From Ignavibacteriota bacterium (lineage in GTDB: Bacteria > Bacteroidota > Ignavibacteria > UBA10030 > SZUA-254): a stretch of 64,000 bases of DNA. Every line of letters starts with the position of its first letter. The stretch's first letter is position 1. The stretch spans positions 1-64,000 of the forward strand of contig JACREZ010000038.1 in assembly GCA_016212665.1 (NCBI GenBank). Reading direction: 5' to 3'. The position numbers and the translations under genes are program-made. Below the pieces are notes generated by a model. That model saw only the letters and a list, made by a program, of their open reading frames with translations. It was not told the DNA's origin and made no database searches. Positions 1 to 64,000 of the stretch are shown one piece after another.

Positions 1-6
1 AAATCC

Positions 7-36
7 CGTCATGCCGAACTTGTTTCGGCATCTATT
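7..36 (+). repeat. Left arm of 30-bp perfect inverted repeat (REP-like palindrome)
   Basis: These 30 bases are the exact reverse complement of 423-452. Within the arm, ATGCCGAA, a 5-base loop and TTCGGCAT form a stem-loop of their own, so each arm is a REP-like palindrome. The pair brackets the GIY-YIG nuclease gene. The repeat is seen directly. That it marks the ends of a small mobile unit is inference. Confidence 0.85.
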
Positions 37-41
37 CCACG

Positions 42-332
42 TCAAAACCACGGAATATCCTTAGATAAATCCTTCAACTCAGGATTCACGGATTTAATCA
101 AATTCAATTTCCAATCACGATGCCAATTCTTTAACTGCTTCTCACGCGCAATCGCATCCTGGATGTTTGCAAACTCCTCAAAGTAAAGAAGATACTTCAC
201 ATGATACTTCTTCGTAAACTCAGAACCGCCTTCCTGATGTTGTTGCAATCGCAGCCCAAGGTTACTTGTCACACCAATGTAGAGTGTTGAACGTGTGTAG
301 TTGGAAAGAATATAAACATAACTCTTCTTCAT
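42..332 (-). CDS. GIY-YIG nuclease domain protein (UPF0213-like)
   Basis: The product is a 96-residue single-domain protein of the small GIY-YIG family. The signature pair reads YVYILSN near residues 5-11 and LYIGVT near 17-22. It is followed by an LRLQQH segment carrying the catalytic-type Arg and by a Glu in the AREKQLKNW helix. The length is typical of stand-alone GIY-YIG proteins. Members are Mg-dependent DNA endonuclease folds, but the cellular role of this subgroup is not settled. The gene fills most of the space between two perfectly inverted REP-like palindromes (7-36 and 423-452), so it may be the nuclease of a small repeat-associated element. It is also possible that it is an ordinary gene flanked by unrelated repeats. 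Confidence 0.85.
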   Translation of the reverse strand: MKKSYVYILSNYTRSTLYIGVTSNLGLRLQQHQEGGSEFTKKYHVKYLLYFEEFANIQDAIAREKQLKNWHRDWKLNLIKSVNPELKDLSKDIPWF

Positions 333-422
333 AAAGATGTATCGTCACCATGAACTCCTGCCCGTCCGGTCGAAGACTCGACTTGTTGAGCAGGCGGGTG
401 TTTCAGCGTCTATCAATAGCGT

Positions 423-452
423 AATAGATGCCGAAACAAGTTCGGCATGACG
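423..452 (-). repeat. Right arm of 30-bp perfect inverted repeat (REP-like palindrome)
   Basis: This is the perfect reverse complement of 7-36, with the same internal hairpin (ATGCCGAA / TTCGGCAT). The stretch 333-590 contains this arm, an imperfect GC-rich hairpin near 357-402 and the hairpin at 558-575. I see no gene in it. Confidence 0.85.
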
Positions 453-557
453 GTGAGTTGTTTTTTGATTTCATATCTCTTTTGTTCCAACATAAGATAG
501 GAATTGCCCCAGACACTCACAAGCAAACGAGTGATAGATTCACATCGAAACGTAGTA

Positions 558-575
558 GCGGGTCACCAGACCCGC
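558..575. repeat. Perfect hairpin downstream of the 64-residue gene
   Basis: GCGGGTC, loop ACCA, GACCCGC form a perfect 7-bp stem just past the stop of the leftward gene at 591-785. There is no T-tract on either strand, so it may be an intergenic repeat or an mRNA 3' stabiliser rather than a classical terminator. Confidence 0.5.
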
Positions 576-590
576 ACACACGAAGGAAAT

Positions 591-785
591 TTATTCCTCG
601 TCTTCGATTTTTATATGCTTATGAATCGCTTCTTCAATCACACCAAACCAATCAATCGAATCACCGACCGATTCTTCAACACAAGAAATTTCTTTGGTCG
701 TTAAGGTTCTCCCAAGAACTTCTTCTGCAACATTTTGCACGTCTTCAACAGTGAGTGAGTAAATTATTCTTTCTGATTTTTTCAT
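591..785 (-). CDS. Small acidic protein, function unknown
   Basis: This is a 64-residue reading frame beginning MKKSERIIYSL and ending in the acidic run KIEDEE. I do not recognise the family. The ATG is preceded by AAGGAATTCC, a good ribosome-binding site at normal spacing, which favours a real gene. It has no Cys, no membrane segment and no signal peptide. It sits next to a restriction-modification cassette in the same direction but is separated from it by about 60 bases, so it could be a small accessory or antitoxin-like gene. That role is only a guess from context. Confidence 0.6.
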   Translation of the reverse strand: MKKSERIIYSLTVEDVQNVAEEVLGRTLTTKEISCVEESVGDSIDWFGVIEEAIHKHIKIEDEE

Positions 786-847
786 GGAATTCCTTTTTGA
801 TTGTGAACTCTACAACTGAAAAAGTCTCTAAAAGGTCCCTTGAACAA

Positions 848-1663
848 CTATCTCCTATAGATCAATTTTTCTATAATTTCAGGACCCTTTTCTTTTCCCA
901 CTTCTCTATAAATATCTAATACTTCGTAATATGTTCCTTCGCCTCCAATGAAATCCCAAAATTCTTGCCCTATAAGAATTGATTGTTCGAAATCGCAGTA
1001 AGCATGTGGATAAGGATGTTTATACTCCTCCCTTTTTTGTCCATATGGATTGTAAGCAAATGTAAAAAAAGTATATATTTTTCGTTTTGTTGACTCTCTG
1101 AGCAGATGAATCTTTAGTGCTTTTTCATTATATGTTTCGCATTGCCCGCTGTTGGGCTTTGCTGTTTTCATTTCAAAATGGAATTCTTCATTAGAAGTAG
1201 TTTCAAAGAATAAATCTGAAATTACTTTTTTTATTTTAATCATATTCCCATTAGACAATTTCACTTCGTTTAGTGCATCTGAAAACCTCGTTTTATTTAT
1301 TGATAACCTGCCTTTAAGGCTATCAATTTTTTCAAGGGCATCCTCAGGTATTTCACCTTCATTTCTTTTTGCCCTTTCAGCGATAGGATATTTAGATTTA
1401 GCAATTTGAAAAGCAACTTCTTCAAAAGAACTTCCTAATGCTGTGGAAAAGGATCGCTCAAATTCGTTTATTAATAATACGCCATGAGGTAAAATTACCT
1501 CATGAAAAGGTTTTAGTTTCCCCCTTTTGTCAAGTTCTCTCGGTGGTCTTATATCTTCCGGTTGGAGATCACCTAAGTTGAAAGACTTTATTTGGCCGTC
1601 AACAAATCCTTCAAGATACCCCTTAACTCGTAGTCGAACTTCTTCATTAATTTGTGTTTTCAT
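848..1663 (-). CDS. Type II restriction endonuclease, probably TdeIII/MjaII family
   Basis: The 271-residue protein starts one base after the stop codon of a DNA methyltransferase, the usual arrangement of a restriction-modification pair. The sequence FFETTSNEEFHFEMKTAKP near residues 150-170 has the spacing of a PD-(D/E)xK nuclease core, with Glu/Asp residues followed by ExK. The N-terminal half contains an NKTRFSDAL segment typical of what I recall for the TdeIII-like endonucleases (GGNCC cutters). Family assignment is from memory of sequence style and is moderate. The pairing with the methyltransferase is strong. It is translated from the same message as the methyltransferase, downstream of it. 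Confidence 0.7.
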   Translation of the reverse strand: MKTQINEEVRLRVKGYLEGFVDGQIKSFNLGDLQPEDIRPPRELDKRGKLKPFHEVILPHGVLLINEFERSFSTALGSSFEEVAFQIAKSKYPIAERAKRNEGEIPEDALEKIDSLKGRLSINKTRFSDALNEVKLSNGNMIKIKKVISDLFFETTSNEEFHFEMKTAKPNSGQCETYNEKALKIHLLRESTKRKIYTFFTFAYNPYGQKREEYKHPYPHAYCDFEQSILIGQEFWDFIGGEGTYYEVLDIYREVGKEKGPEIIEKLIYRR

Positions 1664-1664
1664 T

Positions 1665-3347
1665 TTATTTTTTCATTAAAAATATACTCTCCGAATACGC
1701 CCCTTTATCCTTCTCCGTCCTATTCAACACCGGGCGTTTAAATTGTTGAACGATGTGTAACCCTGCTTTCTCTGCAATCAACGGATAAAGATTGTTCTTG
1801 TCATTTGCAACGAGAAAAATACTGAAATCTTTTGCAAGATATTTCTTGCAGTTATTCAGTACATCCGCTATTCCTTGAACATAAGAGTCACGCGCTTCTC
1901 TTCCGTTCCCTTTGTAAAGAGGTCCAATCTCCGATTCATCACTTCGCTTGAAGCCAAACAAATCATAAGCGTAAGCATGTTGCTCATGGTAATCAATCAA
2001 CCCGACATACGGTGGACTCGAGAATATTCCTTGTATTTTTTGCTTCTTCGCCTTCTTTGCAAATTCAGGATAACGTTTCTCTAACTCAGAAAAAATATCA
2101 ATCTCTCGCGAATCACCGGTAAGACAATACTGAGAAGTATCCGTTCTTAGGCTCTTGAACGTTGCTAATCTTGCAATAGTATCCTTGCAGTATCGTTCCC
2201 ACCAACTTAGAATAGAGAATAGCGGCTTACAAATTTTTCCATGCTTACTGCAATAATATGTTGTTGAGATAGGTTCAAGCAGTGTTGCCAAATCGGAGTG
2301 CGTGGTTGCTCTGCATGAACGTATCGTTCGGCTGAGAATAACACTTACGACACTTTTCGTGCTAACGTTTTTTATTTTTTTTACAAGCCCGAAAACAAAA
2401 TCAATTTCGTTCCTGATGTGCTGTAAATACCATTTTCCTAAAAATCGCTTGTTGTCAATTTGATGGAGTTGAATGTCATATTTTTTCACTAAACGTTTAT
2501 AGACGGGAAGGAATTCGCGTTCCTTTTCATTTCCAAAAGATTCTTCATCAACTTGTTTCTGCTGCACTCGTCGCTTGAATTCAGGCGAAGGAAAATACTT
2601 GTTGTTAAACAGTTTCAGTTCTTCCATCAACTCGCTTTCAAACTTTACGGTATTTGAGTCTGCAATAAACTTTCTCAACGCTTTCGTGATGTTCCCAATT
2701 TCCTTTTGTACGTCAGCAAAATCATACTTGCCGACCTTCACATTGCTGATCAAAGCATTGAATGAAGAAATATCAATCCCGATTGCATTCATTCCAAGTT
2801 CGCTTGCTTGAACCAACGTTGTCCCGCTCCCGCAAAAAGGGTCAAGAATTATATCGCCTGCCCTGAAGAACGTTTTTTTCTTGAATTCATCTGTGTGGCT
2901 GTCTAAAAAATATTCAACTAACTGTGGTATGAACTTCCCTTTGTACGGGTGCAACCGGTGAACATGTTTTGTTGTGTCTGCTTCTTTCAGATAATCGAAC
3001 GAAAGCCGCCAATCAATATCATCCCCAAGTTGCTTCTTCCATTCGATTTCTCTCTTCCCATAAAAAGAATTGTAATACGTTGTCAAATCATCCTTGCTGA
3101 CCAACGTTGTTCCGTTCGAGCCGTACTTTGGAATTTTTCCGTACTGAACAAGGTACGAAATATTCGACGTCGTAACATTCTTCCCCAAAAACGTTGTCGC
3201 CCAAACGCTCGCATCACGGAGAGTCAGCAAATCACCCTCCCCAAAAAGTTTCACCGAAAGAGATGTTCCATCGCTCAGGTACACAACTTCCCGCTCAGCA
3301 ATCCTTCCGCTATCCGGTTGTATATTTTTATATTTCTTCTTTTTCAC
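1665..3347 (-). CDS. Type II DNA methyltransferase (N4-cytosine or N6-adenine, SPPY class)
   Basis: This 560-residue methyltransferase protects host DNA against the endonuclease encoded just downstream. The S-adenosylmethionine-binding motif I is DPFCGSGTT at residues 169-177. The catalytic motif IV is SPPY near residue 440, followed by a YHEQHAYAYDLFG segment. SPPY usually marks N4-cytosine enzymes, though some N6-adenine enzymes share it. The roughly 250 residues between the motifs are long enough to hold the target-recognition domain. Residues 35-90 resemble a helix-turn-helix with an 'NISYLVQYGKIPKYG' core, so the protein may bind DNA through an extra domain. The upstream gene at 3408-4130 runs the same way and could be part of the unit. 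Confidence 0.88.
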   Translation of the reverse strand: MKKKKYKNIQPDSGRIAEREVVYLSDGTSLSVKLFGEGDLLTLRDASVWATTFLGKNVTTSNISYLVQYGKIPKYGSNGTTLVSKDDLTTYYNSFYGKREIEWKKQLGDDIDWRLSFDYLKEADTTKHVHRLHPYKGKFIPQLVEYFLDSHTDEFKKKTFFRAGDIILDPFCGSGTTLVQASELGMNAIGIDISSFNALISNVKVGKYDFADVQKEIGNITKALRKFIADSNTVKFESELMEELKLFNNKYFPSPEFKRRVQQKQVDEESFGNEKEREFLPVYKRLVKKYDIQLHQIDNKRFLGKWYLQHIRNEIDFVFGLVKKIKNVSTKSVVSVILSRTIRSCRATTHSDLATLLEPISTTYYCSKHGKICKPLFSILSWWERYCKDTIARLATFKSLRTDTSQYCLTGDSREIDIFSELEKRYPEFAKKAKKQKIQGIFSSPPYVGLIDYHEQHAYAYDLFGFKRSDESEIGPLYKGNGREARDSYVQGIADVLNNCKKYLAKDFSIFLVANDKNNLYPLIAEKAGLHIVQQFKRPVLNRTEKDKGAYSESIFLMKK

Positions 3348-3361
3348 GTGTCGTACGAAAC

Positions 3362-3405
3362 TTAAACTTAAAACCTAAAACCCATAACCTATAACCAATA
3401 ACCTA
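3362..3405. repeat. Low-complexity AACC-type intergenic repeat
   Basis: The stretch reads as degenerate 7-8 base words of the type AAAACC, TAACC and CAATAACC. Related runs occur at 4186-4212 and 8628-8650, also on the + strand and also directly outside gene ends. No coding or hairpin structure is visible. It looks like a dispersed slippage-prone intergenic repeat. Confidence 0.5.
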
Positions 3406-3407
3406 CA

Positions 3408-4130
3408 TCATTCTCCAAACAAATTCCTCCCTTCATCGGTCAACCGGTATCCCCCCATTTTCTGCCCACCGATACGACGCATCCAACCCTTCGCTGTCAA
3501 CCGCCGGATGAGCCGTACACACGTATCCTCCGGGAGTCCGGTCAACTCCATCAACTGCTTCAAGGTCGCCATATCGTTTTCATACAACTTCTGAAGTAAG
3601 AGCATGATTTGTTCCCTTCTCAGGTCAAAAGCGATTTTCAACCCCATACTGCGCAACACGTCGTCTCCGAGCATCTTCTCCTGAACAAACCGCCTTGTTT
3701 GAGCAGTTTGCGGTGTTACAGTTCTCTCCGGATTTCGTTTTTCGTGCTTTTCCGGCTCATTTTTAAGTTTTTGTGAGGATTTTCTCCCATGTAATTCGGC
3801 AATCTGCTTCTGTAACTCCGCAATGCGAGATTCTAATACCGCATTGTGTTCATTTAATTCCGCAATGTGCTTCGTTAATTCCGCATTATGCTTGTCTAAT
3901 TCCGCATTGTGAGAGTTTAATTCCGCATTGCGTTTGTTTAACTCCGCATTGTGCTTCGTTAATTCCGCAATGCGTTCATCTAACTCCGCATTGTGAGACG
4001 TTAATTCGGCAATGTGGTTCTGTAATTCCGCATTGTTCGCTTCTAACTCCGCAATGCGAACCGTTAATTCCGCATTGTCGGCGTTCCCTTCACCATTGTT
4101 TTTGTCTGTACGCACCATCTCTTCAGGCAT
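3408..4130 (-). CDS. Winged-helix protein with a 14-heptad coiled coil
   Basis: The 240-residue product has three parts. Residues about 16-115 are 14 uninterrupted heptads of the form xxx(N/I)AEL, with Asn or Ile at position a and Leu at d, a clear parallel coiled coil. The next 45 residues are charged and probably disordered. The last ~80 residues look like a MarR/ArsR-type winged helix, with a recognition-helix segment VRLIRRLTAKGWMRR and a wing GGQKMGGYRLT. The coiled coil is encoded by 21-bp tandem DNA repeats, so its length could change in 7-residue steps. The gene lies 60 bases upstream of the restriction-modification pair on the same strand, so a regulatory role there is possible but unproven. 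Confidence 0.75.
   Translation of the reverse strand: MPEEMVRTDKNNGEGNADNAELTVRIAELEANNAELQNHIAELTSHNAELDERIAELTKHNAELNKRNAELNSHNAELDKHNAELTKHIAELNEHNAVLESRIAELQKQIAELHGRKSSQKLKNEPEKHEKRNPERTVTPQTAQTRRFVQEKMLGDDVLRSMGLKIAFDLRREQIMLLLQKLYENDMATLKQLMELTGLPEDTCVRLIRRLTAKGWMRRIGGQKMGGYRLTDEGRNLFGE
3800..4090. repeat. 21-bp tandem repeats encoding heptads
   Basis: Degenerate 21-base units, each containing a core such as AATTCCGCA, repeat about 14 times inside the gene at 3408-4130. Because 21 is a multiple of 3, gain or loss of units keeps the frame. The repeat borders are approximate. Confidence 0.75.
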
Positions 4131-4212
4131 ACTTCCCTTTCTTCATTATTGAAAATGTTCCTTCAAAATTCTTTTTCATCAAACCCCGAACCCCAAACCC
4201 GTAACCAGTAAC

Positions 4213-4262
4213 TCTCTATCGAGCATCCTGCATCAAGAATCGAGCATCAAGAAACAAGCATA
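4213..4262. repeat. ATCGAGCATC-type degenerate intergenic repeat
   Basis: Short words such as ATCGAGCATC, CATCAAGAA and AGAGTATC recur here. On the opposite strand the run closely resembles 49410-49460 upstream of pdxJ (words TTTCTTGAT, CTCGAT, CTTGATGC), so the two are copies of one dispersed family. Confidence 0.5.
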
Positions 4263-4267
4263 GAGTA

Positions 4268-5326
4268 TCAAACCTTCGAGAGTTCGCTCTTGAGATAATC
4301 AATCACCTTCACCGGCGTCGGGTCAACTTCGTTCAGCATCGCGAGGTAGAAACTTATCCAGTCGCCGAGATAGATGAGCGAGAACATCCGGGCAAGCGGC
4401 GACTCCCCCTCGCTCCAAACTTCAATCACGTTCGGACTGTACTTCCCGACAATCTCTTTCATAATTTTCATCCGCAGTTGAACGCGTGCGTGGTCTTCTT
4501 TATCGCGGAGAAACACGACAGTCATCGTCTTCATGTGCTTCTTCAAAACATTCCATCCGACAAGTTCGTTGTGGTTCATCTCCGGCAACACATGCCCGAA
4601 CGCCAGCACCTTTGCATTCTCGGCAAGTTGCCCGCGCCAGCGCAGGTTCACCGCATCGAACCGTTCGGTCGAGGAGTAGATAATCGGAAGTTTATCCTTC
4701 AGTTCGTATGCAAGCCGGAGCGCCGGATTTTTCTTCCGGTCGAGCGAACTGTACAACTTCGCTTTCTCTTCCAGCAGTTTCACCGTTTCCCGGATATCCT
4801 TGTTCGGAAAGTCAATCAACTTCATTTTCTTGAAAACCATGAGGAGAGGAAAGAACGAGTAACCGAGCGCGGCACGCGGCGGCAACCCGTTCGGGAGTTT
4901 GATATACGGTTGCCCATACTTCTTTGCAAGTTGTTCCGTCTCGCCGTTCGTGCTGATGCAAAGAACTTTCGCCCTACTGCGCGTCGCTTCAAGATGCGCG
5001 GCGATTGTTTCTTCCGTATTGCCGGAGTAACTTGCAACAATCACAAAACTCCGCTGGTCAATGTACGCAGGAAGCGTGTAATGCCGGTTGACGATAAACG
5101 GAAGTTCAAGTTCGCTCGCCGTGAACGAGCGAAGCAAGTCTCCGCCGATGGCGGAACCGCCCAACCCGGTGAGGATGATATTGTTCAGCGCTCGTACCCG
5201 GTACGGCGCAACATATTGCTCGCTCATCGCTACCGCTTCTTCTACTTGTTTGGAAAAATCCACCAACAGTTTTCGCATGTTGGAGGGGTCATAAAGGTGA
5301 ATATGTGATTCGTTCAAGTTATTCAT
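4268..5326 (-). CDS. Bifunctional phosphoglucose/phosphomannose isomerase
   Basis: The 352-residue protein belongs to the archaeal/bacterial PGI/PMI family. It interconverts glucose-6-P or mannose-6-P with fructose-6-P and so feeds both glycolysis and cell-surface sugar synthesis. The SIS-domain phosphate-binding loops are visible as GLGGSAIGGD near residue 55 and SYSGNTEET near 98. The family-specific EMNHNELVGW segment, which holds the conserved catalytic-region His, is near 250. The length matches the family (about 320-350). It follows ptsI by 120 bases on the same strand. A separate gpmA glycolysis gene lies at 36.3-37.1 kb. No alternative assignment fits as well. Confidence 0.9.
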   Translation of the reverse strand: MNNLNESHIHLYDPSNMRKLLVDFSKQVEEAVAMSEQYVAPYRVRALNNIILTGLGGSAIGGDLLRSFTASELELPFIVNRHYTLPAYIDQRSFVIVASYSGNTEETIAAHLEATRSRAKVLCISTNGETEQLAKKYGQPYIKLPNGLPPRAALGYSFFPLLMVFKKMKLIDFPNKDIRETVKLLEEKAKLYSSLDRKKNPALRLAYELKDKLPIIYSSTERFDAVNLRWRGQLAENAKVLAFGHVLPEMNHNELVGWNVLKKHMKTMTVVFLRDKEDHARVQLRMKIMKEIVGKYSPNVIEVWSEGESPLARMFSLIYLGDWISFYLAMLNEVDPTPVKVIDYLKSELSKV

Positions 5327-5446
5327 GGTAATTTCATTTTCAATTAGTGAGTATCAGTAAAAAGACTGTTTCGAACATCGTTCCCGAATTGTTCAATCAG
5401 CCTGTGCAAATTTCGTCAATACGCGCCTGAGAAAAAACCGTTTGTA

Positions 5447-7207
5447 TCACACCGCCGAATTCCCCGCCAAAGGAATATCGGGACAGTTTTTCTTCATGAA
5501 ATTTTCCAAACATGCTTCTACTTCCTGTCGCGTCGCAAACGAAAGAATTGTGTGTGCAAGTTTCTGACATTCCGCATAGTTCAGGGAACGAATAATCTTC
5601 TTAATTTCTGGAAGCATCGAAGGGACAACGCTCAGTTCATCAATCCCGATGCCGAGCAGAGCAGGAACAGCAAGCGGGTTGCTCGCCATTTCGCCGCACA
5701 CCCCGACCCACACTTTTTTCCGGTGCCCGTTCTCGACGACAAATTTTATCGTGTGAAGCACCGCCGGTTCGAGTTCATGATACATGTACGAAACAAAATT
5801 ATTCCCGCGGTCAACGGCAAGCATGTACTGCGTCAAATCGTTCGTTCCAATGCTGAAGAATTTTACTTCCGACGCGATGACGCCTGCCATGAGCGCCGCA
5901 GACGGAACTTCAATCATCACACCGACTTCGATATTCTCATCGAACTTGATGCCGCTCTTCCGCAAATCCTCTTTCGCATCATTAAGATGGCTGATGGATT
6001 TCCGGACTTCCTGTACCGTCGTAATCATCGGGAACATAATTGCTACATTATTTTTCTGACTTGCACGCAACATCGCCCGGAGTTGTGCTTTGAAGAAGTC
6101 GGGATAATCCAGCATCATGCGGATACCGCGCCAGCCGAGAAACGGATTTCGTTCTTCCGTCATGTCGGGAATAAGTTTGTCACCGCCGACATCGAACGTG
6201 CGCATGATAACGCGCTGGGGATACATTCTGTCCGCAATTGTTTTATATGCCTGATACTGCTCTTCTTCCGTCGGAATGTCATCACGATTGAGCAACAATG
6301 TTTCGCTCCGGTACAACCCGACTCCCTGCGAACCCTGCATCACGACATAATCAATTTCTTCCGGCAATTCGATATTGGCTGAAAGTTCTATAGATTTTCC
6401 GTCGAGCGTGACAGCAGGTAAATCTTTCAACGATGAAAGTTGTTCCTCGAATTGCAGGAACCGTTCGCGCCTCAGTTCATATTCTTTGATGCGTTCCTGC
6501 GTCGGATGCAGAATAACGGTTCCGTCGTACCCGTCAAGAATCAACATGTCGTCCGGTTGAACGGTGATGCTCAAACCGTTCACTCCAACGACAGCCGGAA
6601 TTTTCAGTGCGCGGGAAATCAGCGCCGCGTGCGATGTCACTCCGCCATGGTCGGTTCCGTACGCGAGAATATTGTTCCGGCTGAGAACCATTGTATCGGC
6701 AGGAGTCAGTGTATGTGCAATAACAATAGGCGAGCCGTCCAACTTTGAAAGTAATCGTACTTGCTGGAGATTCCTGACAATCCTGTTTTTCAAATCTTCA
6801 ACGTCATGGGCGCGTTCGTGCATGTACTCTGTCCGCGCGGCAAGCATCATATCTGCATATTTCTGGAATTCCCCGCTCACAATAAACTCAGCATTCTTCA
6901 TCTCCGAGCAGATCCGTTTCTTGATTGCATCGAGCAAATACTCATCCTGAAGAATCATCACCTGCGCCTCGAAGATTTTTGCTTTCGCATCTCCTAACTT
7001 CTGCTCGGCAAAGGCAAGAATCTTGAACAATTCCTTTTCTGATTTGGCAATCGCTTTATCGAGCCGTTCAAGTTCGGAAGGAATATCATCCTGAGCGAGC
7101 GTTCGCTCATCAACCCGCGGCTGTTCTTTTCTGAATAAATACGCGCGACCGATGGCAATACCCGGCGCGGCGGCGATTCCCTTCAGTATAGTTTCGTTTT
7201 TCTGCAT
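5447..7207 (-). CDS. ptsI: PTS Enzyme I (phosphoenolpyruvate-protein phosphotransferase)
   Basis: Enzyme I takes phosphate from PEP onto an active-site His and passes it to HPr. The 586-residue length is standard. The phospho-His motif GGVTSHAALISRA is near residue 190. The PEP-binding barrel follows, with LYRSETLLL, GWRGIRMMLDYP and the Cys-containing GVCGEMASNP loop near residue 500. It lies 42 bases after ptsH in the same operon. No sugar permease (Enzyme II) is present in this window, so the pair may serve an unlinked EIIA-type regulatory system or permeases elsewhere. Confidence 0.95.
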   Translation of the reverse strand: MQKNETILKGIAAAPGIAIGRAYLFRKEQPRVDERTLAQDDIPSELERLDKAIAKSEKELFKILAFAEQKLGDAKAKIFEAQVMILQDEYLLDAIKKRICSEMKNAEFIVSGEFQKYADMMLAARTEYMHERAHDVEDLKNRIVRNLQQVRLLSKLDGSPIVIAHTLTPADTMVLSRNNILAYGTDHGGVTSHAALISRALKIPAVVGVNGLSITVQPDDMLILDGYDGTVILHPTQERIKEYELRRERFLQFEEQLSSLKDLPAVTLDGKSIELSANIELPEEIDYVVMQGSQGVGLYRSETLLLNRDDIPTEEEQYQAYKTIADRMYPQRVIMRTFDVGGDKLIPDMTEERNPFLGWRGIRMMLDYPDFFKAQLRAMLRASQKNNVAIMFPMITTVQEVRKSISHLNDAKEDLRKSGIKFDENIEVGVMIEVPSAALMAGVIASEVKFFSIGTNDLTQYMLAVDRGNNFVSYMYHELEPAVLHTIKFVVENGHRKKVWVGVCGEMASNPLAVPALLGIGIDELSVVPSMLPEIKKIIRSLNYAECQKLAHTILSFATRQEVEACLENFMKKNCPDIPLAGNSAV

Positions 7208-7249
7208 CGTTCGTTTACTTGATAAGTTCGGGAATAATGTTCATAACCA

Positions 7250-7525
7250 CTAAGCGCCAAGCTCTTCATCGAATCCCCGTTCAAACAAATCGGCAACGGC
7301 GGCAAGGGCTTCGTTCTCGTCGGCGCCATCGAATTGAAGCGTCAGTTTCGAACCGCATTCCGCCGCGAGTGTCATCACGCCGATAATGCTTTTGCCGTTG
7401 ATATCCATTCCATCTTTACAAATAGTAAATTCCGATTTGAACTTTGCCGCTGTCTTTACCAGCGATGCCGCAGGACGAGTATGCAACCCTGCCCGGTTCC
7501 GTATTGTAACTTCGCGTTCGACCAT
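7250..7525 (-). CDS. ptsH: PTS phosphocarrier protein HPr
   Basis: The 91-residue HPr carries the phospho-acceptor His at exactly residue 15 (RAGLHTRPAA). Ser46 sits in NGKSIIGVM, the site used by HPr kinase/phosphorylase where that enzyme exists. Both key residues are therefore intact. It starts five bases after the prenyl synthase stop and precedes ptsI, so the three genes are probably cotranscribed. It acts in the cytoplasm between Enzyme I and its EIIA-type partners, none of which is encoded here. Confidence 0.95.
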   Translation of the reverse strand: MVEREVTIRNRAGLHTRPAASLVKTAAKFKSEFTICKDGMDINGKSIIGVMTLAAECGSKLTLQFDGADENEALAAVADLFERGFDEELGA

Positions 7526-7530
7526 CCTTC

Positions 7531-8517
7531 TTACGTATTCCGTTCGAGAAGTTGTTGTGCAAGCAAAGAAAGCATTGTCCTTGCGTTCGTCGGTTTCAGG
7601 CGATGCAACGCCTTCTGCGCGTTGTGTGTGAAAAATTCTACTTGCTCACGAGCGTGTTGCAAGACGCCTGTGTTCTGATAAATATCAAGCACAACCGGAA
7701 TACTCGCGCGCGTCAACTGCTTCTTCTCAACAACCTTTTGCAATATCTTTTTCTCGTTTCCTTTCGCCCGTTCAAGCGCATTCAATAATAAATATGTTTT
7801 CTTTCCTTCCAGCACATCGCCTCCGATGGGCTTGCCGAGTTGTTGTTCCGTCCCGGTAATATCAAGCAAATCGTCCTGGATTTGAAATGCAAGTCCGAGC
7901 GACGTACCGTATGTCCGGAGAGCGTTGACTTCCCGCGCCGTTCCGTTTCCAATCAATCCGCCAATCTCACATGAAGCGGAAAGAACGCGTGCTGTTTTCT
8001 TCTCTATCATCATCAGATATTCATCGAGCGTAACATCGCATCGCGTTTCGAATTCTTTATCAAATCCCTGCCCCTCGCACACCTGAACAAACGCATCAGT
8101 GAATATCTTCATCAATCCATGTATGTTCGTTGATGATGTTTTCAAGAGAGAGTGATACGCGTACGCAACCATCTCATCCCCCGAAAGAATGGCAACATTC
8201 GTATCCCATTTTGTATGAACAGTCGCCCGACCGCGACGGAGCGACGAATTATCCATCACATCATCATGAACGAGGGTAAAGTTGTGAAGCGCTTCCATCG
8301 CAACGGCGGCATGAAGCGCGCCCTGCGACTGACCGGAGATTGCTTCACATGCAAGCAGAACCAACACCGCACGCACTCGTTTTCCTCCTGCTTCCAATAC
8401 ATACTTCATTGGCTGATAGACGCTTGCCGGTTCGTTCCTGTTCACTAATAAGCGAAGTTGACGTTCGATGCGAACTTTGTACCGCGAGTAACGTGTATGG
8501 AAATTCTGATTCGTCAA
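7531..8517 (-). CDS. Polyprenyl diphosphate synthase (IspA/IdsA-type)
   Basis: The 328-residue trans-prenyltransferase condenses isopentenyl diphosphate onto an allylic diphosphate. The first Asp-rich motif is LVHDDVMDNS followed by LRRGRATVH near residues 80-100, with the usual two-residue spacing of DDxxD. The second is FQIQDDLLD near residue 215. The residues just before the first motif (MEALHNFT) are mixed in size, and I do not assign a chain length. Geranylgeranyl or octaprenyl products are both possible. It is the first gene of a leftward cluster with ptsH and ptsI and is divergent from thrA across a 137-base gap. Confidence 0.9.
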   Translation of the reverse strand: MTNQNFHTRYSRYKVRIERQLRLLVNRNEPASVYQPMKYVLEAGGKRVRAVLVLLACEAISGQSQGALHAAVAMEALHNFTLVHDDVMDNSSLRRGRATVHTKWDTNVAILSGDEMVAYAYHSLLKTSSTNIHGLMKIFTDAFVQVCEGQGFDKEFETRCDVTLDEYLMMIEKKTARVLSASCEIGGLIGNGTAREVNALRTYGTSLGLAFQIQDDLLDITGTEQQLGKPIGGDVLEGKKTYLLLNALERAKGNEKKILQKVVEKKQLTRASIPVVLDIYQNTGVLQHAREQVEFFTHNAQKALHRLKPTNARTMLSLLAQQLLERNT

Positions 8518-8589
8518 TGAATGAGTGTCGTGAATTGTTGAATTTGAATGAATGATAATAAGAAAACAGAGGGTGAAAACAAAAGGCGG

Positions 8590-8619
8590 CTTGTTTCTGA
8601 AAAGGATTTTACTATCTTT
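8590..8619 (+). promoter_or_regulatory. Candidate -33/-7 promoter for thrA
   Basis: TTG at 8590-8592, a 19-base spacer and TATCTTTG at 8612-8619 match the Bacteroidota primary-sigma consensus (TTTG, 19-21 bases, TAnnTTTG). It would give a leader of about 30 bases before the thrA ATG at 8655. TTGACA at 8617-8622 overlaps it but has no -10 partner. Confidence 0.4.
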
Positions 8620-8654
8620 GACAACCGAAACACAAACCCGTAACCAAACACACT

Positions 8655-11117
8655 ATGAAAATTCTAAAATTCGGCGGCTCGTCTGTCGCCTCTCCCGAAC
8701 GGATTCGCGGCGTTGCGAAGATAGTTCTTGAAGAATCAAAAAAAGAAAAACTCATTGTTGTCGTCTCCGCATTTCAAGGCGTAACCGATAAATTGTTGGA
8801 GTGCGCGCGTACTGCCGAGCGTGGCGATGCCACGTATGAAACTCAATTCAACATTCTTGCCGATAGGCATTGGGAAACCGCAAAGAGCCTTCACGCAGGA
8901 AAAATCCAGAAAAAACTTGCAGAACAAATCCGGCAATTGCTGAACGACCTGCACGATGTTTTGCATGGTGTGTATCTGCTTCGCCATTGCCCTCCGCGCG
9001 GGTTCGATTTAACTGCAAGTTTTGGTGAGCGATTATCGGCGCTGATAATTTCTTCGTTTATCAATAAAACTCACCCATCCTGTTTTGCCGATGCAAGAAA
9101 CTTTGTCGTCACCGATGACCAGTTCATGCACGCTGAAGTGTTGTTCGAACAAACAAACGCGGCAACACAAAAATATTTCAAGCGCCTGTGGAAAGAACAC
9201 CCGGCTACAACAATACCGCTCGTTACCGGCTTTGTCGGTTCTACCGAAGACGGTCGAACAACAACCATCGGAAGAAATGGTTCTGATTACACCGCGGCAA
9301 TTGTCGGCGCGGCGCTTAATGTTTCCGTCATCGAAATCTGGACTGACGTTGACGGCGTATTAAGCGCAGACCCGCGTGAAGTGCATGATGCGTTCGTTCT
9401 TCCTTCTATCTCGTTTGAAGAAGCGTTGGAGTTATCCTACTTCGGAGCCAAAGTCCTCCATCCTGCAACCATTGCGCCGGCAATCGCGAGCAACATTCCC
9501 ATTCGTATCAAGAACACAATGAATCCTTCCGCTCCGGGGACCATCATCGGAAAAGTCGAAGACGAAGGAGTAAGCGTTGCAAAGGGAATCACCTCTATTG
9601 ATAATATTACATTGCTGAATCTGCGCGGCATTGCAATGGTCGGCGTACCGGGAACGGCAGAACGATTGTTCCGCGCTCTTGCATCGCATAAAGTCAATGT
9701 CGTGATGATTTCTCAGGCATCATCCGAACATACGATTTGTTTTGCTGTGAAAAACCATGACGTGGCGCGAGCGCGAAAAGCAATTCAACAGGAATTTCAA
9801 TTCGAGTTCAGCACGAACCTGACTTCGATTGATGAAAAACCGGCGCAAACAATCATCGCTATCGTCGGTGAAGGAATGAAGGGCATTCCCGGTGTTTCCG
9901 GTAAAGTATTCCAATCGCTTGGACTGAATAACATCAACATCAGCGCAATTGCTCAGGGTTCTTCTGAACGGAATATTTCATTCGTTACCGATTCGTCGCA
10001 TAAGATTCGCGCTGTCAACGTTCTGCATCAGGCATTTTTTGAAGAACGGAAGCGGCTCTATCTTGCAGTTATCGGCGTGGGAAATATCGGGGCAACACTC
10101 TTGAAGCAATTACAACAACAACACTCTGTTTTATTGAACAAGGGATTCGATATCCGTGTGTGCGCGCTCGCCGACAGTAAACATGTTGTTGTGAACCACA
10201 ACGGGCTCAATCTCGAACATTGGCAGGAAGAATTACAACACTCATCGCACCGGCTCGATTTGCATTCGCTTGCTCATCGCATTGCAGAAATGAAACTGAC
10301 GAATGTTGCGCTTGTGGATTGCACGGCAAGTTCCGACGTGGTCAACTCGTATCAGGCATTCGTCGAAGCGAACATGCACATCATCACGCCGAACAAGAAA
10401 GCGAACGTCCTTCCGTGGAAACAGTATAACGAACTTGTAGAACTTCTTAACAAGAGGAAGAAATATTTTCTCTACGAAGCAAACGTCGGAGCGGGGTTGC
10501 CGATTATCTCCACGCTTCACGACCTCATCGCAAGCGGCGACACAATCATAAAAATCGAAGGAATACTTTCCGGTACGCTCAGTTTTCTTTTCAATTCGTT
10601 CGATGGAACAACACCGTTCAGTAAACTTGTCGAAGAAGCACAAGTCGCCGGTTACACAGAACCCGACCCGCGTGAAGATTTATCGGGAGAGGATGTTGCG
10701 CGCAAACTTCTCATTCTCGCACGCCAACTTGGTTGGAAGATGGACTTGAATCAGATTCCTCACGAAAATCTCGTCCCTTCATCATTACAAAAAGGGACGT
10801 TCTCGAAGTCCTTCTTCAGTATGTACACAACGTTCGATAATCACATGAACAAACGATTCGCGTCGGCAGTACAACGTAATGCTGTTCTCCGGTACGTCGG
10901 TGTGTTATACAATAACAAAGCAAAAACCGCATTGCTCGAATATCCCAACTCGCATCCGTTCGCCGGAACGAAAGGAAGCGACAACATCATCGCTTTCACA
11001 ACAAAGCGATATTCAAAAACACCTCTCGTTGTTCAGGGTCCCGGCGCCGGCGCTGATGTTACCGCAATGGGTGTCTTCTCCGATATTATTAAATTGTTGC
11101 ACTATCTCCCGTATTGA
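8655..11117 (+). CDS. thrA: Bifunctional aspartate kinase / homoserine dehydrogenase
   Basis: The 820-residue fusion catalyses the first and third steps of the aspartate pathway to threonine and methionine. The N-terminal kinase begins KILKFGGSSVASPERI and contains the ATIGRNGSDYTAA nucleotide and substrate region. Two ACT regulatory segments follow (GIAMVGVPGTAERLF and IIAIVGEGMKGIPGV), so threonine feedback control is expected. The C-terminal dehydrogenase opens with the NAD(P) loop VIGVGNIGATL near residue 475 and contains ANVGAGLPII and GILSGTLSF. The length equals E. coli ThrA. It is monocistronic here. A ThrA/MetL choice cannot be made from sequence alone, and threonine-type is the default. 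Confidence 0.93.
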   Translation: MKILKFGGSSVASPERIRGVAKIVLEESKKEKLIVVVSAFQGVTDKLLECARTAERGDATYETQFNILADRHWETAKSLHAGKIQKKLAEQIRQLLNDLHDVLHGVYLLRHCPPRGFDLTASFGERLSALIISSFINKTHPSCFADARNFVVTDDQFMHAEVLFEQTNAATQKYFKRLWKEHPATTIPLVTGFVGSTEDGRTTTIGRNGSDYTAAIVGAALNVSVIEIWTDVDGVLSADPREVHDAFVLPSISFEEALELSYFGAKVLHPATIAPAIASNIPIRIKNTMNPSAPGTIIGKVEDEGVSVAKGITSIDNITLLNLRGIAMVGVPGTAERLFRALASHKVNVVMISQASSEHTICFAVKNHDVARARKAIQQEFQFEFSTNLTSIDEKPAQTIIAIVGEGMKGIPGVSGKVFQSLGLNNINISAIAQGSSERNISFVTDSSHKIRAVNVLHQAFFEERKRLYLAVIGVGNIGATLLKQLQQQHSVLLNKGFDIRVCALADSKHVVVNHNGLNLEHWQEELQHSSHRLDLHSLAHRIAEMKLTNVALVDCTASSDVVNSYQAFVEANMHIITPNKKANVLPWKQYNELVELLNKRKKYFLYEANVGAGLPIISTLHDLIASGDTIIKIEGILSGTLSFLFNSFDGTTPFSKLVEEAQVAGYTEPDPREDLSGEDVARKLLILARQLGWKMDLNQIPHENLVPSSLQKGTFSKSFFSMYTTFDNHMNKRFASAVQRNAVLRYVGVLYNNKAKTALLEYPNSHPFAGTKGSDNIIAFTTKRYSKTPLVVQGPGAGADVTAMGVFSDIIKLLHYLPY

Positions 11118-11425
11118 TTTCGTAACTCTCATCCAATGCTTGAAGAACATCGGAGAGACAAATTCAAAAAACGAGAGGCAATTTCTAAAAAATTCCGGAA
11201 GACAGGGATATATTTTTGTAACCGTTGAAGCTTTCTGCAGACTGTTTCAAATCAACCGTTAATAGTTTGAACGTGGTGTAGGCATGATATGGAAACGATA
11301 ATTATTTTAGGATATGATTGCCATGAAAAATTGGAAAGTTAACTTGCCGATTCGCTTTTCCGGCATTGCAGAAAACAAGGGAGTTTTTGATTGCTACACC
11401 TAAATTTCTTACAATAGGCGCAATT
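11118..11425. other. 308-base intergenic stretch, thrA to cyclase
   Basis: I see no gene with real support. A 26-codon frame from ATG 11323 to 11403 overlaps the cyclase start and has no clear ribosome-binding site. TATTTTTG at 11211 resembles a -7 element but lacks a -33 partner. TGGAAA..TTGCC at 11331-11348 resembles a sigma-54 promoter but has 11 rather than 10 bases between the GG and GC. Confidence 0.5.
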
Positions 11426-13711
11426 ATGCCAGCAACTCCCAATCAACATACCGGTTCTCCCGAAAGCGTTCGCAAACTCGCCGCCATCATGTTCACTGAC
11501 ATCGTCAGTTTTTCCAAACAGATGGGGAAAGATGAACATGCAACGCTCAATCTTTTGGATATTCACAACAGGATTGTTTCTGAAATTATCGGGAAACATG
11601 CGGGGAGAATTATCAAGAGCATCGGTGATGCATTCTTTGTGGAGTTCGATAGTTCCGTCAGTGCCGTTATGTGTGCGATTGAAGCACAAACCTCGCTGAA
11701 GGAATATAACGAAGCGCACCCCGATGAAAACCCGATTGTCATCCGTATCGGCATCCATGTCGGCGATGTGGTGAAGAAGAACAACGACCTCTTCGGCGAC
11801 GGAGTGAATATCGCCGCACGCATCCAGCCGAAAGCGGAACCGGGAGGGATTTGCATTTCGGAAGATGTTGCCCGTCAGGTGCGGGGCAAAATCAATCTCC
11901 CGATGGTGAAGGCGGGAGTTGGAGATTTGAAAAACATTGATATTCCCATCGTTCTCTATCATATTGAACTCCCGTGGCAGAAAATACAACCCCAACCCGA
12001 ACAGCCGACGAAGAACGTTCCATCCTCCAAGAAAAAAATGGTTGTGGCGTTGGGAATTGTTCTTGTTGCGATTGCGCTTGGTTCGTTCGGCTACTGGTTT
12101 TTCTCCAAACGAATTTCTGTTCCAGCGGGAGAACGTTCGCTGGTTGTGTTGCCGTTTCAAAATGCCAGCGAACCAGCCAATGATTTCCTTGTTAATGGAA
12201 TCACGGATGAAATCAATAATCATGTGTCAAAAATTCCGGGAGCGCTCGTCATTGTAAAATCAGCAACTCAAAAATATCGGGGGACGAATTTTTCAAACGA
12301 TAATATTGCAGAGCGGTTTGGTGTCCGGTTCGTTCTTTCGGGGAGCGTCCAAATGACCTCCTCGCAACTCAACATCTCCGCAACGTTGTATGATGCAAAA
12401 GAAAAAGCCGTTCTGTGGGAAGAACATTTTGAGAAACCCCGTTCGGAGATTATGAACGCAGGAGAAAGTATTGAATCGAAAATATTTGAACTGTTTGACG
12501 TGCAGGAAGATGTTCGCAATCTCCACTCTAAAACCATTTCTCCGGATGCATACGAAGCATATCTCCGCGGATTACATCAACTAACAAAACAGGGAAGCAG
12601 TGAGAACGCCCTTGCTGTAGAATATTTTTCAGAGGCAATCAGCAAGCAACCGGATTTTCTCGGCGCATCGTTGTTATTGGCAGAATCCAAAGTACGTCAA
12701 TATGAAAAGGGGTGGGACGTGAGCATTGAATTATTGAACGATGCTGAATCTATCGTGAAAAATATATTGCAAAAAGAACAGACCAATGCACAGGCATTTG
12801 CAATCTATGGAAGCATCGAGCAACTTCGCGCCAACCAGTTGAAAGCATTAGAATATTATCAACGGGCAATAGCGCTGGATGAACATAATGTCGCGGCGTT
12901 GACGCGCAACGCGATTCTTTATCTTTACAATCTTGGAGAGCCTGCCAAGGCAGTTACCTATCTCAAGCGGGTGTATGAAATAAATCCGAACGATGGTCTC
13001 ATCTCGTCCAATTTAGGTGTTGGATATGCACAGTTACAAAATTATTCTGAGGCAAAGCGCATGTTCTGGAAAGCAGTTGAACTCGAACCAAACATTGATG
13101 ACCCGTGGATTAATTTGGGTGTTGCATACGAACGGCTCGGACTTACCGATAGTGCCATGTTTTGTTATGAACGAGCAATTGAAATCGAACCGACGAAAGT
13201 TTTAACGTATGAAAATGTTTTACCGTTACTTCTCTCCCTGCGCCAATATTCAACCGCAGAATCCCTTGTTACGACAGGAATGAAAGTCCTTCAAGGAAGT
13301 CATGAACTTTTTTATTTTCTTGGTTTGACAAATGAGTATCTCGGAAAAAAGGCGGACGCGGAACAATCATTCAACCAAGGTCTTCGCATGGTGAAAATGA
13401 AAACGGAAAAGAATCCGGGTCTTGCCGATTATTATATGTATGAAAGTTTGTTTCAAGCAAAACTCAAAGTCCGCACAGAAGCGTTGAGTGCGGCTCAAAA
13501 AGCAATTGACCTTGATTCGACAAATCCCTACGCAATAATGAACAGAGCAAAAGTTGCCGCGATGTTCGGAATGAAAGAAGATGTGTTGCGTTGGTATCAG
13601 CAAGCACGTTCGATGAATTCTGATTTCGACGCTTCGTATCTTACAACAGCCATTGAGTTCGAACAGTACCGCAACGACCAGGATGTATTGTTGATTGCGC
13701 GGACGAAATAA
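11426..13711 (+). CDS. Class III adenylate/guanylate cyclase with TolB-like domain and TPR repeats
   Basis: The N-terminal ~170 residues are a class III nucleotide cyclase. They show the first metal Asp in KLAAIMFTDIVSFS, the second in SIGDAFFVEF, and the GDGVNIAARI region. A single membrane span lies near residues 205-225. The C-terminal part holds a TolB-amino-terminal-like domain (SLVVLPFQN, NGITDEINNHVS) followed by about eight TPR repeats. The layout predicts a cytoplasmic cyclase with a periplasmic sensor. The frame is open from a TTG at 11366, but I prefer the ATG at 11426 because family members start shortly before RKLAAIMFTDI. The tail is clearly homologous to that of the kinase at 23241-25811, so the same input module drives two outputs. 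Confidence 0.88.
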   Translation: MPATPNQHTGSPESVRKLAAIMFTDIVSFSKQMGKDEHATLNLLDIHNRIVSEIIGKHAGRIIKSIGDAFFVEFDSSVSAVMCAIEAQTSLKEYNEAHPDENPIVIRIGIHVGDVVKKNNDLFGDGVNIAARIQPKAEPGGICISEDVARQVRGKINLPMVKAGVGDLKNIDIPIVLYHIELPWQKIQPQPEQPTKNVPSSKKKMVVALGIVLVAIALGSFGYWFFSKRISVPAGERSLVVLPFQNASEPANDFLVNGITDEINNHVSKIPGALVIVKSATQKYRGTNFSNDNIAERFGVRFVLSGSVQMTSSQLNISATLYDAKEKAVLWEEHFEKPRSEIMNAGESIESKIFELFDVQEDVRNLHSKTISPDAYEAYLRGLHQLTKQGSSENALAVEYFSEAISKQPDFLGASLLLAESKVRQYEKGWDVSIELLNDAESIVKNILQKEQTNAQAFAIYGSIEQLRANQLKALEYYQRAIALDEHNVAALTRNAILYLYNLGEPAKAVTYLKRVYEINPNDGLISSNLGVGYAQLQNYSEAKRMFWKAVELEPNIDDPWINLGVAYERLGLTDSAMFCYERAIEIEPTKVLTYENVLPLLLSLRQYSTAESLVTTGMKVLQGSHELFYFLGLTNEYLGKKADAEQSFNQGLRMVKMKTEKNPGLADYYMYESLFQAKLKVRTEALSAAQKAIDLDSTNPYAIMNRAKVAAMFGMKEDVLRWYQQARSMNSDFDASYLTTAIEFEQYRNDQDVLLIARTK

Positions 13712-13716
13712 ACCGA

Positions 13717-13765
13717 AACAGCCTGTCCATTAATCCACCAGCAATAACTTCAAGGGCAGGCTGTT
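13717..13765. terminator. Long-loop hairpin after the cyclase gene
   Basis: AACAGCCTG at 13717-13725 pairs with CAGGCTGTT at 13757-13765 around a 31-base loop, six bases past the stop codon. There is no strong T-tract, so termination is a tentative call. Confidence 0.4.
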
Positions 13766-13808
13766 CGATTGTCATATTTCTTCAAAAAAAGAAACCGCCT
13801 GAAAGATA

Positions 13809-13861
13809 AAGCCCACAACCATCATAATCCTTAACTTGAATTAGTCTAACAGTGTGGGCTT
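13809..13861. terminator. Long-loop hairpin between convergent genes
   Basis: AAGCCCACA at 13809-13817 pairs with TGTGGGCTT at 13853-13861 around a 35-base loop, 24 bases past the stop of the leftward gene. It probably serves as 3' end structure for that gene. No T-tract is seen, so confidence is limited. Confidence 0.4.
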
Positions 13862-13885
13862 GTTGTTTACTTATCTTATCATTTG

Positions 13886-16800
13886 CTACTTTGTTAAAGT
13901 AAGTTTCCTTATTTGACTAAACGGTTCTGCTTCTCCGTGAAGCGGAGTTGCCAGAAGTTTGTAGAAATACAATCCACTCGGTAAACCATCTGAGTGAAAT
14001 TCCACCGAACGGAATCCTCCTGCCTGAACGCCTTCAACAAGCGTAGCAACTTCTTTTCCGAGTACATCATACACTTGTAATGTTACGCGGCTCTCCATTG
14101 GCAGTTGATAGTTGATAACTGTTGAAGGATTGAACGGATTGGGATAATTTTGTTCAAGAATAAATTGTGTTGGCAATGGCTTGAGTTCTTCTACTCCGGT
14201 TTTGTACCGAACATCGGGAGTGGATAGAGGGATGATGCCAGCCGCAACCGTGCCCCCTTCATTGATTGTTTCCGCGATATTTTTTGCAATTTCATAGTTG
14301 CCGCCGGAATTATCTATGAGATTATCACAATAGGTAATTGCCTGAGCAACCGTTGCGCCGTCAGCGCTGATGACGGATGCCTGATGGATAAATCCCGATG
14401 CAACGTTCAACAGAAAAGCAAAAAGGTGCTGACGAGCCTGAGATATTTTCGAAACCGAACCTTTAAGGTTCATCACCGATTTTCCTGCAAGCAATTTATC
14501 GGTACAACCTGACGAACTTGGAGGGGCGTACACAACAACGGCATTGAGCGGATGCTCATTGAAATGTTCCTGAATGATATCAAGGGAATTACAAAGTGTG
14601 GCTCCGTCAATTTGTGCCGCTCCTTTCTCTCCGGTTGCAACGGCAAACTGATGTTTCCAGAAGCCGATACCGCGCGGCGAACCTGAAGCGTTTGAGCAAC
14701 TCAGTTCAAAGTTCACCGTTGCCTCATCGCCGCAGGGTAAGCTAACAGGAATTTCGGAAGAGAGCGTGGAGTACCCTAACGGCGTATGAACGGATACAAG
14801 ATACTCGCCTGCATTCATCTCATCGAACGAATAGTAGCCATTTGCATTGGTTGTTGTTGAAGCGGATAACGCTCCCGTTGCAACATCAAAGACATCAACC
14901 GGTACGCCGAGAAGGTCTTGGTTCTGCGTTGAACAATTGGAGGAAACCGTTCCTTCAATTGCGCTTGTTCCGTTGGTACACGTTGATTCAAACCGAAGAT
15001 TATCGAGGCGTAACACGCCATTCACGGTTTCTGTAGCATCAACAATTACTTTATCAAACGTGTAGCCCGTAACTCCTATAAATCTGAAATTGAGATTGGT
15101 AACAAAGCACTGTTCATAGATGATTGTGCCGTCATTACTTAACATCAGTTTCAGTCGCAGGTCATCTCCGGTATTTGTAAAAATTTCAAATCCGAGTTTA
15201 TTAACCTGCGTCGAGAAATTCAAAACCAGGTCAGGTCGTGGAAGCGGGGCAGTTGGGTTATTATTCGAAAGGCATGCAAATCCTTGCGGGTCGAATTGGC
15301 GCGGTCGCGTTGTGGTAATAATACTCGGACCACCGCCTGAAGTCAATGCGAATGAAACACCCATACTTTCATACTGGTTGGTAATTTGTGTTCCATTAGG
15401 AAATCCTTCGAAGTCAATTAATACTGCGTCGGAACCGAATGTTGACGGGTCGGTTAAGAGATGCGGATCCGGTACACCGCACCGCAAGCCATATTGATTA
15501 CCACCGAGCGTGACAAATGACGGACTGAATTCCAATGAACTTGTAACTTCGAATGTGGCTGTTCCTTCGTTGATTCCTCCCGGATTAAGTTCAAGTGTAA
15601 TCCCATTTATGAAATTGCCTGCAATTGTGGGGTACAACGATTCATCGGTTACAGGCAAAGCAAATACTTCGTCTTTCAAAAAAAGTCCATAATTGTAAAC
15701 ACCCAGAACTCGGATAAAGGAACAACCGATATCAGATTCATTTTCATTCACCAATGAGAGAGGGCATCGCATATACATCCACTCAAAGTTAATTGGTTGC
15801 ATGTTTACAGTGATTTCAACATTCTCTTCTGTACGACCAAGATCGTATTGATGAAGCATTGCCCCATCTATCGCTGGTCGAATCCAGAATTTCAAACCAT
15901 GAATAAAACTTCCACTCATCGTTGGATAAATTGATTCATCGGTACTAGGAACAACGACTGGGTCACCAGACGGGATCCATTCATATCCTCCATAGATTCC
16001 CGTTACATCAAAACCGGAACCGGGAATTACTTCACCATGTTGGTTGCTAACAAATGCAGTTGTCGAAACCATCTGCCATTCGAAATTTATTGGACCCATT
16101 CCAAATGATATTTCAATATGTTCCTCAGTCCTGCCAAGTTGATATTGATGTAAAATAATTCCATTAATTGCCGGGCGTACCCAGAATGTTAAGCCATTGA
16201 TAAAACTACCTCCCATTGTTGGATAGATTAATTCATCGGTAATTGGGAGGGTGACTTCTGTTCCGGAAGTAATCCACTCATATCCGCCGTAATAACCGGT
16301 GGCATCAAAACCAGAACCAGGAATTATGCTACCATACTGGTCTCGTACAAACGCCGTCGTCGAAACGGTTTGCCATTCAAAGTTGAGTGGGCCCATGCCA
16401 GTTGCAATCTCTATATGTTCTTCTGAACGACCCAGTTGGTACTGATGCAACATCACACCGTTTATTGCCGGGCGTATCCAAAAAGGGAACCCATTAACCC
16501 ACGAACCCAACATGGTTGGATATACAGATTCGTCTGAGATTGGGAGAACTATTGGCGATCCGGAATTCATCCATTGATAATTGGCGCCTGCATCAAATCC
16601 TGAACCGGGAATTACCTCGCCAGCTTGGTCACGAACGTAACATGTGGTAGAGACTGTCTGCCATTCAAAACTTGCTTCTGAAGTGTTTGCATCCACAACA
16701 AGTTCCTGTATTCGTCCCAAGGCATTCTGTTCGTGGCTGTTAACTCCGGGATAAATTTTGACTGAATAGTTTCCTGATGAAAGTGTTGCCACATTTCCAT

Positions 16801-16951
16801 TGTAGAACCATGCATCAACTGCCTGAATATAAACAGTTGAGCCGGGTATCTCGACCCCATTCTGGTCAACCACCCGAATCGTTACTTGGTTTGCTTGCAG
16901 ACTCGCTACTGCAAGCGCGAAAAAAAGAAAAAGATATAAGAACGTTTTCAT
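13886..16951 (-). CDS. Giant exported repeat protein with type IX sorting domain
   Basis: The 1021-residue protein starts with a signal peptide (MKTFLYLFLFFALAVASLQA). It carries three nearly identical repeats of about 98 residues (about 96-191, 192-290, 291-389) with the landmarks VSTTAFVRDQ, IPGSGFD, YPTM, RPAING and RTEEHIEI. Degenerate copies lie on each side. I do not recognise the repeat. Further on come a SdrD-B-like Ig module (EGTVSSNCS to NANGYYSFDEMNAGEYLVS) and a GIGFWKHQ module. The C-terminus, QNYPNPFNPSTVINYQLP to KLTLTK, is a type A sorting domain for type IX secretion. The protein is therefore expected at the cell surface or released. It lies 129 bases downstream of another type IX substrate and may be cotranscribed with it. 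Confidence 0.82.
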   Translation of the reverse strand: MKTFLYLFLFFALAVASLQANQVTIRVVDQNGVEIPGSTVYIQAVDAWFYNGNVATLSSGNYSVKIYPGVNSHEQNALGRIQELVVDANTSEASFEWQTVSTTCYVRDQAGEVIPGSGFDAGANYQWMNSGSPIVLPISDESVYPTMLGSWVNGFPFWIRPAINGVMLHQYQLGRSEEHIEIATGMGPLNFEWQTVSTTAFVRDQYGSIIPGSGFDATGYYGGYEWITSGTEVTLPITDELIYPTMGGSFINGLTFWVRPAINGIILHQYQLGRTEEHIEISFGMGPINFEWQMVSTTAFVSNQHGEVIPGSGFDVTGIYGGYEWIPSGDPVVVPSTDESIYPTMSGSFIHGLKFWIRPAIDGAMLHQYDLGRTEENVEITVNMQPINFEWMYMRCPLSLVNENESDIGCSFIRVLGVYNYGLFLKDEVFALPVTDESLYPTIAGNFINGITLELNPGGINEGTATFEVTSSLEFSPSFVTLGGNQYGLRCGVPDPHLLTDPSTFGSDAVLIDFEGFPNGTQITNQYESMGVSFALTSGGGPSIITTTRPRQFDPQGFACLSNNNPTAPLPRPDLVLNFSTQVNKLGFEIFTNTGDDLRLKLMLSNDGTIIYEQCFVTNLNFRFIGVTGYTFDKVIVDATETVNGVLRLDNLRFESTCTNGTSAIEGTVSSNCSTQNQDLLGVPVDVFDVATGALSASTTTNANGYYSFDEMNAGEYLVSVHTPLGYSTLSSEIPVSLPCGDEATVNFELSCSNASGSPRGIGFWKHQFAVATGEKGAAQIDGATLCNSLDIIQEHFNEHPLNAVVVYAPPSSSGCTDKLLAGKSVMNLKGSVSKISQARQHLFAFLLNVASGFIHQASVISADGATVAQAITYCDNLIDNSGGNYEIAKNIAETINEGGTVAAGIIPLSTPDVRYKTGVEELKPLPTQFILEQNYPNPFNPSTVINYQLPMESRVTLQVYDVLGKEVATLVEGVQAGGFRSVEFHSDGLPSGLYFYKLLATPLHGEAEPFSQIRKLTLTK

Positions 16952-17040
16952 ACGTTACTCCTTAAATTGTTTTTGTGTTGAAATTAGTTGGTAAGACTAA
17001 GTAGTAAGGTTAGGCAGAAGTAACGTGCATAGTAGAACGG

Positions 17041-17065
17041 GGAGATTCCGGAAGAATCTCCCCAC
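17041..17065. repeat. Perfect hairpin between two exported-protein genes
   Basis: GGGGAGATTC, five bases and GAATCTCCCC form a perfect 10-bp stem. It lies 16 bases after the stop of the leftward gene at 17081. It lacks a T-tract on that strand, so it is either a terminator helped by protein factors or an mRNA-processing structure that lowers expression of the following gene. Confidence 0.6.
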
Positions 17066-17080
17066 TCATTTTCTAATCCA

Positions 17081-20000
17081 TTATTTGACTAAAAGCATTT
17101 TCTTGTGTTGCGTAAATGATTTCTCTGTCGCCCCAACACTCGCCGCCTCCAACCGGTAGAAATACACACCCGTTCCAACATTCGATGCGTCCCAGAGTTT
17201 CGATTGATATCCTGCTTCCTGCACTTCATCAACAAGCGTGGCGACAAGTTGACCGAGCGTGTTGTAAATCTTCAATGTTACTTTCGCATCGGCAGGTAAC
17301 GCGTAGTTGATTGTTGTTGCCGGATTGAACGGATTCGGATAGTTCTGTTCCAATGTAAACTCTTGCGGCAGTGTTCGTTCCTGAACAGGAGGCATGCGGA
17401 GTTCGATGGAACCGGCAGGTTCATACAACACGTGGGAACCTTTCCCGTTCAGGATAATTTTCTTCCCGTCAATGGTTAATATAGTTGAGGAAGAAGAATG
17501 TGTTCCTTCCCACTTGAGTGTAACAGGATAACGTTCCGAAGTCAGAAGAATCTTTGTTACAGATTCTTTTTCCGTTTCGGGAGTTGCAACGATTCTCTGG
17601 TTAGAAAATCTCGCATCGAACACTCCCTGCGGCGGCGCGGGCGGCATCTGATACAATGCTAATGTTTTTGCAGTCAACTTTGCCGATGTTCCGAAATAGA
17701 GATTCTGTTTGGAACCTTCTGCGTCACTCACCGTCAGCACGTTCATCTCGTTTTCCAATACTGCACGCGCTTCTCTGAACTTTGTAGTTTTGGCAAACGC
17801 GTTGACATCGAACCGGAGTTCGCCTTCCTGACTTACTTTCACCCAATGACCTTCCATCGGTTTCAATGCTGTGGTCGTTGCGTATCCGTTATCGTAAGCA
17901 AAGAAATTCGATTCGATAATATCGGACGGAGAGGAAGTTACTGCATCGGCTTGCAACTCGTAACTTAACGCACCGACAATATTCCAACCCGCAGTCACGG
18001 GAATGGAGAGATATTCTTTATCGTATCCCATGACTTCGGCTTCTTGTTCGCCGGAGAACTTCAGCCAGTATCCGCCGCCGGGAGCCAGAGAAGTTTGCTC
18101 GACATATCCGTTGTTGAATGCAAACGCACTCGAAACAGCCGTTGGAAACACACTATCTTTCTGCGCTTTCGCCGTGGCAACAGGCAACGAGACCAAGTTC
18201 CATTTGTCTTTCACCATTTTTGCGACGTACGGTCCTTGCAATAACACCAATGAATCTTCGACTAACGGATTGTCGAGTTCAGATTCATCATAGCGCATCG
18301 AAAGTTCTGCTTTAGCATTGCTTGTTCCCGATTTTTCGATGCTCAACATTCTGGCTACGCGTGGTATTCCTTCCGCACTTACCAGCGATGAATTCTTCAA
18401 CGTGAGTTTCGGAATTCCCAACGCCCACTTGGTTTCCGGGAGAATATCCTGACCCGTTACAGTATTTTGTTCAACACTTCGTACACTATTGGTAACTGTC
18501 TTCCACCGCAGGCTGAATGCTCGCGGTGTTTCTTTTGCCCGCGTTGTTACTGCAATCTTCGATGGATACGTTCCTGTGCCGTTGAATTTGAGATAGGTTT
18601 TTTCGCTTTCAAAATTGTATGTTTCTGTCGATGCTGTGGCTAATGCACGCCGAATAGTTCCGTTGACAATATATCCTTCACCGGCAAGAGCCTGAGCTTC
18701 CGTATTTTCCACTTCAAGCGTATCTTCGGGACGCAAACTCAATGCTTTGATAATCGCAATGCGATTTTGAATAGTAATGTTTCCGCTACTTTGAACATCA
18801 GCAGAAGAATCAACGATGAGTGTATAGAATTTTCCAAACGTTTCGCCTTTGCCGTTTAACACCACTGTGGAATTGCCCGGAACAAATCCTTCATCCAATA
18901 CAGATGCTTTTTGGAGCGAGACTTTGTTTCCTTTCCATGAACCTCCGACGATAAAGTTCGGCATTGCGTCCGTTGCCACTTTCAAGGTACCGTTCACCGT
19001 CACATCTCCCTTAACAATTACTGAAGAAACACCACTGCTAATTGATAATCTTCCACCACCGCGAACATAGAGCGAGCCGATAATTACTTGGTCCATAGGT
19101 ATATCTATCACAGGATTTGTTCCGGCTGGTTGAATAACCACGCTATCAACTTTCGAGGGAATTCCAACCGGGTCCCAATTATCTGCATTTGACCATGAAG
19201 AATCAACATCTCCTACCCATAGTTTAATATTGAGCGGAAGAACGACAGAGCAAAAAATTCCCGAGCCAGCACTGAAACCAAGTTGATGTCCATTCCTTTC
19301 AACAAATGCTATCTCTTTAAGGTAGCTTGATGCCACAGATTGTATTAACCATGTATTACCGCCATTGGTTGTATAATATAATGCGGGATACCCAGCAGGC
19401 ACATCATTAACTGTAGATTGAACCGGATCTCTTCTTGAAAACCCTACGGCAAATCCTGTTGTTGAATTGATAAATTTAACTCGATTCAATGCAGAATTAA
19501 AATATGGAAGCGATTTCGATAACCACGACGTACCTCCATTTGTTGTCTGTAAAACAGTCGGTATAGCAGTAGGATATGTTCCAGTCATACCAACCAACCA
19601 ACCGTTTGAAGAATCAAGAAAATGAAGACCCTTCATAGAGCCTTGCGAGGGAAGATTCGCTGAGTTATCTATCCAACTATTTCCAGCATCTGTCGTTCTA
19701 AGAAGAATTGGACTGAACGTAGGGTAAGAGCCGACATCCCCAACCGTATATCCATTCAGTGAATCAATAAAGAAAACATCATATAACCATCCGCTTGTGG
19801 ATTCATATGCATGAGAAATTCCATTCCACGTAGTTCCCCCATCTGTTGATTTGATTATTCTTACTGTCGTATTCGGAAATGAACCATATGTGCCGACCGC
19901 AATAATCTTTTGACGATCCAAGAAGTGCATATCTTTTATTTCCGCCGCATGCGTATTCCATGTGATGTTATGCCAAGAATTTCCTGTATCAGTCGTGATT

Positions 20001-21235
20001 GCAAAGGCGCCAAGCCCTCCCGCCACTGCTATCGTTGAATCATTAAGATATTTCACCGTAGAGTAACTATGATAACTTCCATTATCATCTCCTGACCAAG
20101 GATGAGGAGGGTTACCGGGAGGAAGTGCAAACCAGTTTTCTCCTCCATCAGTGGTCTTCACGATACGTCCGTTTGAGCCAACGGCTACACCTCTCATACC
20201 GTCGAGAAAATCAATTCCATGATAAACATCTCCGCCGCCTTTTGATTTTTCTTCCCATGTTACTCCACCATCTGAACTTTTAAAAATTGCCCCTCCGCTT
20301 CCAACAGCGATAGCATCATTAGCATTTATGTATGCGATTCCATTCGGTGAAATGTCTTTGCCAAAATCAAACCAACTCCATGTAACTCCGTAGTCCGTCG
20401 AACGGGTAATATAATGACTTCCGGAAAGTCCGTGCCCCACGAGCAGTGTGGCAGAATTTAATACAGAAATCGAAATAGACCTGATAGTTGCCCCCGAAGG
20501 CCGTCCGCTTTCGAAGTTATAACCCGCCCAACCGTCCCCCTTATTTCCCGTTCTGAAAAGTTCACTGCCTGCGACAACAATAGCAGAAGAGGAGTCTAAA
20601 CAATGTACTTTCCGTAGCGGATTATCGGGTCCTGTTCCAATAGAGATTTGTAACCAACTCAACCCGCCATTGGTAGTTCTATAGATTGTATTACTGTCAC
20701 CTACAACCATTCCAAAATTTAAATCACCAAAACTAATACTGCGAAGATGCCTTGTGGTAAATAATGGCTGACTTGTCCACGTATTCCCATTGTCAGTTGA
20801 GTTTATTATTTTTCCATATAATCCAACAGCAAAGGCAACTCCATCTGGTTTGTAAACAACCCCATCCAATTGTCCCATATCATTGAATGATTTATCTTGC
20901 CAATCGAATCCACTATTTGTAGTTTTCAATAAAGCACCTAATCTTCCTACGGCAATCCCAACGGAACCTTGAAAAGACATTGACCGTAACCCACCGAATT
21001 TACCACCTATCTTAATATTAGCACGCCACGTCAATCCTCCATCTGTTGAACGGACAAGTGTCCCTCCGTCTCCAATTGCTATAATGTTGTTTGCATCGAA
21101 GGCATGAACATCGTACAAATCGTTACCGGTAGGATACGGATAAACCGACTGCCAACTCGTTGTTACTTGAGATAAAGCGGTGAGTGAAAAGAACATCAAC
21201 AAAATGATAGTGATAAAAAGTAAAGAACGATTCAT
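17081..21235 (-). CDS. Giant Ycf48/BNR-repeat exported protein with type IX sorting domain
   Basis: The 1384-residue protein has a signal peptide (about residues 1-22). It continues with a dozen or more Ycf48/BNR-like blades with the recurring motif TTDGGxTW or STDGGxTW, enough for one or two beta-propellers in the first ~650 residues. A SWSNADNWDPVGIPS segment near 690 opens a beta-rich domain. Around residues 1060-1170 a doubled 'WNLVSLPV ... GYWLKF' module follows. The end, LEQNYPNPFNPATTINYALP to MLLVK, is a type IX sorting domain. It is a paralogue of the protein at 54161-58270. A sigma-54 promoter and twin palindromes lie upstream. Ligand and function are unknown. Binding to polymers or surfaces is a guess from the propeller fold. 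Confidence 0.85.
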   Translation of the reverse strand: MNRSLLFITIILLMFFSLTALSQVTTSWQSVYPYPTGNDLYDVHAFDANNIIAIGDGGTLVRSTDGGLTWRANIKIGGKFGGLRSMSFQGSVGIAVGRLGALLKTTNSGFDWQDKSFNDMGQLDGVVYKPDGVAFAVGLYGKIINSTDNGNTWTSQPLFTTRHLRSISFGDLNFGMVVGDSNTIYRTTNGGLSWLQISIGTGPDNPLRKVHCLDSSSAIVVAGSELFRTGNKGDGWAGYNFESGRPSGATIRSISISVLNSATLLVGHGLSGSHYITRSTDYGVTWSWFDFGKDISPNGIAYINANDAIAVGSGGAIFKSSDGGVTWEEKSKGGGDVYHGIDFLDGMRGVAVGSNGRIVKTTDGGENWFALPPGNPPHPWSGDDNGSYHSYSTVKYLNDSTIAVAGGLGAFAITTDTGNSWHNITWNTHAAEIKDMHFLDRQKIIAVGTYGSFPNTTVRIIKSTDGGTTWNGISHAYESTSGWLYDVFFIDSLNGYTVGDVGSYPTFSPILLRTTDAGNSWIDNSANLPSQGSMKGLHFLDSSNGWLVGMTGTYPTAIPTVLQTTNGGTSWLSKSLPYFNSALNRVKFINSTTGFAVGFSRRDPVQSTVNDVPAGYPALYYTTNGGNTWLIQSVASSYLKEIAFVERNGHQLGFSAGSGIFCSVVLPLNIKLWVGDVDSSWSNADNWDPVGIPSKVDSVVIQPAGTNPVIDIPMDQVIIGSLYVRGGGRLSISSGVSSVIVKGDVTVNGTLKVATDAMPNFIVGGSWKGNKVSLQKASVLDEGFVPGNSTVVLNGKGETFGKFYTLIVDSSADVQSSGNITIQNRIAIIKALSLRPEDTLEVENTEAQALAGEGYIVNGTIRRALATASTETYNFESEKTYLKFNGTGTYPSKIAVTTRAKETPRAFSLRWKTVTNSVRSVEQNTVTGQDILPETKWALGIPKLTLKNSSLVSAEGIPRVARMLSIEKSGTSNAKAELSMRYDESELDNPLVEDSLVLLQGPYVAKMVKDKWNLVSLPVATAKAQKDSVFPTAVSSAFAFNNGYVEQTSLAPGGGYWLKFSGEQEAEVMGYDKEYLSIPVTAGWNIVGALSYELQADAVTSSPSDIIESNFFAYDNGYATTTALKPMEGHWVKVSQEGELRFDVNAFAKTTKFREARAVLENEMNVLTVSDAEGSKQNLYFGTSAKLTAKTLALYQMPPAPPQGVFDARFSNQRIVATPETEKESVTKILLTSERYPVTLKWEGTHSSSSTILTIDGKKIILNGKGSHVLYEPAGSIELRMPPVQERTLPQEFTLEQNYPNPFNPATTINYALPADAKVTLKIYNTLGQLVATLVDEVQEAGYQSKLWDASNVGTGVYFYRLEAASVGATEKSFTQHKKMLLVK

Positions 21236-21453
21236 AATGAATCTCCTGAAGTTATTGTTTGAAGTTATTGGTTTAAGAACAATTGATTTTCAACAGAACG
21301 AAAAATTCGTTCTTCATTTTCAGAATAACAGATACAAGGCGACGTTATTTCAATTCTACATGTCTTGTTAGTGTAAAAACAAAAGCAGAGAGCGAGGAGA
21401 TTCAACTCTCCGCTTTATTCTACCTAACCGACTATTTAAGTCGAAGAACTATT

Positions 21454-21469
21454 GGCAACGGATGTGCCA
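21454..21469 (-). promoter_or_regulatory. Sigma-54 (-24/-12) promoter of the giant exported-protein gene
   Basis: On the minus strand the sequence reads TGGCAC, ATCCG, TTGCC, matching the sigma-54 consensus TGGCAC-N5-TTGCW at every fixed base except the last. It points toward the ATG at 21235 and would give a leader of about 210 bases. Two palindromes that could bind the activator lie 51-102 bases upstream. The rest of the 21236-21608 gap holds no gene. Confidence 0.75.
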
Positions 21470-21519
21470 AGTAAAATTGGGAGAATATAATCCAAAAAGC
21501 GGGTAGGACAAATTCCGAT

Positions 21520-21556
21520 TGTTCGATTTCGAACAGGAAGTGCTCAATTTCGAGCA
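21520..21556. promoter_or_regulatory. Twin palindromes, candidate activator-binding sites (UAS)
   Basis: TGTTCGATTTCGAACA (21520-21535) and TGCTCAATTTCGAGCA (21541-21556) are near-identical palindromes with centres 21 bases apart, two helical turns. They sit between the sigma-54 promoter and the 3' end of the sigma-54 activator gene. Spacing and symmetry fit enhancer-like sites for an NtrC-family dimer pair. Which activator binds is inference. Confidence 0.65.
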
Positions 21557-21608
21557 GAATTAGTCAGAAGAGACAAAGAAAAAAAAATTATTAGGTGAGA
21601 TTTGGATT

Positions 21609-23132
21609 TTATAGTCCGAATTTCTCTAAGCGTCGTTGCAAAGCGTTCCGGTCTATGCCGAGAAGTTTTGCCGCCTGAGAAATATTTCCGCTAGTTTTAT
21701 TGATAGCAAGTTGAACCATCTTTTTTTCGAGCGAAGAGAGAACGTCTTCGCCGGATTGGTTCTCCGAAAGCATCGAATCGAAGAGACTGTTGTTCGTTTC
21801 CGTGCTTTTTATTTCCGGAGCGATGCCGAGCGATGTAATTTGTTCGGAGGTGATTTCCTTTGAGGGGACAAAAATGGAAATCCGTTCCACGGTGTTCCGT
21901 AGTTCGCGGATGTTCCCTTTCCATTCGCGTTGTTGAAGGAACTTTAATCCATCGGGGGAGAAGTGTTTAAGTCCGCGGGAAAATTCTTCCATGAAAACAT
22001 TGGCAAGGAGAGGAATATCTTCTCTCCGTTCACGCAACGGCGGGAGATGAAGAGGAATAACATTCAAACGATGGAAGAGCGCTTCGCGGAATTTTCCATC
22101 GTGAACCGCCTGAGGTAAATCAACGCTCGTCGCGGCAATCAACCGGATATCAAGTTGAATCTCCTGCGCCGAGCCAACGCGTGTGAATGTCCGCTCTTCA
22201 AGGACGCGCAATAGTTTCGGTTGCAGTTCGCCCGGCATTTCTGAAATTTCATCGAGAAAGATTGTTCCGTGATTGGCAAGCTCGAACTTCCCGAGTCGCT
22301 TTTCGAGCGCTCCGGTAAACGCGCCCCGTTCATGTCCGAACAGTTCCGATTCAAACAACGAGGCAGGAATTGCCGCGCAGTTGATCGCAATGTACGGTTT
22401 GCTTGCCCGGTTGCCGTTTGTATGAATTGCCCGTGCAATCAACTCTTTTCCCGTTCCGGTTTCACCGATGAGCAATACTGTCGCCGTAGAGGAAGCAACG
22501 ATGGAAACTTTGTTCATCACTTCTTTGATTGCAGGAGTCTCACCGACGATTGTCCTGTTGCCGAATTGTCTTTGAAGTTCGGTTTTCAATCGTACATTAT
22601 CCTCGAACAATGTTTCGTGCAAACGCGCCCGCCTGATAAACTGTGCGGCAAGCGATGAAACAATTTGTGCAACGCGGTATGTGTCATCGGAGAACGACCG
22701 CTCGCCGAGACGATTGGCAAGGCTTAATACGCCAATTGTTTTTCCTTCAATTGCAAGTGGCAATGCGAGGACAGGTCCGATGTGTTTGATGCTTTCAGGC
22801 GGATTTTTGTACTTCATCAACTCCAGGATGTTTTCCGTCCTGAGCGCTTGTTTATTGGTAATCACCCAACCGGTAATCAATGAATGAAGACGATGGTCAA
22901 GGGTAGGTTTTTCATGCTCACGACTGCGGACGAGGGTTTTGACAATTTCCGATGATTGCGGGTCAAGCAAGGAAAGAAGCGCGTACGACGCCCTGCATAG
23001 CGTCGAACACGATTCAATAATTGTACGAAGCGTTTCATCTACTTCAATGGTTGAACTGAGCGCTTGTGAAAGTTGAGTGAGTTCTTCCAATTCTTTCAGT
23101 CGCTCTTTAAGAAATTCTACTTCGTGTTCCAT
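21609..23132 (-). CDS. Sigma-54-dependent activator with N-terminal GAF domain
   Basis: The 507-residue protein is an NtrC-family enhancer-binding protein without a receiver domain. Residues about 20-165 form a GAF sensor. The AAA+ domain has Walker A GETGTGKELIARAIH near residue 224, the sigma-54 contact loop GAFTGA near 270, and a Walker B segment GTIFLDEISEM. The C-terminus ends in a Fis-type helix-turn-helix (QAAKLLGIDRNALQRRL). It resembles FhlA/NorR-like regulators that sense a small molecule through GAF. The next gene on the same strand has a sigma-54 promoter and tandem palindromes, so that gene is the obvious candidate target. A divergent Ser/Thr kinase gene starts about 110 bases upstream. 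Confidence 0.92.
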   Translation of the reverse strand: MEHEVEFLKERLKELEELTQLSQALSSTIEVDETLRTIIESCSTLCRASYALLSLLDPQSSEIVKTLVRSREHEKPTLDHRLHSLITGWVITNKQALRTENILELMKYKNPPESIKHIGPVLALPLAIEGKTIGVLSLANRLGERSFSDDTYRVAQIVSSLAAQFIRRARLHETLFEDNVRLKTELQRQFGNRTIVGETPAIKEVMNKVSIVASSTATVLLIGETGTGKELIARAIHTNGNRASKPYIAINCAAIPASLFESELFGHERGAFTGALEKRLGKFELANHGTIFLDEISEMPGELQPKLLRVLEERTFTRVGSAQEIQLDIRLIAATSVDLPQAVHDGKFREALFHRLNVIPLHLPPLRERREDIPLLANVFMEEFSRGLKHFSPDGLKFLQQREWKGNIRELRNTVERISIFVPSKEITSEQITSLGIAPEIKSTETNNSLFDSMLSENQSGEDVLSSLEKKMVQLAINKTSGNISQAAKLLGIDRNALQRRLEKFGL

Positions 23133-23240
23133 CGTTTGGCAATTGATTCATACTACGTGTATCAGAAGGTAGCAAATCCATTTGATAAAAAAAATCATCA
23201 ATTTGGCTCTGCCTGAAATTCTCTGTACTTTTCAGCCGTT

Positions 23241-25811
23241 ATGCTCGGAAAAATTGTTTCTCATTACAAAATAGTTCAGAAATTAGGCGAAGGCGGCATG
23301 GGAGTGGTGTATAAAGCCGAAGACCTGAAATTAGAACGAACGGTTGCGCTGAAGTTTTTACCGCTCTACGGGGAAACCCGCGATGAACAAAGCACACGGT
23401 TTATTCACGAAGCGAAAATTGCTTCTTCGCTCGACCATGTGAACATCGGCGTGATTCATGAAATCGGAGAATCAGACGACGGAATGATGTTTATCGCTAT
23501 GGGATTTTATGACGGAAAAACTCTGAAACAAAAAATCCGCGAGGCGGTTTTATCCGAACAGGAATGTCTTACAATTCTCCTGCAGGTTGCAAGAGGAATT
23601 GCCTACGCGCACCGACAGGGAATTATTCACCGGGATTTGAAGCCGGCGAATGTTGTCATCACGAATGATGGAATAGCAAAAGTTATAGATTTCGGATTAG
23701 CAAAATCGGCAGACATGTCGAAAGTTACACGTAGCGGAACGCAGGTCGGAACAGCAGCGTACATGTCTCCCGAACAAGCGCGTGGAGAACCGACAAACAC
23801 TTCATCAGATATCTGGGCACTTGGAGTCGTGTTGTATGAAATGCTGACGCAACAACTTCCGTTCACTGCCGAGCATGAACAAGTGGTTTTGCATAAAATC
23901 ATCCATGAAGAGCCGCAAGAAATTCGTACGCTCAGACCTGATGTTTCTGAACCTCTCGTACTGTTGTCGAAAAAACTTTTGCAAAAAGAACCGGAAGAAC
24001 GATTCCAAACGATGGAAGAAGTTGCACAGACGCTTGAACGTTTGATACGGAGAAGTGAATCGGAGAACGATACTTCGTTGCTTGATTTATTGAAACAGAA
24101 ACGTTCCGGCTCGAAAAGAAAATTCAACGGGTTTGTCATTGCATCCATAGTGCTGATTCTACTGTTTGGAATTTCATTTTTTGCTTGGAAATGGAACAAT
24201 TCACCGGTTGATTCGGCGAAGGGAATCTCGTTCGTGTTCCTCCCGCTCACAAACAACAGTAATCCGTCGTTCGAATATTTAGCAGATGGAATCAGCCGGG
24301 AATGTATCAATCAACTTTCCAACAATACCACCGTCTCCGTAACATCCCCAACAACCGCATTTGTTTATAAGAATTCTGATAAATCACTCAAGGAAATCGC
24401 CCAGGCATTGGAAGTAAACTATATCGTGAAAGGGATATTTACTCTGGATGCCAACACAATTCAGATTAGTTTATTGTTGTTTGATGTGAAAGCAAATGAA
24501 CCGGTACAGATTTCTTCAAAACATATCGCTGTGGAAAAACGAAACCTCGCGAGCATCGGGCAGGAAATCGTGAATGAAGTCGCAGAGCAGTTACATTTCC
24601 CCCGGACTTCAAACATATCTGCCGGAGTTTTAACAACTCCCGATGTGTATGAAACATATCTCCGCGGCTTGTATCATTTCTTTCGTGATACAGAGGCAGA
24701 TAACGCCTTAGCGCTTGAATATTTCTCCAATGCAAAAACTTCCGATTCTTTATTTCTCCACGCGCAACTTTCATATGCGGATGCACTTGTTACCGACTAT
24801 GAAAATGGCTGGAACATCCTCGAAAAAAATCTTGATGAAGCGATGCAACAATGCAACGACGTGCTTGAACATGATTCAACTTCTTCCCAGGCATATTTTC
24901 TCCTCGGACGCATTCAACGGTTGAAAGGGAACCCGGAAGCAAGCATTGGCTATTGGGAAAAATCTGTCAGGTTCGATGCAAAAAATTCTCCGGCAATTCT
25001 TCATCTCACCGGACTTTATTTATTCGATAAAAACGAACCGGCAAAAGCAGTCGTTTTCCTGAAACAATTACAAGAGATTGACCCGACAAACTGGATGAAC
25101 AATTCCAATGTTGGAGTCGGGTACGCACAAATGAAAGATTATGATGAAGCAATTCGGTGGTTTCGAAGAGCCATCCAATTATATCCGGCAAATGATTTAT
25201 CGTGGATTAATTTGGGATACGCCCTCGAAAGAACTTCGCGGTTAGACAGTGCATTGGTATGTTATCTCAACGCAGTAACAGTCAATCCACGGAATCTTCT
25301 TTCCTATGAGAATGCAATTTCTGTTTTTCTGGTGAAAAATACATTTGCACAAGCTGAATCACTCGCAACAAGCGGGTTGAATAATTTATCAAACAGTCAC
25401 GAACTTTTTTACTTACTTGGTGTAACGAGATTGTTCGAAGGAGCCAAACAAAAAGAAGCAACTTCTGCATTGCAAACAGGGCTGACGCTCGTGAACGAAA
25501 AAATAAAACAGAATTCAGCAATTGCAGGATATCATGGATACAGAGCATTATTTCTTGCACGGCTCGGTCAACGCAACGAGGCAATCGAATCGGCATCCAA
25601 CGCATATCGCATCAGTTCGTCAGATAATGAAATCATCCTCACGTTGGCGAGAGTGTATGCAATACTTTCCGACAAACAAAGCATGCTCATCTGGTTTCAA
25701 CGCGCTCATGCGATGAACAGCGAGTATGATGTCGAATTTCTCAGGACAGCATTAGATTTCGAGAAATACAGGAACGACAACGACCTGTTACTCGCCGCCC
25801 GACACAAGTAA
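23241..25811 (+). CDS. Transmembrane Ser/Thr protein kinase with TolB-like domain and TPR repeats
   Basis: The N-terminal ~270 residues are a Hanks-type kinase: GEGGMGVVYKAED glycine loop, ALKFL lysine, HRDLKPANV catalytic loop, DFGLAK metal site and GTAAYMSPEQARGE activation end. All key residues are intact. A single membrane span lies near residues 297-318. The C-terminal part is a TolB-amino-terminal-like domain (FVFLPLTNN, LADGISRECINQLS) and about nine TPRs. It shares this tail, down to the last ~30 residues (EYRND..LLAARHK-type ending), with the cyclase at 11426-13711. The kinase domain should be cytoplasmic and the tail periplasmic. It is divergent from the sigma-54 activator and could phosphorylate it, but nothing in the sequence proves this. 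Confidence 0.92.
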   Translation: MLGKIVSHYKIVQKLGEGGMGVVYKAEDLKLERTVALKFLPLYGETRDEQSTRFIHEAKIASSLDHVNIGVIHEIGESDDGMMFIAMGFYDGKTLKQKIREAVLSEQECLTILLQVARGIAYAHRQGIIHRDLKPANVVITNDGIAKVIDFGLAKSADMSKVTRSGTQVGTAAYMSPEQARGEPTNTSSDIWALGVVLYEMLTQQLPFTAEHEQVVLHKIIHEEPQEIRTLRPDVSEPLVLLSKKLLQKEPEERFQTMEEVAQTLERLIRRSESENDTSLLDLLKQKRSGSKRKFNGFVIASIVLILLFGISFFAWKWNNSPVDSAKGISFVFLPLTNNSNPSFEYLADGISRECINQLSNNTTVSVTSPTTAFVYKNSDKSLKEIAQALEVNYIVKGIFTLDANTIQISLLLFDVKANEPVQISSKHIAVEKRNLASIGQEIVNEVAEQLHFPRTSNISAGVLTTPDVYETYLRGLYHFFRDTEADNALALEYFSNAKTSDSLFLHAQLSYADALVTDYENGWNILEKNLDEAMQQCNDVLEHDSTSSQAYFLLGRIQRLKGNPEASIGYWEKSVRFDAKNSPAILHLTGLYLFDKNEPAKAVVFLKQLQEIDPTNWMNNSNVGVGYAQMKDYDEAIRWFRRAIQLYPANDLSWINLGYALERTSRLDSALVCYLNAVTVNPRNLLSYENAISVFLVKNTFAQAESLATSGLNNLSNSHELFYLLGVTRLFEGAKQKEATSALQTGLTLVNEKIKQNSAIAGYHGYRALFLARLGQRNEAIESASNAYRISSSDNEIILTLARVYAILSDKQSMLIWFQRAHAMNSEYDVEFLRTALDFEKYRNDNDLLLAARHK

Positions 25812-25853
25812 CATCCGTTTTGAACGATTTGCATTCTTCGATATAAATACCTA

Positions 25854-25882
25854 TTTTAAGTTCAGATATTTCAAACTTAAAA
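25854..25882. promoter_or_regulatory. Inverted-repeat operator upstream of the MarR gene
   Basis: TTTTAAGTT, 11 bases, AACTTAAAA is a perfect 9-bp inverted repeat ending eight bases before the GTG start. The same architecture recurs at 26365-26393. This is the normal position and form for an autoregulatory MarR operator. Confidence 0.65.
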
Positions 25883-25890
25883 CATTTATA

Positions 25891-26343
25891 GTGAAATCAA
25901 CTCATAAATATGGAAAAAAGGCTGACCGGGCTTTAACGATGTGGGTAAAACTCGCTCGTGCCGCCGCAACGATGGGAAAATTCAGCCGCGAAAACATCGA
26001 GTCGTTCGGCTTAACAGAACCGCAGTTCGGCGTGCTGGAAACCCTTGGACACAAAGGACCGTTGTTGTTGGGTGAGTTAAGTAAGAAGCGGTTAGTGAGT
26101 GGTGGAAACATCACCTGCGTGGTGGACAATCTCGAGAAAGAAGGATTCGTTGAACGTGTTCACAGCAAGGACGATAGGCGGGCTATCATTGTTCGACTGA
26201 CGCAGAAAGGGAACAAACTGTTTGATGAAATCTTTACGAAACATGCGGAGCATATTACCAAACTGGCTTCCGTTCTCAGTGAAAAAGAGCAGGAAGAACT
26301 CGGACGACTTTGTAAAAAATTAGGATTGGCGTTACAGAAATAG
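25891..26343 (+). CDS. MarR-family transcriptional regulator
   Basis: The 150-residue regulator starts with GTG. Its winged helix runs from about residue 35 to 110 with LTEPQFGVLETLGHKG, the recognition region SGGNITCVVDNLEKEG, and the classical DDRRAIIVRLTQKG wing. It is closest in style to the MhqR/DUF24-adjacent MarR proteins that repress quinone or electrophile detoxification genes. The downstream VOC-fold oxygenase-like gene and a YceI-family gene fit such a regulon. Matching inverted repeats sit at its own start and just before the VOC gene, which suggests that it represses itself and the following genes. The inducing compound cannot be read from sequence. Confidence 0.9.
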   Translation: MKSTHKYGKKADRALTMWVKLARAAATMGKFSRENIESFGLTEPQFGVLETLGHKGPLLLGELSKKRLVSGGNITCVVDNLEKEGFVERVHSKDDRRAIIVRLTQKGNKLFDEIFTKHAEHITKLASVLSEKEQEELGRLCKKLGLALQK

Positions 26344-26364
26344 CACTATTTTTTTGTACTGATA

Positions 26365-26393
26365 TTTTAAATTTCAATTATATAAATTCAAAA
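26365..26393. promoter_or_regulatory. Second inverted-repeat operator, overlapping the VOC start codon
   Basis: TTTTAAATT, 11 bases, AATTCAAAA (one mismatch between arms) matches the site at 25854-25882 in arm length and spacer. The right arm reaches the A of the VOC gene's ATG, so binding would block transcription or initiation there. Confidence 0.55.
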
Positions 26394-26881
26394 TGAATCA
26401 ACAGGCACTCCACCCCGAAACAAAAATCGGTCACGTTCACCTGAAAGTATCTGACCTTGAACGCTCGGTGAAGTTTTACACTGAAGTGTTGGGGTTTGAA
26501 GTTACGGCAAGGATGGGAACTAACGCCGCATTTCTTTCAGCCGGCGGTTATCATCACCACATCGGGTTGAATACGTGGGAAAGCTTAGGTGGCGCGTCTC
26601 CTCCCATAGGAACAACAGGATTGTATCACGTAGCAATTCTTTTTCCGAACAGAAAAGAACTTGCGCGCGCTGTTCAGCGATTGCTTGACCATCATTGGCA
26701 AATTGATGGCGGTGCAGACCATGGAGTGAGTGAAGCAATTTACCTTCACGACCCGGACAACAATGGAATCGAACTCTATGCGGATAGACCGCGAGGGGAA
26801 TGGAAATACGATGAAAATGGAAGTATCGGTATGGTAACGCTTCCGCTCGATTTTAATTCTCTCATGAAAGAATTACAATAA
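26393..26881 (+). CDS. VOC-family (glyoxalase/extradiol dioxygenase fold) protein
   Basis: The 162-residue protein has the vicinal-oxygen-chelate fold. IGHVHLKVSDLERSVKFY opens the first beta-alpha-beta-beta-beta unit with a metal His at about residue 16. GLYHVAILFPNRKELARAV opens the second with another His. GIELYADRP near residue 140 supplies the metal Glu. It resembles CatE/MhqO-type proteins linked to quinone and catechol stress. It sits 49 bases after a MarR gene and shares an operator-like repeat with it. Substrate is not determined, and a glyoxalase or fosfomycin-resistance role is less likely because the context is MhqR-like. Confidence 0.85.
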   Translation: MNQQALHPETKIGHVHLKVSDLERSVKFYTEVLGFEVTARMGTNAAFLSAGGYHHHIGLNTWESLGGASPPIGTTGLYHVAILFPNRKELARAVQRLLDHHWQIDGGADHGVSEAIYLHDPDNNGIELYADRPRGEWKYDENGSIGMVTLPLDFNSLMKELQ

Positions 26882-26933
26882 AAATTCAATACTCACATTA
26901 ATTACTTCGTTAAACAATACAAGGAACACTATC

Positions 26934-27545
26934 ATGAAAAACACTATTTTTCTTTTCATTCTTACACTCATAACCGCGTTCTCTCTTTCGGCTCAAACAA
27001 CATGGAAGATTGATGCGTCACATTCGAAAGTGCTGTTCACGGTCAGTCACATGGTCATCTCGGAAGTAACCGGGCGGTTCACCGACTTTGATGCGACGTT
27101 AATTCAAAACGGAAATGATTTTTCCAGTGGAACATTGAATGCAATCATTAAAACGGCATCTGTTAACACGGATAACGACGCTCGGGACAAACACCTCCGC
27201 TCTGCCGATTTCTTCGATGCGGAAAAAAATCCTGAGATAACATTTGTCAGCAAATCGTTCGAGAAGACAGGAAAAGATACTTACAAAATTACGGGGGATT
27301 TTACTCTTCGCGGCGTTACGAAAGCCGTCTCACTCGATGCAAAGTTTAACGGCACGATGAAAGACCCATGGGGAAATACCAAGGCAGGATTCAAAGCCAC
27401 AACAACCATCAACCGAATGGATTTCGGCGCGAAGTGGAATAAGGCATTGGAAGCAGGCGGTTTGCTCGTTGGAGAGAATGTTGACATAACATTGCAAGTT
27501 GAACTTCAACAACAGGCGAACGAGAAGCAAGAGAAAAAAGGATAA
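26934..27545 (+). CDS. YceI-family periplasmic lipid-binding-type protein
   Basis: The 203-residue protein has a signal peptide ending near residue 20 (FSLSAQ). The YceI lipocalin-like barrel follows: TWKIDASHSKVLFTVSHM, GRFTDFDA, NTDNDARDKHLRSADFFD and the GDFTLRGVTKAV strand. Members bind isoprenoid or amide lipids in the periplasm and are often induced by stress or base. It follows the VOC gene by 52 bases and ends at a strong terminator, so marR-VOC-yceI look like one unit. The ligand here is unknown. The adjacent regulator hints at quinone-type isoprenoids, which is inference. Confidence 0.9.
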   Translation: MKNTIFLFILTLITAFSLSAQTTWKIDASHSKVLFTVSHMVISEVTGRFTDFDATLIQNGNDFSSGTLNAIIKTASVNTDNDARDKHLRSADFFDAEKNPEITFVSKSFEKTGKDTYKITGDFTLRGVTKAVSLDAKFNGTMKDPWGNTKAGFKATTTINRMDFGAKWNKALEAGGLLVGENVDITLQVELQQQANEKQEKKG

Positions 27546-27557
27546 ATTCGTATATGA

Positions 27558-27591
27558 ACTCCGCGAAGTGTATCTTCGCGGAGTTTTTTTT
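27558..27591 (+). terminator. Rho-independent terminator after the yceI-family gene
   Basis: ACTCCGCGAAG, loop TGTAT, CTTCGCGGAGT and a run of seven T residues form a textbook intrinsic terminator 13 bases past the stop codon. It also shows that the methyltransferase frame does not begin at the earlier ATG 27554. Confidence 0.92.
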
Positions 27592-27598
27592 ATTAACC

Positions 27599-28183
27599 AT
27601 GACAAATTTCTTTGAAGAATCGTACGCCGGAATTCCTCCGTGGGAAATCGGCAAGCCGCAAGCCGAGTTTATCAAATTAGAACGGGAAGAATTATTCGGA
27701 AAGAATATTCTCGATGTCGGTTGCGGGACAGGAGACTTGGCGATTTATCTTACTTCGCTCGGCTATACCGTCGTCGGGGTTGATTGCGCGCCAACTGCAA
27801 TCAAGAAGGCACAGGCAAAAGCGATTGAGTACAATGTGAACATCAAATTTGAAGTGATGAACGCGTTGGAACTTCAATCATTCAATCAGCAGTTCGAGAC
27901 AATAATTGATTGCGGACTCTTCCATGTGTTTGAAGAAAAACTCCGTGAGAAGTATCGCTCGAGTTTGGAATCGGTGTTGAAGCCGGGGGGAACATATTAC
28001 ATGCTTGTCTTCAGTGAATTGGAAACACGCGAAGGCGGTCCGCTTCGCATCACGCAGGAAGAAATCCGGCGAGCATTTCAAGCAGGTTGGAACGTGAATT
28101 GGATTCGTGCGGCGCGGTTTGAAACGCATCTTCACGAAGACGGTTCGAGAGCCTGGCTGGCTTCGCTCACATTCACGCCATAA
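27599..28183 (+). CDS. Class I SAM-dependent methyltransferase
   Basis: I place the start at ATG 27599 (MTNFFEESYAGIPPWEIG), because the frame's earlier ATG at 27554 lies within the upstream terminator. The product has 194 residues. The S-adenosylmethionine loop is ILDVGCGTGDLAIYL near residues 35-50, followed by VVGVDCAPTAIKKA and the FETIIDCGLFHVF motif. GIPPWEIGKPQ at the N-terminus is typical of the TehB/thiopurine-methyltransferase-like group that modify small electrophilic or metalloid compounds. The substrate is not predictable. Its 3' end overlaps the convergent xdhB gene by 52 bases, so the two stop regions are antisense to each other. Confidence 0.88.
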   Translation: MTNFFEESYAGIPPWEIGKPQAEFIKLEREELFGKNILDVGCGTGDLAIYLTSLGYTVVGVDCAPTAIKKAQAKAIEYNVNIKFEVMNALELQSFNQQFETIIDCGLFHVFEEKLREKYRSSLESVLKPGGTYYMLVFSELETREGGPLRITQEEIRRAFQAGWNVNWIRAARFETHLHEDGSRAWLASLTFTP

Positions 28184-30558
28184 TGCTTCTTCAATTTTTC
28201 TGCTGAAAGTAAAATCACTTCACCCGTTGCAGGCAGAGAAAACTCCGGTTCAACTTCATGATTGCCAACGGCTGAAATAGCATCCTTGATTGCAAGCCAG
28301 ACAGAAAGCGCCAGCATGAAGGGCGGCTCACCGACTGCCTTGCTTTGCTTGATTGTCTGAGCAACATTTGGCGCGGCATCGAGAATTGCAACCCGAAAAT
28401 CTTTCGGAATATCCCGCACCGCCGGAATCTTATACGTGTCCGGCGAATGATTCAGCAAGTTTCCTTGTTCATCCCATTTGATTTCTTCCGTCGTCACCCA
28501 ACCAAGCCCCTGAACGAATCCGCCCTCAATTTGTCCCATATCAATCGCACGATTGATTGAATTGCCGACATCATGCAAAATGTCTGTTCGCAGTAACGTG
28601 TGCTGTCCGGTTAACACATCAATCATCACTTCACTCACTGCCATTCCAAAAGCAAAATAAAAGAACGGCTTGCCGAATCCCTTCTCTTTATCCCAGCCAA
28701 TGCCGGGAGTCTTGTAAAATCCCTGCGCGCTTAAACTGACCTGACGAAGAACCATCAGTTGCATCGCATCGTTGAAAGCAATTCTTCGTTCAGGGTGTTC
28801 GGTATCAAAAATAATTCCGTCCTCAAACTTGATGGAGTGTTGGAGTGATGGAGTGATGGAGTATTTTTCCGAAAACATTATAGCGATGGTTTCCGCAATT
28901 CTTCCCTTCAAAATCTCACAAGCGTTCTTGACCGCCATTCCGTTCAAATCCGTTCCGGCTGATGCGGCAGTTGCTGAGGTGTTTGGAACTTTGGAAGTGT
29001 CCGTAGCATTGACTTTCACTTTGTCAATGCTGATACCCAATTCGGCGGCTGCTATTTGCTGCATCTTCGTGTGAAGTCCCTGTCCCATTTCCGTTCCACC
29101 ATGATTGACAAGCACAGTTCCATCTTTGTAGATGTTCACCAACGCGCCTGCCTGATTGAGAAACGAAGTCGTGAACGAAATACCGAACTTTACCGGAGTG
29201 AGTGCAAGTCCTTTTTTATAAAATTCATTCGATGAATTGAAGGCGTTGACCGCTTCTCTTCTTTGTTGATAGTCAGATGATTTCATCAACTGTTCGTACA
29301 GCATGAACAACCGATTTCCTTCGATAGTTTGTCCATAATGTGTGATGTTATTCGATTCACATCCATAAAAATTCTTGAAACGAATTTCTGCTGAATCCTT
29401 TTTTAGAAAACGGGCGATGCGGTCAACAATTTCTTCAATCACTGCCATGCCTTGTGGACCGCCAAAGCCGCGGAACGCCGTGTTGGATGGAAGATTAGTC
29501 TTATAGACATTCCCGGCAACGCGGAAGTTCGGAACGTAGTACGAATTATCCGAGTGAAGCATCGCGCGTTGCATGATAGCAAACGATAAATCTGTCGCCG
29601 CGCCTCCGTCACCGTTCAGTTCGATGTTGGCGGCAAGGAGTTTTCCTTCATCATCAAATCCAACTTCATACTTGGAAAGAAAACGATGGCGCTTGCCGGT
29701 TATCTTTTGGTCATCGTCTCTGAACAAACGGATTTTCACGGGGCGTTTTGTTGCATGGGCAAGCAACGCGCTCCAGCAGGCAACATGATTTGCCTGTGTT
29801 TCCTTCCCGCCGAACGCACCCCCCATTCGTCGCACTTCCACCACGACTTCATTCTTGTTGATACCGAGAACTTCCGCAATCAACGCTTGTGTTTCTGTCG
29901 GGTTTTGGCTTGAAGAAAAAACATTCATCTCCCTCCCTTCGCCGGGAATACACAAACAGGATTGTGTTTCCAAATACCAATGTTCCTGCGCTCCGGTTCT
30001 CAACTCACCCCGAAGAACGTGAGGCGATTTGAACAACGTTTCTTTCACTCCTCCCCGTTCTATTTTCATCGGAGGTCCGAGCAGAGAGTTTTTCTCGATT
30101 GCCTTTTCGATGGTAAGAATCGCTTCGAGCGGTTCGTACTCAACTTTTATAAGCCGCTCTGCTTCCAAACATTGTTCCTCCGTTTCCGCCGCGATGAGAA
30201 ACATTGCTTGACCGATAAATGTCACTTCATCAATCGCCAAACAGAGTTCATCATGAATAACCGGACCCATCTGGTTATGTCCCGGAATATCTTTGTAACA
30301 AAGGACAGTATGAACACCTTCAACCTTCTTCGCTTCACTCAAATCAAACGATTTGATTTTCGCATGTGCGTGAGGCGAGTAAACTACCCGTCCTACAAGA
30401 AGCTGTTCATTGCAAAGGATGTCATCAACATACACCGCTTCGCCGGAGACGTGGAGTTGAGCGGATTCGTGAGGAATATCCTTTCGGAGTATTGGAGTAT
30501 TGGAGTTTTGGAGTATCGTCTCCTTCACACTTTTCCTTTTTTTATTCATTACTTCCAT
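28132..30558 (-). CDS. xdhB: Xanthine dehydrogenase, molybdopterin-binding large subunit
   Basis: The ~808-residue subunit carries the molybdenum cofactor and hydroxylates hypoxanthine and xanthine. Motifs include RRMGGAFGGKETQ (cofactor loop), NTAFRGFGGPQG, GTEMGQGLHTKMQQIAAAEL, and the catalytic-Glu segment AVGEPPFMLA near the C-terminus. The open frame begins at a TTG (30561). I use the ATG at 30558, and another ATG at 30549 is possible. Two short segments, near residues 14-25 (TILQNSNTPIL) and in the middle (YSITPSLQHS), are encoded by the same TGGAGT-type minisatellite found at the xdhA/xdhB junction, probably in-frame repeat insertions. It follows xdhA by about 15 bases. Confidence 0.93.
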   Translation of the reverse strand: MEVMNKKRKSVKETILQNSNTPILRKDIPHESAQLHVSGEAVYVDDILCNEQLLVGRVVYSPHAHAKIKSFDLSEAKKVEGVHTVLCYKDIPGHNQMGPVIHDELCLAIDEVTFIGQAMFLIAAETEEQCLEAERLIKVEYEPLEAILTIEKAIEKNSLLGPPMKIERGGVKETLFKSPHVLRGELRTGAQEHWYLETQSCLCIPGEGREMNVFSSSQNPTETQALIAEVLGINKNEVVVEVRRMGGAFGGKETQANHVACWSALLAHATKRPVKIRLFRDDDQKITGKRHRFLSKYEVGFDDEGKLLAANIELNGDGGAATDLSFAIMQRAMLHSDNSYYVPNFRVAGNVYKTNLPSNTAFRGFGGPQGMAVIEEIVDRIARFLKKDSAEIRFKNFYGCESNNITHYGQTIEGNRLFMLYEQLMKSSDYQQRREAVNAFNSSNEFYKKGLALTPVKFGISFTTSFLNQAGALVNIYKDGTVLVNHGGTEMGQGLHTKMQQIAAAELGISIDKVKVNATDTSKVPNTSATAASAGTDLNGMAVKNACEILKGRIAETIAIMFSEKYSITPSLQHSIKFEDGIIFDTEHPERRIAFNDAMQLMVLRQVSLSAQGFYKTPGIGWDKEKGFGKPFFYFAFGMAVSEVMIDVLTGQHTLLRTDILHDVGNSINRAIDMGQIEGGFVQGLGWVTTEEIKWDEQGNLLNHSPDTYKIPAVRDIPKDFRVAILDAAPNVAQTIKQSKAVGEPPFMLALSVWLAIKDAISAVGNHEVEPEFSLPATGEVILLSAEKLKKHYGVNVSEASQALEPSS

Positions 30559-30573
30559 CAATCCATATCTCCA

Positions 30574-32022
30574 TTACTCCGCCACTCCATTGTTTGTCTC
30601 ACTCCAAAACTTCATCAACAAATTCCTCGCAACTACTTTCCGAAACTCCGCGCCTGCACGTGCATCAGAAATCGGAGTGAAGTCTTTGTCAATAAGTGAC
30701 ATTGCTTGTTCAATTGTTTCCTGGTTCCATAGTTTAGCAAGTAAAAAGTTCTCAGCGGTTGTCGATCGCTTCGTTCGTTCCGCCATTCCTCCGTACGCTA
30801 TTTTGATTGATGCAATTTGATTGTTGTCGTTTAATTCAAGTCGGAAACCCGCACTCACGGTGGAAATATCCAAGTCTCTCCGCTTGGAGACTTTATACGA
30901 TTTGACAATTGTACCGTTCGTCATTTTCGGAATCACCACTGCGGTGATAAGTTCGTCCGGTTTACGAACTGTCTTTCTGTAACCGACGATAAAATTATCT
31001 ATAGGAATTTCTCTCCATCCGTTAATTCCTTCGAGAATAACTTTTGCATTGTACGCCATCAGCACCGGAATCATATCACCGATGGGTGAAGCAGTTCCGA
31101 GATTTCCGCCAAGCGTTGCAAGATTTCTGATTTGCTGTGAACCGAACACGGAGAGCATTTCAAACAAAGCAGGGAAATGTTGTTCTACAATTTGCTTGAC
31201 ATCATTCAAACACAAACCCGCCCCGATTGTGAGCGAAGATTCATTCTCCGACCATTCTTTTAATTCCCAAACATCGGATACATCAATTATTTCTTTCAGC
31301 AATTCATGTCTTTTGGTAACACGCAACGCAATATCCGTCGCACCCGAAATAACAATCGCATCGGGATGTTGATGCTTCAGCGTGATTGCTTCTCCGAGGC
31401 TTGCGGGCTTTAGGTATGTTTGCTTGCTTGTTTTGATTTGGATAGAGCCTTTTGGAATCTCAAGGAGGAGTTTTGAGGTTTGAGGTTTGAGGTTTGAAAA
31501 TTCATCATCAACATATTGAACACATGCAGTTGCTGCGGCTTGAATGATTGGTCGGTAGCCGGTGCAACGACACAGATTTCCCGTGAGTGAATCTTCAATC
31601 TGTTCTCTCGTCGGATGTTCATGATTTTGATAAAGCGAGAAGAGTGACATAACAAATCCCGGCGTACAGTATCCGCACTGACTTCCATGCTCATCCACCA
31701 TCGCCTGCTGAACGGGATGCAACTCGTCATTTTCGTTTTTCAAACTCTCGACTGTGAGCAACTGTTTACCGTGAAGCATAGGAACAAACACAAGACACGA
31801 ATCAACCGATTTGTACCGTAGCGTTCCATCGTTGGTTAGTTCACCAAGCACGACAGTGCATGCGCCGCAATCGCCTTCTGCGCAACCTTCTTTCGTTCCT
31901 TTGAAATCGGGAAGACTCCGAAGCCAATTCAAAACAGTCGTTGTTGGTGTGATGTGAGATGACGGATTGAAATCGAGCGTTCTCGGTTTTCCATCATGAA
32001 GAAATGTAATTGCTGTCTGCAT
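30574..32022 (-). CDS. xdhA: Xanthine dehydrogenase, FeS/FAD small subunit
   Basis: The 482-residue XdhA fuses two [2Fe-2S] domains to an FAD domain and carries electrons from the molybdenum subunit to NAD. The first cluster is formed by the plant-ferredoxin motif CAEGDCGACTVV. The second uses GSQCGYCTPGFVM and GNLCRCTGYRPI. The FAD domain is marked by ATLGGNLGTASPIGD. All cluster cysteines are present. It is sandwiched between an amidohydrolase (12-base gap) and xdhB, forming a compact purine-degradation operon. No XdhC-type maturation chaperone is seen in this window. Confidence 0.94.
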   Translation of the reverse strand: MQTAITFLHDGKPRTLDFNPSSHITPTTTVLNWLRSLPDFKGTKEGCAEGDCGACTVVLGELTNDGTLRYKSVDSCLVFVPMLHGKQLLTVESLKNENDELHPVQQAMVDEHGSQCGYCTPGFVMSLFSLYQNHEHPTREQIEDSLTGNLCRCTGYRPIIQAAATACVQYVDDEFSNLKPQTSKLLLEIPKGSIQIKTSKQTYLKPASLGEAITLKHQHPDAIVISGATDIALRVTKRHELLKEIIDVSDVWELKEWSENESSLTIGAGLCLNDVKQIVEQHFPALFEMLSVFGSQQIRNLATLGGNLGTASPIGDMIPVLMAYNAKVILEGINGWREIPIDNFIVGYRKTVRKPDELITAVVIPKMTNGTIVKSYKVSKRRDLDISTVSAGFRLELNDNNQIASIKIAYGGMAERTKRSTTAENFLLAKLWNQETIEQAMSLIDKDFTPISDARAGAEFRKVVARNLLMKFWSETNNGVAE

Positions 32023-32034
32023 GTTACTTCACTT

Positions 32035-33369
32035 TCACAATGCAACTCTGTCGAGCAATTTTGTCAATTCACTTCGTGAGTCAGCCACAAGTTTTTCTTG
32101 GTCTATCTTCACAAACTCTTTCTTCCGATACACCCACTCTCCGTCAATCATCACCGAGTCAACATTTTCGGGAGTTGCGGAATACACAATTGTTGAGTAC
32201 ATGTCTTTCTCCGGTAGAGTGGAATTCCAGACGTTGTTCAAATCGAGCAACACAATATCCGCTTTCTTTCCGACTTCGATGCTTCCGATTTCCCGTTCAA
32301 GTCCAAGCGCTTTCGCGCCGTTGAGCATTGCCATCTGAAATACTGATTGCGCAGGCATCGCCGTCGGTCCGTGAATCGGTTTTTGCAGAAGCGATGCGAG
32401 TCGCATTTCCTGAAACATGTTGAGATTGTTGTTACATGGCGCGCCATCCGCACCGATGGAAACATTAATGCTGTTTGATTGAAGGTGCGGAACGTTGGCA
32501 ATTCCGGAACCAAGTTTCAGGTTCGATGAAGGACAATGTGCAACGTTTGTTCTTGTGTTCTTCAAAATTCCTACTTCGTTTTCATTCAAATGAATGCAAT
32601 GTGCGAGACACGCTTTTTCCGAAAGTACGCCAAGATGATGTAAAAACTCAATATTTTCCATCTTGCATCGTTCACGCACAGCCTTTACTTCGTTCTTGTT
32701 TTCGGAAGCGTGTGTGTGGAACAACATTCCGTTAAAGTTGCCGAGCATTTCGTTCGCTTCTTTCATCAGCGAATCGGAACAGGAGAGAACAAAGCGGGGA
32801 GCGACTGCATACTTTACTCGACCGTTGTATGAGTTGTGCCATCGCTCGGCAAGTCGTCGAGTTGATTTCAACGATTCGTCTGTCGTCTCTTTTAATTTTT
32901 GATACACGCCGTTTACATCCATCATTGCTTTGCCGACGAACGCACGAAAACCGGTTTCGCCGACGGCACGAATAATTTCTTCCTGATGGTTGACGCTTCC
33001 CATATCAAGAATCGTTGTCGTTCCCGAACGAATCAGTTCAGCAATTCCAAGCATTGCAGAACTATACATTGAGTGCTCATTGTGTGCCGCTTCAAACGGC
33101 ATGATGCGTTGTTGAAGCCAGTCGAGTAATTCCAAATCATCAGCAAGCCCGCGAAAAAGCGTTTGGCAAAGATGAACGTGTGTTTGAATGAAACCGGGAA
33201 TGGCAATGAAATTTTTCGCGTCTACAATTTCTTCATTGTTCTGAGGAATAGAATCGGAAGGAAAAATCTTGACAATTCTGTTCTTTTCTATTTTGATTGA
33301 AACATCTGTAAGAACGTCTCCCGATAGCTTCCCTGTTACAAGTCTTCCGACTTGAAGTAGTTTTGTCAT
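32035..33369 (-). CDS. Amidohydrolase, purine or adenosine-type deaminase (ATZ/TRZ family)
   Basis: The ~444-residue metallo-hydrolase has the metal-binding HVHLCQTLFRG near residue 64. It also has HTHASENKNEV, AHCIHLNENEV and the GADGAPCNN segment with the catalytic Asp. The open frame reaches 33420, but I start at ATG 33369 (MTKLLQVGRLVTGK), because the family begins with such a strand and the longer frame would overlap the gene upstream. Neighbouring xdhA and xdhB suggest deamination of guanine, 8-oxoguanine or a related purine to feed xanthine dehydrogenase. SsnA-like or 5'-deoxyadenosine deaminase functions are alternatives. Specificity is inferred from context only. Confidence 0.82.
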   Translation of the reverse strand: MTKLLQVGRLVTGKLSGDVLTDVSIKIEKNRIVKIFPSDSIPQNNEEIVDAKNFIAIPGFIQTHVHLCQTLFRGLADDLELLDWLQQRIMPFEAAHNEHSMYSSAMLGIAELIRSGTTTILDMGSVNHQEEIIRAVGETGFRAFVGKAMMDVNGVYQKLKETTDESLKSTRRLAERWHNSYNGRVKYAVAPRFVLSCSDSLMKEANEMLGNFNGMLFHTHASENKNEVKAVRERCKMENIEFLHHLGVLSEKACLAHCIHLNENEVGILKNTRTNVAHCPSSNLKLGSGIANVPHLQSNSINVSIGADGAPCNNNLNMFQEMRLASLLQKPIHGPTAMPAQSVFQMAMLNGAKALGLEREIGSIEVGKKADIVLLDLNNVWNSTLPEKDMYSTIVYSATPENVDSVMIDGEWVYRKKEFVKIDQEKLVADSRSELTKLLDRVAL

Positions 33370-33406
33370 ACTGTTTTTTGAAAATCGAACTGAGAAAAAG
33401 TCTTGC

Positions 33407-34777
33407 TCAAACCTGAGCAAGTTCGCGGTAGCGTTTCAGTTTTCCTTCGATAACGCTGTTCAAGAGTTCCACATCAAGCGGTTTGAAGAGAATATCATCC
33501 ACGCCAAGTTGTGCGGCGCAACGGTAGAGCATGGTATCTTGATTACTGCTGATGAGTATAAAAGGTATGCGGCGTAAGGTGAATTGTTCCTGCACCGCAT
33601 TGAAAAATTTAAAGCCCTCAAACTGACCCTCGGGAAAACGTACATCACTGATGATTAGGTCAACAAATTCATTGTTCAGTATTTCGAGAGCTGTCTGGAT
33701 GTTTGCGGCAACGAGTGTTTCAAAACTCCGCTCATTCAGCCCGTTTCCGACCATTTCATTATGCGCAGCCTCCGCATCCACAATGAGGATTCTTCCTTTC
33801 ACATCGAACTTTTTTACACGACTGAACACCATTGATTCAGCACGGGATGCCTGCTCTGCACTTAACTTATATTGATTCCGGAGTTCATCAATTTTTGAAT
33901 ACGTGTGAAGAGTTACCTCTCCGAGTAAAATTTTCCTCCGCAGACTGTACATGTATAATTCTTCTCGTACTTCCGATTCGATTGCGAGATGCTCGTCGTA
34001 GGTAAGTTCAAGCAGTTCCTTCAGTTCCATCAACTTTTTTGCTTCATCCTGAGTCGGCTCGCCTTGTGCATAGTACGTTCGCATTTTCTTTTTATAATGT
34101 GTCAGCGCGTCGGTTTTTGTATCGGGAACATGAATATCGAGCAGTTCCATTTTGCGTTCGTATTGTTTTGAAATAAGTTCAAGCATCCGGAGAAAATTGT
34201 TTTCCATTTCACGTCGCACTTCTGCGCGTACCGTCCGAACATTCTCGTTTTGCCGTGCTGCCTTAGCAGTAAATTCTTCCTGTAATCGTCGTCGCTCAAC
34301 TTCAATCAGTTGTGTTGCTTCATCTTCGATTTTCTTTCTATCAAGAGCAATTTGTTGATGATACTTTTTCAGCAATTCGCTCCCCATTTCTTTTACCGAC
34401 TTCGCGCCGCGGAGATTAATATCTTCTATCCCGTTAAACGCAGATGATTCCATTTTTTTCCATGAAGGCAACGCCTGTGATTTCGCTTCCGCTTCGACCT
34501 GAAGCCGGAGTTTGTCGGAAAATACTTCGCGCACTCCTACGACAGTTGTACCCTGTTGACCAAATGTGGGGGAAAACGTGCTTGACTCTAATAATTGTAG
34601 GCGCGATTCGAACGCACTAAGATACGGGTTCACCGGGTCAAGGCGTTTCGCTTCATCAAATTTCTGCTTGGCATCAGAAACATTTTTTGCTTTGATGAAC
34701 GAATCTACTTCGCGCAAACACTGTCGAAACCGTTCGTTGATTTGTTCTTTTGTTAATGAGGATGTTACTTCTGTCAT
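33407..34777 (-). CDS. Response-regulator protein with long helical N-terminal region
   Basis: The 456-residue product starts at ATG 34777, where GGAG sits eight bases upstream. A longer frame to 34870 has no such site. The C-terminal ~130 residues are a CheY-like receiver with ILIVDAEA, the phospho-acceptor Asp in LIISDVRF near residue 374, ILISS, and the Lys in LFKPLD. The N-terminal two thirds are charged, helix-rich and coiled-coil-like (residues about 130-230), with a TPR-like start. No DNA-binding or enzymatic output is visible. It heads the operon with amidohydrolase, xdhA and xdhB (37-base gap), so it may couple purine use to an unlinked signal. Confidence 0.8.
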   Translation of the reverse strand: MTEVTSSLTKEQINERFRQCLREVDSFIKAKNVSDAKQKFDEAKRLDPVNPYLSAFESRLQLLESSTFSPTFGQQGTTVVGVREVFSDKLRLQVEAEAKSQALPSWKKMESSAFNGIEDINLRGAKSVKEMGSELLKKYHQQIALDRKKIEDEATQLIEVERRRLQEEFTAKAARQNENVRTVRAEVRREMENNFLRMLELISKQYERKMELLDIHVPDTKTDALTHYKKKMRTYYAQGEPTQDEAKKLMELKELLELTYDEHLAIESEVREELYMYSLRRKILLGEVTLHTYSKIDELRNQYKLSAEQASRAESMVFSRVKKFDVKGRILIVDAEAAHNEMVGNGLNERSFETLVAANIQTALEILNNEFVDLIISDVRFPEGQFEGFKFFNAVQEQFTLRRIPFILISSNQDTMLYRCAAQLGVDDILFKPLDVELLNSVIEGKLKRYRELAQV

Positions 34778-34921
34778 AGAATAAACTCCAAGTAAGTTGT
34801 TAGCTCGGATATTAATGAACTGCTGTTTTTCAAACAGGCACAAGTTCAGAAAAAAAAACGGAATTGTCAAACCCTTGAATCAAACAAAAACAGTACAATT
34901 TCACCTCGTATAGAGGGATTT

Positions 34922-36073
34922 TTACAGATGTACGTTGAACCCTAATGTCTCGAGAATTTTTCTTGCTGATGCTTGCTCACGAGACAAATGAACTGTAAAC
35001 TGATTAAACTCTCTCCGGGTTCGGTATGAAGCCCTGAGTTTTCTGAAATAACTTCCTTGCTCATTTGTCGGAACAGTTACAATCCGCCGTAACGCCGTAT
35101 CATCAACTTCAATGTTGTATGCTTTGTTCACAGCGTAAGCAACGATTGCCTGTGTATCGGTGAGCGTACCTGGAATGATAATTTTTGTTGATTGTTCATC
35201 GCCATGAAAATTGGCGTCTGAAGTTTTACCGAGAAACAGACTAACATCTCGATAGATGTTTCTTAGCGCGTTCAGTTTTCCATCGAGCGAGTACCCTGCA
35301 ATGTGAGGAGTTCCGAGCATGACTTGTGTTAGTACATCAACAGGAATATTCGGTTCACCTTCCCAAACATCAAGCAGAGCAGTTGATACATGATTCGAAG
35401 TTAATGCACGAAGTAACGCGGCTGTTTCAACTACTGCGCCCCGTGATGTATTGATAAGAACCGAACCGCGTTTCATGTTCCTCAATCGTTCTTCATTAAA
35501 CAAGTGATACGTTCTGTCAACTCCTTCGTTTGTCAGCGGAACATGAATTGTGATAATATCAGCGTTCATTAGTTCATCGAGTGAAAGAAAAGAAGAAGTA
35601 TCACCAACTCTTGCAAGCGGCGGGTCGTTCAACAACACATTCATCCCAAGTGCTTGTGCAAAGCGTACAACCTTACTTCCAACATTTCCCACACCAACCA
35701 CACCAAGCGTTTTCCCTTTCAACGATTTCCCGATTCTCTCTGACCACACCAACATTGCCGCGACAACATACTCGGCAACAGAATTTGAATTACTTCCGGG
35801 CGCGCTTGTCCATATAATTCCTTTCGAGGCAAGATAGCCTGTATCGAGATGGTCGGTCCCGGCAGTTACAGTTCCGACAAACCGAACAGAACTTTCATCA
35901 AGCAAGTGCTTATCAATTTTTGTTTCTGAACGGATGATGAGTACATCCGCCTTTTTCACAGTTTCATTAGTAATCAAAGAAGTTTCAAGCGGCACAACGT
36001 TTCCAAGTCGGGAAAACAGTTCGACCGCTTGCGGGGTATGAGCGTTAACGATTATGGTAGGATTGTCAAGCAT
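34922..36073 (-). CDS. pdxB: 4-phosphoerythronate dehydrogenase (PdxB)
   Basis: The enzyme oxidises 4-phospho-D-erythronate in the DXP-dependent route to pyridoxal phosphate. It is a D-2-hydroxyacid dehydrogenase with VGTVTAGTDHLDT, the PdxB-specific APGSNSNSVAEYVV, the NAD loop GVVGVGNVGSKVV and TPHIAGYSLDGK, in which the His is catalytic. The C-terminal PdxB dimerisation region is present. The frame extends three codons further to a TTG, but I use ATG 36073. PdxJ, the last ring-forming enzyme of the same pathway, is encoded at 49548-50270, which supports the assignment. The tRNA-Asn terminator ends just upstream. Confidence 0.9.
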   Translation of the reverse strand: MLDNPTIIVNAHTPQAVELFSRLGNVVPLETSLITNETVKKADVLIIRSETKIDKHLLDESSVRFVGTVTAGTDHLDTGYLASKGIIWTSAPGSNSNSVAEYVVAAMLVWSERIGKSLKGKTLGVVGVGNVGSKVVRFAQALGMNVLLNDPPLARVGDTSSFLSLDELMNADIITIHVPLTNEGVDRTYHLFNEERLRNMKRGSVLINTSRGAVVETAALLRALTSNHVSTALLDVWEGEPNIPVDVLTQVMLGTPHIAGYSLDGKLNALRNIYRDVSLFLGKTSDANFHGDEQSTKIIIPGTLTDTQAIVAYAVNKAYNIEVDDTALRRIVTVPTNEQGSYFRKLRASYRTRREFNQFTVHLSREQASARKILETLGFNVHL

Positions 36074-36083
36074 TATGCACAAT

Positions 36084-36124
36084 GTAAAAAAAATCCCACT
36101 CTTTGTTTCTCAAAAAGTGGGATT
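36084..36124 (-). terminator. Rho-independent terminator of the tRNA-Asn gene
   Basis: On the minus strand AATCCCACTT pairs with AGTGGGATT around a short loop and is followed by a run of eight T residues. It lies five bases after the tRNA end and just before pdxB. Confidence 0.85.
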
Positions 36125-36128
36125 GTTG

Positions 36129-36200
36129 CTCCAAAGGTAGGACTCGAACCTACAACCCTCCGGTTAACAGCCGGATGCTCTACCATTGAGCTACTTTGGA
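36129..36200 (-). tRNA. tRNA-Asn (anticodon GUU)
   Basis: The minus strand folds as a complete cloverleaf. Acceptor TCCAAAG pairs with CTTTGGA, the D-arm is GCTC..GAGC, and the anticodon stem CCGGC/GCCGG-type pairs around CTGTTAA. The T-arm contains GGTTCGAGTCC. The discriminator base is G, and CCA is not encoded. Confidence 0.95.
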
Positions 36201-36330
36201 ATAGACTAAATATGGAATAAAATGCCCGATGTGTTACCATCAGGCGGAACAAATATAGGGAAAATTTCTGGATTTGTCAATTAGCCTACAAGCAAAGAGT
36301 GTTACAGAAATATTTCTATCGGCCGGAAAA

Positions 36331-37077
36331 TTATTTTGCTTTGCCCTGATTTGCCACCGATTGCATTGCTTGCTTGATGGCTTCTTCATCGCCAAGATAG
36401 TGGCTTCGAATCGGTTTTAACTTCGCATCTAATTCATACACTAACGGGATTCCCGTCGGTATATTCAAGCCAATAATTTCTTCTTCGGAAACATTGTCGA
36501 GATATTTCACCAACGCACGAAGACTATTCCCATGCGCCGCTATGACTACCCGCTTACCTGAAACGATAGTCGGCGCGATGGTCTCATACCAATACGGAAG
36601 AAATCGTTCGACTGTATCCTTCAAACATTCGGTTGTTGGTAATTCTTGTTCTGTAAGATGTTGATACCGGATATCGTGTCCGGGAAAACGCGGGTCATGT
36701 TTTTCTAACGGTGGTGGTTGAATATCATAACTCCGTCTCCAAATACGAACTTGTTCTTCGCCAAACTTCTGCGCTGTTTCTGATTTGTTCAATCCCTGCA
36801 ACGCCCCATAATGTCGCTCGTTCAATCGCCACGAGTGGTGAACCGGCAACCACAACAAATCCATTTCATTGAGCGCATACAAGAGTGTTTTAATAGCGCG
36901 CTTTAAGACGGAAGTATAAGCAATGTCAAACATGAAACCCTGTTCTTTGAGAACTTTTCCTGCTTGCTTCGCTTCCTGAACTCCTTTTTCCGAAAGGTCA
37001 ACGTCGGTCCATCCTGTGAACCTGTTTTCTTTATTCCAATCACTTTCTCCGTGACGGAGAAGCACCAGTTTGTACAT
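36331..37077 (-). CDS. gpmA: 2,3-bisphosphoglycerate-dependent phosphoglycerate mutase
   Basis: The 248-residue cofactor-dependent mutase interconverts 3- and 2-phosphoglycerate. The phospho-His lies in [18 protein letters not shown] (His9). [15 protein letters not shown] and the second His in [14 protein letters not shown] complete the site. The length is that of dPGM (about 250). It is the last gene of the leftward yicC-to-gpmA run, 30 bases after dnaB. Confidence 0.95.
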
Positions 37078-37107
37078 AGTCTTTGTTAACGTTTGTTGAA
37101 TTGTAAA

Positions 37108-39822
37108 TTAGAACGGAACAACATTATCCGGCAAAATCGTCGGTGTGGGTGGAGGCGCAAGCGCTTCCAACGCACGATGCGCTAACCGCTCGAAACTCGC
37201 GTATTCTTTTCGGAACGAAAGACGAACGATTCCCGTGGGTCCGTTACGTTGCTTGCCGATAATAATTTCCGCAATGCCTTCGGTCGGGATCGGAGTTCCA
37301 TCTTCGTCTTTTATTTCTGTTATGCCGTACGTTTCCGGGCGATGGACAAACATGACAACGTCTGCGTCCTGCTCGATGGCGCCCGAATTATGAGTGAGAA
37401 TTCCATCCGCTAACCATGTTGAGGTTTTCGGAACTGTTAAATCATACACATCCTCTTTGCCTAAAGGAGTGATTTCTGAAATAGTATCCCAGAAGATATC
37501 GTTCGTTGCATAATTTTTCAGTGTTGCATCGCCAAGGAGAGTAGCGTATTCCATCGCCAGGTTTCGTGACGGTGCAAAATTGAAATGCGCACTTCCTCCG
37601 TAAACTGTTCCCCGCATTGAAGCCATCTCGCGATGTGTTATTCCTTGTGCTTTCATCGTCTTTTTCACAAGTCTGAAAAATTCAACCGGAAGAGTATCAA
37701 CATTCGTGTTTGGAATTACCCCGTTAAGGTTTTTCAACAGTAATTTTGCCTGCGGGAGACGGGGACCGAAGGCGCCTATTTCGTTTAAAAAAATATGTAA
37801 TTGTTCGGTACCGGTAATTACTACGGAATAATTAGGACGATAGTTAGCCTTTTTTGTTGTTTTGATTCGGGCGACTATCGAAAAACGAAGGAGAAGAGCG
37901 GCAACATCATGTGCGAGTTGCGCGCTCGTTGTTGAATAATATATTGTACTTGCACCACGTTTCCTGAAATGAATACATCCATCAGTTGCCCAGAGATGAC
38001 GCAGGAAAAGAGCAAGTTGAACGTTCGCAAGATTGAAGAGTTCATCCGGGATATGTTTCTCGTACGAACGTTGATTAAAAATTCCAAGTTTTCTCAGCCA
38101 CAAATTTACACCGGTTGGATGCCAGCGGTTTCCGTTGCCACTCAGCAATAATTGGTGCCACGAATATTTTCCCTTGTATCGTTTCACGGTTGTTCCGAAT
38201 TCTTTCTCAGCGGCTTTAGTTACCATCAAACTATTTTCGGAAGAACTTGTCGTGTATCGAAGCGGTTGACCTTGCAAGTAACTTCCATCACCGATTAAGT
38301 GGGCAAGTAATGCAAGCCTGTAATCTGTCCACTGGTTTTTGTGTGAATCTGATGACGTAATTTTCCGTGCGATTGCAAGACGGTCTCCCTCTTTGAGCGT
38401 TCGCACTTCACGCCAGCCATCAAATGTATAGAGCCTATGTTGTTTTGTAGCTTTAATTGTTCTTCCGCTCGCCAACCGAACTTCAAATACTTCCTTCTTG
38501 CCAACCTGCCAGACTTTATCGCTTATTGTGCTCGTGAGTTTTCCTTCCGATGTCATCGAAAGAACTTTAGGTTGTTGACCGACAAGGTCGCGAATCGGAA
38601 TTCGTCTTCCATCGGCAAGCATGACAAGTGTATCGCCGGTAACACATTCTCGTAAATCCGAAAGCATCGGTCGCTTGTCGCTTCGTCCTTCAACAGCGCG
38701 GTTCAACTGCGAAAGCGCAATAACGGGGATTCCGATTTCTTTCGCGAGCGCTTTCAACGAACGGGAAATCATCGAAATTTCCCGTTCACGCGACTCTGAG
38801 GATTTCGGTCCCTGAATCAATTGGAGATAATCCACAATTACTAAACCGATATTGTGTTCCGCTTTGAGTCGGCGTGCCTTTGCTCGTAATTCCAAAATCC
38901 CGAGTGCGGGTGTGTCATCAATAAATATTTTTGTTTGCGTAAGTTTGCCTGCTGCCCGGCTAAGTTTCGTCCAATCCTCATCTTGCAATCTGCCCGTGCG
39001 AAGTTTATGCGCGTCCACTCTTGCTTCAGAGGCAAGCATACGAACGGCAAGTTGTTGCTCTGCCATTTCGATGCTGAAGATAAGAACCGGTGTCGGTTTC
39101 TGTTTATCCGTCGCGGAGTTCCGGGCAATAGATAATGCAAATGCTGTTTTTCCCTGACTCGGTCTTCCCGCGATAATAATCAAATCGGAATTTTGAAATC
39201 CTCCGCTTAACTCGTCAAGACCGGAAAAACCTGTCGGAACACCGGTAACTCCTCCGTGCTGTCCGTGAATTTCATGCAACATTTCAAACGTATCGGTAAT
39301 TGCTCGCTTGATTGGCGTTGCGGCTTTCTTCAGTCGTCGTTCGGAAATCTGGAAGATTTTTGTTTCGGCATCATCAAGCAAATCGAGAGCATCTTCCGTT
39401 TCGTTGTATGCGCGTGAGGCAACATCGGTCGAGGCGGCAATCAATCCGCGCTTCAATGCTTTCTCCAATACGATGCGGGCATGATACTCCACATTTGCAG
39501 AAGAGGAAACATTCATCGTCAGTTGTGCGATGTACACTGGGTCTTCGGTCGGATTGAGTTGCCCGCGCCGCCGTAATTCTTCAACAAGAGTTACAGCATC
39601 AACCGGCTCTGCTTTTTCAAACAACGCCGTCATTGCTTTGAAATATTTTTGATGCGTCGGGTTATAGAAACTCGAATCATCCAACACTTCGAGCGCCTTC
39701 GGGAGCGCTTCACGGTCAATCAGCATCGCCCCGATAACAGAACGCTCGACATCAACCGCCTGCGGGGGAATCCGCCCGCCGGAAACATCATCGCCGTATT
39801 TTTGTTCGATGTATTCAGCCAT
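37108..39822 (-). CDS. dnaB: Replicative DNA helicase DnaB, intein-containing precursor
   Basis: The 904-residue precursor is DnaB interrupted by an in-frame intein at residues 393-812. After splicing the helicase would be 484 residues, the normal size. The extein shows the DnaB N-terminal domain (SVIGAMLIDREAL), Walker A GRPSQGKTAFAL near residue 219, and the DnaB DYLQLIQGP and SQLNRAVE segments. The insertion falls between SDLRE and SGAIEQDADV, in the conserved ATPase core. The start overlaps the stop of the upstream glycosylase gene by one base, implying translational coupling. DnaB unwinds DNA at the replication fork. A DnaA-box cluster lies 3.8 kb upstream of this start. Confidence 0.96.
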   Translation of the reverse strand: MAEYIEQKYGDDVSGGRIPPQAVDVERSVIGAMLIDREALPKALEVLDDSSFYNPTHQKYFKAMTALFEKAEPVDAVTLVEELRRRGQLNPTEDPVYIAQLTMNVSSSANVEYHARIVLEKALKRGLIAASTDVASRAYNETEDALDLLDDAETKIFQISERRLKKAATPIKRAITDTFEMLHEIHGQHGGVTGVPTGFSGLDELSGGFQNSDLIIIAGRPSQGKTAFALSIARNSATDKQKPTPVLIFSIEMAEQQLAVRMLASEARVDAHKLRTGRLQDEDWTKLSRAAGKLTQTKIFIDDTPALGILELRAKARRLKAEHNIGLVIVDYLQLIQGPKSSESREREISMISRSLKALAKEIGIPVIALSQLNRAVEGRSDKRPMLSDLRECVTGDTLVMLADGRRIPIRDLVGQQPKVLSMTSEGKLTSTISDKVWQVGKKEVFEVRLASGRTIKATKQHRLYTFDGWREVRTLKEGDRLAIARKITSSDSHKNQWTDYRLALLAHLIGDGSYLQGQPLRYTTSSSENSLMVTKAAEKEFGTTVKRYKGKYSWHQLLLSGNGNRWHPTGVNLWLRKLGIFNQRSYEKHIPDELFNLANVQLALFLRHLWATDGCIHFRKRGASTIYYSTTSAQLAHDVAALLLRFSIVARIKTTKKANYRPNYSVVITGTEQLHIFLNEIGAFGPRLPQAKLLLKNLNGVIPNTNVDTLPVEFFRLVKKTMKAQGITHREMASMRGTVYGGSAHFNFAPSRNLAMEYATLLGDATLKNYATNDIFWDTISEITPLGKEDVYDLTVPKTSTWLADGILTHNSGAIEQDADVVMFVHRPETYGITEIKDEDGTPIPTEGIAEIIIGKQRNGPTGIVRLSFRKEYASFERLAHRALEALAPPPTPTILPDNVVPF
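37387..38646 (-). mobile_element. Intein with LAGLIDADG-type homing endonuclease in DnaB
   Basis: This is a 420-codon protein intron. It begins with nucleophile Cys (CVTGDTLVMLADG, block A) and has the block B TIKATKQHRLYTFDGW. It ends with block F/G (EDVYDLTVPKTSTWLADG, then LTHN), followed by extein Ser. The middle holds two dodecapeptide-like LAGLIDADG motifs (LLAHLIGDGSY and LRHLWATDGCI), so the homing endonuclease looks complete. All splicing residues (Cys1, block B His, terminal His-Asn, Ser+1) are present. Confidence 0.95.
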
Positions 39823-40532
39823 CAGGTGGTTGCTTTCATTTCATCGTACAATTTTTTAAACATCTTCATATCTTCCCACGCGGGATATTTCCAGTTCGGG
39901 TTGCGGAGAAGCGCGGCCGGATGATACGTGACGATAAGTTTTGTTCCATGATAATTATGCACTTTCTCCCGCAACGAGCCGAGCGTCGCATTGGTTTGCA
40001 ACAGCCACTGAGCGGAAATTCTACCGAGACAAATGATAAATTTCGGTTTTACTAATTCAATTTGTTTGGTTAAATACGGAGTACAGGTTTCCATTTCCGT
40101 CGGTTGCGGGTCCCGGTTGCCCGGCGGTCTGCATTTCAGAATATTGCAGATATACACATCTTCCCGCTTCATCTGCACTGCTTCGATGATTTTGTTGAGC
40201 AGTTGTCCTGCACGACCAACGAACGGCTGACCTTGCGCGTCTTCATCCGCGCCGGGGGCTTCACCGATAAACATCACATCCGCGTTCGGGTTGCCGACGC
40301 CGAACACAAAGTTTGTTCGCGTTTCTCCGAGCGGACATTTCAAACAGGTACAAATTTGTTTGTTCAGTTCGCCAAGTGTTCCCGCTTTTGTCCACTGCTC
40401 ATCCGAAACGATAGCCACTTCTTCTTTCTTCTCTTCTTTATACATGATGTTGCCGAATAAATCAGTTTGTTGCACGAGATACTGCTTTGTGTTTTCGATG
40501 ACGGAGTGAAATTCTTCTTCGAGTGATGGCAT
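39822..40532 (-). CDS. Uracil-DNA glycosylase, family 4 (FeS type)
   Basis: The 236-residue protein removes uracil from deaminated DNA and carries a [4Fe-4S] cluster. The motif [18 protein letters not shown] near residues 60-78 gives the first cluster cysteines. [17 protein letters not shown] is the catalytic loop. [13 protein letters not shown] and the later [10 protein letters not shown] motif complete the family signature. About 40 extra residues precede the core. It sits two bases after coaBC and shares one base with dnaB. Confidence 0.92.
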
Positions 40533-40534
40533 CG

Positions 40535-41749
40535 TTACGCTTTCATGTTCTTTGCGACGCGGTCAAGGATGGCGTTGGCAACATCAAGTTTTGACATTTT
40601 CGGGAGTCGCTCGGTTTTACCTGCGCGTGAAATAATGCTGACGATGTTCGTATCAACACCGAACGCAGCGCCTTCTTCAAGCGCATTGTTCAACACAATG
40701 AAATCAAGATTCTTCGATTTCAGTTTCTCTTTCGCGTTCTTCATTCCATCATGCGTTTCAAGAGCGAAGCCGACGAGTATTTCGTTTTTCTTTTTCGCTC
40801 CCAACGTTCCGAGAATATCTTTCGTCTTTTTCAAGACAGTTACCCACCCCTGCTGCATTTCTTCTTTTTTGATTTTCACCGAATGAACATTCTGTGGAGA
40901 GTAATCGGCAACAGCAGCAGACATGATGATCACATTCTTTTTCGTCCGATGCTTCATGACGGCATTGAACATTTGCTCGGCAGATTCAACATCAATGCGA
41001 TGAACATTGTTCGGCGTTTCAAGATGAGTGGGACCGGAAACGAGTGTGACCTTCGCGCCGCGTAATGCCGCGGCATGTGCAAGCGCAAATCCCATTTTCC
41101 CTGATGAACGATTCCCGATAAACCGAACCGGGTCGAGCGCTTCATATGTCGGTCCGGCGGTCACTAAAATATTTTTGCCGCGGAAATCTTCATACGTGCG
41201 GGAAAGAATTCTCTCAAGTGATTTGACAAGCGATTCTACTTCCGGCATTCTTCCTTCTCCGACCAAGCCGCTTGCAAGTTCCCCTGTTTCCGGGGGAAGG
41301 ACAAAATATCCAAGTTGTCTGAGCGTGGAAAGATTTTTCTGTGTTGCAGGGTGATTCCACATGTCAACATCCATCGCCGGAGAAAGAATCAACGGACAAC
41401 GAAGCGCAAGCGTCAACATTGTCACCGCATTGTCGGCATAACCATGTGTAAGTTTGGCGAGTGTGTTTGCTGTCGCTGGCGCAATCAGCATCGCATCTGC
41501 CCACTGACCGAGATTCACATGCCACGTCTCCGCCTTAACGACGGAATCTTCGGGTGGAAAAATATCAACAATAACTTCATTGCCGGAAAGCGTAGCCAGT
41601 GTTTCCGCCGTGATGAATTGTGACGCCGACTTCGTTATCACGACTTTCACTTCCGCGTTCGCTTTTTTCAGAAGTCGAACGAGAAGCGGGATTTTATACG
41701 CGGCAATTCCTCCCGTTACTCCTAGGATGATATGTTTACCGTTGAGCAT
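40535..41749 (-). CDS. coaBC: Phosphopantothenoylcysteine decarboxylase / phosphopantothenate-cysteine ligase
   Basis: The 404-residue bifunctional enzyme makes 4'-phosphopantetheine for coenzyme A. The FMN-binding CoaC half has LGVTGGIAAYKIP, the catalytic His in ETWHVNLGQWAD, APATANTLAK and SPAMDVDMW. The CoaB half starts near residue 185 with ILVTAGPTYEALDPVRFI and contains RSSGKMGFALAHAA. Length and order match E. coli Dfp. It lies 26 bases after rpoZ in the same operon, a common gene neighbourhood (gmk-rpoZ-coaBC). Confidence 0.95.
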   Translation of the reverse strand: MLNGKHIILGVTGGIAAYKIPLLVRLLKKANAEVKVVITKSASQFITAETLATLSGNEVIVDIFPPEDSVVKAETWHVNLGQWADAMLIAPATANTLAKLTHGYADNAVTMLTLALRCPLILSPAMDVDMWNHPATQKNLSTLRQLGYFVLPPETGELASGLVGEGRMPEVESLVKSLERILSRTYEDFRGKNILVTAGPTYEALDPVRFIGNRSSGKMGFALAHAAALRGAKVTLVSGPTHLETPNNVHRIDVESAEQMFNAVMKHRTKKNVIIMSAAVADYSPQNVHSVKIKKEEMQQGWVTVLKKTKDILGTLGAKKKNEILVGFALETHDGMKNAKEKLKSKNLDFIVLNNALEEGAAFGVDTNIVSIISRAGKTERLPKMSKLDVANAILDRVAKNMKA

Positions 41750-41775
41750 CGTCGGGGTGTCACGTACAGATGAAG

Positions 41776-42090
41776 TTAGAATTCCGATTCTTTGTAGCGG
41801 AAGGAGAGTTTATCTCCCATCACTTCTTCGAGAGCAGTTTCTGTTGGTTTCGGTCGGATTTCAAAATCACGAGCGATGAGAATTTGGTCGGGATTGGTCA
41901 CCGGCTGGTCCGGTTCCGTTTCTTCCTCAACCATTTTCGGCGGAAGCATTTCAACGCGTTGGTTGAATTCAATTTTCATCTCTTCGTTGATTTGCCGTGC
42001 CCGCTTCGACATCACCACGATTGCTTCATAAATGTTGTCTGCTTTTGATTCAAGTTTATTTATATCTAATGGACGTACTGCCATGTTCAT
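41776..42090 (-). CDS. rpoZ: RNA polymerase omega subunit
   Basis: The 104-residue protein matches the Bacteroidota/Chlorobiota form of omega. ADNIYEAIVVMSKRARQINEEM near residues 17-38 is the conserved helix that clamps the beta-prime subunit. Position between gmk and coaBC is the standard context. Two ATGs, at 42090 and 42084, are both plausible starts. Confidence 0.9.
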   Translation of the reverse strand: MNMAVRPLDINKLESKADNIYEAIVVMSKRARQINEEMKIEFNQRVEMLPPKMVEEETEPDQPVTNPDQILIARDFEIRPKPTETALEEVMGDKLSFRYKESEF

Positions 42091-42117
42091 TCTTTCTTGA
42101 TTGTGATTATATGATGT

Positions 42118-42705
42118 TCAAACACTCTGAGTTAACTGTTCTTCGTCAATGTAACGTTTGATGATTGCATCAACATCGGTAATTGCTTTTTCCAAATTAT
42201 CGTTCACAACATGTTCGTCGAAGTGAACACGTTGTTCCAGTTCCATCGGCACACGTTCAATGCGCCGCTTCAGCGACTCACCATCTTCCGTCTTGCGGTT
42301 TTTAAGCCGTTGAATCAATTCATCCAAACTTGGCGGCTCAATAAAAATCAACACCGCTTGTTCAGGATAATGTCGTTTGATGGAAAGCGCGCCCTTCACA
42401 TCAATATCAAACACCATCGAACATCCCCCAAGCAATGCCCGGTCAACTTCACGACAGAGTGTGCCGTAATAATTTCCGTAAATCTCTTCCCATTCAACCA
42501 GCGCGCCATCACGGATGTTGCTCATAAATTCTTCGAGCGGAATGAAGAAATAATCTTTTCCGTCAACTTCGTTCGGGCGTTTCGGTCGTGACGTTGCCGA
42601 AACGGAAAACAGCATTTCAGGATGCCGTTGCAAAATTGCGTGTGCAATAGTCGTCTTGCCGCAACCGCTCGGAGCGGAGAACACAAACAGTTTCGGTCCG
42701 CTCAT
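42118..42705 (-). CDS. gmk: Guanylate kinase
   Basis: The 195-residue kinase converts GMP to GDP. The P-loop is FSAPSGCGKTTIAHAIL at residues 7-23. The GMP-binding region follows as SATSRPKRPNEVDGKDYFF and EWEEIYGNYYG, with the lid region RLKNRKTEDGESLKRR. It overlaps the yicC stop by four bases (ATGA) and is followed by rpoZ. Confidence 0.96.
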   Translation of the reverse strand: MSGPKLFVFSAPSGCGKTTIAHAILQRHPEMLFSVSATSRPKRPNEVDGKDYFFIPLEEFMSNIRDGALVEWEEIYGNYYGTLCREVDRALLGGCSMVFDIDVKGALSIKRHYPEQAVLIFIEPPSLDELIQRLKNRKTEDGESLKRRIERVPMELEQRVHFDEHVVNDNLEKAITDVDAIIKRYIDEEQLTQSV

Positions 42706-43583
42706 TCGATGTTCTGAAGTTGTTCCCGGATTTTTTCCAATTCTTCTTTGATGAGGACGACCTTCTGCGCGATTTCCGCGTCCATCGTTTTCGAGCCGAT
42801 GGTGTTTGCTTCCCGGTTCATCTCTTGCAAAAGGAACGTAAGTTTTCTTCCGGCTGATTCATCTTTCTTCAATGCTTCAAGAAAAAATTTTGTATGACTC
42901 CGAAAACGAACACACTCTTCTGTTACGTCGAGTTTATCCGAGAGTAAAATAATTTCCAGTTCCAGCCGCTTGTCATCAATAATTGATACATCGCTTGCAA
43001 GTTGCGCGACTCGTTCCCGCAACTTCACCCGTTCGTTCGGAATCCGTTCCTTACTCATCGCATCAATTTCTTCAACAGTATCGGCGATGAGGTTGATGCG
43101 GCTACGGACATCCTTCTCAAGTTCTTTCCCTTCGTTCGAGCGCATCGTCATGAGCGAATCAATCGCTTTCGTCAATGCTTCGAGTGCAACTTCCCATTCC
43201 TCCGTGTCGGTTTCGTCTCCTTCGGGCGCTTCAAATATTTCGGAAAACGTCAGCAAATGTTGCAACGAAACTTCTTCTTGTATCCCCGATATTTTCCGAA
43301 TGTCCTGTAACAAGTTCATGTACGCCTTCACCGCCGCTTCGTTGACGGTAATCGGCAGTTCCTCCGCGTTGTCCCGCTCAACCGTTACGGAAACATTAAT
43401 TTTTCCCCGCGTCAACTGCTTGCGGACAAATTCTTTTGCATCGTTCTCCCGCAACTGAAGCGAGCGAGGAAGACGCACGGTCAGTTCCATAAAGCGGTTG
43501 TTGACGCTCCTGACTTCGGCACGTGCGGAGATACCATTGCGTTCGGCTTCACCGCTTCCGTAGCCGGTCATACTAAAAATCAT
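42702..43583 (-). CDS. yicC: YicC-family endoribonuclease
   Basis: The 293-residue protein begins MIFSMTGYGSGEA, the family hallmark, and ends with the DUF1732 region (TIGSKTMDAEIAQKVVLIKEELEKIREQLQN-type helix). YicC-like proteins are RNA endonucleases implicated in small-RNA decay. It heads the leftward operon and overlaps gmk by four bases, as in many bacteria. Confidence 0.93.
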   Translation of the reverse strand: MIFSMTGYGSGEAERNGISARAEVRSVNNRFMELTVRLPRSLQLRENDAKEFVRKQLTRGKINVSVTVERDNAEELPITVNEAAVKAYMNLLQDIRKISGIQEEVSLQHLLTFSEIFEAPEGDETDTEEWEVALEALTKAIDSLMTMRSNEGKELEKDVRSRINLIADTVEEIDAMSKERIPNERVKLRERVAQLASDVSIIDDKRLELEIILLSDKLDVTEECVRFRSHTKFFLEALKKDESAGRKLTFLLQEMNREANTIGSKTMDAEIAQKVVLIKEELEKIREQLQNIE

Positions 43584-44080
43584 AGATTTTTCTTTGTTTT
43601 GAAGGAATTGTCTAAAAAGGCAACTCTAAGGTACAAAAAAATCCGGTAGGCTTCAAACGGTTGTTTTGCACAGGTTTTCCACCGACTTATCCACAGGCTT
43701 TCCACAGGGAACATCTGCTTTTTGTATTTTTTTGCTTGATTTGATTACTCTGTGGAAAACTTTTTCGAGTTATGCACACTGGGCGGATACCAATTAGCTA
43801 AATATTTTTTGACGGTTGTTTATCTCACCTTTATTGTCGTTAAGTTTACCCGGGTGGTCACGTTCCACACAGTGACAGATTTACCATTGGTCATGGAATG
43901 GTCATTACTGCCCAGAGAAATAAATAGCCGGTTTTGCTCTTGACTGCAAGAGGAGACACATGTATTATACTCCCGTGATTTTTCCGAGAATAATACGCCG
44001 CACAAACACCGTTATGGAATTGAATATTTCCGATATGCTTTGTATGTTGGAAAAGAATTCTATAACAAGAAAGGTGTACA
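43584..44080. other. About 500-base intergenic region at a strand switch
   Basis: The first ~200 bases hold the DnaA-box-like cluster (43664-43778) and an AT-rich tract at about 43718-43748. The rest contains an inverted repeat GTCAC..GTGAC near 43858-43877 and no convincing gene. A 63-codon rightward frame at 43752-43943 has no recognisable content. Confidence 0.6.
43664..43778. other. Cluster of DnaA-box-like 9-mers (candidate oriC or DnaA-control site)
   Basis: Within 115 bases I count TTTTGCACA (43664), TTTTCCACC (43675), the perfect box TTATCCACA (43687), CTTTCCACA (43698), TGTGGAAAA on the other strand (43751) and TTATGCACA (43770). An AT-rich tract lies between the fourth and fifth, resembling a duplex-unwinding element. 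Genes diverge from this point. No dnaA gene is in the window. The boxes are seen. Origin function is inference. Confidence 0.55.
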
Positions 44081-44185
44081 ATGAGTAAGCGATTGCTCGG
44101 ACACTCAAAACGAATTGACCAATGGTTAAATAACAGGAGACTGATACCATCGAACAGAATATTCAATGGAAGTTTGCTTGAATGA
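44081..44185 (+). CDS. 34-residue possible leader peptide
   Basis: ATG 44081 opens a 34-codon frame (starting MSKRLLGHSKRIDQW, strongly basic). It ends in a TGA overlapping the next gene's ATG as ATGA. AAAGG lies eight bases before the start. The overlap suggests translational coupling, but the downstream protein may really begin at a later ATG, so the call is tentative. Confidence 0.35.
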   Translation: MSKRLLGHSKRIDQWLNNRRLIPSNRIFNGSLLE

Positions 44186-45852
44186 ATATCAAGGACATAG
44201 GTTTTAGTTTTTCACATTTCAAAATGAAATATGTGCTTTCTCAACAATTTGAGAGAACAGATAAACAAAAAGTAGTTTCATTTTTGCTGCTTTCTCTTCT
44301 GACGACAATCATGAGTACATTCAATGTTTGGGCAAATAATGTGCTATCAAACCATTCTTCGTTTATTAAAAGTGAACGGATGAATTCGACGTCTCAATCA
44401 ATGTTTATTGATTCCTTCACCATCAGAGTTAAGCCGGGATGGAATCTGATCTCAATTCCTTTTTTTCCGGATGAACCTTGTCTGAGAAATATTTTCTCCA
44501 GCTCGAAGTCAACTGCCTTTTTTTACAACGGAAAAAGTTATTTCCCCTATGATTCTATAATTTCCGGTAAAGCATTTTGGATGAAGTTTTCAGCGGAGGA
44601 TTCATTCACCATGTACGGGCAAAAACAATTTGAAGAAGAAATTTTTCTCCATCCACAATGGAATCTTATTTCGGGAACCCGAAAAGCGTCAGCAACATCT
44701 GGCTTAATGTTTTCTTCAGATACGTTGCTTGCTACCGGTTTTTACGGATATAATACCGACACCGGATATTCGCTTACAGATACATTACAATCTGGAAATG
44801 GATACTGGGTTAAAGCAACAACAACAGGAAAGATAATGACAACCCAATGGGAATATCTTGGACTTGACGGTGAACGAATTTCATCCATTGCGATTCATCC
44901 ACAGAATCCGAATATTGTCTATTGCGGAAGTCTTTCAGATTTTAGTTCGGGAGTGCCTGGGAAACTGTTTAAATCTACCAATGAAGGATTTGATTGGGAC
45001 ACTGTACTCATCGGAGGATACTTCAAACAGATTGAATTCGACGTAGTACACCCTGAAACAATCTACGTCGTGAACGATTTTATTTTAAAAAGTACAGATG
45101 GAGGAACGACGTGGGCGCGAAGAGATAGCGGTATCTATATTGATTGGGAAACTTTCGTTTCCTGCTTGGCAATTCATCCAACAAATAGAGATGTACTCTA
45201 TGCCGGTACAGCGGGATTTTATGGCGGGAAATTTTATAAAAGCACCAATGGTGGTCTCTCATGGCAAGATGTTACAACTAATGATACACTGAGAGATGGA
45301 GTAACGGTTATCAGAATTGACGATACAAACCCAAACACTATGTATGTAGGAACCGGATGGAGTGGTACACTCTTGAAAACCACGAATGCAGGCACCACGT
45401 GGTCAACAACAGGATTCAAGCCGAACGGTTGGATTATCAACGATGTGTTCATTCATCCGGTACGCACTAATGAATTGGTTCTTGCAACTTATGACACAGC
45501 CTTTTATCGAAGTTCTGACGCTGGTGTGACGTGGTATCCATATGACGCTGGTTTGCCACATAATTATCCTCCATCTCCTGAATTACCGGATACAATCGTT
45601 GTAGGAACTAAGTTAATATTTGATAAGGAAAAAGATATAATTTTGGGGTTGTTTGGACAAGGACAGACAGATCCCCCTTATCATCTAGGAACAGATAGAG
45701 GTATCTATGTATTTCCACATGATAATTCACCTTGGTATAAAATAAGATTTCATACAATTAGTGCTTTTGGCGAGGTAGATATTAATTTATCTCCAAACAC
45801 TGGCTTTCTTTATCTAGGGGGAATGGCTATGTATAGGTTGAAGTACAAATGA
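44182..45852 (+). CDS. Exported BNR/Ycf48-like repeat protein without sorting domain
   Basis: The 556-residue protein has an internal hydrophobic stretch (VVSFLLLSLLTTIMSTFNVWA, residues about 30-50) that looks like a signal peptide. Translation may therefore begin at the ATG at 44224 (MKYVLSQQ). Residues about 80-220 contain a doubled 'GWNLISIPF ... AFWMKF' and 'WNLISG ... GYWVKA' module shared with the giant exported proteins. The remainder is a series of BNR/Asp-box-like blades (KSTDGGTTWARR, KTTNAGTTWSTT, RSSDAGVTWYPY) of the sialidase/photosystem-stability-factor type. Unlike its relatives it ends without a YPNPFNP sorting domain (last residues MYRLKYK), so it may be periplasmic or truncated. 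Confidence 0.75.
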   Translation: MNIKDIGFSFSHFKMKYVLSQQFERTDKQKVVSFLLLSLLTTIMSTFNVWANNVLSNHSSFIKSERMNSTSQSMFIDSFTIRVKPGWNLISIPFFPDEPCLRNIFSSSKSTAFFYNGKSYFPYDSIISGKAFWMKFSAEDSFTMYGQKQFEEEIFLHPQWNLISGTRKASATSGLMFSSDTLLATGFYGYNTDTGYSLTDTLQSGNGYWVKATTTGKIMTTQWEYLGLDGERISSIAIHPQNPNIVYCGSLSDFSSGVPGKLFKSTNEGFDWDTVLIGGYFKQIEFDVVHPETIYVVNDFILKSTDGGTTWARRDSGIYIDWETFVSCLAIHPTNRDVLYAGTAGFYGGKFYKSTNGGLSWQDVTTNDTLRDGVTVIRIDDTNPNTMYVGTGWSGTLLKTTNAGTTWSTTGFKPNGWIINDVFIHPVRTNELVLATYDTAFYRSSDAGVTWYPYDAGLPHNYPPSPELPDTIVVGTKLIFDKEKDIILGLFGQGQTDPPYHLGTDRGIYVFPHDNSPWYKIRFHTISAFGEVDINLSPNTGFLYLGGMAMYRLKYK

Positions 45853-45926
45853 AAATAATTGAAAAGGAACGTAGTCCACCCACCAAAAAAAGCGCCCCCA
45901 AGCAACATATCAGCATTAAAAAACCG

Positions 45927-45997
45927 TTTCTCGTTCCCACGCTCCTATCAATTATCAGGAGTGGGAATGTAAGCCCGAATGCTCCGCGTCCTTCATA
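45927..45997. repeat. REP-like repeat, copy 1
   Basis: TTTCTCGTTCCCACGC, about 17 bases and GTGGGAATG form a stem-loop. The first 43 bases match 46467-46509 with one mismatch, and the similarity continues more loosely (GCTCC.GCGTCCTT) for about 28 more. The two direct copies flank the 21-bp minisatellite. Confidence 0.8.
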
Positions 45998-46083
45998 AAA
46001 CTATTTCCCAATTCATCCTGTCCACGATTATCAATCAGTTCCAACTTTTCTCGAATATTGAGTTAGTACCGATGAAAACGAAC

Positions 46084-46491
46084 TCAAATCGCTCCTCCCT
46101 CAAAAACACTCCGATTTCGCCTGTTTTCCGTCCGTAATTGAATTCCGGGAGTCCGTAACTCCGCCACGGACTCCCGTACCTGTGCCACGGACTCCCGTAC
46201 CTGTACCACGGACTCCCGTACTTGTGCCACGGACTCCCGTACCTGTGCCACGGACTCCCGTACCTGTACCACGGACTCCCGTACTTGTGCCACGGACTCC
46301 CGTACCTGTACCACGGACTCCCGTACCTGTACCACGGACTCCCGTACCTGTACCACGGACTCCCGTACCTGTGCTACGGACTCCCGTACCTTTGCCACGG
46401 ACTCCCGTACTTGTGCTATGGACTCCCGTAGCCGCGCCACGGACACCTGCTTCCTATGACGGATGTTTTCTCGTTCCCACGCTCCTATCAA
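46084..46491 (-). CDS. Doubtful CDS: VRESVAQ heptad-repeat protein
   Basis: A 135-codon frame spells about 13 heptads of the type VRES-V(A/V)Q, which would form a coiled coil. However, its only start is a TTG inside a REP-like repeat. The opposite strand is equally open (PRTPVPV repeats), because a 21-base period keeps all frames free of stops. No ribosome-binding site is visible. I list it because the other 21-bp repeat array (3408-4130) is in a convincing gene. More likely this one is a noncoding minisatellite. Confidence 0.25.
46164..46436. repeat. Minisatellite, 13 units of 21 bp
   Basis: Thirteen contiguous 21-base units with the core CGGACTCCCGTA are present. Variation is nearly all at three positions after the core (CTG/TTG, TG/TA). 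Units 11 and 13 are the most diverged, and a partial unit precedes the array. There are no spacers, so it is not a CRISPR array. It is flanked by direct REP-like repeats. Confidence 0.95.
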
Positions 46492-46538
46492 TTATCAGGC
46501 GTGGGAATGAATAGCCGGACGCTCCTGCGTCCTTTAGC
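46467..46538. repeat. REP-like repeat, copy 2
   Basis: This is the direct copy of 45927-45997 in the same orientation. Here the stem is nine base pairs (TTCCCACGC / GCGTGGGAA). The sequence style resembles a GTTCCCACGCT..GCGTGGGAAT family that I recall from several phyla. Confidence 0.8.
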
Positions 46539-46637
46539 GGGCAAAGAGCGACTCACTTACACTGAAGTAAACATGTTTATTGTTCTCACCTCCCTTTTGA
46601 ATATATTGCAGAAAATTTAACCCAACAATTCATTCCC

Positions 46638-48290
46638 ATGTTTGTCCATTATTTCACGCTTCGCACGTTGTGCAACGAACTCCATGAATCGCTCCATGGC
46701 ACTTCTATCGTAGAAGTATTTTCCCAGCAGAAGAATGAACTTTGTTTGATGCTGGAAAAAGAAGGAACGGAGATGACGCTTTGCATTTCCGTTGAGTCGG
46801 GGATGAATTATTGTCTGCTGAGAAATGATTTCAACCGTGCGCGGAAAAATTCCGTTGATTTGTTTCAACCGCTTCCTGGATTGAGCATCAAACAGATTTC
46901 CATTCATCCCACAGAAAGAATGCTGGTGGTTGATGTTGAAGACGGGATGAGGTTGTCTCTTCAACTGTATAATACTGCCGCGAGCAATATTCTTCTTACC
47001 AACCGTGAACAGGTTGTGAGTGAAGCATTCAAACGCGGAGATGAACTGAATGGGAAGCCGATGACAATTTCTTCCCGCGGCGATTGGAATATCGTGAAGG
47101 ACAATCAACATTTCACTGACGCGTTAAAACAGTTTGGGGAGAGGTCGGTGGAGGAAAGTATACGAAAAATTCTTCCCATGTTCGGGATGCTCTATTCAAA
47201 AGAAGTGCTGGTTCGTTCAGGGATTGACAGATTGAAGCAGACGGCATCACTAAACGAAACAGAAGTTCATTCCCTGTTCGATTCCGTTACCTCGCTTCTT
47301 CGCGAACTGGAACACGCGCACCCGGTTGTGTATTATGAAGAAGGAATTCCCGTCACTCTTTCGATGATGGAGTTACAACAGTTCAAAGAAAACGATTCAA
47401 AACGGTTTGAGAGTGTGAATGAAGCGGTGAGAATGTTGCTCGGTCAATCCTTCCGTGCGAAAAGTTTCGAGCATAAGAAGAATGAATTGCTTGATGCTCT
47501 CCGTCGTTCACTGAATCAAACAGAACGAACGGTGAAAGCAATCGAAAAAGAACTCGCTTCTTCCGAACGTGCAGAAGAATACGAACGAACCGGACACGCG
47601 ATTATGGCAAATCTTCATTCAATCAACAAAGGAATGAAGCAAATAGAATTAAGCGATGCGGAGGATTCAGAAAAGCAATTGAACATTCAACTCGAACCGG
47701 CGCTGACGCCGCATCAAAACGCCGAGCGATATTTTGAAAAAGCACGGAAAGCAAAACTCGCCCGTGCTGAAGCGGAGCAACGGCTTCACTCTCAAACTCG
47801 GCATCATTCAATGCTTCAACAATTTGTTAGTGAATTAGAAACATGTAGCTCACCGGATGAATTAAAAGAATGGATGATTCGGAACGAAGAACAGTTGTTG
47901 TTTCTCAAATCATCAAAAAATGATGAAGAGCGGATTCCGTTCCGGGTGTTTATGGTGGCAGGCGGTTTCGAGGTATGGGTGGGGAAAAGTTCTGCCAATA
48001 ACGATTTACTGACAACAAAATATGCCAAGCCGAATGATTTGTGGTTTCATGCACGCGGTGTTGGCGGTTCTCATACGGTGTTAAAAGTATCCGGCGGAAA
48101 GGTTCCGCCGCGCGAGGCAATCCAACAAACGGCGAGCATTGCGGCATATTACAGCAAAATGAGAAACGCACGCAATGTTCCGGTCGCCTACTGCGAGCGA
48201 AAATACGTCCGGAAACCGAAGGGCGTTCACGAAGGGACGGTGTTTCTTGAACGGGAAGAGGTGATGTTTGTGGAGCCGCGACTTCCGTAG
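46638..48290 (+). CDS. rqcH: Ribosome quality-control protein RqcH (NFACT family)
   Basis: The 550-residue protein belongs to the Rqc2/NEMF/FbpA family. It binds 50S subunits with stalled peptidyl-tRNA and adds C-terminal alanine tails. The N-terminal NFACT-N domain covers residues 1 to about 180 (FTLRTLCNELHESL, SNILLTNREQ). Helix-hairpin-helix and coiled-coil regions follow (about 270-400, charged). The NFACT-R domain is at the end, with KPNDLWFHARGVGGSH and YCERKYVRKPKG. The length is normal. It is followed by microcompartment genes with their own promoter, so no functional link is implied. Confidence 0.88.
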   Translation: MFVHYFTLRTLCNELHESLHGTSIVEVFSQQKNELCLMLEKEGTEMTLCISVESGMNYCLLRNDFNRARKNSVDLFQPLPGLSIKQISIHPTERMLVVDVEDGMRLSLQLYNTAASNILLTNREQVVSEAFKRGDELNGKPMTISSRGDWNIVKDNQHFTDALKQFGERSVEESIRKILPMFGMLYSKEVLVRSGIDRLKQTASLNETEVHSLFDSVTSLLRELEHAHPVVYYEEGIPVTLSMMELQQFKENDSKRFESVNEAVRMLLGQSFRAKSFEHKKNELLDALRRSLNQTERTVKAIEKELASSERAEEYERTGHAIMANLHSINKGMKQIELSDAEDSEKQLNIQLEPALTPHQNAERYFEKARKAKLARAEAEQRLHSQTRHHSMLQQFVSELETCSSPDELKEWMIRNEEQLLFLKSSKNDEERIPFRVFMVAGGFEVWVGKSSANNDLLTTKYAKPNDLWFHARGVGGSHTVLKVSGGKVPPREAIQQTASIAAYYSKMRNARNVPVAYCERKYVRKPKGVHEGTVFLEREEVMFVEPRLP

Positions 48291-48319
48291 TTGACTAAAT
48301 GCTCCCCATTCACTATATT
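48291..48319 (+). promoter_or_regulatory. Sigma-70-type promoter of the shell-protein genes
   Basis: TTGACT at 48291-48296, a 17-base spacer and TATATT at 48314-48319 form a good -35/-10 pair. It begins one base after the rqcH stop and lies 54 bases before the first shell gene. Confidence 0.6.
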
Positions 48320-48321
48320 CG

Positions 48322-48340
48322 GTGTGCCAAAACGGCACAC
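48322..48340. promoter_or_regulatory. Hairpin/operator-like palindrome at the predicted transcription start
   Basis: GTGTGCC, AAAAC, GGCACAC is a perfect 7-bp inverted repeat immediately after the -10 element. It covers the expected start site, so it could be a repressor operator or a 5' mRNA stem. It is too close to the promoter to be a useful rqcH terminator, and there is no T-tract. Confidence 0.55.
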
Positions 48341-48372
48341 AACAATTTTCAATAATCAAATAGGATTTACAT

Positions 48373-48660
48373 ATGGCGGACATATCACTTGATGCACTCG
48401 GAATGGTAGAAACCAAAGGATTGGTCGGCTCCATCGAAGCTGCCGATGCAATGGTCAAAGCGGCAAAGGTTACGCTTCTCGGAAAAGAAGTTATCGGCGG
48501 CGGTTACGTAACCGTTATGGTACGCGGCGACGTCGGCGCAGTGAAAGCGGCAACCGATGCAGGCGCGGCGGCGGCACAACGAGTCGGTGAATTGGTTTCG
48601 GTGCATGTCATTCCTCGTCCGCACTCCGACGTGGAAATGATTCTTCCGAAACGCGGATAA
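48373..48660 (+). CDS. Bacterial microcompartment shell protein, BMC-H
   Basis: The 95-residue single-BMC-domain protein ([20 protein letters not shown]) would form hexamers that tile a microcompartment shell. The pore-loop region reads [18 protein letters not shown], very close to my memory of the CsoS1 carboxysome proteins (GGGYVTVLVRGE). The end, [15 protein letters not shown], matches the family C-terminus. It is followed 40 bases later by a second BMC protein with a long tail. No encapsulated enzyme, pentamer (BMC-P) or trimer is encoded in the window, so the cargo is unknown. Confidence 0.95.
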
Positions 48661-48700
48661 TATTTCCTCGCAACTCCACTTTCATTTTTCTTCCGAACGT

Positions 48701-49402
48701 ATGTTGGATTATGCTCTCGGGCTGATTGAAACGCGCGGGCTTGTCGGCGCAATTGAAGCGGCAGACGCGATGGTCAAAGCGGCGCATGTCGAATTGATTG
48801 GCAAAGAACGCGTTGACGCGGGGTTCATCGTCATCAAAGTCAAAGGCGATGTTGCTTCCGTGAAAGCGGCGGTTGATGCCGGCGCTGCTGCGGCGCAACG
48901 CGTTGGTGAATTGATTTCCACGCACGTCATTCCTCGACCGGATGCCGATGTGGAAATTTTGATTTATCCTCCGCCATCGCAAACGAAAGAGAAATCGCTT
49001 CCGCATTTTCCTAAGGCAGAACCGGAGAAGAAGAAGAAAGAAAAACCCACGGCGGTTCCTCCGTCGGAACCAAAGAAAAAACGGGGGCGACCCGTAAAAT
49101 CAAAAAAAGGAATTCAGCAAAAAATTGAAGAGCAACCGCAGGTTGAAATTCCTCTTGTAGTCGAACAAGCAGCGGAACCAATTCCGGTTGTCGAGCCGAC
49201 GGCTCCGTTGCCGATAGTGAATGATTCGATTCCCGCTGTGGATGAACAATCATACATGGCGGAACTTGATAAACTTTCCGTCCATGAGTTGCGGCACTAT
49301 GCGCGAAGTGTTCCCGGACTTTCTATTTACGGACGACAAATATCCCGCGCAAACAGGGGAGAGTTAGAAGCGGAATTGTTGAAAGTAAAATTCCCAAAGT
49401 AG
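48701..49402 (+). CDS. BMC-H shell protein with nucleic-acid-binding-like tail
   Basis: The 233-residue protein has a normal BMC domain in residues 1-90 (LGLIETRGLVGAIEAADAM to HVIPRPDADVEIL), with a pore-region VDAGF instead of GGGY. Residues about 95-185 are a Lys/Pro/Glu-rich linker containing KKKRGRPVKSKKG, an AT-hook-like RGRP core. Residues about 188-233 read LDKLSVHELRHYARSVPGL, YGRQISRANRGEL and so on, matching the Rho-N/SAP-type helix-extended-loop-helix fold. The tail therefore has two potential DNA- or RNA-binding elements. It is cotranscribed with the plain BMC-H gene. Its role, anchoring a shell to the nucleoid or packaging nucleic acid, is inference. Confidence 0.9.
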   Translation: MLDYALGLIETRGLVGAIEAADAMVKAAHVELIGKERVDAGFIVIKVKGDVASVKAAVDAGAAAAQRVGELISTHVIPRPDADVEILIYPPPSQTKEKSLPHFPKAEPEKKKKEKPTAVPPSEPKKKRGRPVKSKKGIQQKIEEQPQVEIPLVVEQAAEPIPVVEPTAPLPIVNDSIPAVDEQSYMAELDKLSVHELRHYARSVPGLSIYGRQISRANRGELEAELLKVKFPK

Positions 49403-49409
49403 TTTTTTC

Positions 49410-49537
49410 TTGATTCTGGTTTCTTGATTCTCGATACTTGATGCTTGATGCTGGGTTCTTGAAAGAGGATTCGAGTGTGTCATCACAGAAGACAGTAATC
49501 AAGGATCAAGTATCCAGCATCCAGCAACATCACTTAT
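49410..49537. repeat. Inverted, degenerate GATGC/TTGAT-type repeat upstream of pdxJ
   Basis: The left half (TACTTGATGCTTGATGCTGG) and right half (GGATCAAGTATCCAGCATCC) are roughly inverted copies, so the leader could fold into a long imperfect hairpin. The left half belongs to the family seen at 4213-4262. Confidence 0.5.
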
Positions 49538-49547
49538 CAACAAGAAT

Positions 49548-50270
49548 ATGCGTCTCGCCATCAATATTGACCACATAGCAACCATCCGAAACGCACGCGG
49601 CGGAATATTCCCCGACCCGGTTGAAGCCGCACATATTGCCGAACAAGCCGGAGCGGAGGGAATTGTCTGTCATCTGCGCGAAGACCGGAGACATATTCGC
49701 GATAATGATGTGTTTCGCTTGCGGAAAGAAATTACGACCAAACTCGATTTGGAGATGGCGGCAACTCCGGAAATCATTTCAATTGCAAAACGGGTGAAGC
49801 CGGAACTCGCAACGCTTGTCCCGGAAAAACGGAAAGAACTAACAACGGAAGGAGGGCTTGATGTCCTTCGGAACTCCAAACTCCTCAGAAAAGCGATTGC
49901 TCAACTTCATGATTCCGGTATCGCTGTCAGTTTGTTTGTTGACCCTGTCCGTGAACAGATTGAAGAGTCAAAATCCATCGGCGCGGACATGATTGAAATT
50001 CATACCGGTGAATATGCCGACGCAACAACTTCCTCTGCGCGGAAGAAACATCTAGACGCAATCAAATCCATAGCGAAGTTTGCCCGCACACTCGACCTCG
50101 GAGTGAACGCCGGGCACGGACTCGATTACACCAACATCAAACCGATTGCCTCAATCAAAGAAATTGAAGAAGTGAGTATCGGTCATGCGATCATTGCGCA
50201 CGCGGTGTTTGTCGGGTTGGAACCGGCGGTGAAAGAAATGATTGAGTTGATGAACAATAGAAAACGATAA
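49548..50270 (+). CDS. pdxJ: Pyridoxine 5'-phosphate synthase
   Basis: The 240-residue PdxJ closes the pyridoxine ring from 3-amino-1-hydroxyacetone phosphate and 1-deoxyxylulose 5-phosphate. Signature segments are LAINIDHIATIRNARGG at the N-terminus, CHLREDRRHI (catalytic His and phosphate site), ATLVPEKRKELTTEGGLD, and LGVNAGHGLDYTN near the C-terminus. It is the partner of PdxB at 34.9-36.1 kb in the DXP-dependent vitamin B6 route. A strong terminator follows 14 bases later. Confidence 0.96.
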   Translation: MRLAINIDHIATIRNARGGIFPDPVEAAHIAEQAGAEGIVCHLREDRRHIRDNDVFRLRKEITTKLDLEMAATPEIISIAKRVKPELATLVPEKRKELTTEGGLDVLRNSKLLRKAIAQLHDSGIAVSLFVDPVREQIEESKSIGADMIEIHTGEYADATTSSARKKHLDAIKSIAKFARTLDLGVNAGHGLDYTNIKPIASIKEIEEVSIGHAIIAHAVFVGLEPAVKEMIELMNNRKR

Positions 50271-50283
50271 GTTGAAGAAAGCG

Positions 50284-50317
50284 AAAAAGGCATCCCGCAG
50301 TCACAGGATGCCTTTTT
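50284..50317. terminator. Bidirectional Rho-independent terminator
   Basis: AAAAAGGCATCC, a 10-base loop, GGATGCCTTTTT lies between convergent pdxJ and the exported-protein gene. T-runs on both strands fit two-way termination. Confidence 0.92.
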
Positions 50318-50346
50318 GCTTGTTCTCTGTTTTTTTGAGAGGAGGG

Positions 50347-53300
50347 TTACTTTATCAGCGTCATTTTCTTTACCGCTGAAAATTCTTGCCCGGATTTTTC
50401 TGTAACTGTTACACGATAGAAATAGATTCCGCTTGTCAGGTGCGATGCATCGAACGGGACCGAAAATTCTCCGGCTTCCATTTCCCGATTGTTGAGGAGT
50501 GTTGCAACTTCCTGCCCAAGTAAGTTATACACTTTCAAAGTCACTAATCCGAAATTGGCAATCCGAAATTCGAAATTCGTCGTGGGGTTGAACGGATTCG
50601 GATAGTTCTGGTGCAAGGAAAATTCTTTCGGAGTCGCCTGTCCCTGTACACCGAGAACGAACCGTGTCGTTCCGCCACGAACATTATTCACTACTACTTT
50701 TTTGTTACCATTTGAGGTGGCAATTGTTTTCCCATGTTCATTCTTCAATGAATACCTGAAGCCTGCTTCGGGAATATTCCACTCAATCGAAACCGGCGCT
50801 TTCAGTGCATTCAAATTGATTGCAAATTCTTTCGTTGAGGTCAACTTTGATGAGTGAACTTCAGCAAATCTCTGTGAAGCAAATCGAACATCAAACGCAT
50901 CGCCCGGAGGAACCGGCGGCATCATTGCATCAACATTGTTTAACGAACTGCCGAAGTATAACGTGCCTGTGTTTCCATCGGCATCACGGAACGTGAGCGA
51001 ATTCAATTTTGCAAATGATGACATTGACGTACCGAATGATTTCGGCGCGCCCGATACGCCATTCATCGTCACTGTTCCGCTTGCTGATGAGTACACCCAA
51101 TATCCTTTTCCGGGTTGAATGTATTGCGATGGTTGATACCCGCGTTGATATTCCCAAATATTCCCGGAGAGAATTCCTTCGGGCGAAGTTACAAGCGAAG
51201 TGGTAGCAACCGGATGAGAAACTGAACCGATTAAATTCCACCCTTCGCTCAACGAAACCGTTTCGTCATTACGTTCTGTTCCGCTGACTTGCATAATTGC
51301 CGTGAGCGGGAATTTCATCCAGTAGCCGTTCCCGTTTACAAGTGTTTCGGTTGATTGGTAGCCCGCAACCGAAGTGAAGTGGAACGCAGCAGAGTTGGCG
51401 TCGGGGAACACCGCCGTCCGCTGCGCATCCACCACCGTCACGGGAAGTGACACTAAATTCCAACCACGCTGAATGCTCATGATACCGATTGCATTTCCCG
51501 TGCCGTCGCTCATCAATGCATTGACGGTTGAAATAGTTGGAATGTTGTTTTGATACGAAACCTGTGTTTGTAATTGAACCGGATTGAGTCCCGGTTTCTG
51601 GAAGGTTACGTTGTATGTTCCGGGGGCAATACCACTCGTGTTGTACGAGCCGTTGTTGTTTGTAATTCCGTTGCTGACGACTTTTCCTGTTCGAACTTCT
51701 GAAATGGTAACGAGAACGCCACCGACCGAAAGAGCAGAGAACGTTGAGTTAGTTTTTCCAAACGCTCCGGCATTCACCTGACCGGCAATCATATTCAAAC
51801 CGTCAACCGAATCCTGAAGAGCATAGATATCAACTCCACTCACCGCCGCTCCGCTGACGAGAACAAGCGTTGCGCTATCGGCGAATGCGGTTCCGCCTGC
51901 AAGATTGTAAAATGTGGGAATAAAATTTCCTGCCGGCACTGCAAGAATAGTGTATACTCCATCGGGAACATTGCTTATCGTATAGTTTCCGGTTGAATCG
52001 CTGTAGGTCGAGAAGACATCATCGCCTGCAAGCGAATCAAAATCATCATTATGAAATGCGACGACGAAACTGAATAATCCTGCGCTATCAAATCCGTTCC
52101 GAATCATCCCTGAAATTGAACCGGCAGTAACGATGCTTGTTCCTAACGTGAAATCAATTCTGGTAATGTCGTTATCTTCGAGATGAATATCCTCTGCTTC
52201 GAGCGGAGAGGAGACGTGATTCCAATACTGCGGGGCAAATCCATTGGCAGATGCGCCGACGACATAATGTCCCTCAGGCATGGTGAAACTGTACAATCCG
52301 TTACTGTCGGTGGTTGTGGTTGCAACAACTTCGTGTTCGTTACTGTCATCATCAAATTCATCGTTGGATGAACTATCATCATCGGCAGAGAAGAGAGTTA
52401 CCGTTGCGCCTGCAATCGGAAACGCCGCAGTATCAAGCACGGCTCCTGAAAGAGTGAATGTCGTATTCACAACGCTATCGAGCGAAGCAGAGAAGTTCAC
52501 CGTCGTTGAACTTCCGGCAGTGACAATCACCGGAGTTGCGTTCGTCATTGAATGAACTCCGTCGTACCAGATATCTTCAAACAAATCGTTCTCAGAATCT
52601 AATTTAAAATAATATGTTGACGGATTCAGTGCGGGGAATGAATAATACCCGAGTGAATCTGTATACACCTTCATGACGAATGCACCGTTGGTAACATCGA
52701 ACGCTTTAATTTTCATGCTGTCTAATCCGTTACCGTTCTGGTCAACCACAGTTCCAAACACGCTTCCCGGAGTTCCTGAAAAAACGAGGAGATGATATTC
52801 CTGTTCGTCCTCACCTTCGGGACCGGAACAGGTTCGCGCTTCCACTTCAATTTCAAACACACCGAACCGCGTAGGCGTCCATTGAATCAAACCGGTTGAC
52901 GTATCAATCGTCATTCCTACCGGTGCATGTTTGAGTGTAAAGCAAATGGGAGTACCAACCGGTGCGCCTGCAACTTCAATATCATATTCATACAATTGAC
53001 TGAGGAATGCATTGCGCACGGGAGTTGAGATAATGGAAAAATCAACACTGCCACTATCTTCCGATGAATCGGCAGTCGTTAAAACACTTATTGTGTTGGA
53101 GGGAGAACTTTCAACGTTGCCTGAATACAACGCTGTAACATAATAATTATATGATGTCCCAATCGTAATGTTTGAATCATCAAATTCAGGTTCGGGCGCG
53201 CTACCGATAATTGCAAAGGACGAAAGAGAATCATCCTGACGATAGACATTGTACGATAACGGACTTGACGGAGGAGCAGGACTGAGCCACTGCATTTCAA

Positions 53301-53718
53301 CTTTTCCATCATCATCGAAATTGCCGGATAAATTAAGAGGCGGGTCGGTAGGACCTCCGCCGCTGCCACTACTATCGGAACCGGCAGTTGCCCATCGTGT
53401 TACCGTTGGTGAACTTTCAACTCCCGAATAGACTGCGGAGATGTAATAAAAGTATGTCGTTCCAAGTGTGATATTTTCGTCATCATGTCTTCGGTCAGTT
53501 GGTGTGGAAATAACCGTGAAGAGAGATTCTGTCTCTGCGCGGCGATAGACATTATAATTCGTTGGAAGCGGACCATCTGGATGGTGCCATCGCAATTCAA
53601 TCGCGTGGTCTAACGCTGAGTAATCGGCTTCAAATTCCGTGGGCGGAAGTTGCGCGAAGCCAATGCTGACGCTGAGAAGTGTCAGCACAAAAAGAGCAAA
53701 AAGTGGTAACCTGTTCAT
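50347..53718 (-). CDS. Giant exported protein: fibronectin III and carboxypeptidase-regulatory-like domains, type IX sorting domain
   Basis: I start at ATG 53718 (MNRLPLFALFVLTLL signal peptide), where AAAGGA lies upstream. The frame itself reaches 53745. The 1123-residue product has two fibronectin-III-like domains (LPTNYNVYRR, PLSYNVYRQ). A putative-Ig/cadherin-like module follows (FTLKHAPVGMTIDTSTGLIQWTP). Several carboxypeptidase-regulatory-like repeats come next (GTVVDQNGNGLDSMKI, SGAVLDTAAFPIAGATV, GQVNAGAFG), then the doubled 'WNLVSLPV ... GYWMKF' module. The sorting domain is QNYPNPFNPTTNFEFRIANF to MTLIK. Its EFRIANFG segment is encoded by a short repeat also found between genes at 62.9 kb. 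The role is likely surface adhesion or polymer binding. Confidence 0.85.
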   Translation of the reverse strand: MNRLPLFALFVLTLLSVSIGFAQLPPTEFEADYSALDHAIELRWHHPDGPLPTNYNVYRRAETESLFTVISTPTDRRHDDENITLGTTYFYYISAVYSGVESSPTVTRWATAGSDSSGSGGGPTDPPLNLSGNFDDDGKVEMQWLSPAPPSSPLSYNVYRQDDSLSSFAIIGSAPEPEFDDSNITIGTSYNYYVTALYSGNVESSPSNTISVLTTADSSEDSGSVDFSIISTPVRNAFLSQLYEYDIEVAGAPVGTPICFTLKHAPVGMTIDTSTGLIQWTPTRFGVFEIEVEARTCSGPEGEDEQEYHLLVFSGTPGSVFGTVVDQNGNGLDSMKIKAFDVTNGAFVMKVYTDSLGYYSFPALNPSTYYFKLDSENDLFEDIWYDGVHSMTNATPVIVTAGSSTTVNFSASLDSVVNTTFTLSGAVLDTAAFPIAGATVTLFSADDDSSSNDEFDDDSNEHEVVATTTTDSNGLYSFTMPEGHYVVGASANGFAPQYWNHVSSPLEAEDIHLEDNDITRIDFTLGTSIVTAGSISGMIRNGFDSAGLFSFVVAFHNDDFDSLAGDDVFSTYSDSTGNYTISNVPDGVYTILAVPAGNFIPTFYNLAGGTAFADSATLVLVSGAAVSGVDIYALQDSVDGLNMIAGQVNAGAFGKTNSTFSALSVGGVLVTISEVRTGKVVSNGITNNNGSYNTSGIAPGTYNVTFQKPGLNPVQLQTQVSYQNNIPTISTVNALMSDGTGNAIGIMSIQRGWNLVSLPVTVVDAQRTAVFPDANSAAFHFTSVAGYQSTETLVNGNGYWMKFPLTAIMQVSGTERNDETVSLSEGWNLIGSVSHPVATTSLVTSPEGILSGNIWEYQRGYQPSQYIQPGKGYWVYSSASGTVTMNGVSGAPKSFGTSMSSFAKLNSLTFRDADGNTGTLYFGSSLNNVDAMMPPVPPGDAFDVRFASQRFAEVHSSKLTSTKEFAINLNALKAPVSIEWNIPEAGFRYSLKNEHGKTIATSNGNKKVVVNNVRGGTTRFVLGVQGQATPKEFSLHQNYPNPFNPTTNFEFRIANFGLVTLKVYNLLGQEVATLLNNREMEAGEFSVPFDASHLTSGIYFYRVTVTEKSGQEFSAVKKMTLIK
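50546..50576. repeat. Short dispersed repeat inside a coding sequence
   Basis: These 31 bases match 62924-62954 with three mismatches. Here they encode part of the type IX sorting domain (FEFRIANFG on the minus strand). There they lie between genes. Confidence 0.7.
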
Positions 53719-54160
53719 GGGTTTGTCCTTTGTTGATAGATACATAAAAATTACAGTCTAAATCTGATGGACTGTATTTATCAAAGCCTGTGCCAGCAGG
53801 TTTATTCTTCAAAAAGGGGCGAATGCAGAGTATATCAGAAACTTTCTTGATTCACCGAAGTGAAAGGTGGGACAACTATACCACATCAAACAGTAGACTC
53901 TATGCTTGGATGTGGAATGGGTGGGACAGATTAAAAGATAATAAATATTACAATTTTGAATTGTTGCTTCGGTTAGTCAAAATTACTAACTTTGTATCAG
54001 AGAATCGAATCAGATTTCCAATCCGATCATATCAACTTCTACCTTTCTGTTCTTTCAAGATTTTACTGCGATTGGGTGATAGACTCACCTCGCCTTCGAT
54101 AACGCAGAAGAGCTTGAACAATACTATTTCTTTTTCTTAAAACAACACAAAGGTATTACA
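53719..54160. other. 442-base divergent intergenic region between two exported-protein genes
   Basis: It contains the -33/-7 promoter candidate at 53964-53994 for the rightward gene. On the minus strand TGGCAC, AGGCT, TTGAT at 53795-53780 resembles a sigma-54 site but lacks the -12 GC. A 116-codon frame at 53790-54140 has no recognisable content and I do not annotate it. Confidence 0.5.
53964..53994 (+). promoter_or_regulatory. Candidate -33/-7 promoter of the 54161 gene
   Basis: TTG at 53964, 20 bases and TAACTTTG at 53987-53994 match the Bacteroidota-type consensus. The leader would be about 160 bases. Confidence 0.4.
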
Positions 54161-57100
54161 ATGAAATATATTAGCATACTTTTTTTATTTTTAGTTTTTA
54201 CACTTCACACCATCGCTCAAGAAGCAACAAGCTGGCAGCAAATTTATCCGTACCCTACCGGCAGCCTTCTTTTAGGCGTCTTCGCTCAAAATGAAGATAC
54301 TGTTATAGCTGTTGGTTCGTATGGCACAATAATCAAAACTACAGATGGCGGTGAACGATGGAGTATTCAGCAAAACGCAGGAGCGGTCGCTGGGGTCAGT
54401 CTTTATTCTGTGAAATTTTCCTCTGACGTTGTTGGATATGTTGTTGGCACACTTGGCACAATACTAAAAACCACCGATGGAGGAGATACGTGGATTCAAC
54501 AATCAAGTGGTACAACTTCGACGCTTTATGGAGTAAGTTTTGTCAACGATACTGTAGGTTTTGCGGTGGGTGGCACTTCGTTTACTATTACCGGCTATCC
54601 AGACTGGACCTTGTATAAGGACCCGGTTGTATTACGTACAACAAATGGCGGCAAGATATGGGTAAGTCTTCCATTTCCTTTTTTTTCTGGATTGAAAAGC
54701 GTTGTATTTCGGGATGCATTAAATGGTATTGTTGCAGGAGATAGTTTAAGTGTCTTTAGAACTTCTGATGGAGGAATAACGTGGGATAGAGTTTTATCAA
54801 GCAGCACCGTAGCGAATTCAAATAAATCGGTTTGTTATGCCGGGAACAATACATATTTTACCATCGGCTCTGGTGATGTTCATCGTAGTACTGATGACGG
54901 ACTTACCTGGGAGTTGCTACCGTATCCTCCCGTAGATGAAAACCCATTTCGAGATCAATATGCAATATCATTTTTTGATAGCACGCATGGAGTGACTTCG
55001 GGGAGATGGTATCTTTATGGAACGTCGAATGCCGGTGTATCGTGGACATCAACGTACAATTACGGAATGCATATTTGGGATATTCATATGGTTGATTCAT
55101 TAACGGCATTTGCTGCTGGATATTATGGGACACTTCTGAAAACCACCGATGGTGGCGTATCATGGACAGTGCTTTCAGGTAGTCCCAAACCAGTAAACAT
55201 TTATGGTGTACATTTTACAGATGCGAATAATGGTTTGGCAGCGGGAATGAATGCGGTGTTGAGAACAACTGATGGCGGCAATACATGGAATCCTCATTCT
55301 ATTCCTGTTAGTACAGATTATATTTTCAGGGATATTTATTTTCCGGATAATCGTACCGGATATCTTGTGGGTGAAACATCCGTACCTGGTCCTGACACTT
55401 GCATTTATCTGAAAACAACCGATGGTGGCGACCACTGGTTTCAATTAAACAAACCTCCTACTGCAGCAGACCAAGCCGTTCATTTTGTTGATTCACTCAA
55501 CGGCACCGTTGTTGGTGATACAGGGAACTTCCCGAATTTTGCTTGGACTGTCATACATACAACCGATGGTGGAGTTACGTGGTCATGGCAAGATACACCT
55601 TTAAGTGATTCGGTGAACGGTTGGCCCTGGGGTTTATATTTCTCAGATGTAGATCATGGGACCATTGTTGGTACAAGCAATAGTGGAAGTACTCCTGCAA
55701 TTCTTCATACAATCGATGGAGGTGTTAATTGGGTTAGACAATCCTGCCCAGTAGTAAAAGGAATACTTCGAGACGTTTATTTTTCTGATAATATAAATGG
55801 AATGATTGTAGGCTCAGAATATAATGTTAATAACAAAGCAGTGCCACTTCTTCTAAAAACAACTGATGGTGGAACGAACTGGATTAAACAATCCCATCCA
55901 TACGACACGTTGCAGGGTCGTTCGTTTACAAAAATGTATAGTATAAATTCGAACATAATATTTCTGAACGGTTCAATGGGGAATCTTTATACAACCGATG
56001 GAGGACTGACATGGACAAAACAATCATCTCCCATAGGAGGATATCTTGGGATGGATTTTATTAAGATAGGGAATGGTTGGAAAGGATATGGTTCATATCT
56101 TGGAATAGCAACTACAACAATTGGTGAATTACCGGCAAAGTATTGGGATGGTAATGTTGACTCATCGTGGGATAACCCAAATAATTGGGACCCTGTGGGA
56201 GTGCCAACTTCAGGTGATAGCGTAGTAATTCGTCCAAACGGTACATCGCCTGTTATCTTCATGCCCAAAACACAAATAACAATTGCGGCATTGACCATTA
56301 TAGGGGCTGGTCGGTTAACAATTACTGATGCTCTTGCACAACTTGTCGTTCTGGGTAATGTTGATATAAGGGGAACATTAAAGGTGAGACAAGGAGCAAG
56401 AACCCGTTTTCTCTGCGGAGGAAAATGGAAAAACAAACCGGGGAGCCTTTACAAATCGTTTGCTGAAACTGACGAAGGATTTGTGCCTGCAAATTCCACA
56501 GTCTATTTCAATGGTCAGGGTGATTTTCAGGGAAATTTCTATAATCTTGTGTTCGATACAACCGCTATCATGGAAACAGCAGGCAATGTTGTTGTAGAAA
56601 ACAATTGTACAATTTTAAAGACCCTTTCCCTCCGCCCGCAAGATACGCTCTTCGTAAGTTCGACAGAGCCACAGGCGTTATATGGTAATGGGATAATTAA
56701 TAAAGGTACGGTGAAAAGATATATTAATCCGGACATGACAGAACCATATCAGTTCGAAAGTAAGTATTCCTATGTTCAGTTTGATAATCAAGGAACAAAA
56801 CCAACCTCGGTAGCTATGCAAGTATTTCCTGAAACAACCGCAACTAATTGGGGAGAAGTATGGGAAGAAGTTCAAAGCACAATTGATACTGCAAATAATA
56901 CGATAATGGCATCAGGAATACAGGAATTTTCTAAATGGTCGTTAGGGATTCCCAGACCTACCGGTACTTCACCTTCAGTTAACCGAGTGTATGCAATTAC
57001 TGCACAAGGAGGACAAAACTTTGCCGCACAACTTTCATTACGATTCGACCCGTCAGAAATGGAACAAGGAACATCGAAAGATTCGTTACGGCTATTACGG

Positions 57101-58270
57101 TTACTCGGCACCTACGCAACGAACTCAATGCAAGAGAAATGGAACATGATCTCTTTACCAGTAGAACGTAAACGGGACGAATTACGAATGAAAGATTCAT
57201 TGTTCAACTCATCTATCTCAGATGCTTTCGCATTCTTCCCTTCTTCCGGATATATTCAGAAGGATACGTTGGAGTACGGAGTAGGTTATTGGTTGAAGTT
57301 CCCCGCTGCTGAAACAATAAAGGTACTCGGTGAAAAGCGAGATGAAGCTAAAATACTCGTCGAACCCGGGTGGAATATGATTGGGACATTAAGTACACTC
57401 ATCAACACTTCGTCCGTGACTTCCGAACCAGCTGGAATAATTGCAAGTGAATTTTTCGGGTATCAAAGCGGTTATCTGAATGCTTCTGTATTAGAGCCTA
57501 TGAAAGCATACTGGGTGAAAGTATCAAGTGAAGGATTCTTAAAGATGCAAACATTCACAAATACGAATAAACAAAGTGGGATAAATCAGGCAACATTACA
57601 ACTTCAGAAAGTAAATCCGCTGTCTATGAACGATGCTACCGGGAATTCACAGGAATTGTATTATACAGGTAAGAGCAGTGATGTGGTGAAACATGTATCA
57701 AACGAATTTCCACCACCACCGCCCATAGGTGCATTTGATGTTCGCTATAAGTCTCAACGTTTTATCGAACGACCAGATAACGATAAACCGAAAGTAGTCC
57801 CAATAATATTTTCTTCAGTGACATATCCCCTTACCATTCGTTGGGAACCAAAAGAGAAAAACATTTCAGCATGGTTACTTGTTGACGGGAAAGAATTTTC
57901 GCTCTCAGTAAAAGGTTCGGTTACAATATCGAAACCGGAAACTCCGGTGAAAATCAAATTTGCATCATCAAATGACAACATACCCAAAGCATTCGCACTT
58001 GAACAAAACCATCCCAATCCGTTCAATCCGTCAACAGTTATTCGTTATCAGTTACCTGTTGATAGTCGTGTGACACTAAAAATATTCAATGTCCTCGGCC
58101 AGGAAATAGAAACATTAGTTGATGAGATTCAGGATGCTGGTTACATATCGAAAGAATGGAATGCTTCGGGCGTTGCAAGCGGCGTGTACTTCTACAAGAT
58201 AGAGGCGACGAGCATCAGCGATAATGCCAAATCCTATCGTCATATGAGAAAAATGTTATTGCTTCGCTGA
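54161..58270 (+). CDS. Giant Ycf48/BNR-repeat exported protein with type IX sorting domain
   Basis: The 1369-residue protein is a paralogue of that at 17081-21235 along its whole length. It has a signal peptide (MKYISILFLFLVFTLHTIAQ) and the same opening (TSWQQIYPYPTGS). About 13-14 blades with KTTDGGxxW motifs follow, then the SSWDNPNNWDPVGVPTSGD segment near 670 and the 'WNMISLPV ... GYWLKFP' module near 1010-1140. It ends with LEQNHPNPFNPSTVIRYQLP to MRKMLLLR. YPNPFNP is changed to HPNPFNP, still a good type A sorting domain. Unlike its paralogue it shows a primary-sigma-type promoter, so the two copies may be expressed under different conditions. Function is unknown. Confidence 0.87.
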   Translation: MKYISILFLFLVFTLHTIAQEATSWQQIYPYPTGSLLLGVFAQNEDTVIAVGSYGTIIKTTDGGERWSIQQNAGAVAGVSLYSVKFSSDVVGYVVGTLGTILKTTDGGDTWIQQSSGTTSTLYGVSFVNDTVGFAVGGTSFTITGYPDWTLYKDPVVLRTTNGGKIWVSLPFPFFSGLKSVVFRDALNGIVAGDSLSVFRTSDGGITWDRVLSSSTVANSNKSVCYAGNNTYFTIGSGDVHRSTDDGLTWELLPYPPVDENPFRDQYAISFFDSTHGVTSGRWYLYGTSNAGVSWTSTYNYGMHIWDIHMVDSLTAFAAGYYGTLLKTTDGGVSWTVLSGSPKPVNIYGVHFTDANNGLAAGMNAVLRTTDGGNTWNPHSIPVSTDYIFRDIYFPDNRTGYLVGETSVPGPDTCIYLKTTDGGDHWFQLNKPPTAADQAVHFVDSLNGTVVGDTGNFPNFAWTVIHTTDGGVTWSWQDTPLSDSVNGWPWGLYFSDVDHGTIVGTSNSGSTPAILHTIDGGVNWVRQSCPVVKGILRDVYFSDNINGMIVGSEYNVNNKAVPLLLKTTDGGTNWIKQSHPYDTLQGRSFTKMYSINSNIIFLNGSMGNLYTTDGGLTWTKQSSPIGGYLGMDFIKIGNGWKGYGSYLGIATTTIGELPAKYWDGNVDSSWDNPNNWDPVGVPTSGDSVVIRPNGTSPVIFMPKTQITIAALTIIGAGRLTITDALAQLVVLGNVDIRGTLKVRQGARTRFLCGGKWKNKPGSLYKSFAETDEGFVPANSTVYFNGQGDFQGNFYNLVFDTTAIMETAGNVVVENNCTILKTLSLRPQDTLFVSSTEPQALYGNGIINKGTVKRYINPDMTEPYQFESKYSYVQFDNQGTKPTSVAMQVFPETTATNWGEVWEEVQSTIDTANNTIMASGIQEFSKWSLGIPRPTGTSPSVNRVYAITAQGGQNFAAQLSLRFDPSEMEQGTSKDSLRLLRLLGTYATNSMQEKWNMISLPVERKRDELRMKDSLFNSSISDAFAFFPSSGYIQKDTLEYGVGYWLKFPAAETIKVLGEKRDEAKILVEPGWNMIGTLSTLINTSSVTSEPAGIIASEFFGYQSGYLNASVLEPMKAYWVKVSSEGFLKMQTFTNTNKQSGINQATLQLQKVNPLSMNDATGNSQELYYTGKSSDVVKHVSNEFPPPPPIGAFDVRYKSQRFIERPDNDKPKVVPIIFSSVTYPLTIRWEPKEKNISAWLLVDGKEFSLSVKGSVTISKPETPVKIKFASSNDNIPKAFALEQNHPNPFNPSTVIRYQLPVDSRVTLKIFNVLGQEIETLVDEIQDAGYISKEWNASGVASGVYFYKIEATSISDNAKSYRHMRKMLLLR

Positions 58271-58325
58271 GTATTTGAGTCTAAAGTAGTTGAGTATGTA
58301 ACTAAACATCGGAAATCAACAATCA

Positions 58326-58377
58326 AAAAAAAACTCCGACTTCTTTTTCAAAGAGAAGCCGGAGTTTTTATTTTTTT
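58326..58377. terminator. Bidirectional Rho-independent terminator
   Basis: AAAAACTCCG.CTTC pairs with GAAG.CGGAGTTTTT between convergent genes. Flanking A- and T-runs serve both strands, and the right end touches the stop of the leftward response-regulator gene. Confidence 0.9.
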
Positions 58378-59773
58378 AATTTTTAAAACTCCCCACATCA
58401 ATCCGGTACTCTTCGATTTTCCGGTAAATGGTTTTCCGGTCAACGTCCATCAGTCGTGCGGCTTGGTTGAGATTCCCTTTACTTTCTTTCAACGTTCGGA
58501 GAAGATATTTCTTCTCGGCATCTTTCTGTACCTGCTCTAAGTATTGCTTGTACGGAATGAGTGTTGTCGTCGGTGAGTCGGTCAACTCGGCGGAAGTTTC
58601 GGCGGAGTGTTTCGCGGCAATATCAATGGAGGAAATTGTCGGACCGGTCGCTTTGATGATAGCGCGGCGCATAAGATTTTCCAACTCGCGCACGTTTCCT
58701 TTCCAATCGTAATTCATCATGTCGTGAAGGACGGCAGGAGAAATTCCTTCGAGCGGTTGCCGCGTGAGTGTTTTGTATTTCCGGAGAAAATGTTCAGCAA
58801 GTAATGGAATGTCATCGAGCCGTTCCCGAAGCGGCGGTATCGTAATCGGGAAGACATTCAAACGGTAATACAGATCTTCGCGGAATGTTCCTTCGCTCAC
58901 CATCGCTTCGAGGTCGCGGTTCGTTGCCGAGATGATGCGAACATCGGCATCGATAAACTGGTTACCGCCCAAGCGGGTAATTTGTTTTTCCTGCAACACT
59001 CTCAGGAGTTTCGTTTGGATGTTCAACGGAACGTCACCGATTTCATCTAAAAAAATCGTTCCGTCAATCGCTTCTTCAAACTTCCCGATACGCTGACGGC
59101 TTGCGCCGGTGAACGCGCCTTTCTCATGTCCGAATAATTCGCTTTCCAGCAATGTTTCAGGAATAGCGGAACATTGCACAGCAACAAACGGCTTATCCCG
59201 TCTCATGCTGTTGAAATGCACCGAGCGGGCAAACAGTTCTTTCCCGGTTCCCGTTTCACCGAGAACCAACACGGTGACATCTGTTTCCGCAACCTGCCGC
59301 ACCATGTGAAAAACGTTTTTCATTTTATCATTTTGGCTGATGATGTTGGAAAAGTTCGCGGCGGGGTCGAGCATGTCGCGCAATCTTCGTAACTCACGTT
59401 CACGCTTGACTTCTTCCACGGCACGTTCAACTTTCACGAGCAGTTCATCGTTGTTGCATGGCTTGGTGAGATAATCGTACGCCCCTTTCCGCATCGCTTC
59501 TACCGCCGTGCTGATGGAACCGAATCCCGTCACCATCATCACTTTCTGTTCCGGCGATTTTTGTTTGATTGCCTGCAACACTTCGATGCCGTTCATACTT
59601 TCCATCACTAAATCGGAAAGAATCAAATCGAAACATTGGTCAGAAAATTTTTGTATGCCTTCTTTACCGTTCGTTGCCGTTTCAACTGCGTAGCCATTGT
59701 CTTCCAAAAGCGCTGTGGTTGCTACGCGGAATGCTTTGTCATCATCTATTATAAGTATGCGTGTATTGTTCAT
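58376..59773 (-). CDS. Sigma-54-dependent response regulator (NtrC/AtoC type)
   Basis: The 465-residue protein has a receiver (RILIIDDDKAF, phospho-Asp in LILSDLVMES near residue 56, Lys in YLTKPCNN). An AAA+ domain follows, with Walker A GETGTGKELFARS near 174, GAFTGAS near 225 and GTIFLDEIGDV. A Fis-type helix-turn-helix closes it (QAARLMDVDRKTIYRKI). It overlaps the sensor kinase gene by four bases and is clearly its partner. Target promoters are not obvious. The imperfect -24/-12-like sequence at 53795-53780 is one weak candidate. Confidence 0.94.
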   Translation of the reverse strand: MNNTRILIIDDDKAFRVATTALLEDNGYAVETATNGKEGIQKFSDQCFDLILSDLVMESMNGIEVLQAIKQKSPEQKVMMVTGFGSISTAVEAMRKGAYDYLTKPCNNDELLVKVERAVEEVKRERELRRLRDMLDPAANFSNIISQNDKMKNVFHMVRQVAETDVTVLVLGETGTGKELFARSVHFNSMRRDKPFVAVQCSAIPETLLESELFGHEKGAFTGASRQRIGKFEEAIDGTIFLDEIGDVPLNIQTKLLRVLQEKQITRLGGNQFIDADVRIISATNRDLEAMVSEGTFREDLYYRLNVFPITIPPLRERLDDIPLLAEHFLRKYKTLTRQPLEGISPAVLHDMMNYDWKGNVRELENLMRRAIIKATGPTISSIDIAAKHSAETSAELTDSPTTTLIPYKQYLEQVQKDAEKKYLLRTLKESKGNLNQAARLMDVDRKTIYRKIEEYRIDVGSFKN

Positions 59774-61596
59774 GCGATGTGTTCCGAATTCAAAATGGGA
59801 AAACTGACGGTAAATGTTGTGCCTTTGCCAAACCGACTTTTTACCGTGATGGTTCCTTTGTGTTGCTGGATGATTCCGTACGTGACAGAAAGTCCGAGAC
59901 CGACGCCGCTAACTTTTCCTTTCGTCGTAAAGAATGCATCGAAAATTTTGTTGATATGTTCCTGAGCGATGCCTGTTCCCGTATCGCTCACGTGAACGAC
60001 AACGGAACCCTCCTGCCTGAACGTCTGAACCGAAAGTGTTCCGCCATTCGGCATGGCATCTTTTGCATTGATGAACAAATTCAGAAATACTTGTTTCAGT
60101 TTATCAGGTAAGCCGGTAATCTTCGGCAAATCATCTGTGAACGATGTTTCAACAGCGACATTGCTTTGTTTGAGAACGGGTCCCGATGAAACAAGCACTT
60201 CCTGAATAACTTTGTTTACGCATGTCGGCTCTCTTGATTCCTGCACCATCGAAGTGCGGTAAATATCAAGCATTTGCCGTGTAAGTTTTGCAAGCCGTTC
60301 GACTTCTTCGAATGCAACTTCGAGCAATTCCCGCTCGGAAGAATCTTTCGGAGTGCGGCGCAATGCGGTTTGCAAACAACTTAAAATGTTATGAATCGGG
60401 TTGTTGATTTCGTGAGAAAGTTGCGCCGTGATTTTCCCCGTCGCCGCCAGCCGTTCCGATTTCACCAATTCTTCCTGCGCTTCTTTCAATTTCGTCAACG
60501 CCGTTTCGAGTTCTGTCTTCTGAAAATCAAGCAGGTAAATTTTTTCTTTCAGGGACTTGCTCATCTCTTCGAACCGCTCGGAAAGAAATCCTAATTCATC
60601 TCCTTGTTTGATGTGAATGTGATAGTCATAATTCCCGCGGGCAAGTTCGGTTGTTCCGCGCACCAACACGGCAATCGGTTTTGTTATGCTTCGGGAAATA
60701 AGAAAACCGATGACGGCAGTAACAACCAAGACAATGACGGAGAGTATGATGAACGTATCCATCACGGGGCGAAGCGAGGCGCTCACTTCCTTGTTCACCG
60801 ATTTTAACAGCAGGTACGCGTACATCGGTCTGACGAATTCTTTTCGCTGGTCGAGACGACAGAACACGCCGATATAATCATCACGCGAGATTGAAACTGG
60901 AAATATTTCCGCTCCCGCATCGGAAGGAATATCAACATGTTGAATCGCATTTTCTGTTGCCCATGTTGCCAGTTCCGTTTGAACTTCCCACGGCAAGGTT
61001 GAACCGACAATCGTGCTGTCAATCATCAGAGCCGTTTCGCATTTACTCATTGCCTGAACATTGAACAAATTACTGCTTGTCAACCGGAAACCGATGGTGA
61101 GTGTTCCGAGAAAATTCTTTCCGTCCATCAGTGGAACTGCTGCACAACGATAAATATCCGTTCCCAAATTCCAAATCATTGTGCGTGATTGCCGGAGAAA
61201 CCGATGCGAAGTTACCAACTTATTGATTGAATAATATTCTTCCACGCCATTGAGTAACTGTACGACGAGATTTCCTTGTTCATCGGTAAGAAGGAACAGA
61301 TTCGTTCCCATATTGCTTATCAGTTCCTGAGAAGTACGAACTGCCGATTTCTTTTCCTTCGATGCAACGACTGCCTTTAGTTGCGGCGATTCAGCAAGAA
61401 TTTGTGCCGCCTTCAAATCCTGTTCTGCCTGCAGTGCATTCAACTGGCGAAGAACGGAATACATACCGCGCAAATCTTCTGTGAAGCGTGCCTCCACCTG
61501 TTCATACACCCACGAACTGATGAAATTATAGAGGATGATGAGCAAGCCAAACACCACGCTCCAGATGGCAAGCAATATTTTATTCCGGAATTTCAT
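59770..61596 (-). CDS. Membrane sensor histidine kinase
   Basis: The 608-residue kinase has an N-terminal membrane span (residues about 6-28) and a ~240-residue periplasmic double-Cache-like sensor. A second span lies near 275-300 (ILSVIVLVVTAVIGFLI), followed by a HAMP linker, a short coiled coil and a HisKA domain with the phospho-His in LSHEINNPIHNIL near residue 397. An ATPase domain closes it (N box LFINAKDAMPNGG, G boxes VSDTGTGIAQEHI and GVGLGLSV). It phosphorylates the response regulator with which it overlaps. Its own start overlaps by one base the stop of the upstream ATPase gene. Cache-like sensors typically bind small carboxylates or amino acids. The ligand is unknown. Confidence 0.93.
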   Translation of the reverse strand: MKFRNKILLAIWSVVFGLLIILYNFISSWVYEQVEARFTEDLRGMYSVLRQLNALQAEQDLKAAQILAESPQLKAVVASKEKKSAVRTSQELISNMGTNLFLLTDEQGNLVVQLLNGVEEYYSINKLVTSHRFLRQSRTMIWNLGTDIYRCAAVPLMDGKNFLGTLTIGFRLTSSNLFNVQAMSKCETALMIDSTIVGSTLPWEVQTELATWATENAIQHVDIPSDAGAEIFPVSISRDDYIGVFCRLDQRKEFVRPMYAYLLLKSVNKEVSASLRPVMDTFIILSVIVLVVTAVIGFLISRSITKPIAVLVRGTTELARGNYDYHIHIKQGDELGFLSERFEEMSKSLKEKIYLLDFQKTELETALTKLKEAQEELVKSERLAATGKITAQLSHEINNPIHNILSCLQTALRRTPKDSSERELLEVAFEEVERLAKLTRQMLDIYRTSMVQESREPTCVNKVIQEVLVSSGPVLKQSNVAVETSFTDDLPKITGLPDKLKQVFLNLFINAKDAMPNGGTLSVQTFRQEGSVVVHVSDTGTGIAQEHINKIFDAFFTTKGKVSGVGLGLSVTYGIIQQHKGTITVKSRFGKGTTFTVSFPILNSEHIA

Positions 61597-62738
61597 CAGC
61601 GAAGGTAATTACCGTATTGGAGAATCTTGATATCTGAAACAGTATCTAAGGATTTTCCTTGATAGATCAAGTACCCCCGTTCTTTGTCTTTTTTGATTTG
61701 CTTGATTGATTTCGTCATGTCGGGTCGAAATGTTTCGGACGCTTTGATTTCAACAAATTCACGGTAAGATTTACGGTCAATGATAACGTCAACCTCCACA
61801 CCGTTGCTCGTTCTATAATAGAAGAGTTCCGATTCCTTCCTCGCATGAAGTTCGCGTTTGTAGATTTCAGAAATGACATAATTTTCAAATAATGAACCGA
61901 ACATCGGACCTCGTTCAAACAATTCCTGTGTACGAATGCCTGTAAGATATGACACTAATCCTGTATCAAAGAAAAATATTTTAGGGCTTTTAATAATCCT
62001 CTTTCCAAGATTTTTATAGTAAGGAGGTAAAAGAAAGACAATATACGACGCCTCTAAAACAGAAATCCATTTTTTTATTGTTGGCACCGAAACTCCAATA
62101 TCCCGTGACAGTTCGGAAAGATTGAGTATTTGAGAAACCCGGGCCGCCAACATCTGAACGCATCTTCTGAAATCCCGTATGTCACCAATATCCCGGACAT
62201 CACGGACATCCCGTGTAAGATATGTATCAAGATAGGACGCAAACCAGGCAATTGAAGATTCATACTCCCGCATAACAAGTTCGGGATACCCGCCCTGATA
62301 AATTGATTCCTCGTGCAATCGCTTCGGTATTTCGGAATATTGAAACGGGAGAAGTGAAAGCAGTCCGATACGCCCTGCGAGACTTTCCGAGACTTTTTTC
62401 AGGAAGGAGAATTGACTGGAACCGGTGAGAACAAACTTTCCTTTAGTGTGTCTGTCGGAATCAACGGCTAATTTTATACTATGAAAGATTTCCGGAACGC
62501 GTTGCACTTCATCAAAAATAATTTTATCCGGATATCGCTTCATAAATCGAACTGGGTCATCGTGAAAGAAATTCACCAGTTCGAAATCGTCGAATGAAAC
62601 ATACTCATACTGAGAGCTCAACATCGCTTTCAACATGGTTGATTTACCGGATTGTCTCGGTCCGGTAATTCCAACAACGGGAAACAACTTCAAATAGTTC
62701 GCGACGGTTGCCTCCAGTTCACGGTGAATATACTTCAT
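61596..62738 (-). CDS. AAA ATPase with DUF4143 domain
   Basis: The 380-residue protein has a P-loop GITGPRQSGKSTML at residues 22-35, a Walker B FDEVQRVP near 95 and the LTGSSQFSFLKK sensor. The C-terminal DUF4143 part has the usual TGLVSYLTG and a nuclease-like VDVIIDRKSYREFVEIKAS core (Asp, Glu, Lys). This family is common in accessory DNA and its role is unclear. It shares one base with the sensor-kinase gene downstream but is functionally unlike it. It adjoins the mobile-element scar at 62.9-63.7 kb and may have arrived with it. Confidence 0.9.
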   Translation of the reverse strand: MKYIHRELEATVANYLKLFPVVGITGPRQSGKSTMLKAMLSSQYEYVSFDDFELVNFFHDDPVRFMKRYPDKIIFDEVQRVPEIFHSIKLAVDSDRHTKGKFVLTGSSQFSFLKKVSESLAGRIGLLSLLPFQYSEIPKRLHEESIYQGGYPELVMREYESSIAWFASYLDTYLTRDVRDVRDIGDIRDFRRCVQMLAARVSQILNLSELSRDIGVSVPTIKKWISVLEASYIVFLLPPYYKNLGKRIIKSPKIFFFDTGLVSYLTGIRTQELFERGPMFGSLFENYVISEIYKRELHARKESELFYYRTSNGVEVDVIIDRKSYREFVEIKASETFRPDMTKSIKQIKKDKERGYLIYQGKSLDTVSDIKILQYGNYLR

Positions 62739-62923
62739 TTTCGTTATGCCATTTTAATCTTTGGGTTTAAAATTACATAAACATCACATCATCTCCAAGA
62801 AACCAATTCAATCAGCGCCGAAGATAGTAGGAGAGAACGCGCCAAGGGCTTTTGGAATCAACTCGGAAAAGCAGTATTTTTGATTCGTCAATTTCGAAAT
62901 TTGAATACAATGTATCTTTATTC

Positions 62924-62954
62924 AATCCGAAATTGACAATTCGCAATTCGAAAT
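62924..62954. repeat. Short dispersed repeat, intergenic copy
   Basis: This matches 50546-50576 at 28 of 31 positions. Related words (AATTTCGAAATT) continue leftward to about 62888. Confidence 0.7.
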
Positions 62955-62964
62955 AAAAGACAAA

Positions 62965-63005
62965 GCGCCCTTAGCTCAACTGGATAGAGCATCAGACTTC
63001 GGATC
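62965..63005 (+). pseudogene. 5' half of a tRNA-Arg (UCG) gene
   Basis: Acceptor strand GCGCCCT, D-arm GCTC..GAGC and anticodon arm TCAGA-CTTCGGA are typical of tRNA-Arg with anticodon TCG. After position ~40 the sequence departs: the expected TCTGA stem, T-arm and AGGGCGC acceptor are absent here and downstream to the window end. The gene is therefore cut in the anticodon stem, a common place for integrative elements to recombine. Confidence 0.8.
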
Positions 63006-63053
63006 AAGTCATTCTTTTCATTTCCAATACAATTCTAAACGATTTGAAAAATT

Positions 63054-63110
63054 TTAGAAGGGGTTGTGCCCATTTTGTGCCAATCCCTTCGTTTTTTTAT
63101 ATCGGTAAAC
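63054..63110 (-). pseudogene. Possible C-terminal remnant of a tyrosine integrase
   Basis: The minus strand gives 18 codons ending KGLAQNGHNPF then TAA, beside the tRNA fragment. Integrase genes of tRNA-targeting elements often end next to the attachment site with this kind of tail. The frame is cut upstream by the IS. Only a short segment is left, so this is a weak call. Confidence 0.3.
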
Positions 63111-63216
63111 AGTAGTGTCCAGCTGTTGAAAAATACAAAGAAGATAAGTTCATGAAGTAGAATATTTTACAGGCACAATCAATCGTTTTCGATTTGAACA
63201 TAGTTTTACAAAAAGA

Positions 63217-63250
63217 CCGTACTTTAGTTTTTTCACCAACCAAAGTACGG
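63217..63250. promoter_or_regulatory. Hairpin in front of the transposase start
   Basis: CCGTACTTT (63217-63225) pairs with AAAGTACGG (63242-63250) four bases before the ATG. Such stems in IS leaders block translation of read-through transcripts. Confidence 0.6.
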
Positions 63251-63254
63251 AACT

Positions 63255-63692
63255 ATGAATCTCGGAAAAACAATCTTCGCCCAGGTGATGGAATATCTCC
63301 CCAAACATGAGTTTCATCGCTTTGTCGAACGCTATGATGGCTCGTATAAAGTTCAACAGTTTTCCTGTTACGATCATTTCTTGTGTATGGCATTTACTCA
63401 ACTCACCTACCGAGAAAGTTTGAGAGACACGGTCACTTGTTTATACGCTCATCAATCCAAATTATATCAGATGGGATTTCGAGGTCGTGTCGTTCGTAGC
63501 ACATTATCGCATGCAAACAATACACGGTCATGGCGTATCTATGCCGATTTTGCGCGCGTGTTGATTCAACAAGCACACGAGTCGTCTCGTGATGAACCAT
63601 TTGCTGCCGAGTTATCAAACACAGTCTATGCGTCTTACTCAACCACCAACCATATTCACCACATCAAACATCGGCAAATACATCGACACTAA
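63255..63692 (+). pseudogene. IS4-family (DUF4372-type) transposase, 3' truncated
   Basis: The first ~130 residues match the N-terminal region of IS4-type transposases (FCQVMEYLPKHEF-like start, CYDHFLCMAFTQLTYRESL, WRIYADFARVLI, ELSNTVYA). The family normally continues with a DDE domain for another 200-250 residues. Here the match ends near residue 130, and the frame runs into sequence antisense to the GspF-like gene (from about 63635). No right end or target duplication can be seen. The element is dead and was probably deleted together with the neighbouring gene's downstream DNA. Confidence 0.85.
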
Positions 63693-64000
63693 GATAACAG
63701 CAACAATAATTCCCAACAGAAGAATGATGACGGGTTCAATAATAGAAGACAATGTTTCCATCTTGCTATCAAGTTCTTTCTCATAGTATTCTGCAACTCG
63801 TAAGAGCATAGCGTCTAGTTCGCTTGTTTCTTCTCCTACAGCTATCATTTGAGCAACCATTGGGGGGAATATCTTCGATTTAATGAGTGGTCCAGCGACA
63901 GTGTTTCCTTGCTGTACGTGCTTGTTAATTAATTCAATTTCCTTTTGCATTTCTTCATGTGGTAGAATCCTTCTTGTAACATTGAGCGCTTCGATGAGTG
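63639..64000 (-). CDS. GspF/PilC-type inner-membrane platform protein, partial
   Basis: The frame is open to the window edge, so only the C-terminal 119 codons are seen. They include LNVTRRILPHEEMQKEI, GPLIKSKIFPPMVAQMIAVGEETSELDAML, and a final membrane helix (IIEPVIILLLGIIVAVILVSMYLPMF) ending VVNMVGG. This is the second cytoplasmic domain and last helix of T2SS F proteins, which anchor type II secretion or type IV pilus assembly in the inner membrane. The C-terminus is intact. The truncated IS lies directly behind its stop codon. Confidence 0.92.
   Translation of the reverse strand, partial: LIEALNVTRRILPHEEMQKEIELINKHVQQGNTVAGPLIKSKIFPPMVAQMIAVGEETSELDAMLLRVAEYYEKELDSKMETLSSIIEPVIILLLGIIVAVILVSMYLPMFDVVNMVGG

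Follow-up and report, generated by a model that had tools for sequence, protein, structure and literature searches.

Does a dense cluster of DnaA boxes that is not located beside dnaA mark the place where a chromosome starts to replicate, or does it serve some other purpose? This question is raised by positions 43664-43778 of the window, i.e. the whole 64-kb stretch of the Ignavibacteriota contig analysed here. A sequence-only reading had noted there six DnaA-box-like 9-mers around an AT-rich tract, one of them perfect, and had offered either a chromosomal origin away from dnaA or a DnaA titration or control site for the operon that runs from yicC to dnaB. Based on sequence comparisons, we conclude that the cluster probably serves DnaA as a regulatory binding site within the promoter of the operon yicC-gmk-rpoZ-coaBC-udg-dnaB. 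The features of the locus are collected in Table 1.

Table 1. Features of the DnaA-box locus and its neighbouring genes (positions within the window)
Feature	Position	Strand	Remarks
dnaB replicative helicase with intein	37108..39822	-	Pfam PF00772/PF03796, intein PF14890, LAGLIDADG PF14528
udg, uracil-DNA glycosylase superfamily	39822..40532	-	Pfam PF03167
coaBC (DFP/flavoprotein)	40535..41749	-	Pfam PF04127/PF02441
rpoZ-like RNA polymerase omega/Rpb6	41776..42090	-	Pfam PF01192
gmk, guanylate kinase	42118..42705	-	Pfam PF00625
yicC (endoribonuclease YicC-like)	42702..43583	-	First gene of the operon; Pfam PF03755/PF08340
Predicted yicC -10 hexamer TACCTT	43628..43633	-	Consensus match only
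Predicted yicC -35 hexamer TTGAAG	43651..43656	-	Consensus match only; 17-bp spacer
DnaA box 1	43664..43672	+	TTTTGCACA; slot 7 bp beyond yicC -35
DnaA box 2	43675..43683	+	TTTTCCACC; slot 18, separated from box 1 by 2 bp
DnaA box 3	43687..43695	+	Perfect TTATCCACA; slot 30, separated from box 2 by 3 bp
DnaA box 4	43698..43706	+	CTTTCCACA; slot 41, separated from box 3 by 2 bp
AT-rich spacer from box 4 to the inverted box	43707..43750		Holds degenerate rqcH -10 GATTACTC
Inverted DnaA box	43751..43759	-	TTTTCCACA on - strand / TGTGGAAAA; 94 bp beyond -35
Outer DnaA box	43770..43778	+	TTATGCACA
rqcH promoter-like segment	46576..46615	+	Matches G001 yicC-rqcH intergenic region; box decayed to TGCAGAAAA
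rqcH/NFACT	46638..48290	+	Pfam PF05833/PF05670

The six 9-mers, one perfect, within 115 bases were confirmed, each having no more than two mismatches to TTATCCACA, and these are the densest 115 bp in the window. Single boxes with two mismatches are frequent (186 in the window), which is what would make a chance cluster within AT-rich DNA conceivable. However, when 115-bp windows were scored by giving 3, 2 or 1 points to boxes with 0, 1 or 2 mismatches, the cluster reached 10 and its closest competitor in the window 4, whereas Markov simulation of 60 sequences of 64 kb (3.8 Mb, about one genome's worth) produced maxima of 6 or less. A tandem repeat finder detected an 11-bp period at 43665-43708, matching boxes 1-4, and the pattern TTWTSCACA-N0-30-TTWTSCACA has a single match in the 3.9-Mb genome, which is this cluster. 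No Rfam matches were found close to it. The other points noted from the sequence were also borne out: the distance to the start of dnaB (39822) is 3.84 kb, as against the 3.8 kb given, and the divergent gene boundary is real, the rightward neighbour here being a secreted beta-propeller-like ORF (44182-45852).

The box cluster is conserved across the whole bacterial order, and lies upstream of yicC in most relatives. We compared 60 genomes, namely the window genome and 59 relatives from its order; yicC is present in every one. Of the 47 upstream regions that were long enough to score, 30 had a best window, no more than 300 bp from yicC, that scored 5 or higher. Among 300-bp stretches taken for comparison, 0.5% of the random ones and 1.4% of the AT-rich ones reach this score. 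The simulations, together with this comparison of 47 upstream regions that places the boxes at one and the same location across the order, rule out a chance cluster, the probability of which we regard as practically negligible. In 1.89 Mb of sampled sequence, a sample that is enriched for these very loci, scores of at least 7 were found in six places, three of them at dnaA and three at yicC. A genome-wide search of the 60 genomes for the double box WTCCACRNNTTATCMACA gave 18 matches (eight at dnaA, eight at yicC and two elsewhere), and the reversed control pattern gave none. Similarly, the inverted pair TTATCMACA-N30-60-TGTKGATAA was found in 18 distinct places, 15 of which are upstream of yicC or rqcH. 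The two double-box places off dnaA and yicC are L296 (G028:C13:114731) and L291 (G051:C62:2626); in the latter four perfect or near-perfect boxes cluster on a 4.6-kb contig, possibly representing a plasmid or phage origin. Within the order, members of family f2 and some of f1 and f6 retain the divergent genes and have no clear boxes, and the arrangement upstream of yicC was not seen in Rhodothermia, Kapabacteria, other Ignavibacteria or Clostridia. DnaA with a GGRDHST motif is present.

If the boxes regulate a promoter, one would expect boxes at a predicted promoter, preferably double ones with a spacing of 2-3 bp, in a position relative to that promoter that is kept in related species, and this is what we observed. 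A yicC promoter of the pattern TTG[AC]NN-16/18-TANNNT could be placed in 38 of 48 upstream regions. In the 36 regions that were long enough, same-strand boxes start 7, 17-18, 28-30 and 39-41 bp from the -35 edge, and 44 of 54 same-strand boxes fall in slots 7, 18, 30 or 41 (±1) where 16% would be expected, although co-inherited boxes are counted more than once here because the species are related, and the register is measured from consensus-match promoters in phylogenetically non-independent relatives. The inverted box is mostly found 92-97 bp beyond the -35 in relatives, most commonly at 94-95. Which slots are filled varies by species; in the window genome all four are, with gaps of 2-3 bp. 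In a genome of the same genus (G001) the position of the outer box is occupied by TTATCCACA. Since the distance from the yicC start to the -35 varies, the register is fixed to the promoter rather than to the start of the gene. The control-site interpretation of the sequence-only reading is thus supported by order-wide conservation, by the promoter register and by conservation of the operon: the order yicC-gmk-rpoZ-coaBC-udg-dnaB is preserved in nearly all loci tested, with udg and dnaB lying some kb apart in a few relatives. The DnaB intein, with its LAGLIDADG domain, occupies residues about 400-812, within the helicase domain.

A chromosomal replication origin separate from dnaA should combine a DnaA-box cluster and adjacent AT-rich DNA with a coincident GC-skew switch, and no other place should qualify equally well or better. 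At 43664-43778 there are indeed dense boxes next to an AT-rich tract, and as a single 115-bp cluster this one exceeds either dnaA-flanking cluster of the window genome. However, dnaA lies on another contig (C40) within the neighbourhood yidC-rnpA-rpmH, box cluster, dnaA, box cluster, dnaN, recF, gyrB, and the gene order rnpA-rpmH-dnaA-dnaN-recF-gyrB with flanking boxes is a common bipartite origin context. Whether dnaA has the better boxes, which the sequence-only reading had named as evidence against an origin here, depends on the measure: together the two clusters that flank dnaA hold more boxes, whereas the densest single 115 bp is that of yicC. The same reading had suggested that an origin would show as a GC-skew turn at about 43.7 kb. 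GC skew was sampled in 20-kb pieces, both as raw values and, strand by strand, from third codon positions. There is some skew change close to the site within the window, but skew is positive for only about 15 kb to its right and negative again at 60-92 kb of the contig, which has no sustained switch. In one relative (G043:C14) skew goes from mostly negative to positive between the 145-165 and 165-185 kb pieces, at dnaA (about 165-168 kb), with yicC (89 kb) falling within the arm that precedes the switch. In another (G024:C6) raw skew is negative in 13 of 13 pieces over the 344 kb surrounding yicC, and a switch is absent. The switch in a third relative (G009), at about 120-260 kb, is not sharp and lies nearer to dnaA (157 kb) than to yicC (355 kb), and the skew of G017 and of the window genome's own contigs is too noisy for placing a switch. 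In addition, the cluster is missing from several relatives, and in Melioribacter roseus, which belongs to the same broad group, the predicted origin is between dnaA and dnaN (PMC3534657). Because of the dnaA context and the skew in relatives we reject an origin at this cluster as highly improbable.

A different non-regulatory role is that of a locus for DnaA titration or inactivation, like the clusters of B. subtilis or datA of E. coli, which would set the timing of initiation and affect transcription only secondarily. In B. subtilis, DnaA-box clusters outside oriC do affect initiation (PMC5295017). Such a role would fit the observation that this is the tightest box cluster in the sampled sequence outside dnaA, and that boxes persist both in the window genome and in G032 despite the separation of one flanking gene. 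Furthermore, on contigs shared by the two genes yicC and dnaA are about 19, 58, 79 and 198 kb apart (G057:C8, G017:C23, G043:C14 and G009:C7, respectively), so that in this order the site may lie near the origin, though a sample of four genomes does not suffice for such a claim. Titration, however, has no need for a fixed register to the yicC -35, and just three to six boxes are present; we consider it unlikely as the main function, albeit worth keeping in mind. Somewhat more speculatively still, this could be an order-wide origin-proximal locus with two jobs, supplying dnaB through the four-slot array and titrating or resetting DnaA, as a lineage-specific counterpart of datA/DARS in the Bacteroidota-Chlorobi group.

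One may also consider that the site mainly controls rqcH (NFACT), yicC being incidental. In relatives rqcH is the usual direct divergent partner of yicC, the equivalent of the spacer carries the rqcH -10 (TATATTG), and the inverted box abuts that -10 (TATATTGTGGATAA). In the window genome rqcH is displaced by about 2.8-3 kb owing to a lineage-specific insertion of ~2.8 kb (43830-46570) between the DnaA-box site and rqcH, which contains the secreted ORF mentioned above (of Sortilin/BNR type) and an array of 21-bp repeats. The intergenic region of G001 aligns to both edges of this insertion; its alignment to the segment just upstream of rqcH scored 30, a value reached by none of 1000 shuffles. 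A direct repeat between the two edges scored 22, which 43 of 200 shuffles reached, and is therefore not above shuffles. The 21-bp tandem repeat (46163-46444) has 13.4 copies and is open on both strands (PRTPVPV on + and VRESVAQ on -), and part of the insertion (43973-44084) has an 86% copy in a further genome of the same genus, G002. Two adjoining genes with BMC domains (bacterial microcompartment shell) are found downstream of rqcH, at 48373-49402.

Compared with G001, the yicC side of the insertion has retained the boxes but no longer the rqcH -10, and the rqcH side has retained TTTTGAATATATTG, its box having decayed to TGCAGAAAA. In G032 the split is the opposite one, the box pair (L251, G032:C1:30539) being upstream of rqcH and yicC 14 kb off with a promoter of its own that has no boxes. 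Neither yicC nor rqcH alone can therefore explain the site everywhere, and since the pair of G032 stayed with rqcH, yicC need not be the sole target. Nevertheless, in the window genome it is rqcH that retained a promoter without the box and yicC that retained boxes without the rqcH -10, and control of mainly rqcH appears improbable.

Returning to regulation of the yicC-dnaB operon, we infer DnaA binding at the site, the transcriptional regulation and its sign. On the four tandem boxes, the first of which begins 7 bp upstream of the -35 of yicC, DnaA would assemble cooperatively into a short array directly against RNA polymerase. The inverted box, located about 53 bp past tandem box 4, would cap this array. 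In relatives it overlaps the region in which the divergent promoter of rqcH starts, and in most species it would also influence rqcH. Expression of the operon, with its genes for the helicase, a nucleotide kinase, a glycosylase of DNA repair and RNA metabolism, would thus follow the level of DnaA or its nucleotide state. In E. coli, nrdAB is activated by low DnaA-ATP or by DnaA-ADP through stabilisation of RNA polymerase, and repressed by high DnaA-ATP (PMC8203912). By analogy, an array 7 bp upstream of the -35 would be placed for activation, and might repress once it is fully loaded; at low or moderate levels of DnaA the operon would probably be activated.

If DnaA does bind here, then the initiator and the supply of the helicase are connected by a conserved link in an order of Ignavibacteria-like Bacteroidota that is largely uncultured, with a logic like that of Caulobacter and M. 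tuberculosis and an architecture of its own. The natural variation among species, in which slots are filled or empty and boxes accompany either yicC or rqcH, makes the rules of DnaA-controlled promoters testable. Such promoters are already known; the order-wide instance at the yicC-dnaB operon is new. Our literature search found no paper linking yicC with DnaA boxes and, in the literature searched, no described DnaA regulon for the Bacteroidota-Chlorobi group.

Among the closest known systems are the double-box promoters of E. coli (nrdA, polA, purH and nrdD), where, as at yicC, boxes 2-3 bp apart lie upstream of genes of replication, nucleotide synthesis, repair and RNA metabolism (PMC11317965). 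In vivo, E. coli DnaA prefers double boxes with this spacing, and its regulon ties initiation to these same processes (PMC11317965), a content that looks close to gmk, dnaB, udg and yicC of the present operon. In contrast to the E. coli promoters, the yicC site has another target operon and four tandem slots with an inverted box, and its boxes are predicted. Parallels with respect to the target are C. crescentus, where the DnaA regulon includes dnaB and boxes lie upstream of this gene (PMC8203912), and M. tuberculosis, where DnaA binds the dnaB promoter and a weaker-binding mutant under-expresses dnaB (PMC7738170); here, however, dnaB is distal in an operon led by yicC, about 3.8 kb from the boxes. 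The B. subtilis clusters outside oriC (PMC5295017) and E. coli datA are likewise non-origin DnaA-box clusters, but the boxes at yicC are in a fixed promoter register. Finally, a bipartite oriC around dnaA, of the B. subtilis type, uses the same 9-mers, and the window genome has such clusters at dnaA, whereas the yicC site is off dnaA, some relatives lack it, and in relatives the skew does not switch there.

Follow-up and report, generated by a model that had tools for sequence, protein, structure and literature searches.

The two adjacent genes for BMC-H shell proteins at 48373-49402 on the + strand of the window (by which we mean the whole 64,000-nucleotide stretch of DNA analysed) are, judging by sequence comparison, the hexamer part of a metabolosome of the fragmented (FRAG) type, a type already catalogued in Ignavibacteria. 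The second protein, BMC-H2, ends in a small helical domain that, to go by its conservation and by structure prediction, is real and under selection. We give an even chance to the reading that BMC-H2 is a EutK-like positioning subunit, with a tail domain unrelated to that of EutK, that would tether the shell to the nucleoid or to RNA.

A pair of hexamer genes and the C-terminal domain of the second

Open reading frames for both shell proteins were found where they were expected (Table 1), on the same strand and separated by 40 bases, and both proteins (BMC-H1, 100.4 bits; BMC-H2, 96.1 bits) score well over the Pfam BMC cut-off of 24.5 bits. The assembly that contains them (3.9 Mb, 99.7% complete) has Ignavibacteriae MAGs as its nearest named relatives. 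The first-pass annotation had described BMC-H1 as CsoS1-like with a GGGY sequence; GGGY is indeed present, but the protein passes the NCBIfam cut-off for EutM (135.4 against 133) and fails that for BMC_CsoS1 (113.6 against 166), and is therefore EutM-like rather than CsoS1-like. A carboxysome identity was rejected on the same CsoS1 score. In most named loci a copy of BMC-H1, 84-98% identical, lies directly upstream of the tailed gene; long open frames in some relatives raised the possibility of a BMC-H1/BMC-H2 fusion, which was dismissed because a stop codon lies between the two.

Downstream, pdxJ stays close to the shell pair in many relatives, and is not thought to be part of the compartment. 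An NFACT/RqcH-like gene (46638-48290) lies 82 bases upstream of the pair, and just before that gene a 21-bp tandem repeat of 13 copies (91% matches, 46163-46444) has an open frame on both strands. The gap between BMC-H2 and pdxJ (49406-49528) contains short TTCTTGATTCTGG-type repeats and a 31-nt imperfect inverted repeat (84%).

Table 1. Coordinates of the shell genes, the parts of BMC-H2 and the downstream neighbour (positions in the window).
Feature	Coordinates	Strand	Basis or remark
BMC-H1, plain EutM-like hexamer shell protein, 95 aa	48373..48660	+	Pfam BMC 100.4 bits
BMC-H2, tailed BMC-H shell protein, 233 aa	48701..49402	+	ORF; Pfam BMC 96.1 bits, residues 5-80
BMC domain of BMC-H2	48713..48940	+	Pfam PF00936 match in genome scan
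Lys/Pro-rich disordered linker of BMC-H2, residues 89-181 (93 residues)	48965..49243	+	pLDDT mostly 47-65
AT-hook-like motif KKKRGRPVKSKKG	49073..49111	+	read directly; core RGRP at 49082-49093
Conserved C-terminal helical domain of BMC-H2, residues 182-233	49244..49399	+	divergent Rho_N/SAP-like, with reservation
pdxJ, downstream neighbour	49548..50270	+	NCBIfam PdxJ 356 bits; synteny

The layout proposed at first pass for BMC-H2, in which the shell domain continues through a linker with an AT-hook motif into a C-terminal fold, is borne out by the reading frame, the Pfam match, the motif KKKRGRPVKSKKG itself and structure prediction. AlphaFold models the full-length protein with confidence over residues 1-88 and 182-230 but not over the linker between them, and the last 60 residues modelled alone give a pLDDT of 90.5 with four helices (9-17, 21-30, 39-43 and 46-57 of the 60-residue model), corresponding to a folded domain of about 49 residues. 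Among 27 aligned orthologues the mean pairwise identity is 72% in the BMC domain, 19% in the linker, only about half of which is alignable, and 60% in the tail, where the motif reads L-x-VH-x-LR-x-x-AR...G-x-x-I-x-GR-x-IS-x-AN. Twelve tail columns, including one His and three Arg, are invariant across 30 sequences; invariant positions include the basic and polar residues H195, R198, R202, R212 and S215, with N218 nearly so, and the net charge of the tail is just slightly positive.

Conservation of the tail had been set beforehand as a refuting test, and it is the tail, and not the linker, that is kept: the pair occurs in 41 of 60 related genomes and the tail is present in all 41 of these, whilst a scan of 84,980 species genomes returned 80 loci, in every one of which the tail is on a BMC-H. 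These loci fall in five phyla, Bacteroidota (Ignavibacteria and others), Latescibacterota, Gemmatimonadota, Zixibacteria and two Firmicutes. The wider scan demands GR[QE]IS[RIM]AN[KR], and divergent or non-BMC copies may escape it; because the motif is required, conservation of this stretch among the 80 loci is partly selected.

In the linker, KKKRGRPVKSKKG has a GRP core with basic flanks, as an AT-hook does, and is a putative DNA contact. A [KR]GRP core arises by chance in 0.1% of shuffles of the window's linker, and the strict core is carried by 8 of 80 named orthologues, where shuffled linkers would yield 0.12 (approximately 70-fold); the AT-hook core is found in two separate groups of genomes, the relatives of the window and Melioribacter-like genomes. 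Nevertheless, the motif had been taken as a defining part of the protein, which does not hold, since it is present in just 11/80 named loci overall and, by a looser core pattern, in 7/30 order relatives, and many linkers are acidic (net negative in 51/80 named orthologues). The conserved element of BMC-H2 is, from these alignments, the tail domain, with the AT-hook a minority feature.

The remaining shell genes and the cargo enzyme

The earlier proposal that the pair could build a minimal two-protein compartment is contradicted by the remainder of the genome, in which the other components are scattered and were not visible in the window. In addition to the BMC-H pair on contig C38, there is one copy of BMC-T on contig C15, directly after an RnfC/PduS-like gene, exactly three BMC-P at two places on contig C25 (one pair and one single), and, on contig C6 (G000:C6:78800-98700, 9168-10814, minus strand), an acylating aldehyde dehydrogenase with an encapsulation-peptide (EP)-like C-terminal helix. 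This enzyme passes the NCBIfam cut-off for acetylating acetaldehyde dehydrogenase (623.7 against 620.1). It also has, as in the order relatives examined, a second conserved segment, SWMEEIDERIRLKAGN, which follows the catalytic domain and precedes the EP-like end, and which is missing from the enzymes of two Firmicutes eut operons. PduL-type phosphotransacylase was found neither in the window's genome nor in 55 of 60 relatives, and was rejected as a core part.

These components travel with the tail. BMC-P is present in every relative with a tailed BMC-H, nearly always in exactly three copies, and in just two of the 19 relatives without the tail (G031 and G043), where the BMC is another one and includes PduL. 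Tail and EP-bearing aldehyde dehydrogenase occur together in 39 of 60 genomes, the tail only in two (both incomplete), the enzyme only in one and neither in 18 (Fisher p = 4e-12, a value that overstates independence because the genomes are related).

The EP-like end of the enzyme bears also on the reading, named at first pass as a refuter, that the tail is itself an encapsulation peptide, or else some other unspecific extension. Encapsulation peptides are C-terminal helices on linkers, and in this respect the tail is alike. C-terminal extensions of BMC-H, up to 200 residues long, are moreover described as common in the BMC catalogue's account, which gives encapsulation peptides as amphipathic helices of 15-20 aa on cargo (PMC8217296). 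The tail, however, belongs to a shell protein and forms a domain of four helices over about 49 residues, in which polar positions are invariant, and the proper EP-like end sits on the aldehyde dehydrogenase instead, so that we consider this reading very unlikely.

FRAG BMCs, reported by Sutter et al. in 2021 from Ignavibacteriae and relatives and of unknown function, are characterised in the catalogue passages that describe them by a BMC-P triplet and by shell genes at up to six places, the scattered loci being what defines the type (PMC8217296). Although the shell pair is isolated among housekeeping genes, it is thus scarcely credible that a minimal compartment, or an open sheet lying on the nucleoid, is built from these two hexamers without the products of the other shell genes, given that BMC-T, three BMC-P and the EP-bearing enzyme are found in the window's genome and in nearly every relative with the pair.

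The neighbours of the scattered genes vary. BMC-T adjoins a PduS-like gene in 17/17 loci examined, and in the window's genome the two (G000:C15:1-20000, 920-19756) lie within a cluster of the anaerobic-purine-degradation type, with YgfK-like, selenium-dependent xanthine dehydrogenase, PLP-dependent lyase, YgeY, YgeW and XdhC genes. A cluster of this type stands beside BMC-T in 6/17 genomes examined and is not conserved across the order, and xanthine or purine catabolism as the general cargo was discarded on that count. The BMC-P pair of the window's genome adjoins a primary-type sigma factor gene (L009 10516-12027), and a fragment of a like sigma factor gene comes after the tailed BMC-H in one Latescibacterota genome (L091 9707-11543).

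Two Firmicutes, Candidatus Formimonas warabiya (L107) and HGW-Firmicutes-14 (L118), have the tailed BMC-H gene with eutM on one side and eutE on the other. The gene order, eutB-eutC-eutA-eutL-...-PduS-BMC-T-eutQ-eutM-tailed BMC-H-eutE-pduL, was assigned largely by eye from translations, and the operon is read as complete. Since the tailed protein occurs in eut operon context also, the tail is not specific to a single cargo.

Identity and possible role of the tail

The first-pass description of the tail as Rho-N/SAP-like holds in part, and through the orthologues rather than through the window's own protein. Pfam Rho_N (PF07498) matches 22 of 30 order-level orthologous tails at E up to 1 (best 1.2e-5) and 15 of 41 diverse tails (best 1.2e-4), but neither Rho_N nor SAP in Pfam matches the tail from the window. 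Rho_N is the family matched most often by the tails, though weakly, and in many orthologues the sole family match; its curated cut-off is reached by the tail of one relative (with its neighbours in frame), most members remaining below. When 25 whole genomes were scanned, Rho_N matched Rho and three BMC-H tails and nothing else, and profile-profile comparison of the tail with the Rho_N domains of the relatives' own Rho gave a collinear alignment, with a gap of about five residues, that is weak (P 0.02-0.14). Foldseek searches of PDB and BFVD with the tail model returned no significant match, which is unsurprising given the small size of the domain and says little for or against, and a PDB sequence search with the tail returned nothing significant. 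With reservation, we regard the tail as a divergent Rho_N/SAP-like domain. Rho_N is chiefly familiar from Rho, the terminator that binds RNA, and small helical domains of such shape also bind proteins.

Two other identities were rejected: E3_binding (the peripheral subunit-binding domain), suggested by resemblance in the GR motif, matched no tail in the 25 genomes and was blank in hhalign, and hhalign of the tail profiles against the E. coli EutK C-terminus gave no domain alignment that would indicate homology between the two tails. The literature searched contained no paper on a BMC shell protein that carries a SAP domain or a Rho termination factor domain. What the first-pass annotation had put forward, a shell subunit that carries a domain of nucleic-acid-binding type, is upheld in respect of the domain, conserved in 41/41 order orthologues, with binding itself predicted. 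Its statement that no microcompartment is known to have an evident DNA- or RNA-binding shell subunit is not, as there is a precedent in EutK, whose C-terminal domain, a helix-turn-helix, hints at binding of nucleotides (PMC5821096) and whose deletion in Salmonella leaves Eut BMCs polar and static (PMC12487888). PduK has a role similar to that of EutK (PMC13052382).

The reading of BMC-H2 as a positioning subunit builds on observed features, i.e. the genes and their architecture, the conserved domain, the full shell, the co-occurrence of its components and the place beside EutM in two eut operons. We infer nucleic-acid binding, a cytosolic orientation and a positioning role for the tail, in a scheme in which BMC-H1 would form the facets and BMC-H2 would join the shell alongside it through its BMC domain. 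The long flexible linker would keep the helical domain, of the Rho_N/SAP kind, at a distance from the shell, where, on the cytosolic side, it would most likely bind nucleic acid, either RNA or the DNA of the nucleoid, with the AT-hook as a possible second DNA contact in some lineages; this contact would tether the organelle and disperse it for inheritance, in the manner of EutK in Eut compartments. BMC-H termini lie on the concave, outward (cytoplasmic) face in recombinant shells, the native orientation being debated (PMC6109187). Of the two roles suggested at first pass, a tether to the nucleoid is thus still plausible and is the one we prefer, whereas capture of nucleic acid inside the compartment is not favoured.

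Counting against a tether are the acidic linkers, which in 51/80 orthologues would seem odd for a general DNA tether, and the just slightly positive charge of the tail. Acidic linkers in many relatives are equally in keeping with the main rival, in which the tail is a protein-docking domain that recruits a cargo enzyme or scaffold to the shell with no nucleic-acid contact; so too are a surface with more invariance than is usual in proteins that bind nucleic acid non-specifically (12 columns, 30 sequences), the lack of a significant Foldseek match to nucleic-acid binders and some evidence of a concave-in orientation in native shells (PMC6109187). However, the tail is equally conserved in the two eut operons whose aldehyde dehydrogenase is without SWMEEIDERIRLKAGN, and this segment is therefore not its general partner; furthermore the family that the tails match is Rho_N, and the linker has an AT-hook repeatedly. 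We consider docking unlikely, whilst taking it seriously.

In another rival reading the tail domain would not be a tether: by binding RNA or a nucleotide it would serve as a sensor, or else would regulate the expression of the shell locally. The occurrence of Rho_N in RNA-binding Rho, the position of BMC-T within a purine-degradation-type cluster in the window's genome and the sigma factor gene adjoining the BMC-P pair would suit such a function, but the purine cluster accompanies BMC-T in only 6/17 genomes examined and we know of no regulatory precedent for a short tail on a shell hexamer, and we judge it improbable.

Returning to the positioning subunit, its extension to FRAG compartments at large is a more tentative proposal, which we would put at somewhat below an even chance: a nucleic-acid-binding domain on a shell hexamer may be a general component of the fragmented metabolosomes of several phyla, serving as a one-protein nucleoid anchor that would provide positioning without ParA/McdAB. 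Being on a BMC-H in 80/80 loci from five phyla, the tail domain is usable as a marker for finding widespread FRAG compartments, and it offers a testable handle on microcompartment positioning.

Comparison with known systems

The window's genome resembles the FRAG type, as the catalogue presents it, in its BMC-P triplet, in shell genes at several distant places, and in having an aldehyde dehydrogenase and no signature enzyme by the shell genes; the conserved C-terminal domain is not mentioned in the catalogue passages on the type, and nothing in the genome contradicts FRAG (PMC8217296). The first-pass suggestion of a new system survives as a real conserved feature, within a compartment type and with a shell-subunit precedent that were already published (the FRAG description in PMC8217296; PMC5821096). 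As for a xanthine-utilisation (Xau) BMC (PMC6620236), in which the xau enzyme set would be expected beside the shell genes, the genes observed near BMC-T in the window's genome are those for selenium-dependent xanthine dehydrogenase, YgfK, YgeY and YgeW, an association seen in only 6/17 genomes examined.

With the Rho_N domain of terminator Rho the tail shares a collinear helical core and the Pfam matches in 22/30 orthologous tails, but it has about five extra residues, which bear GR-x-IS-x-AN, and is fused to a BMC domain rather than to the Rho motor. DNA-binding tails disperse other bacterial inclusions, as reviewed for PhaF, PhaM and AlgP, where one protein sits on the inclusion and binds DNA non-specifically, thereby dispersing it (PMC13052382); these act on PHB or polyphosphate granules and are unrelated proteins, and the comparison is of working principle only.

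A further comparison is with EutK of E. coli and Salmonella, which likewise combines a BMC-H domain with a C-terminal domain of nucleic-acid-binding type, and in two Firmicutes the tailed BMC-H has a similar place in the eut operon. The tail of EutK is, in contrast, a helix-turn-helix with no detectable similarity to that of BMC-H2, and the NCBIfam model PRK15466 gives 89.2 bits, below its cut-off of 218. If the positioning role is correct, BMC-H2 and EutK would together indicate that unrelated small domains have been recruited independently to the same place on the shell hexamer.
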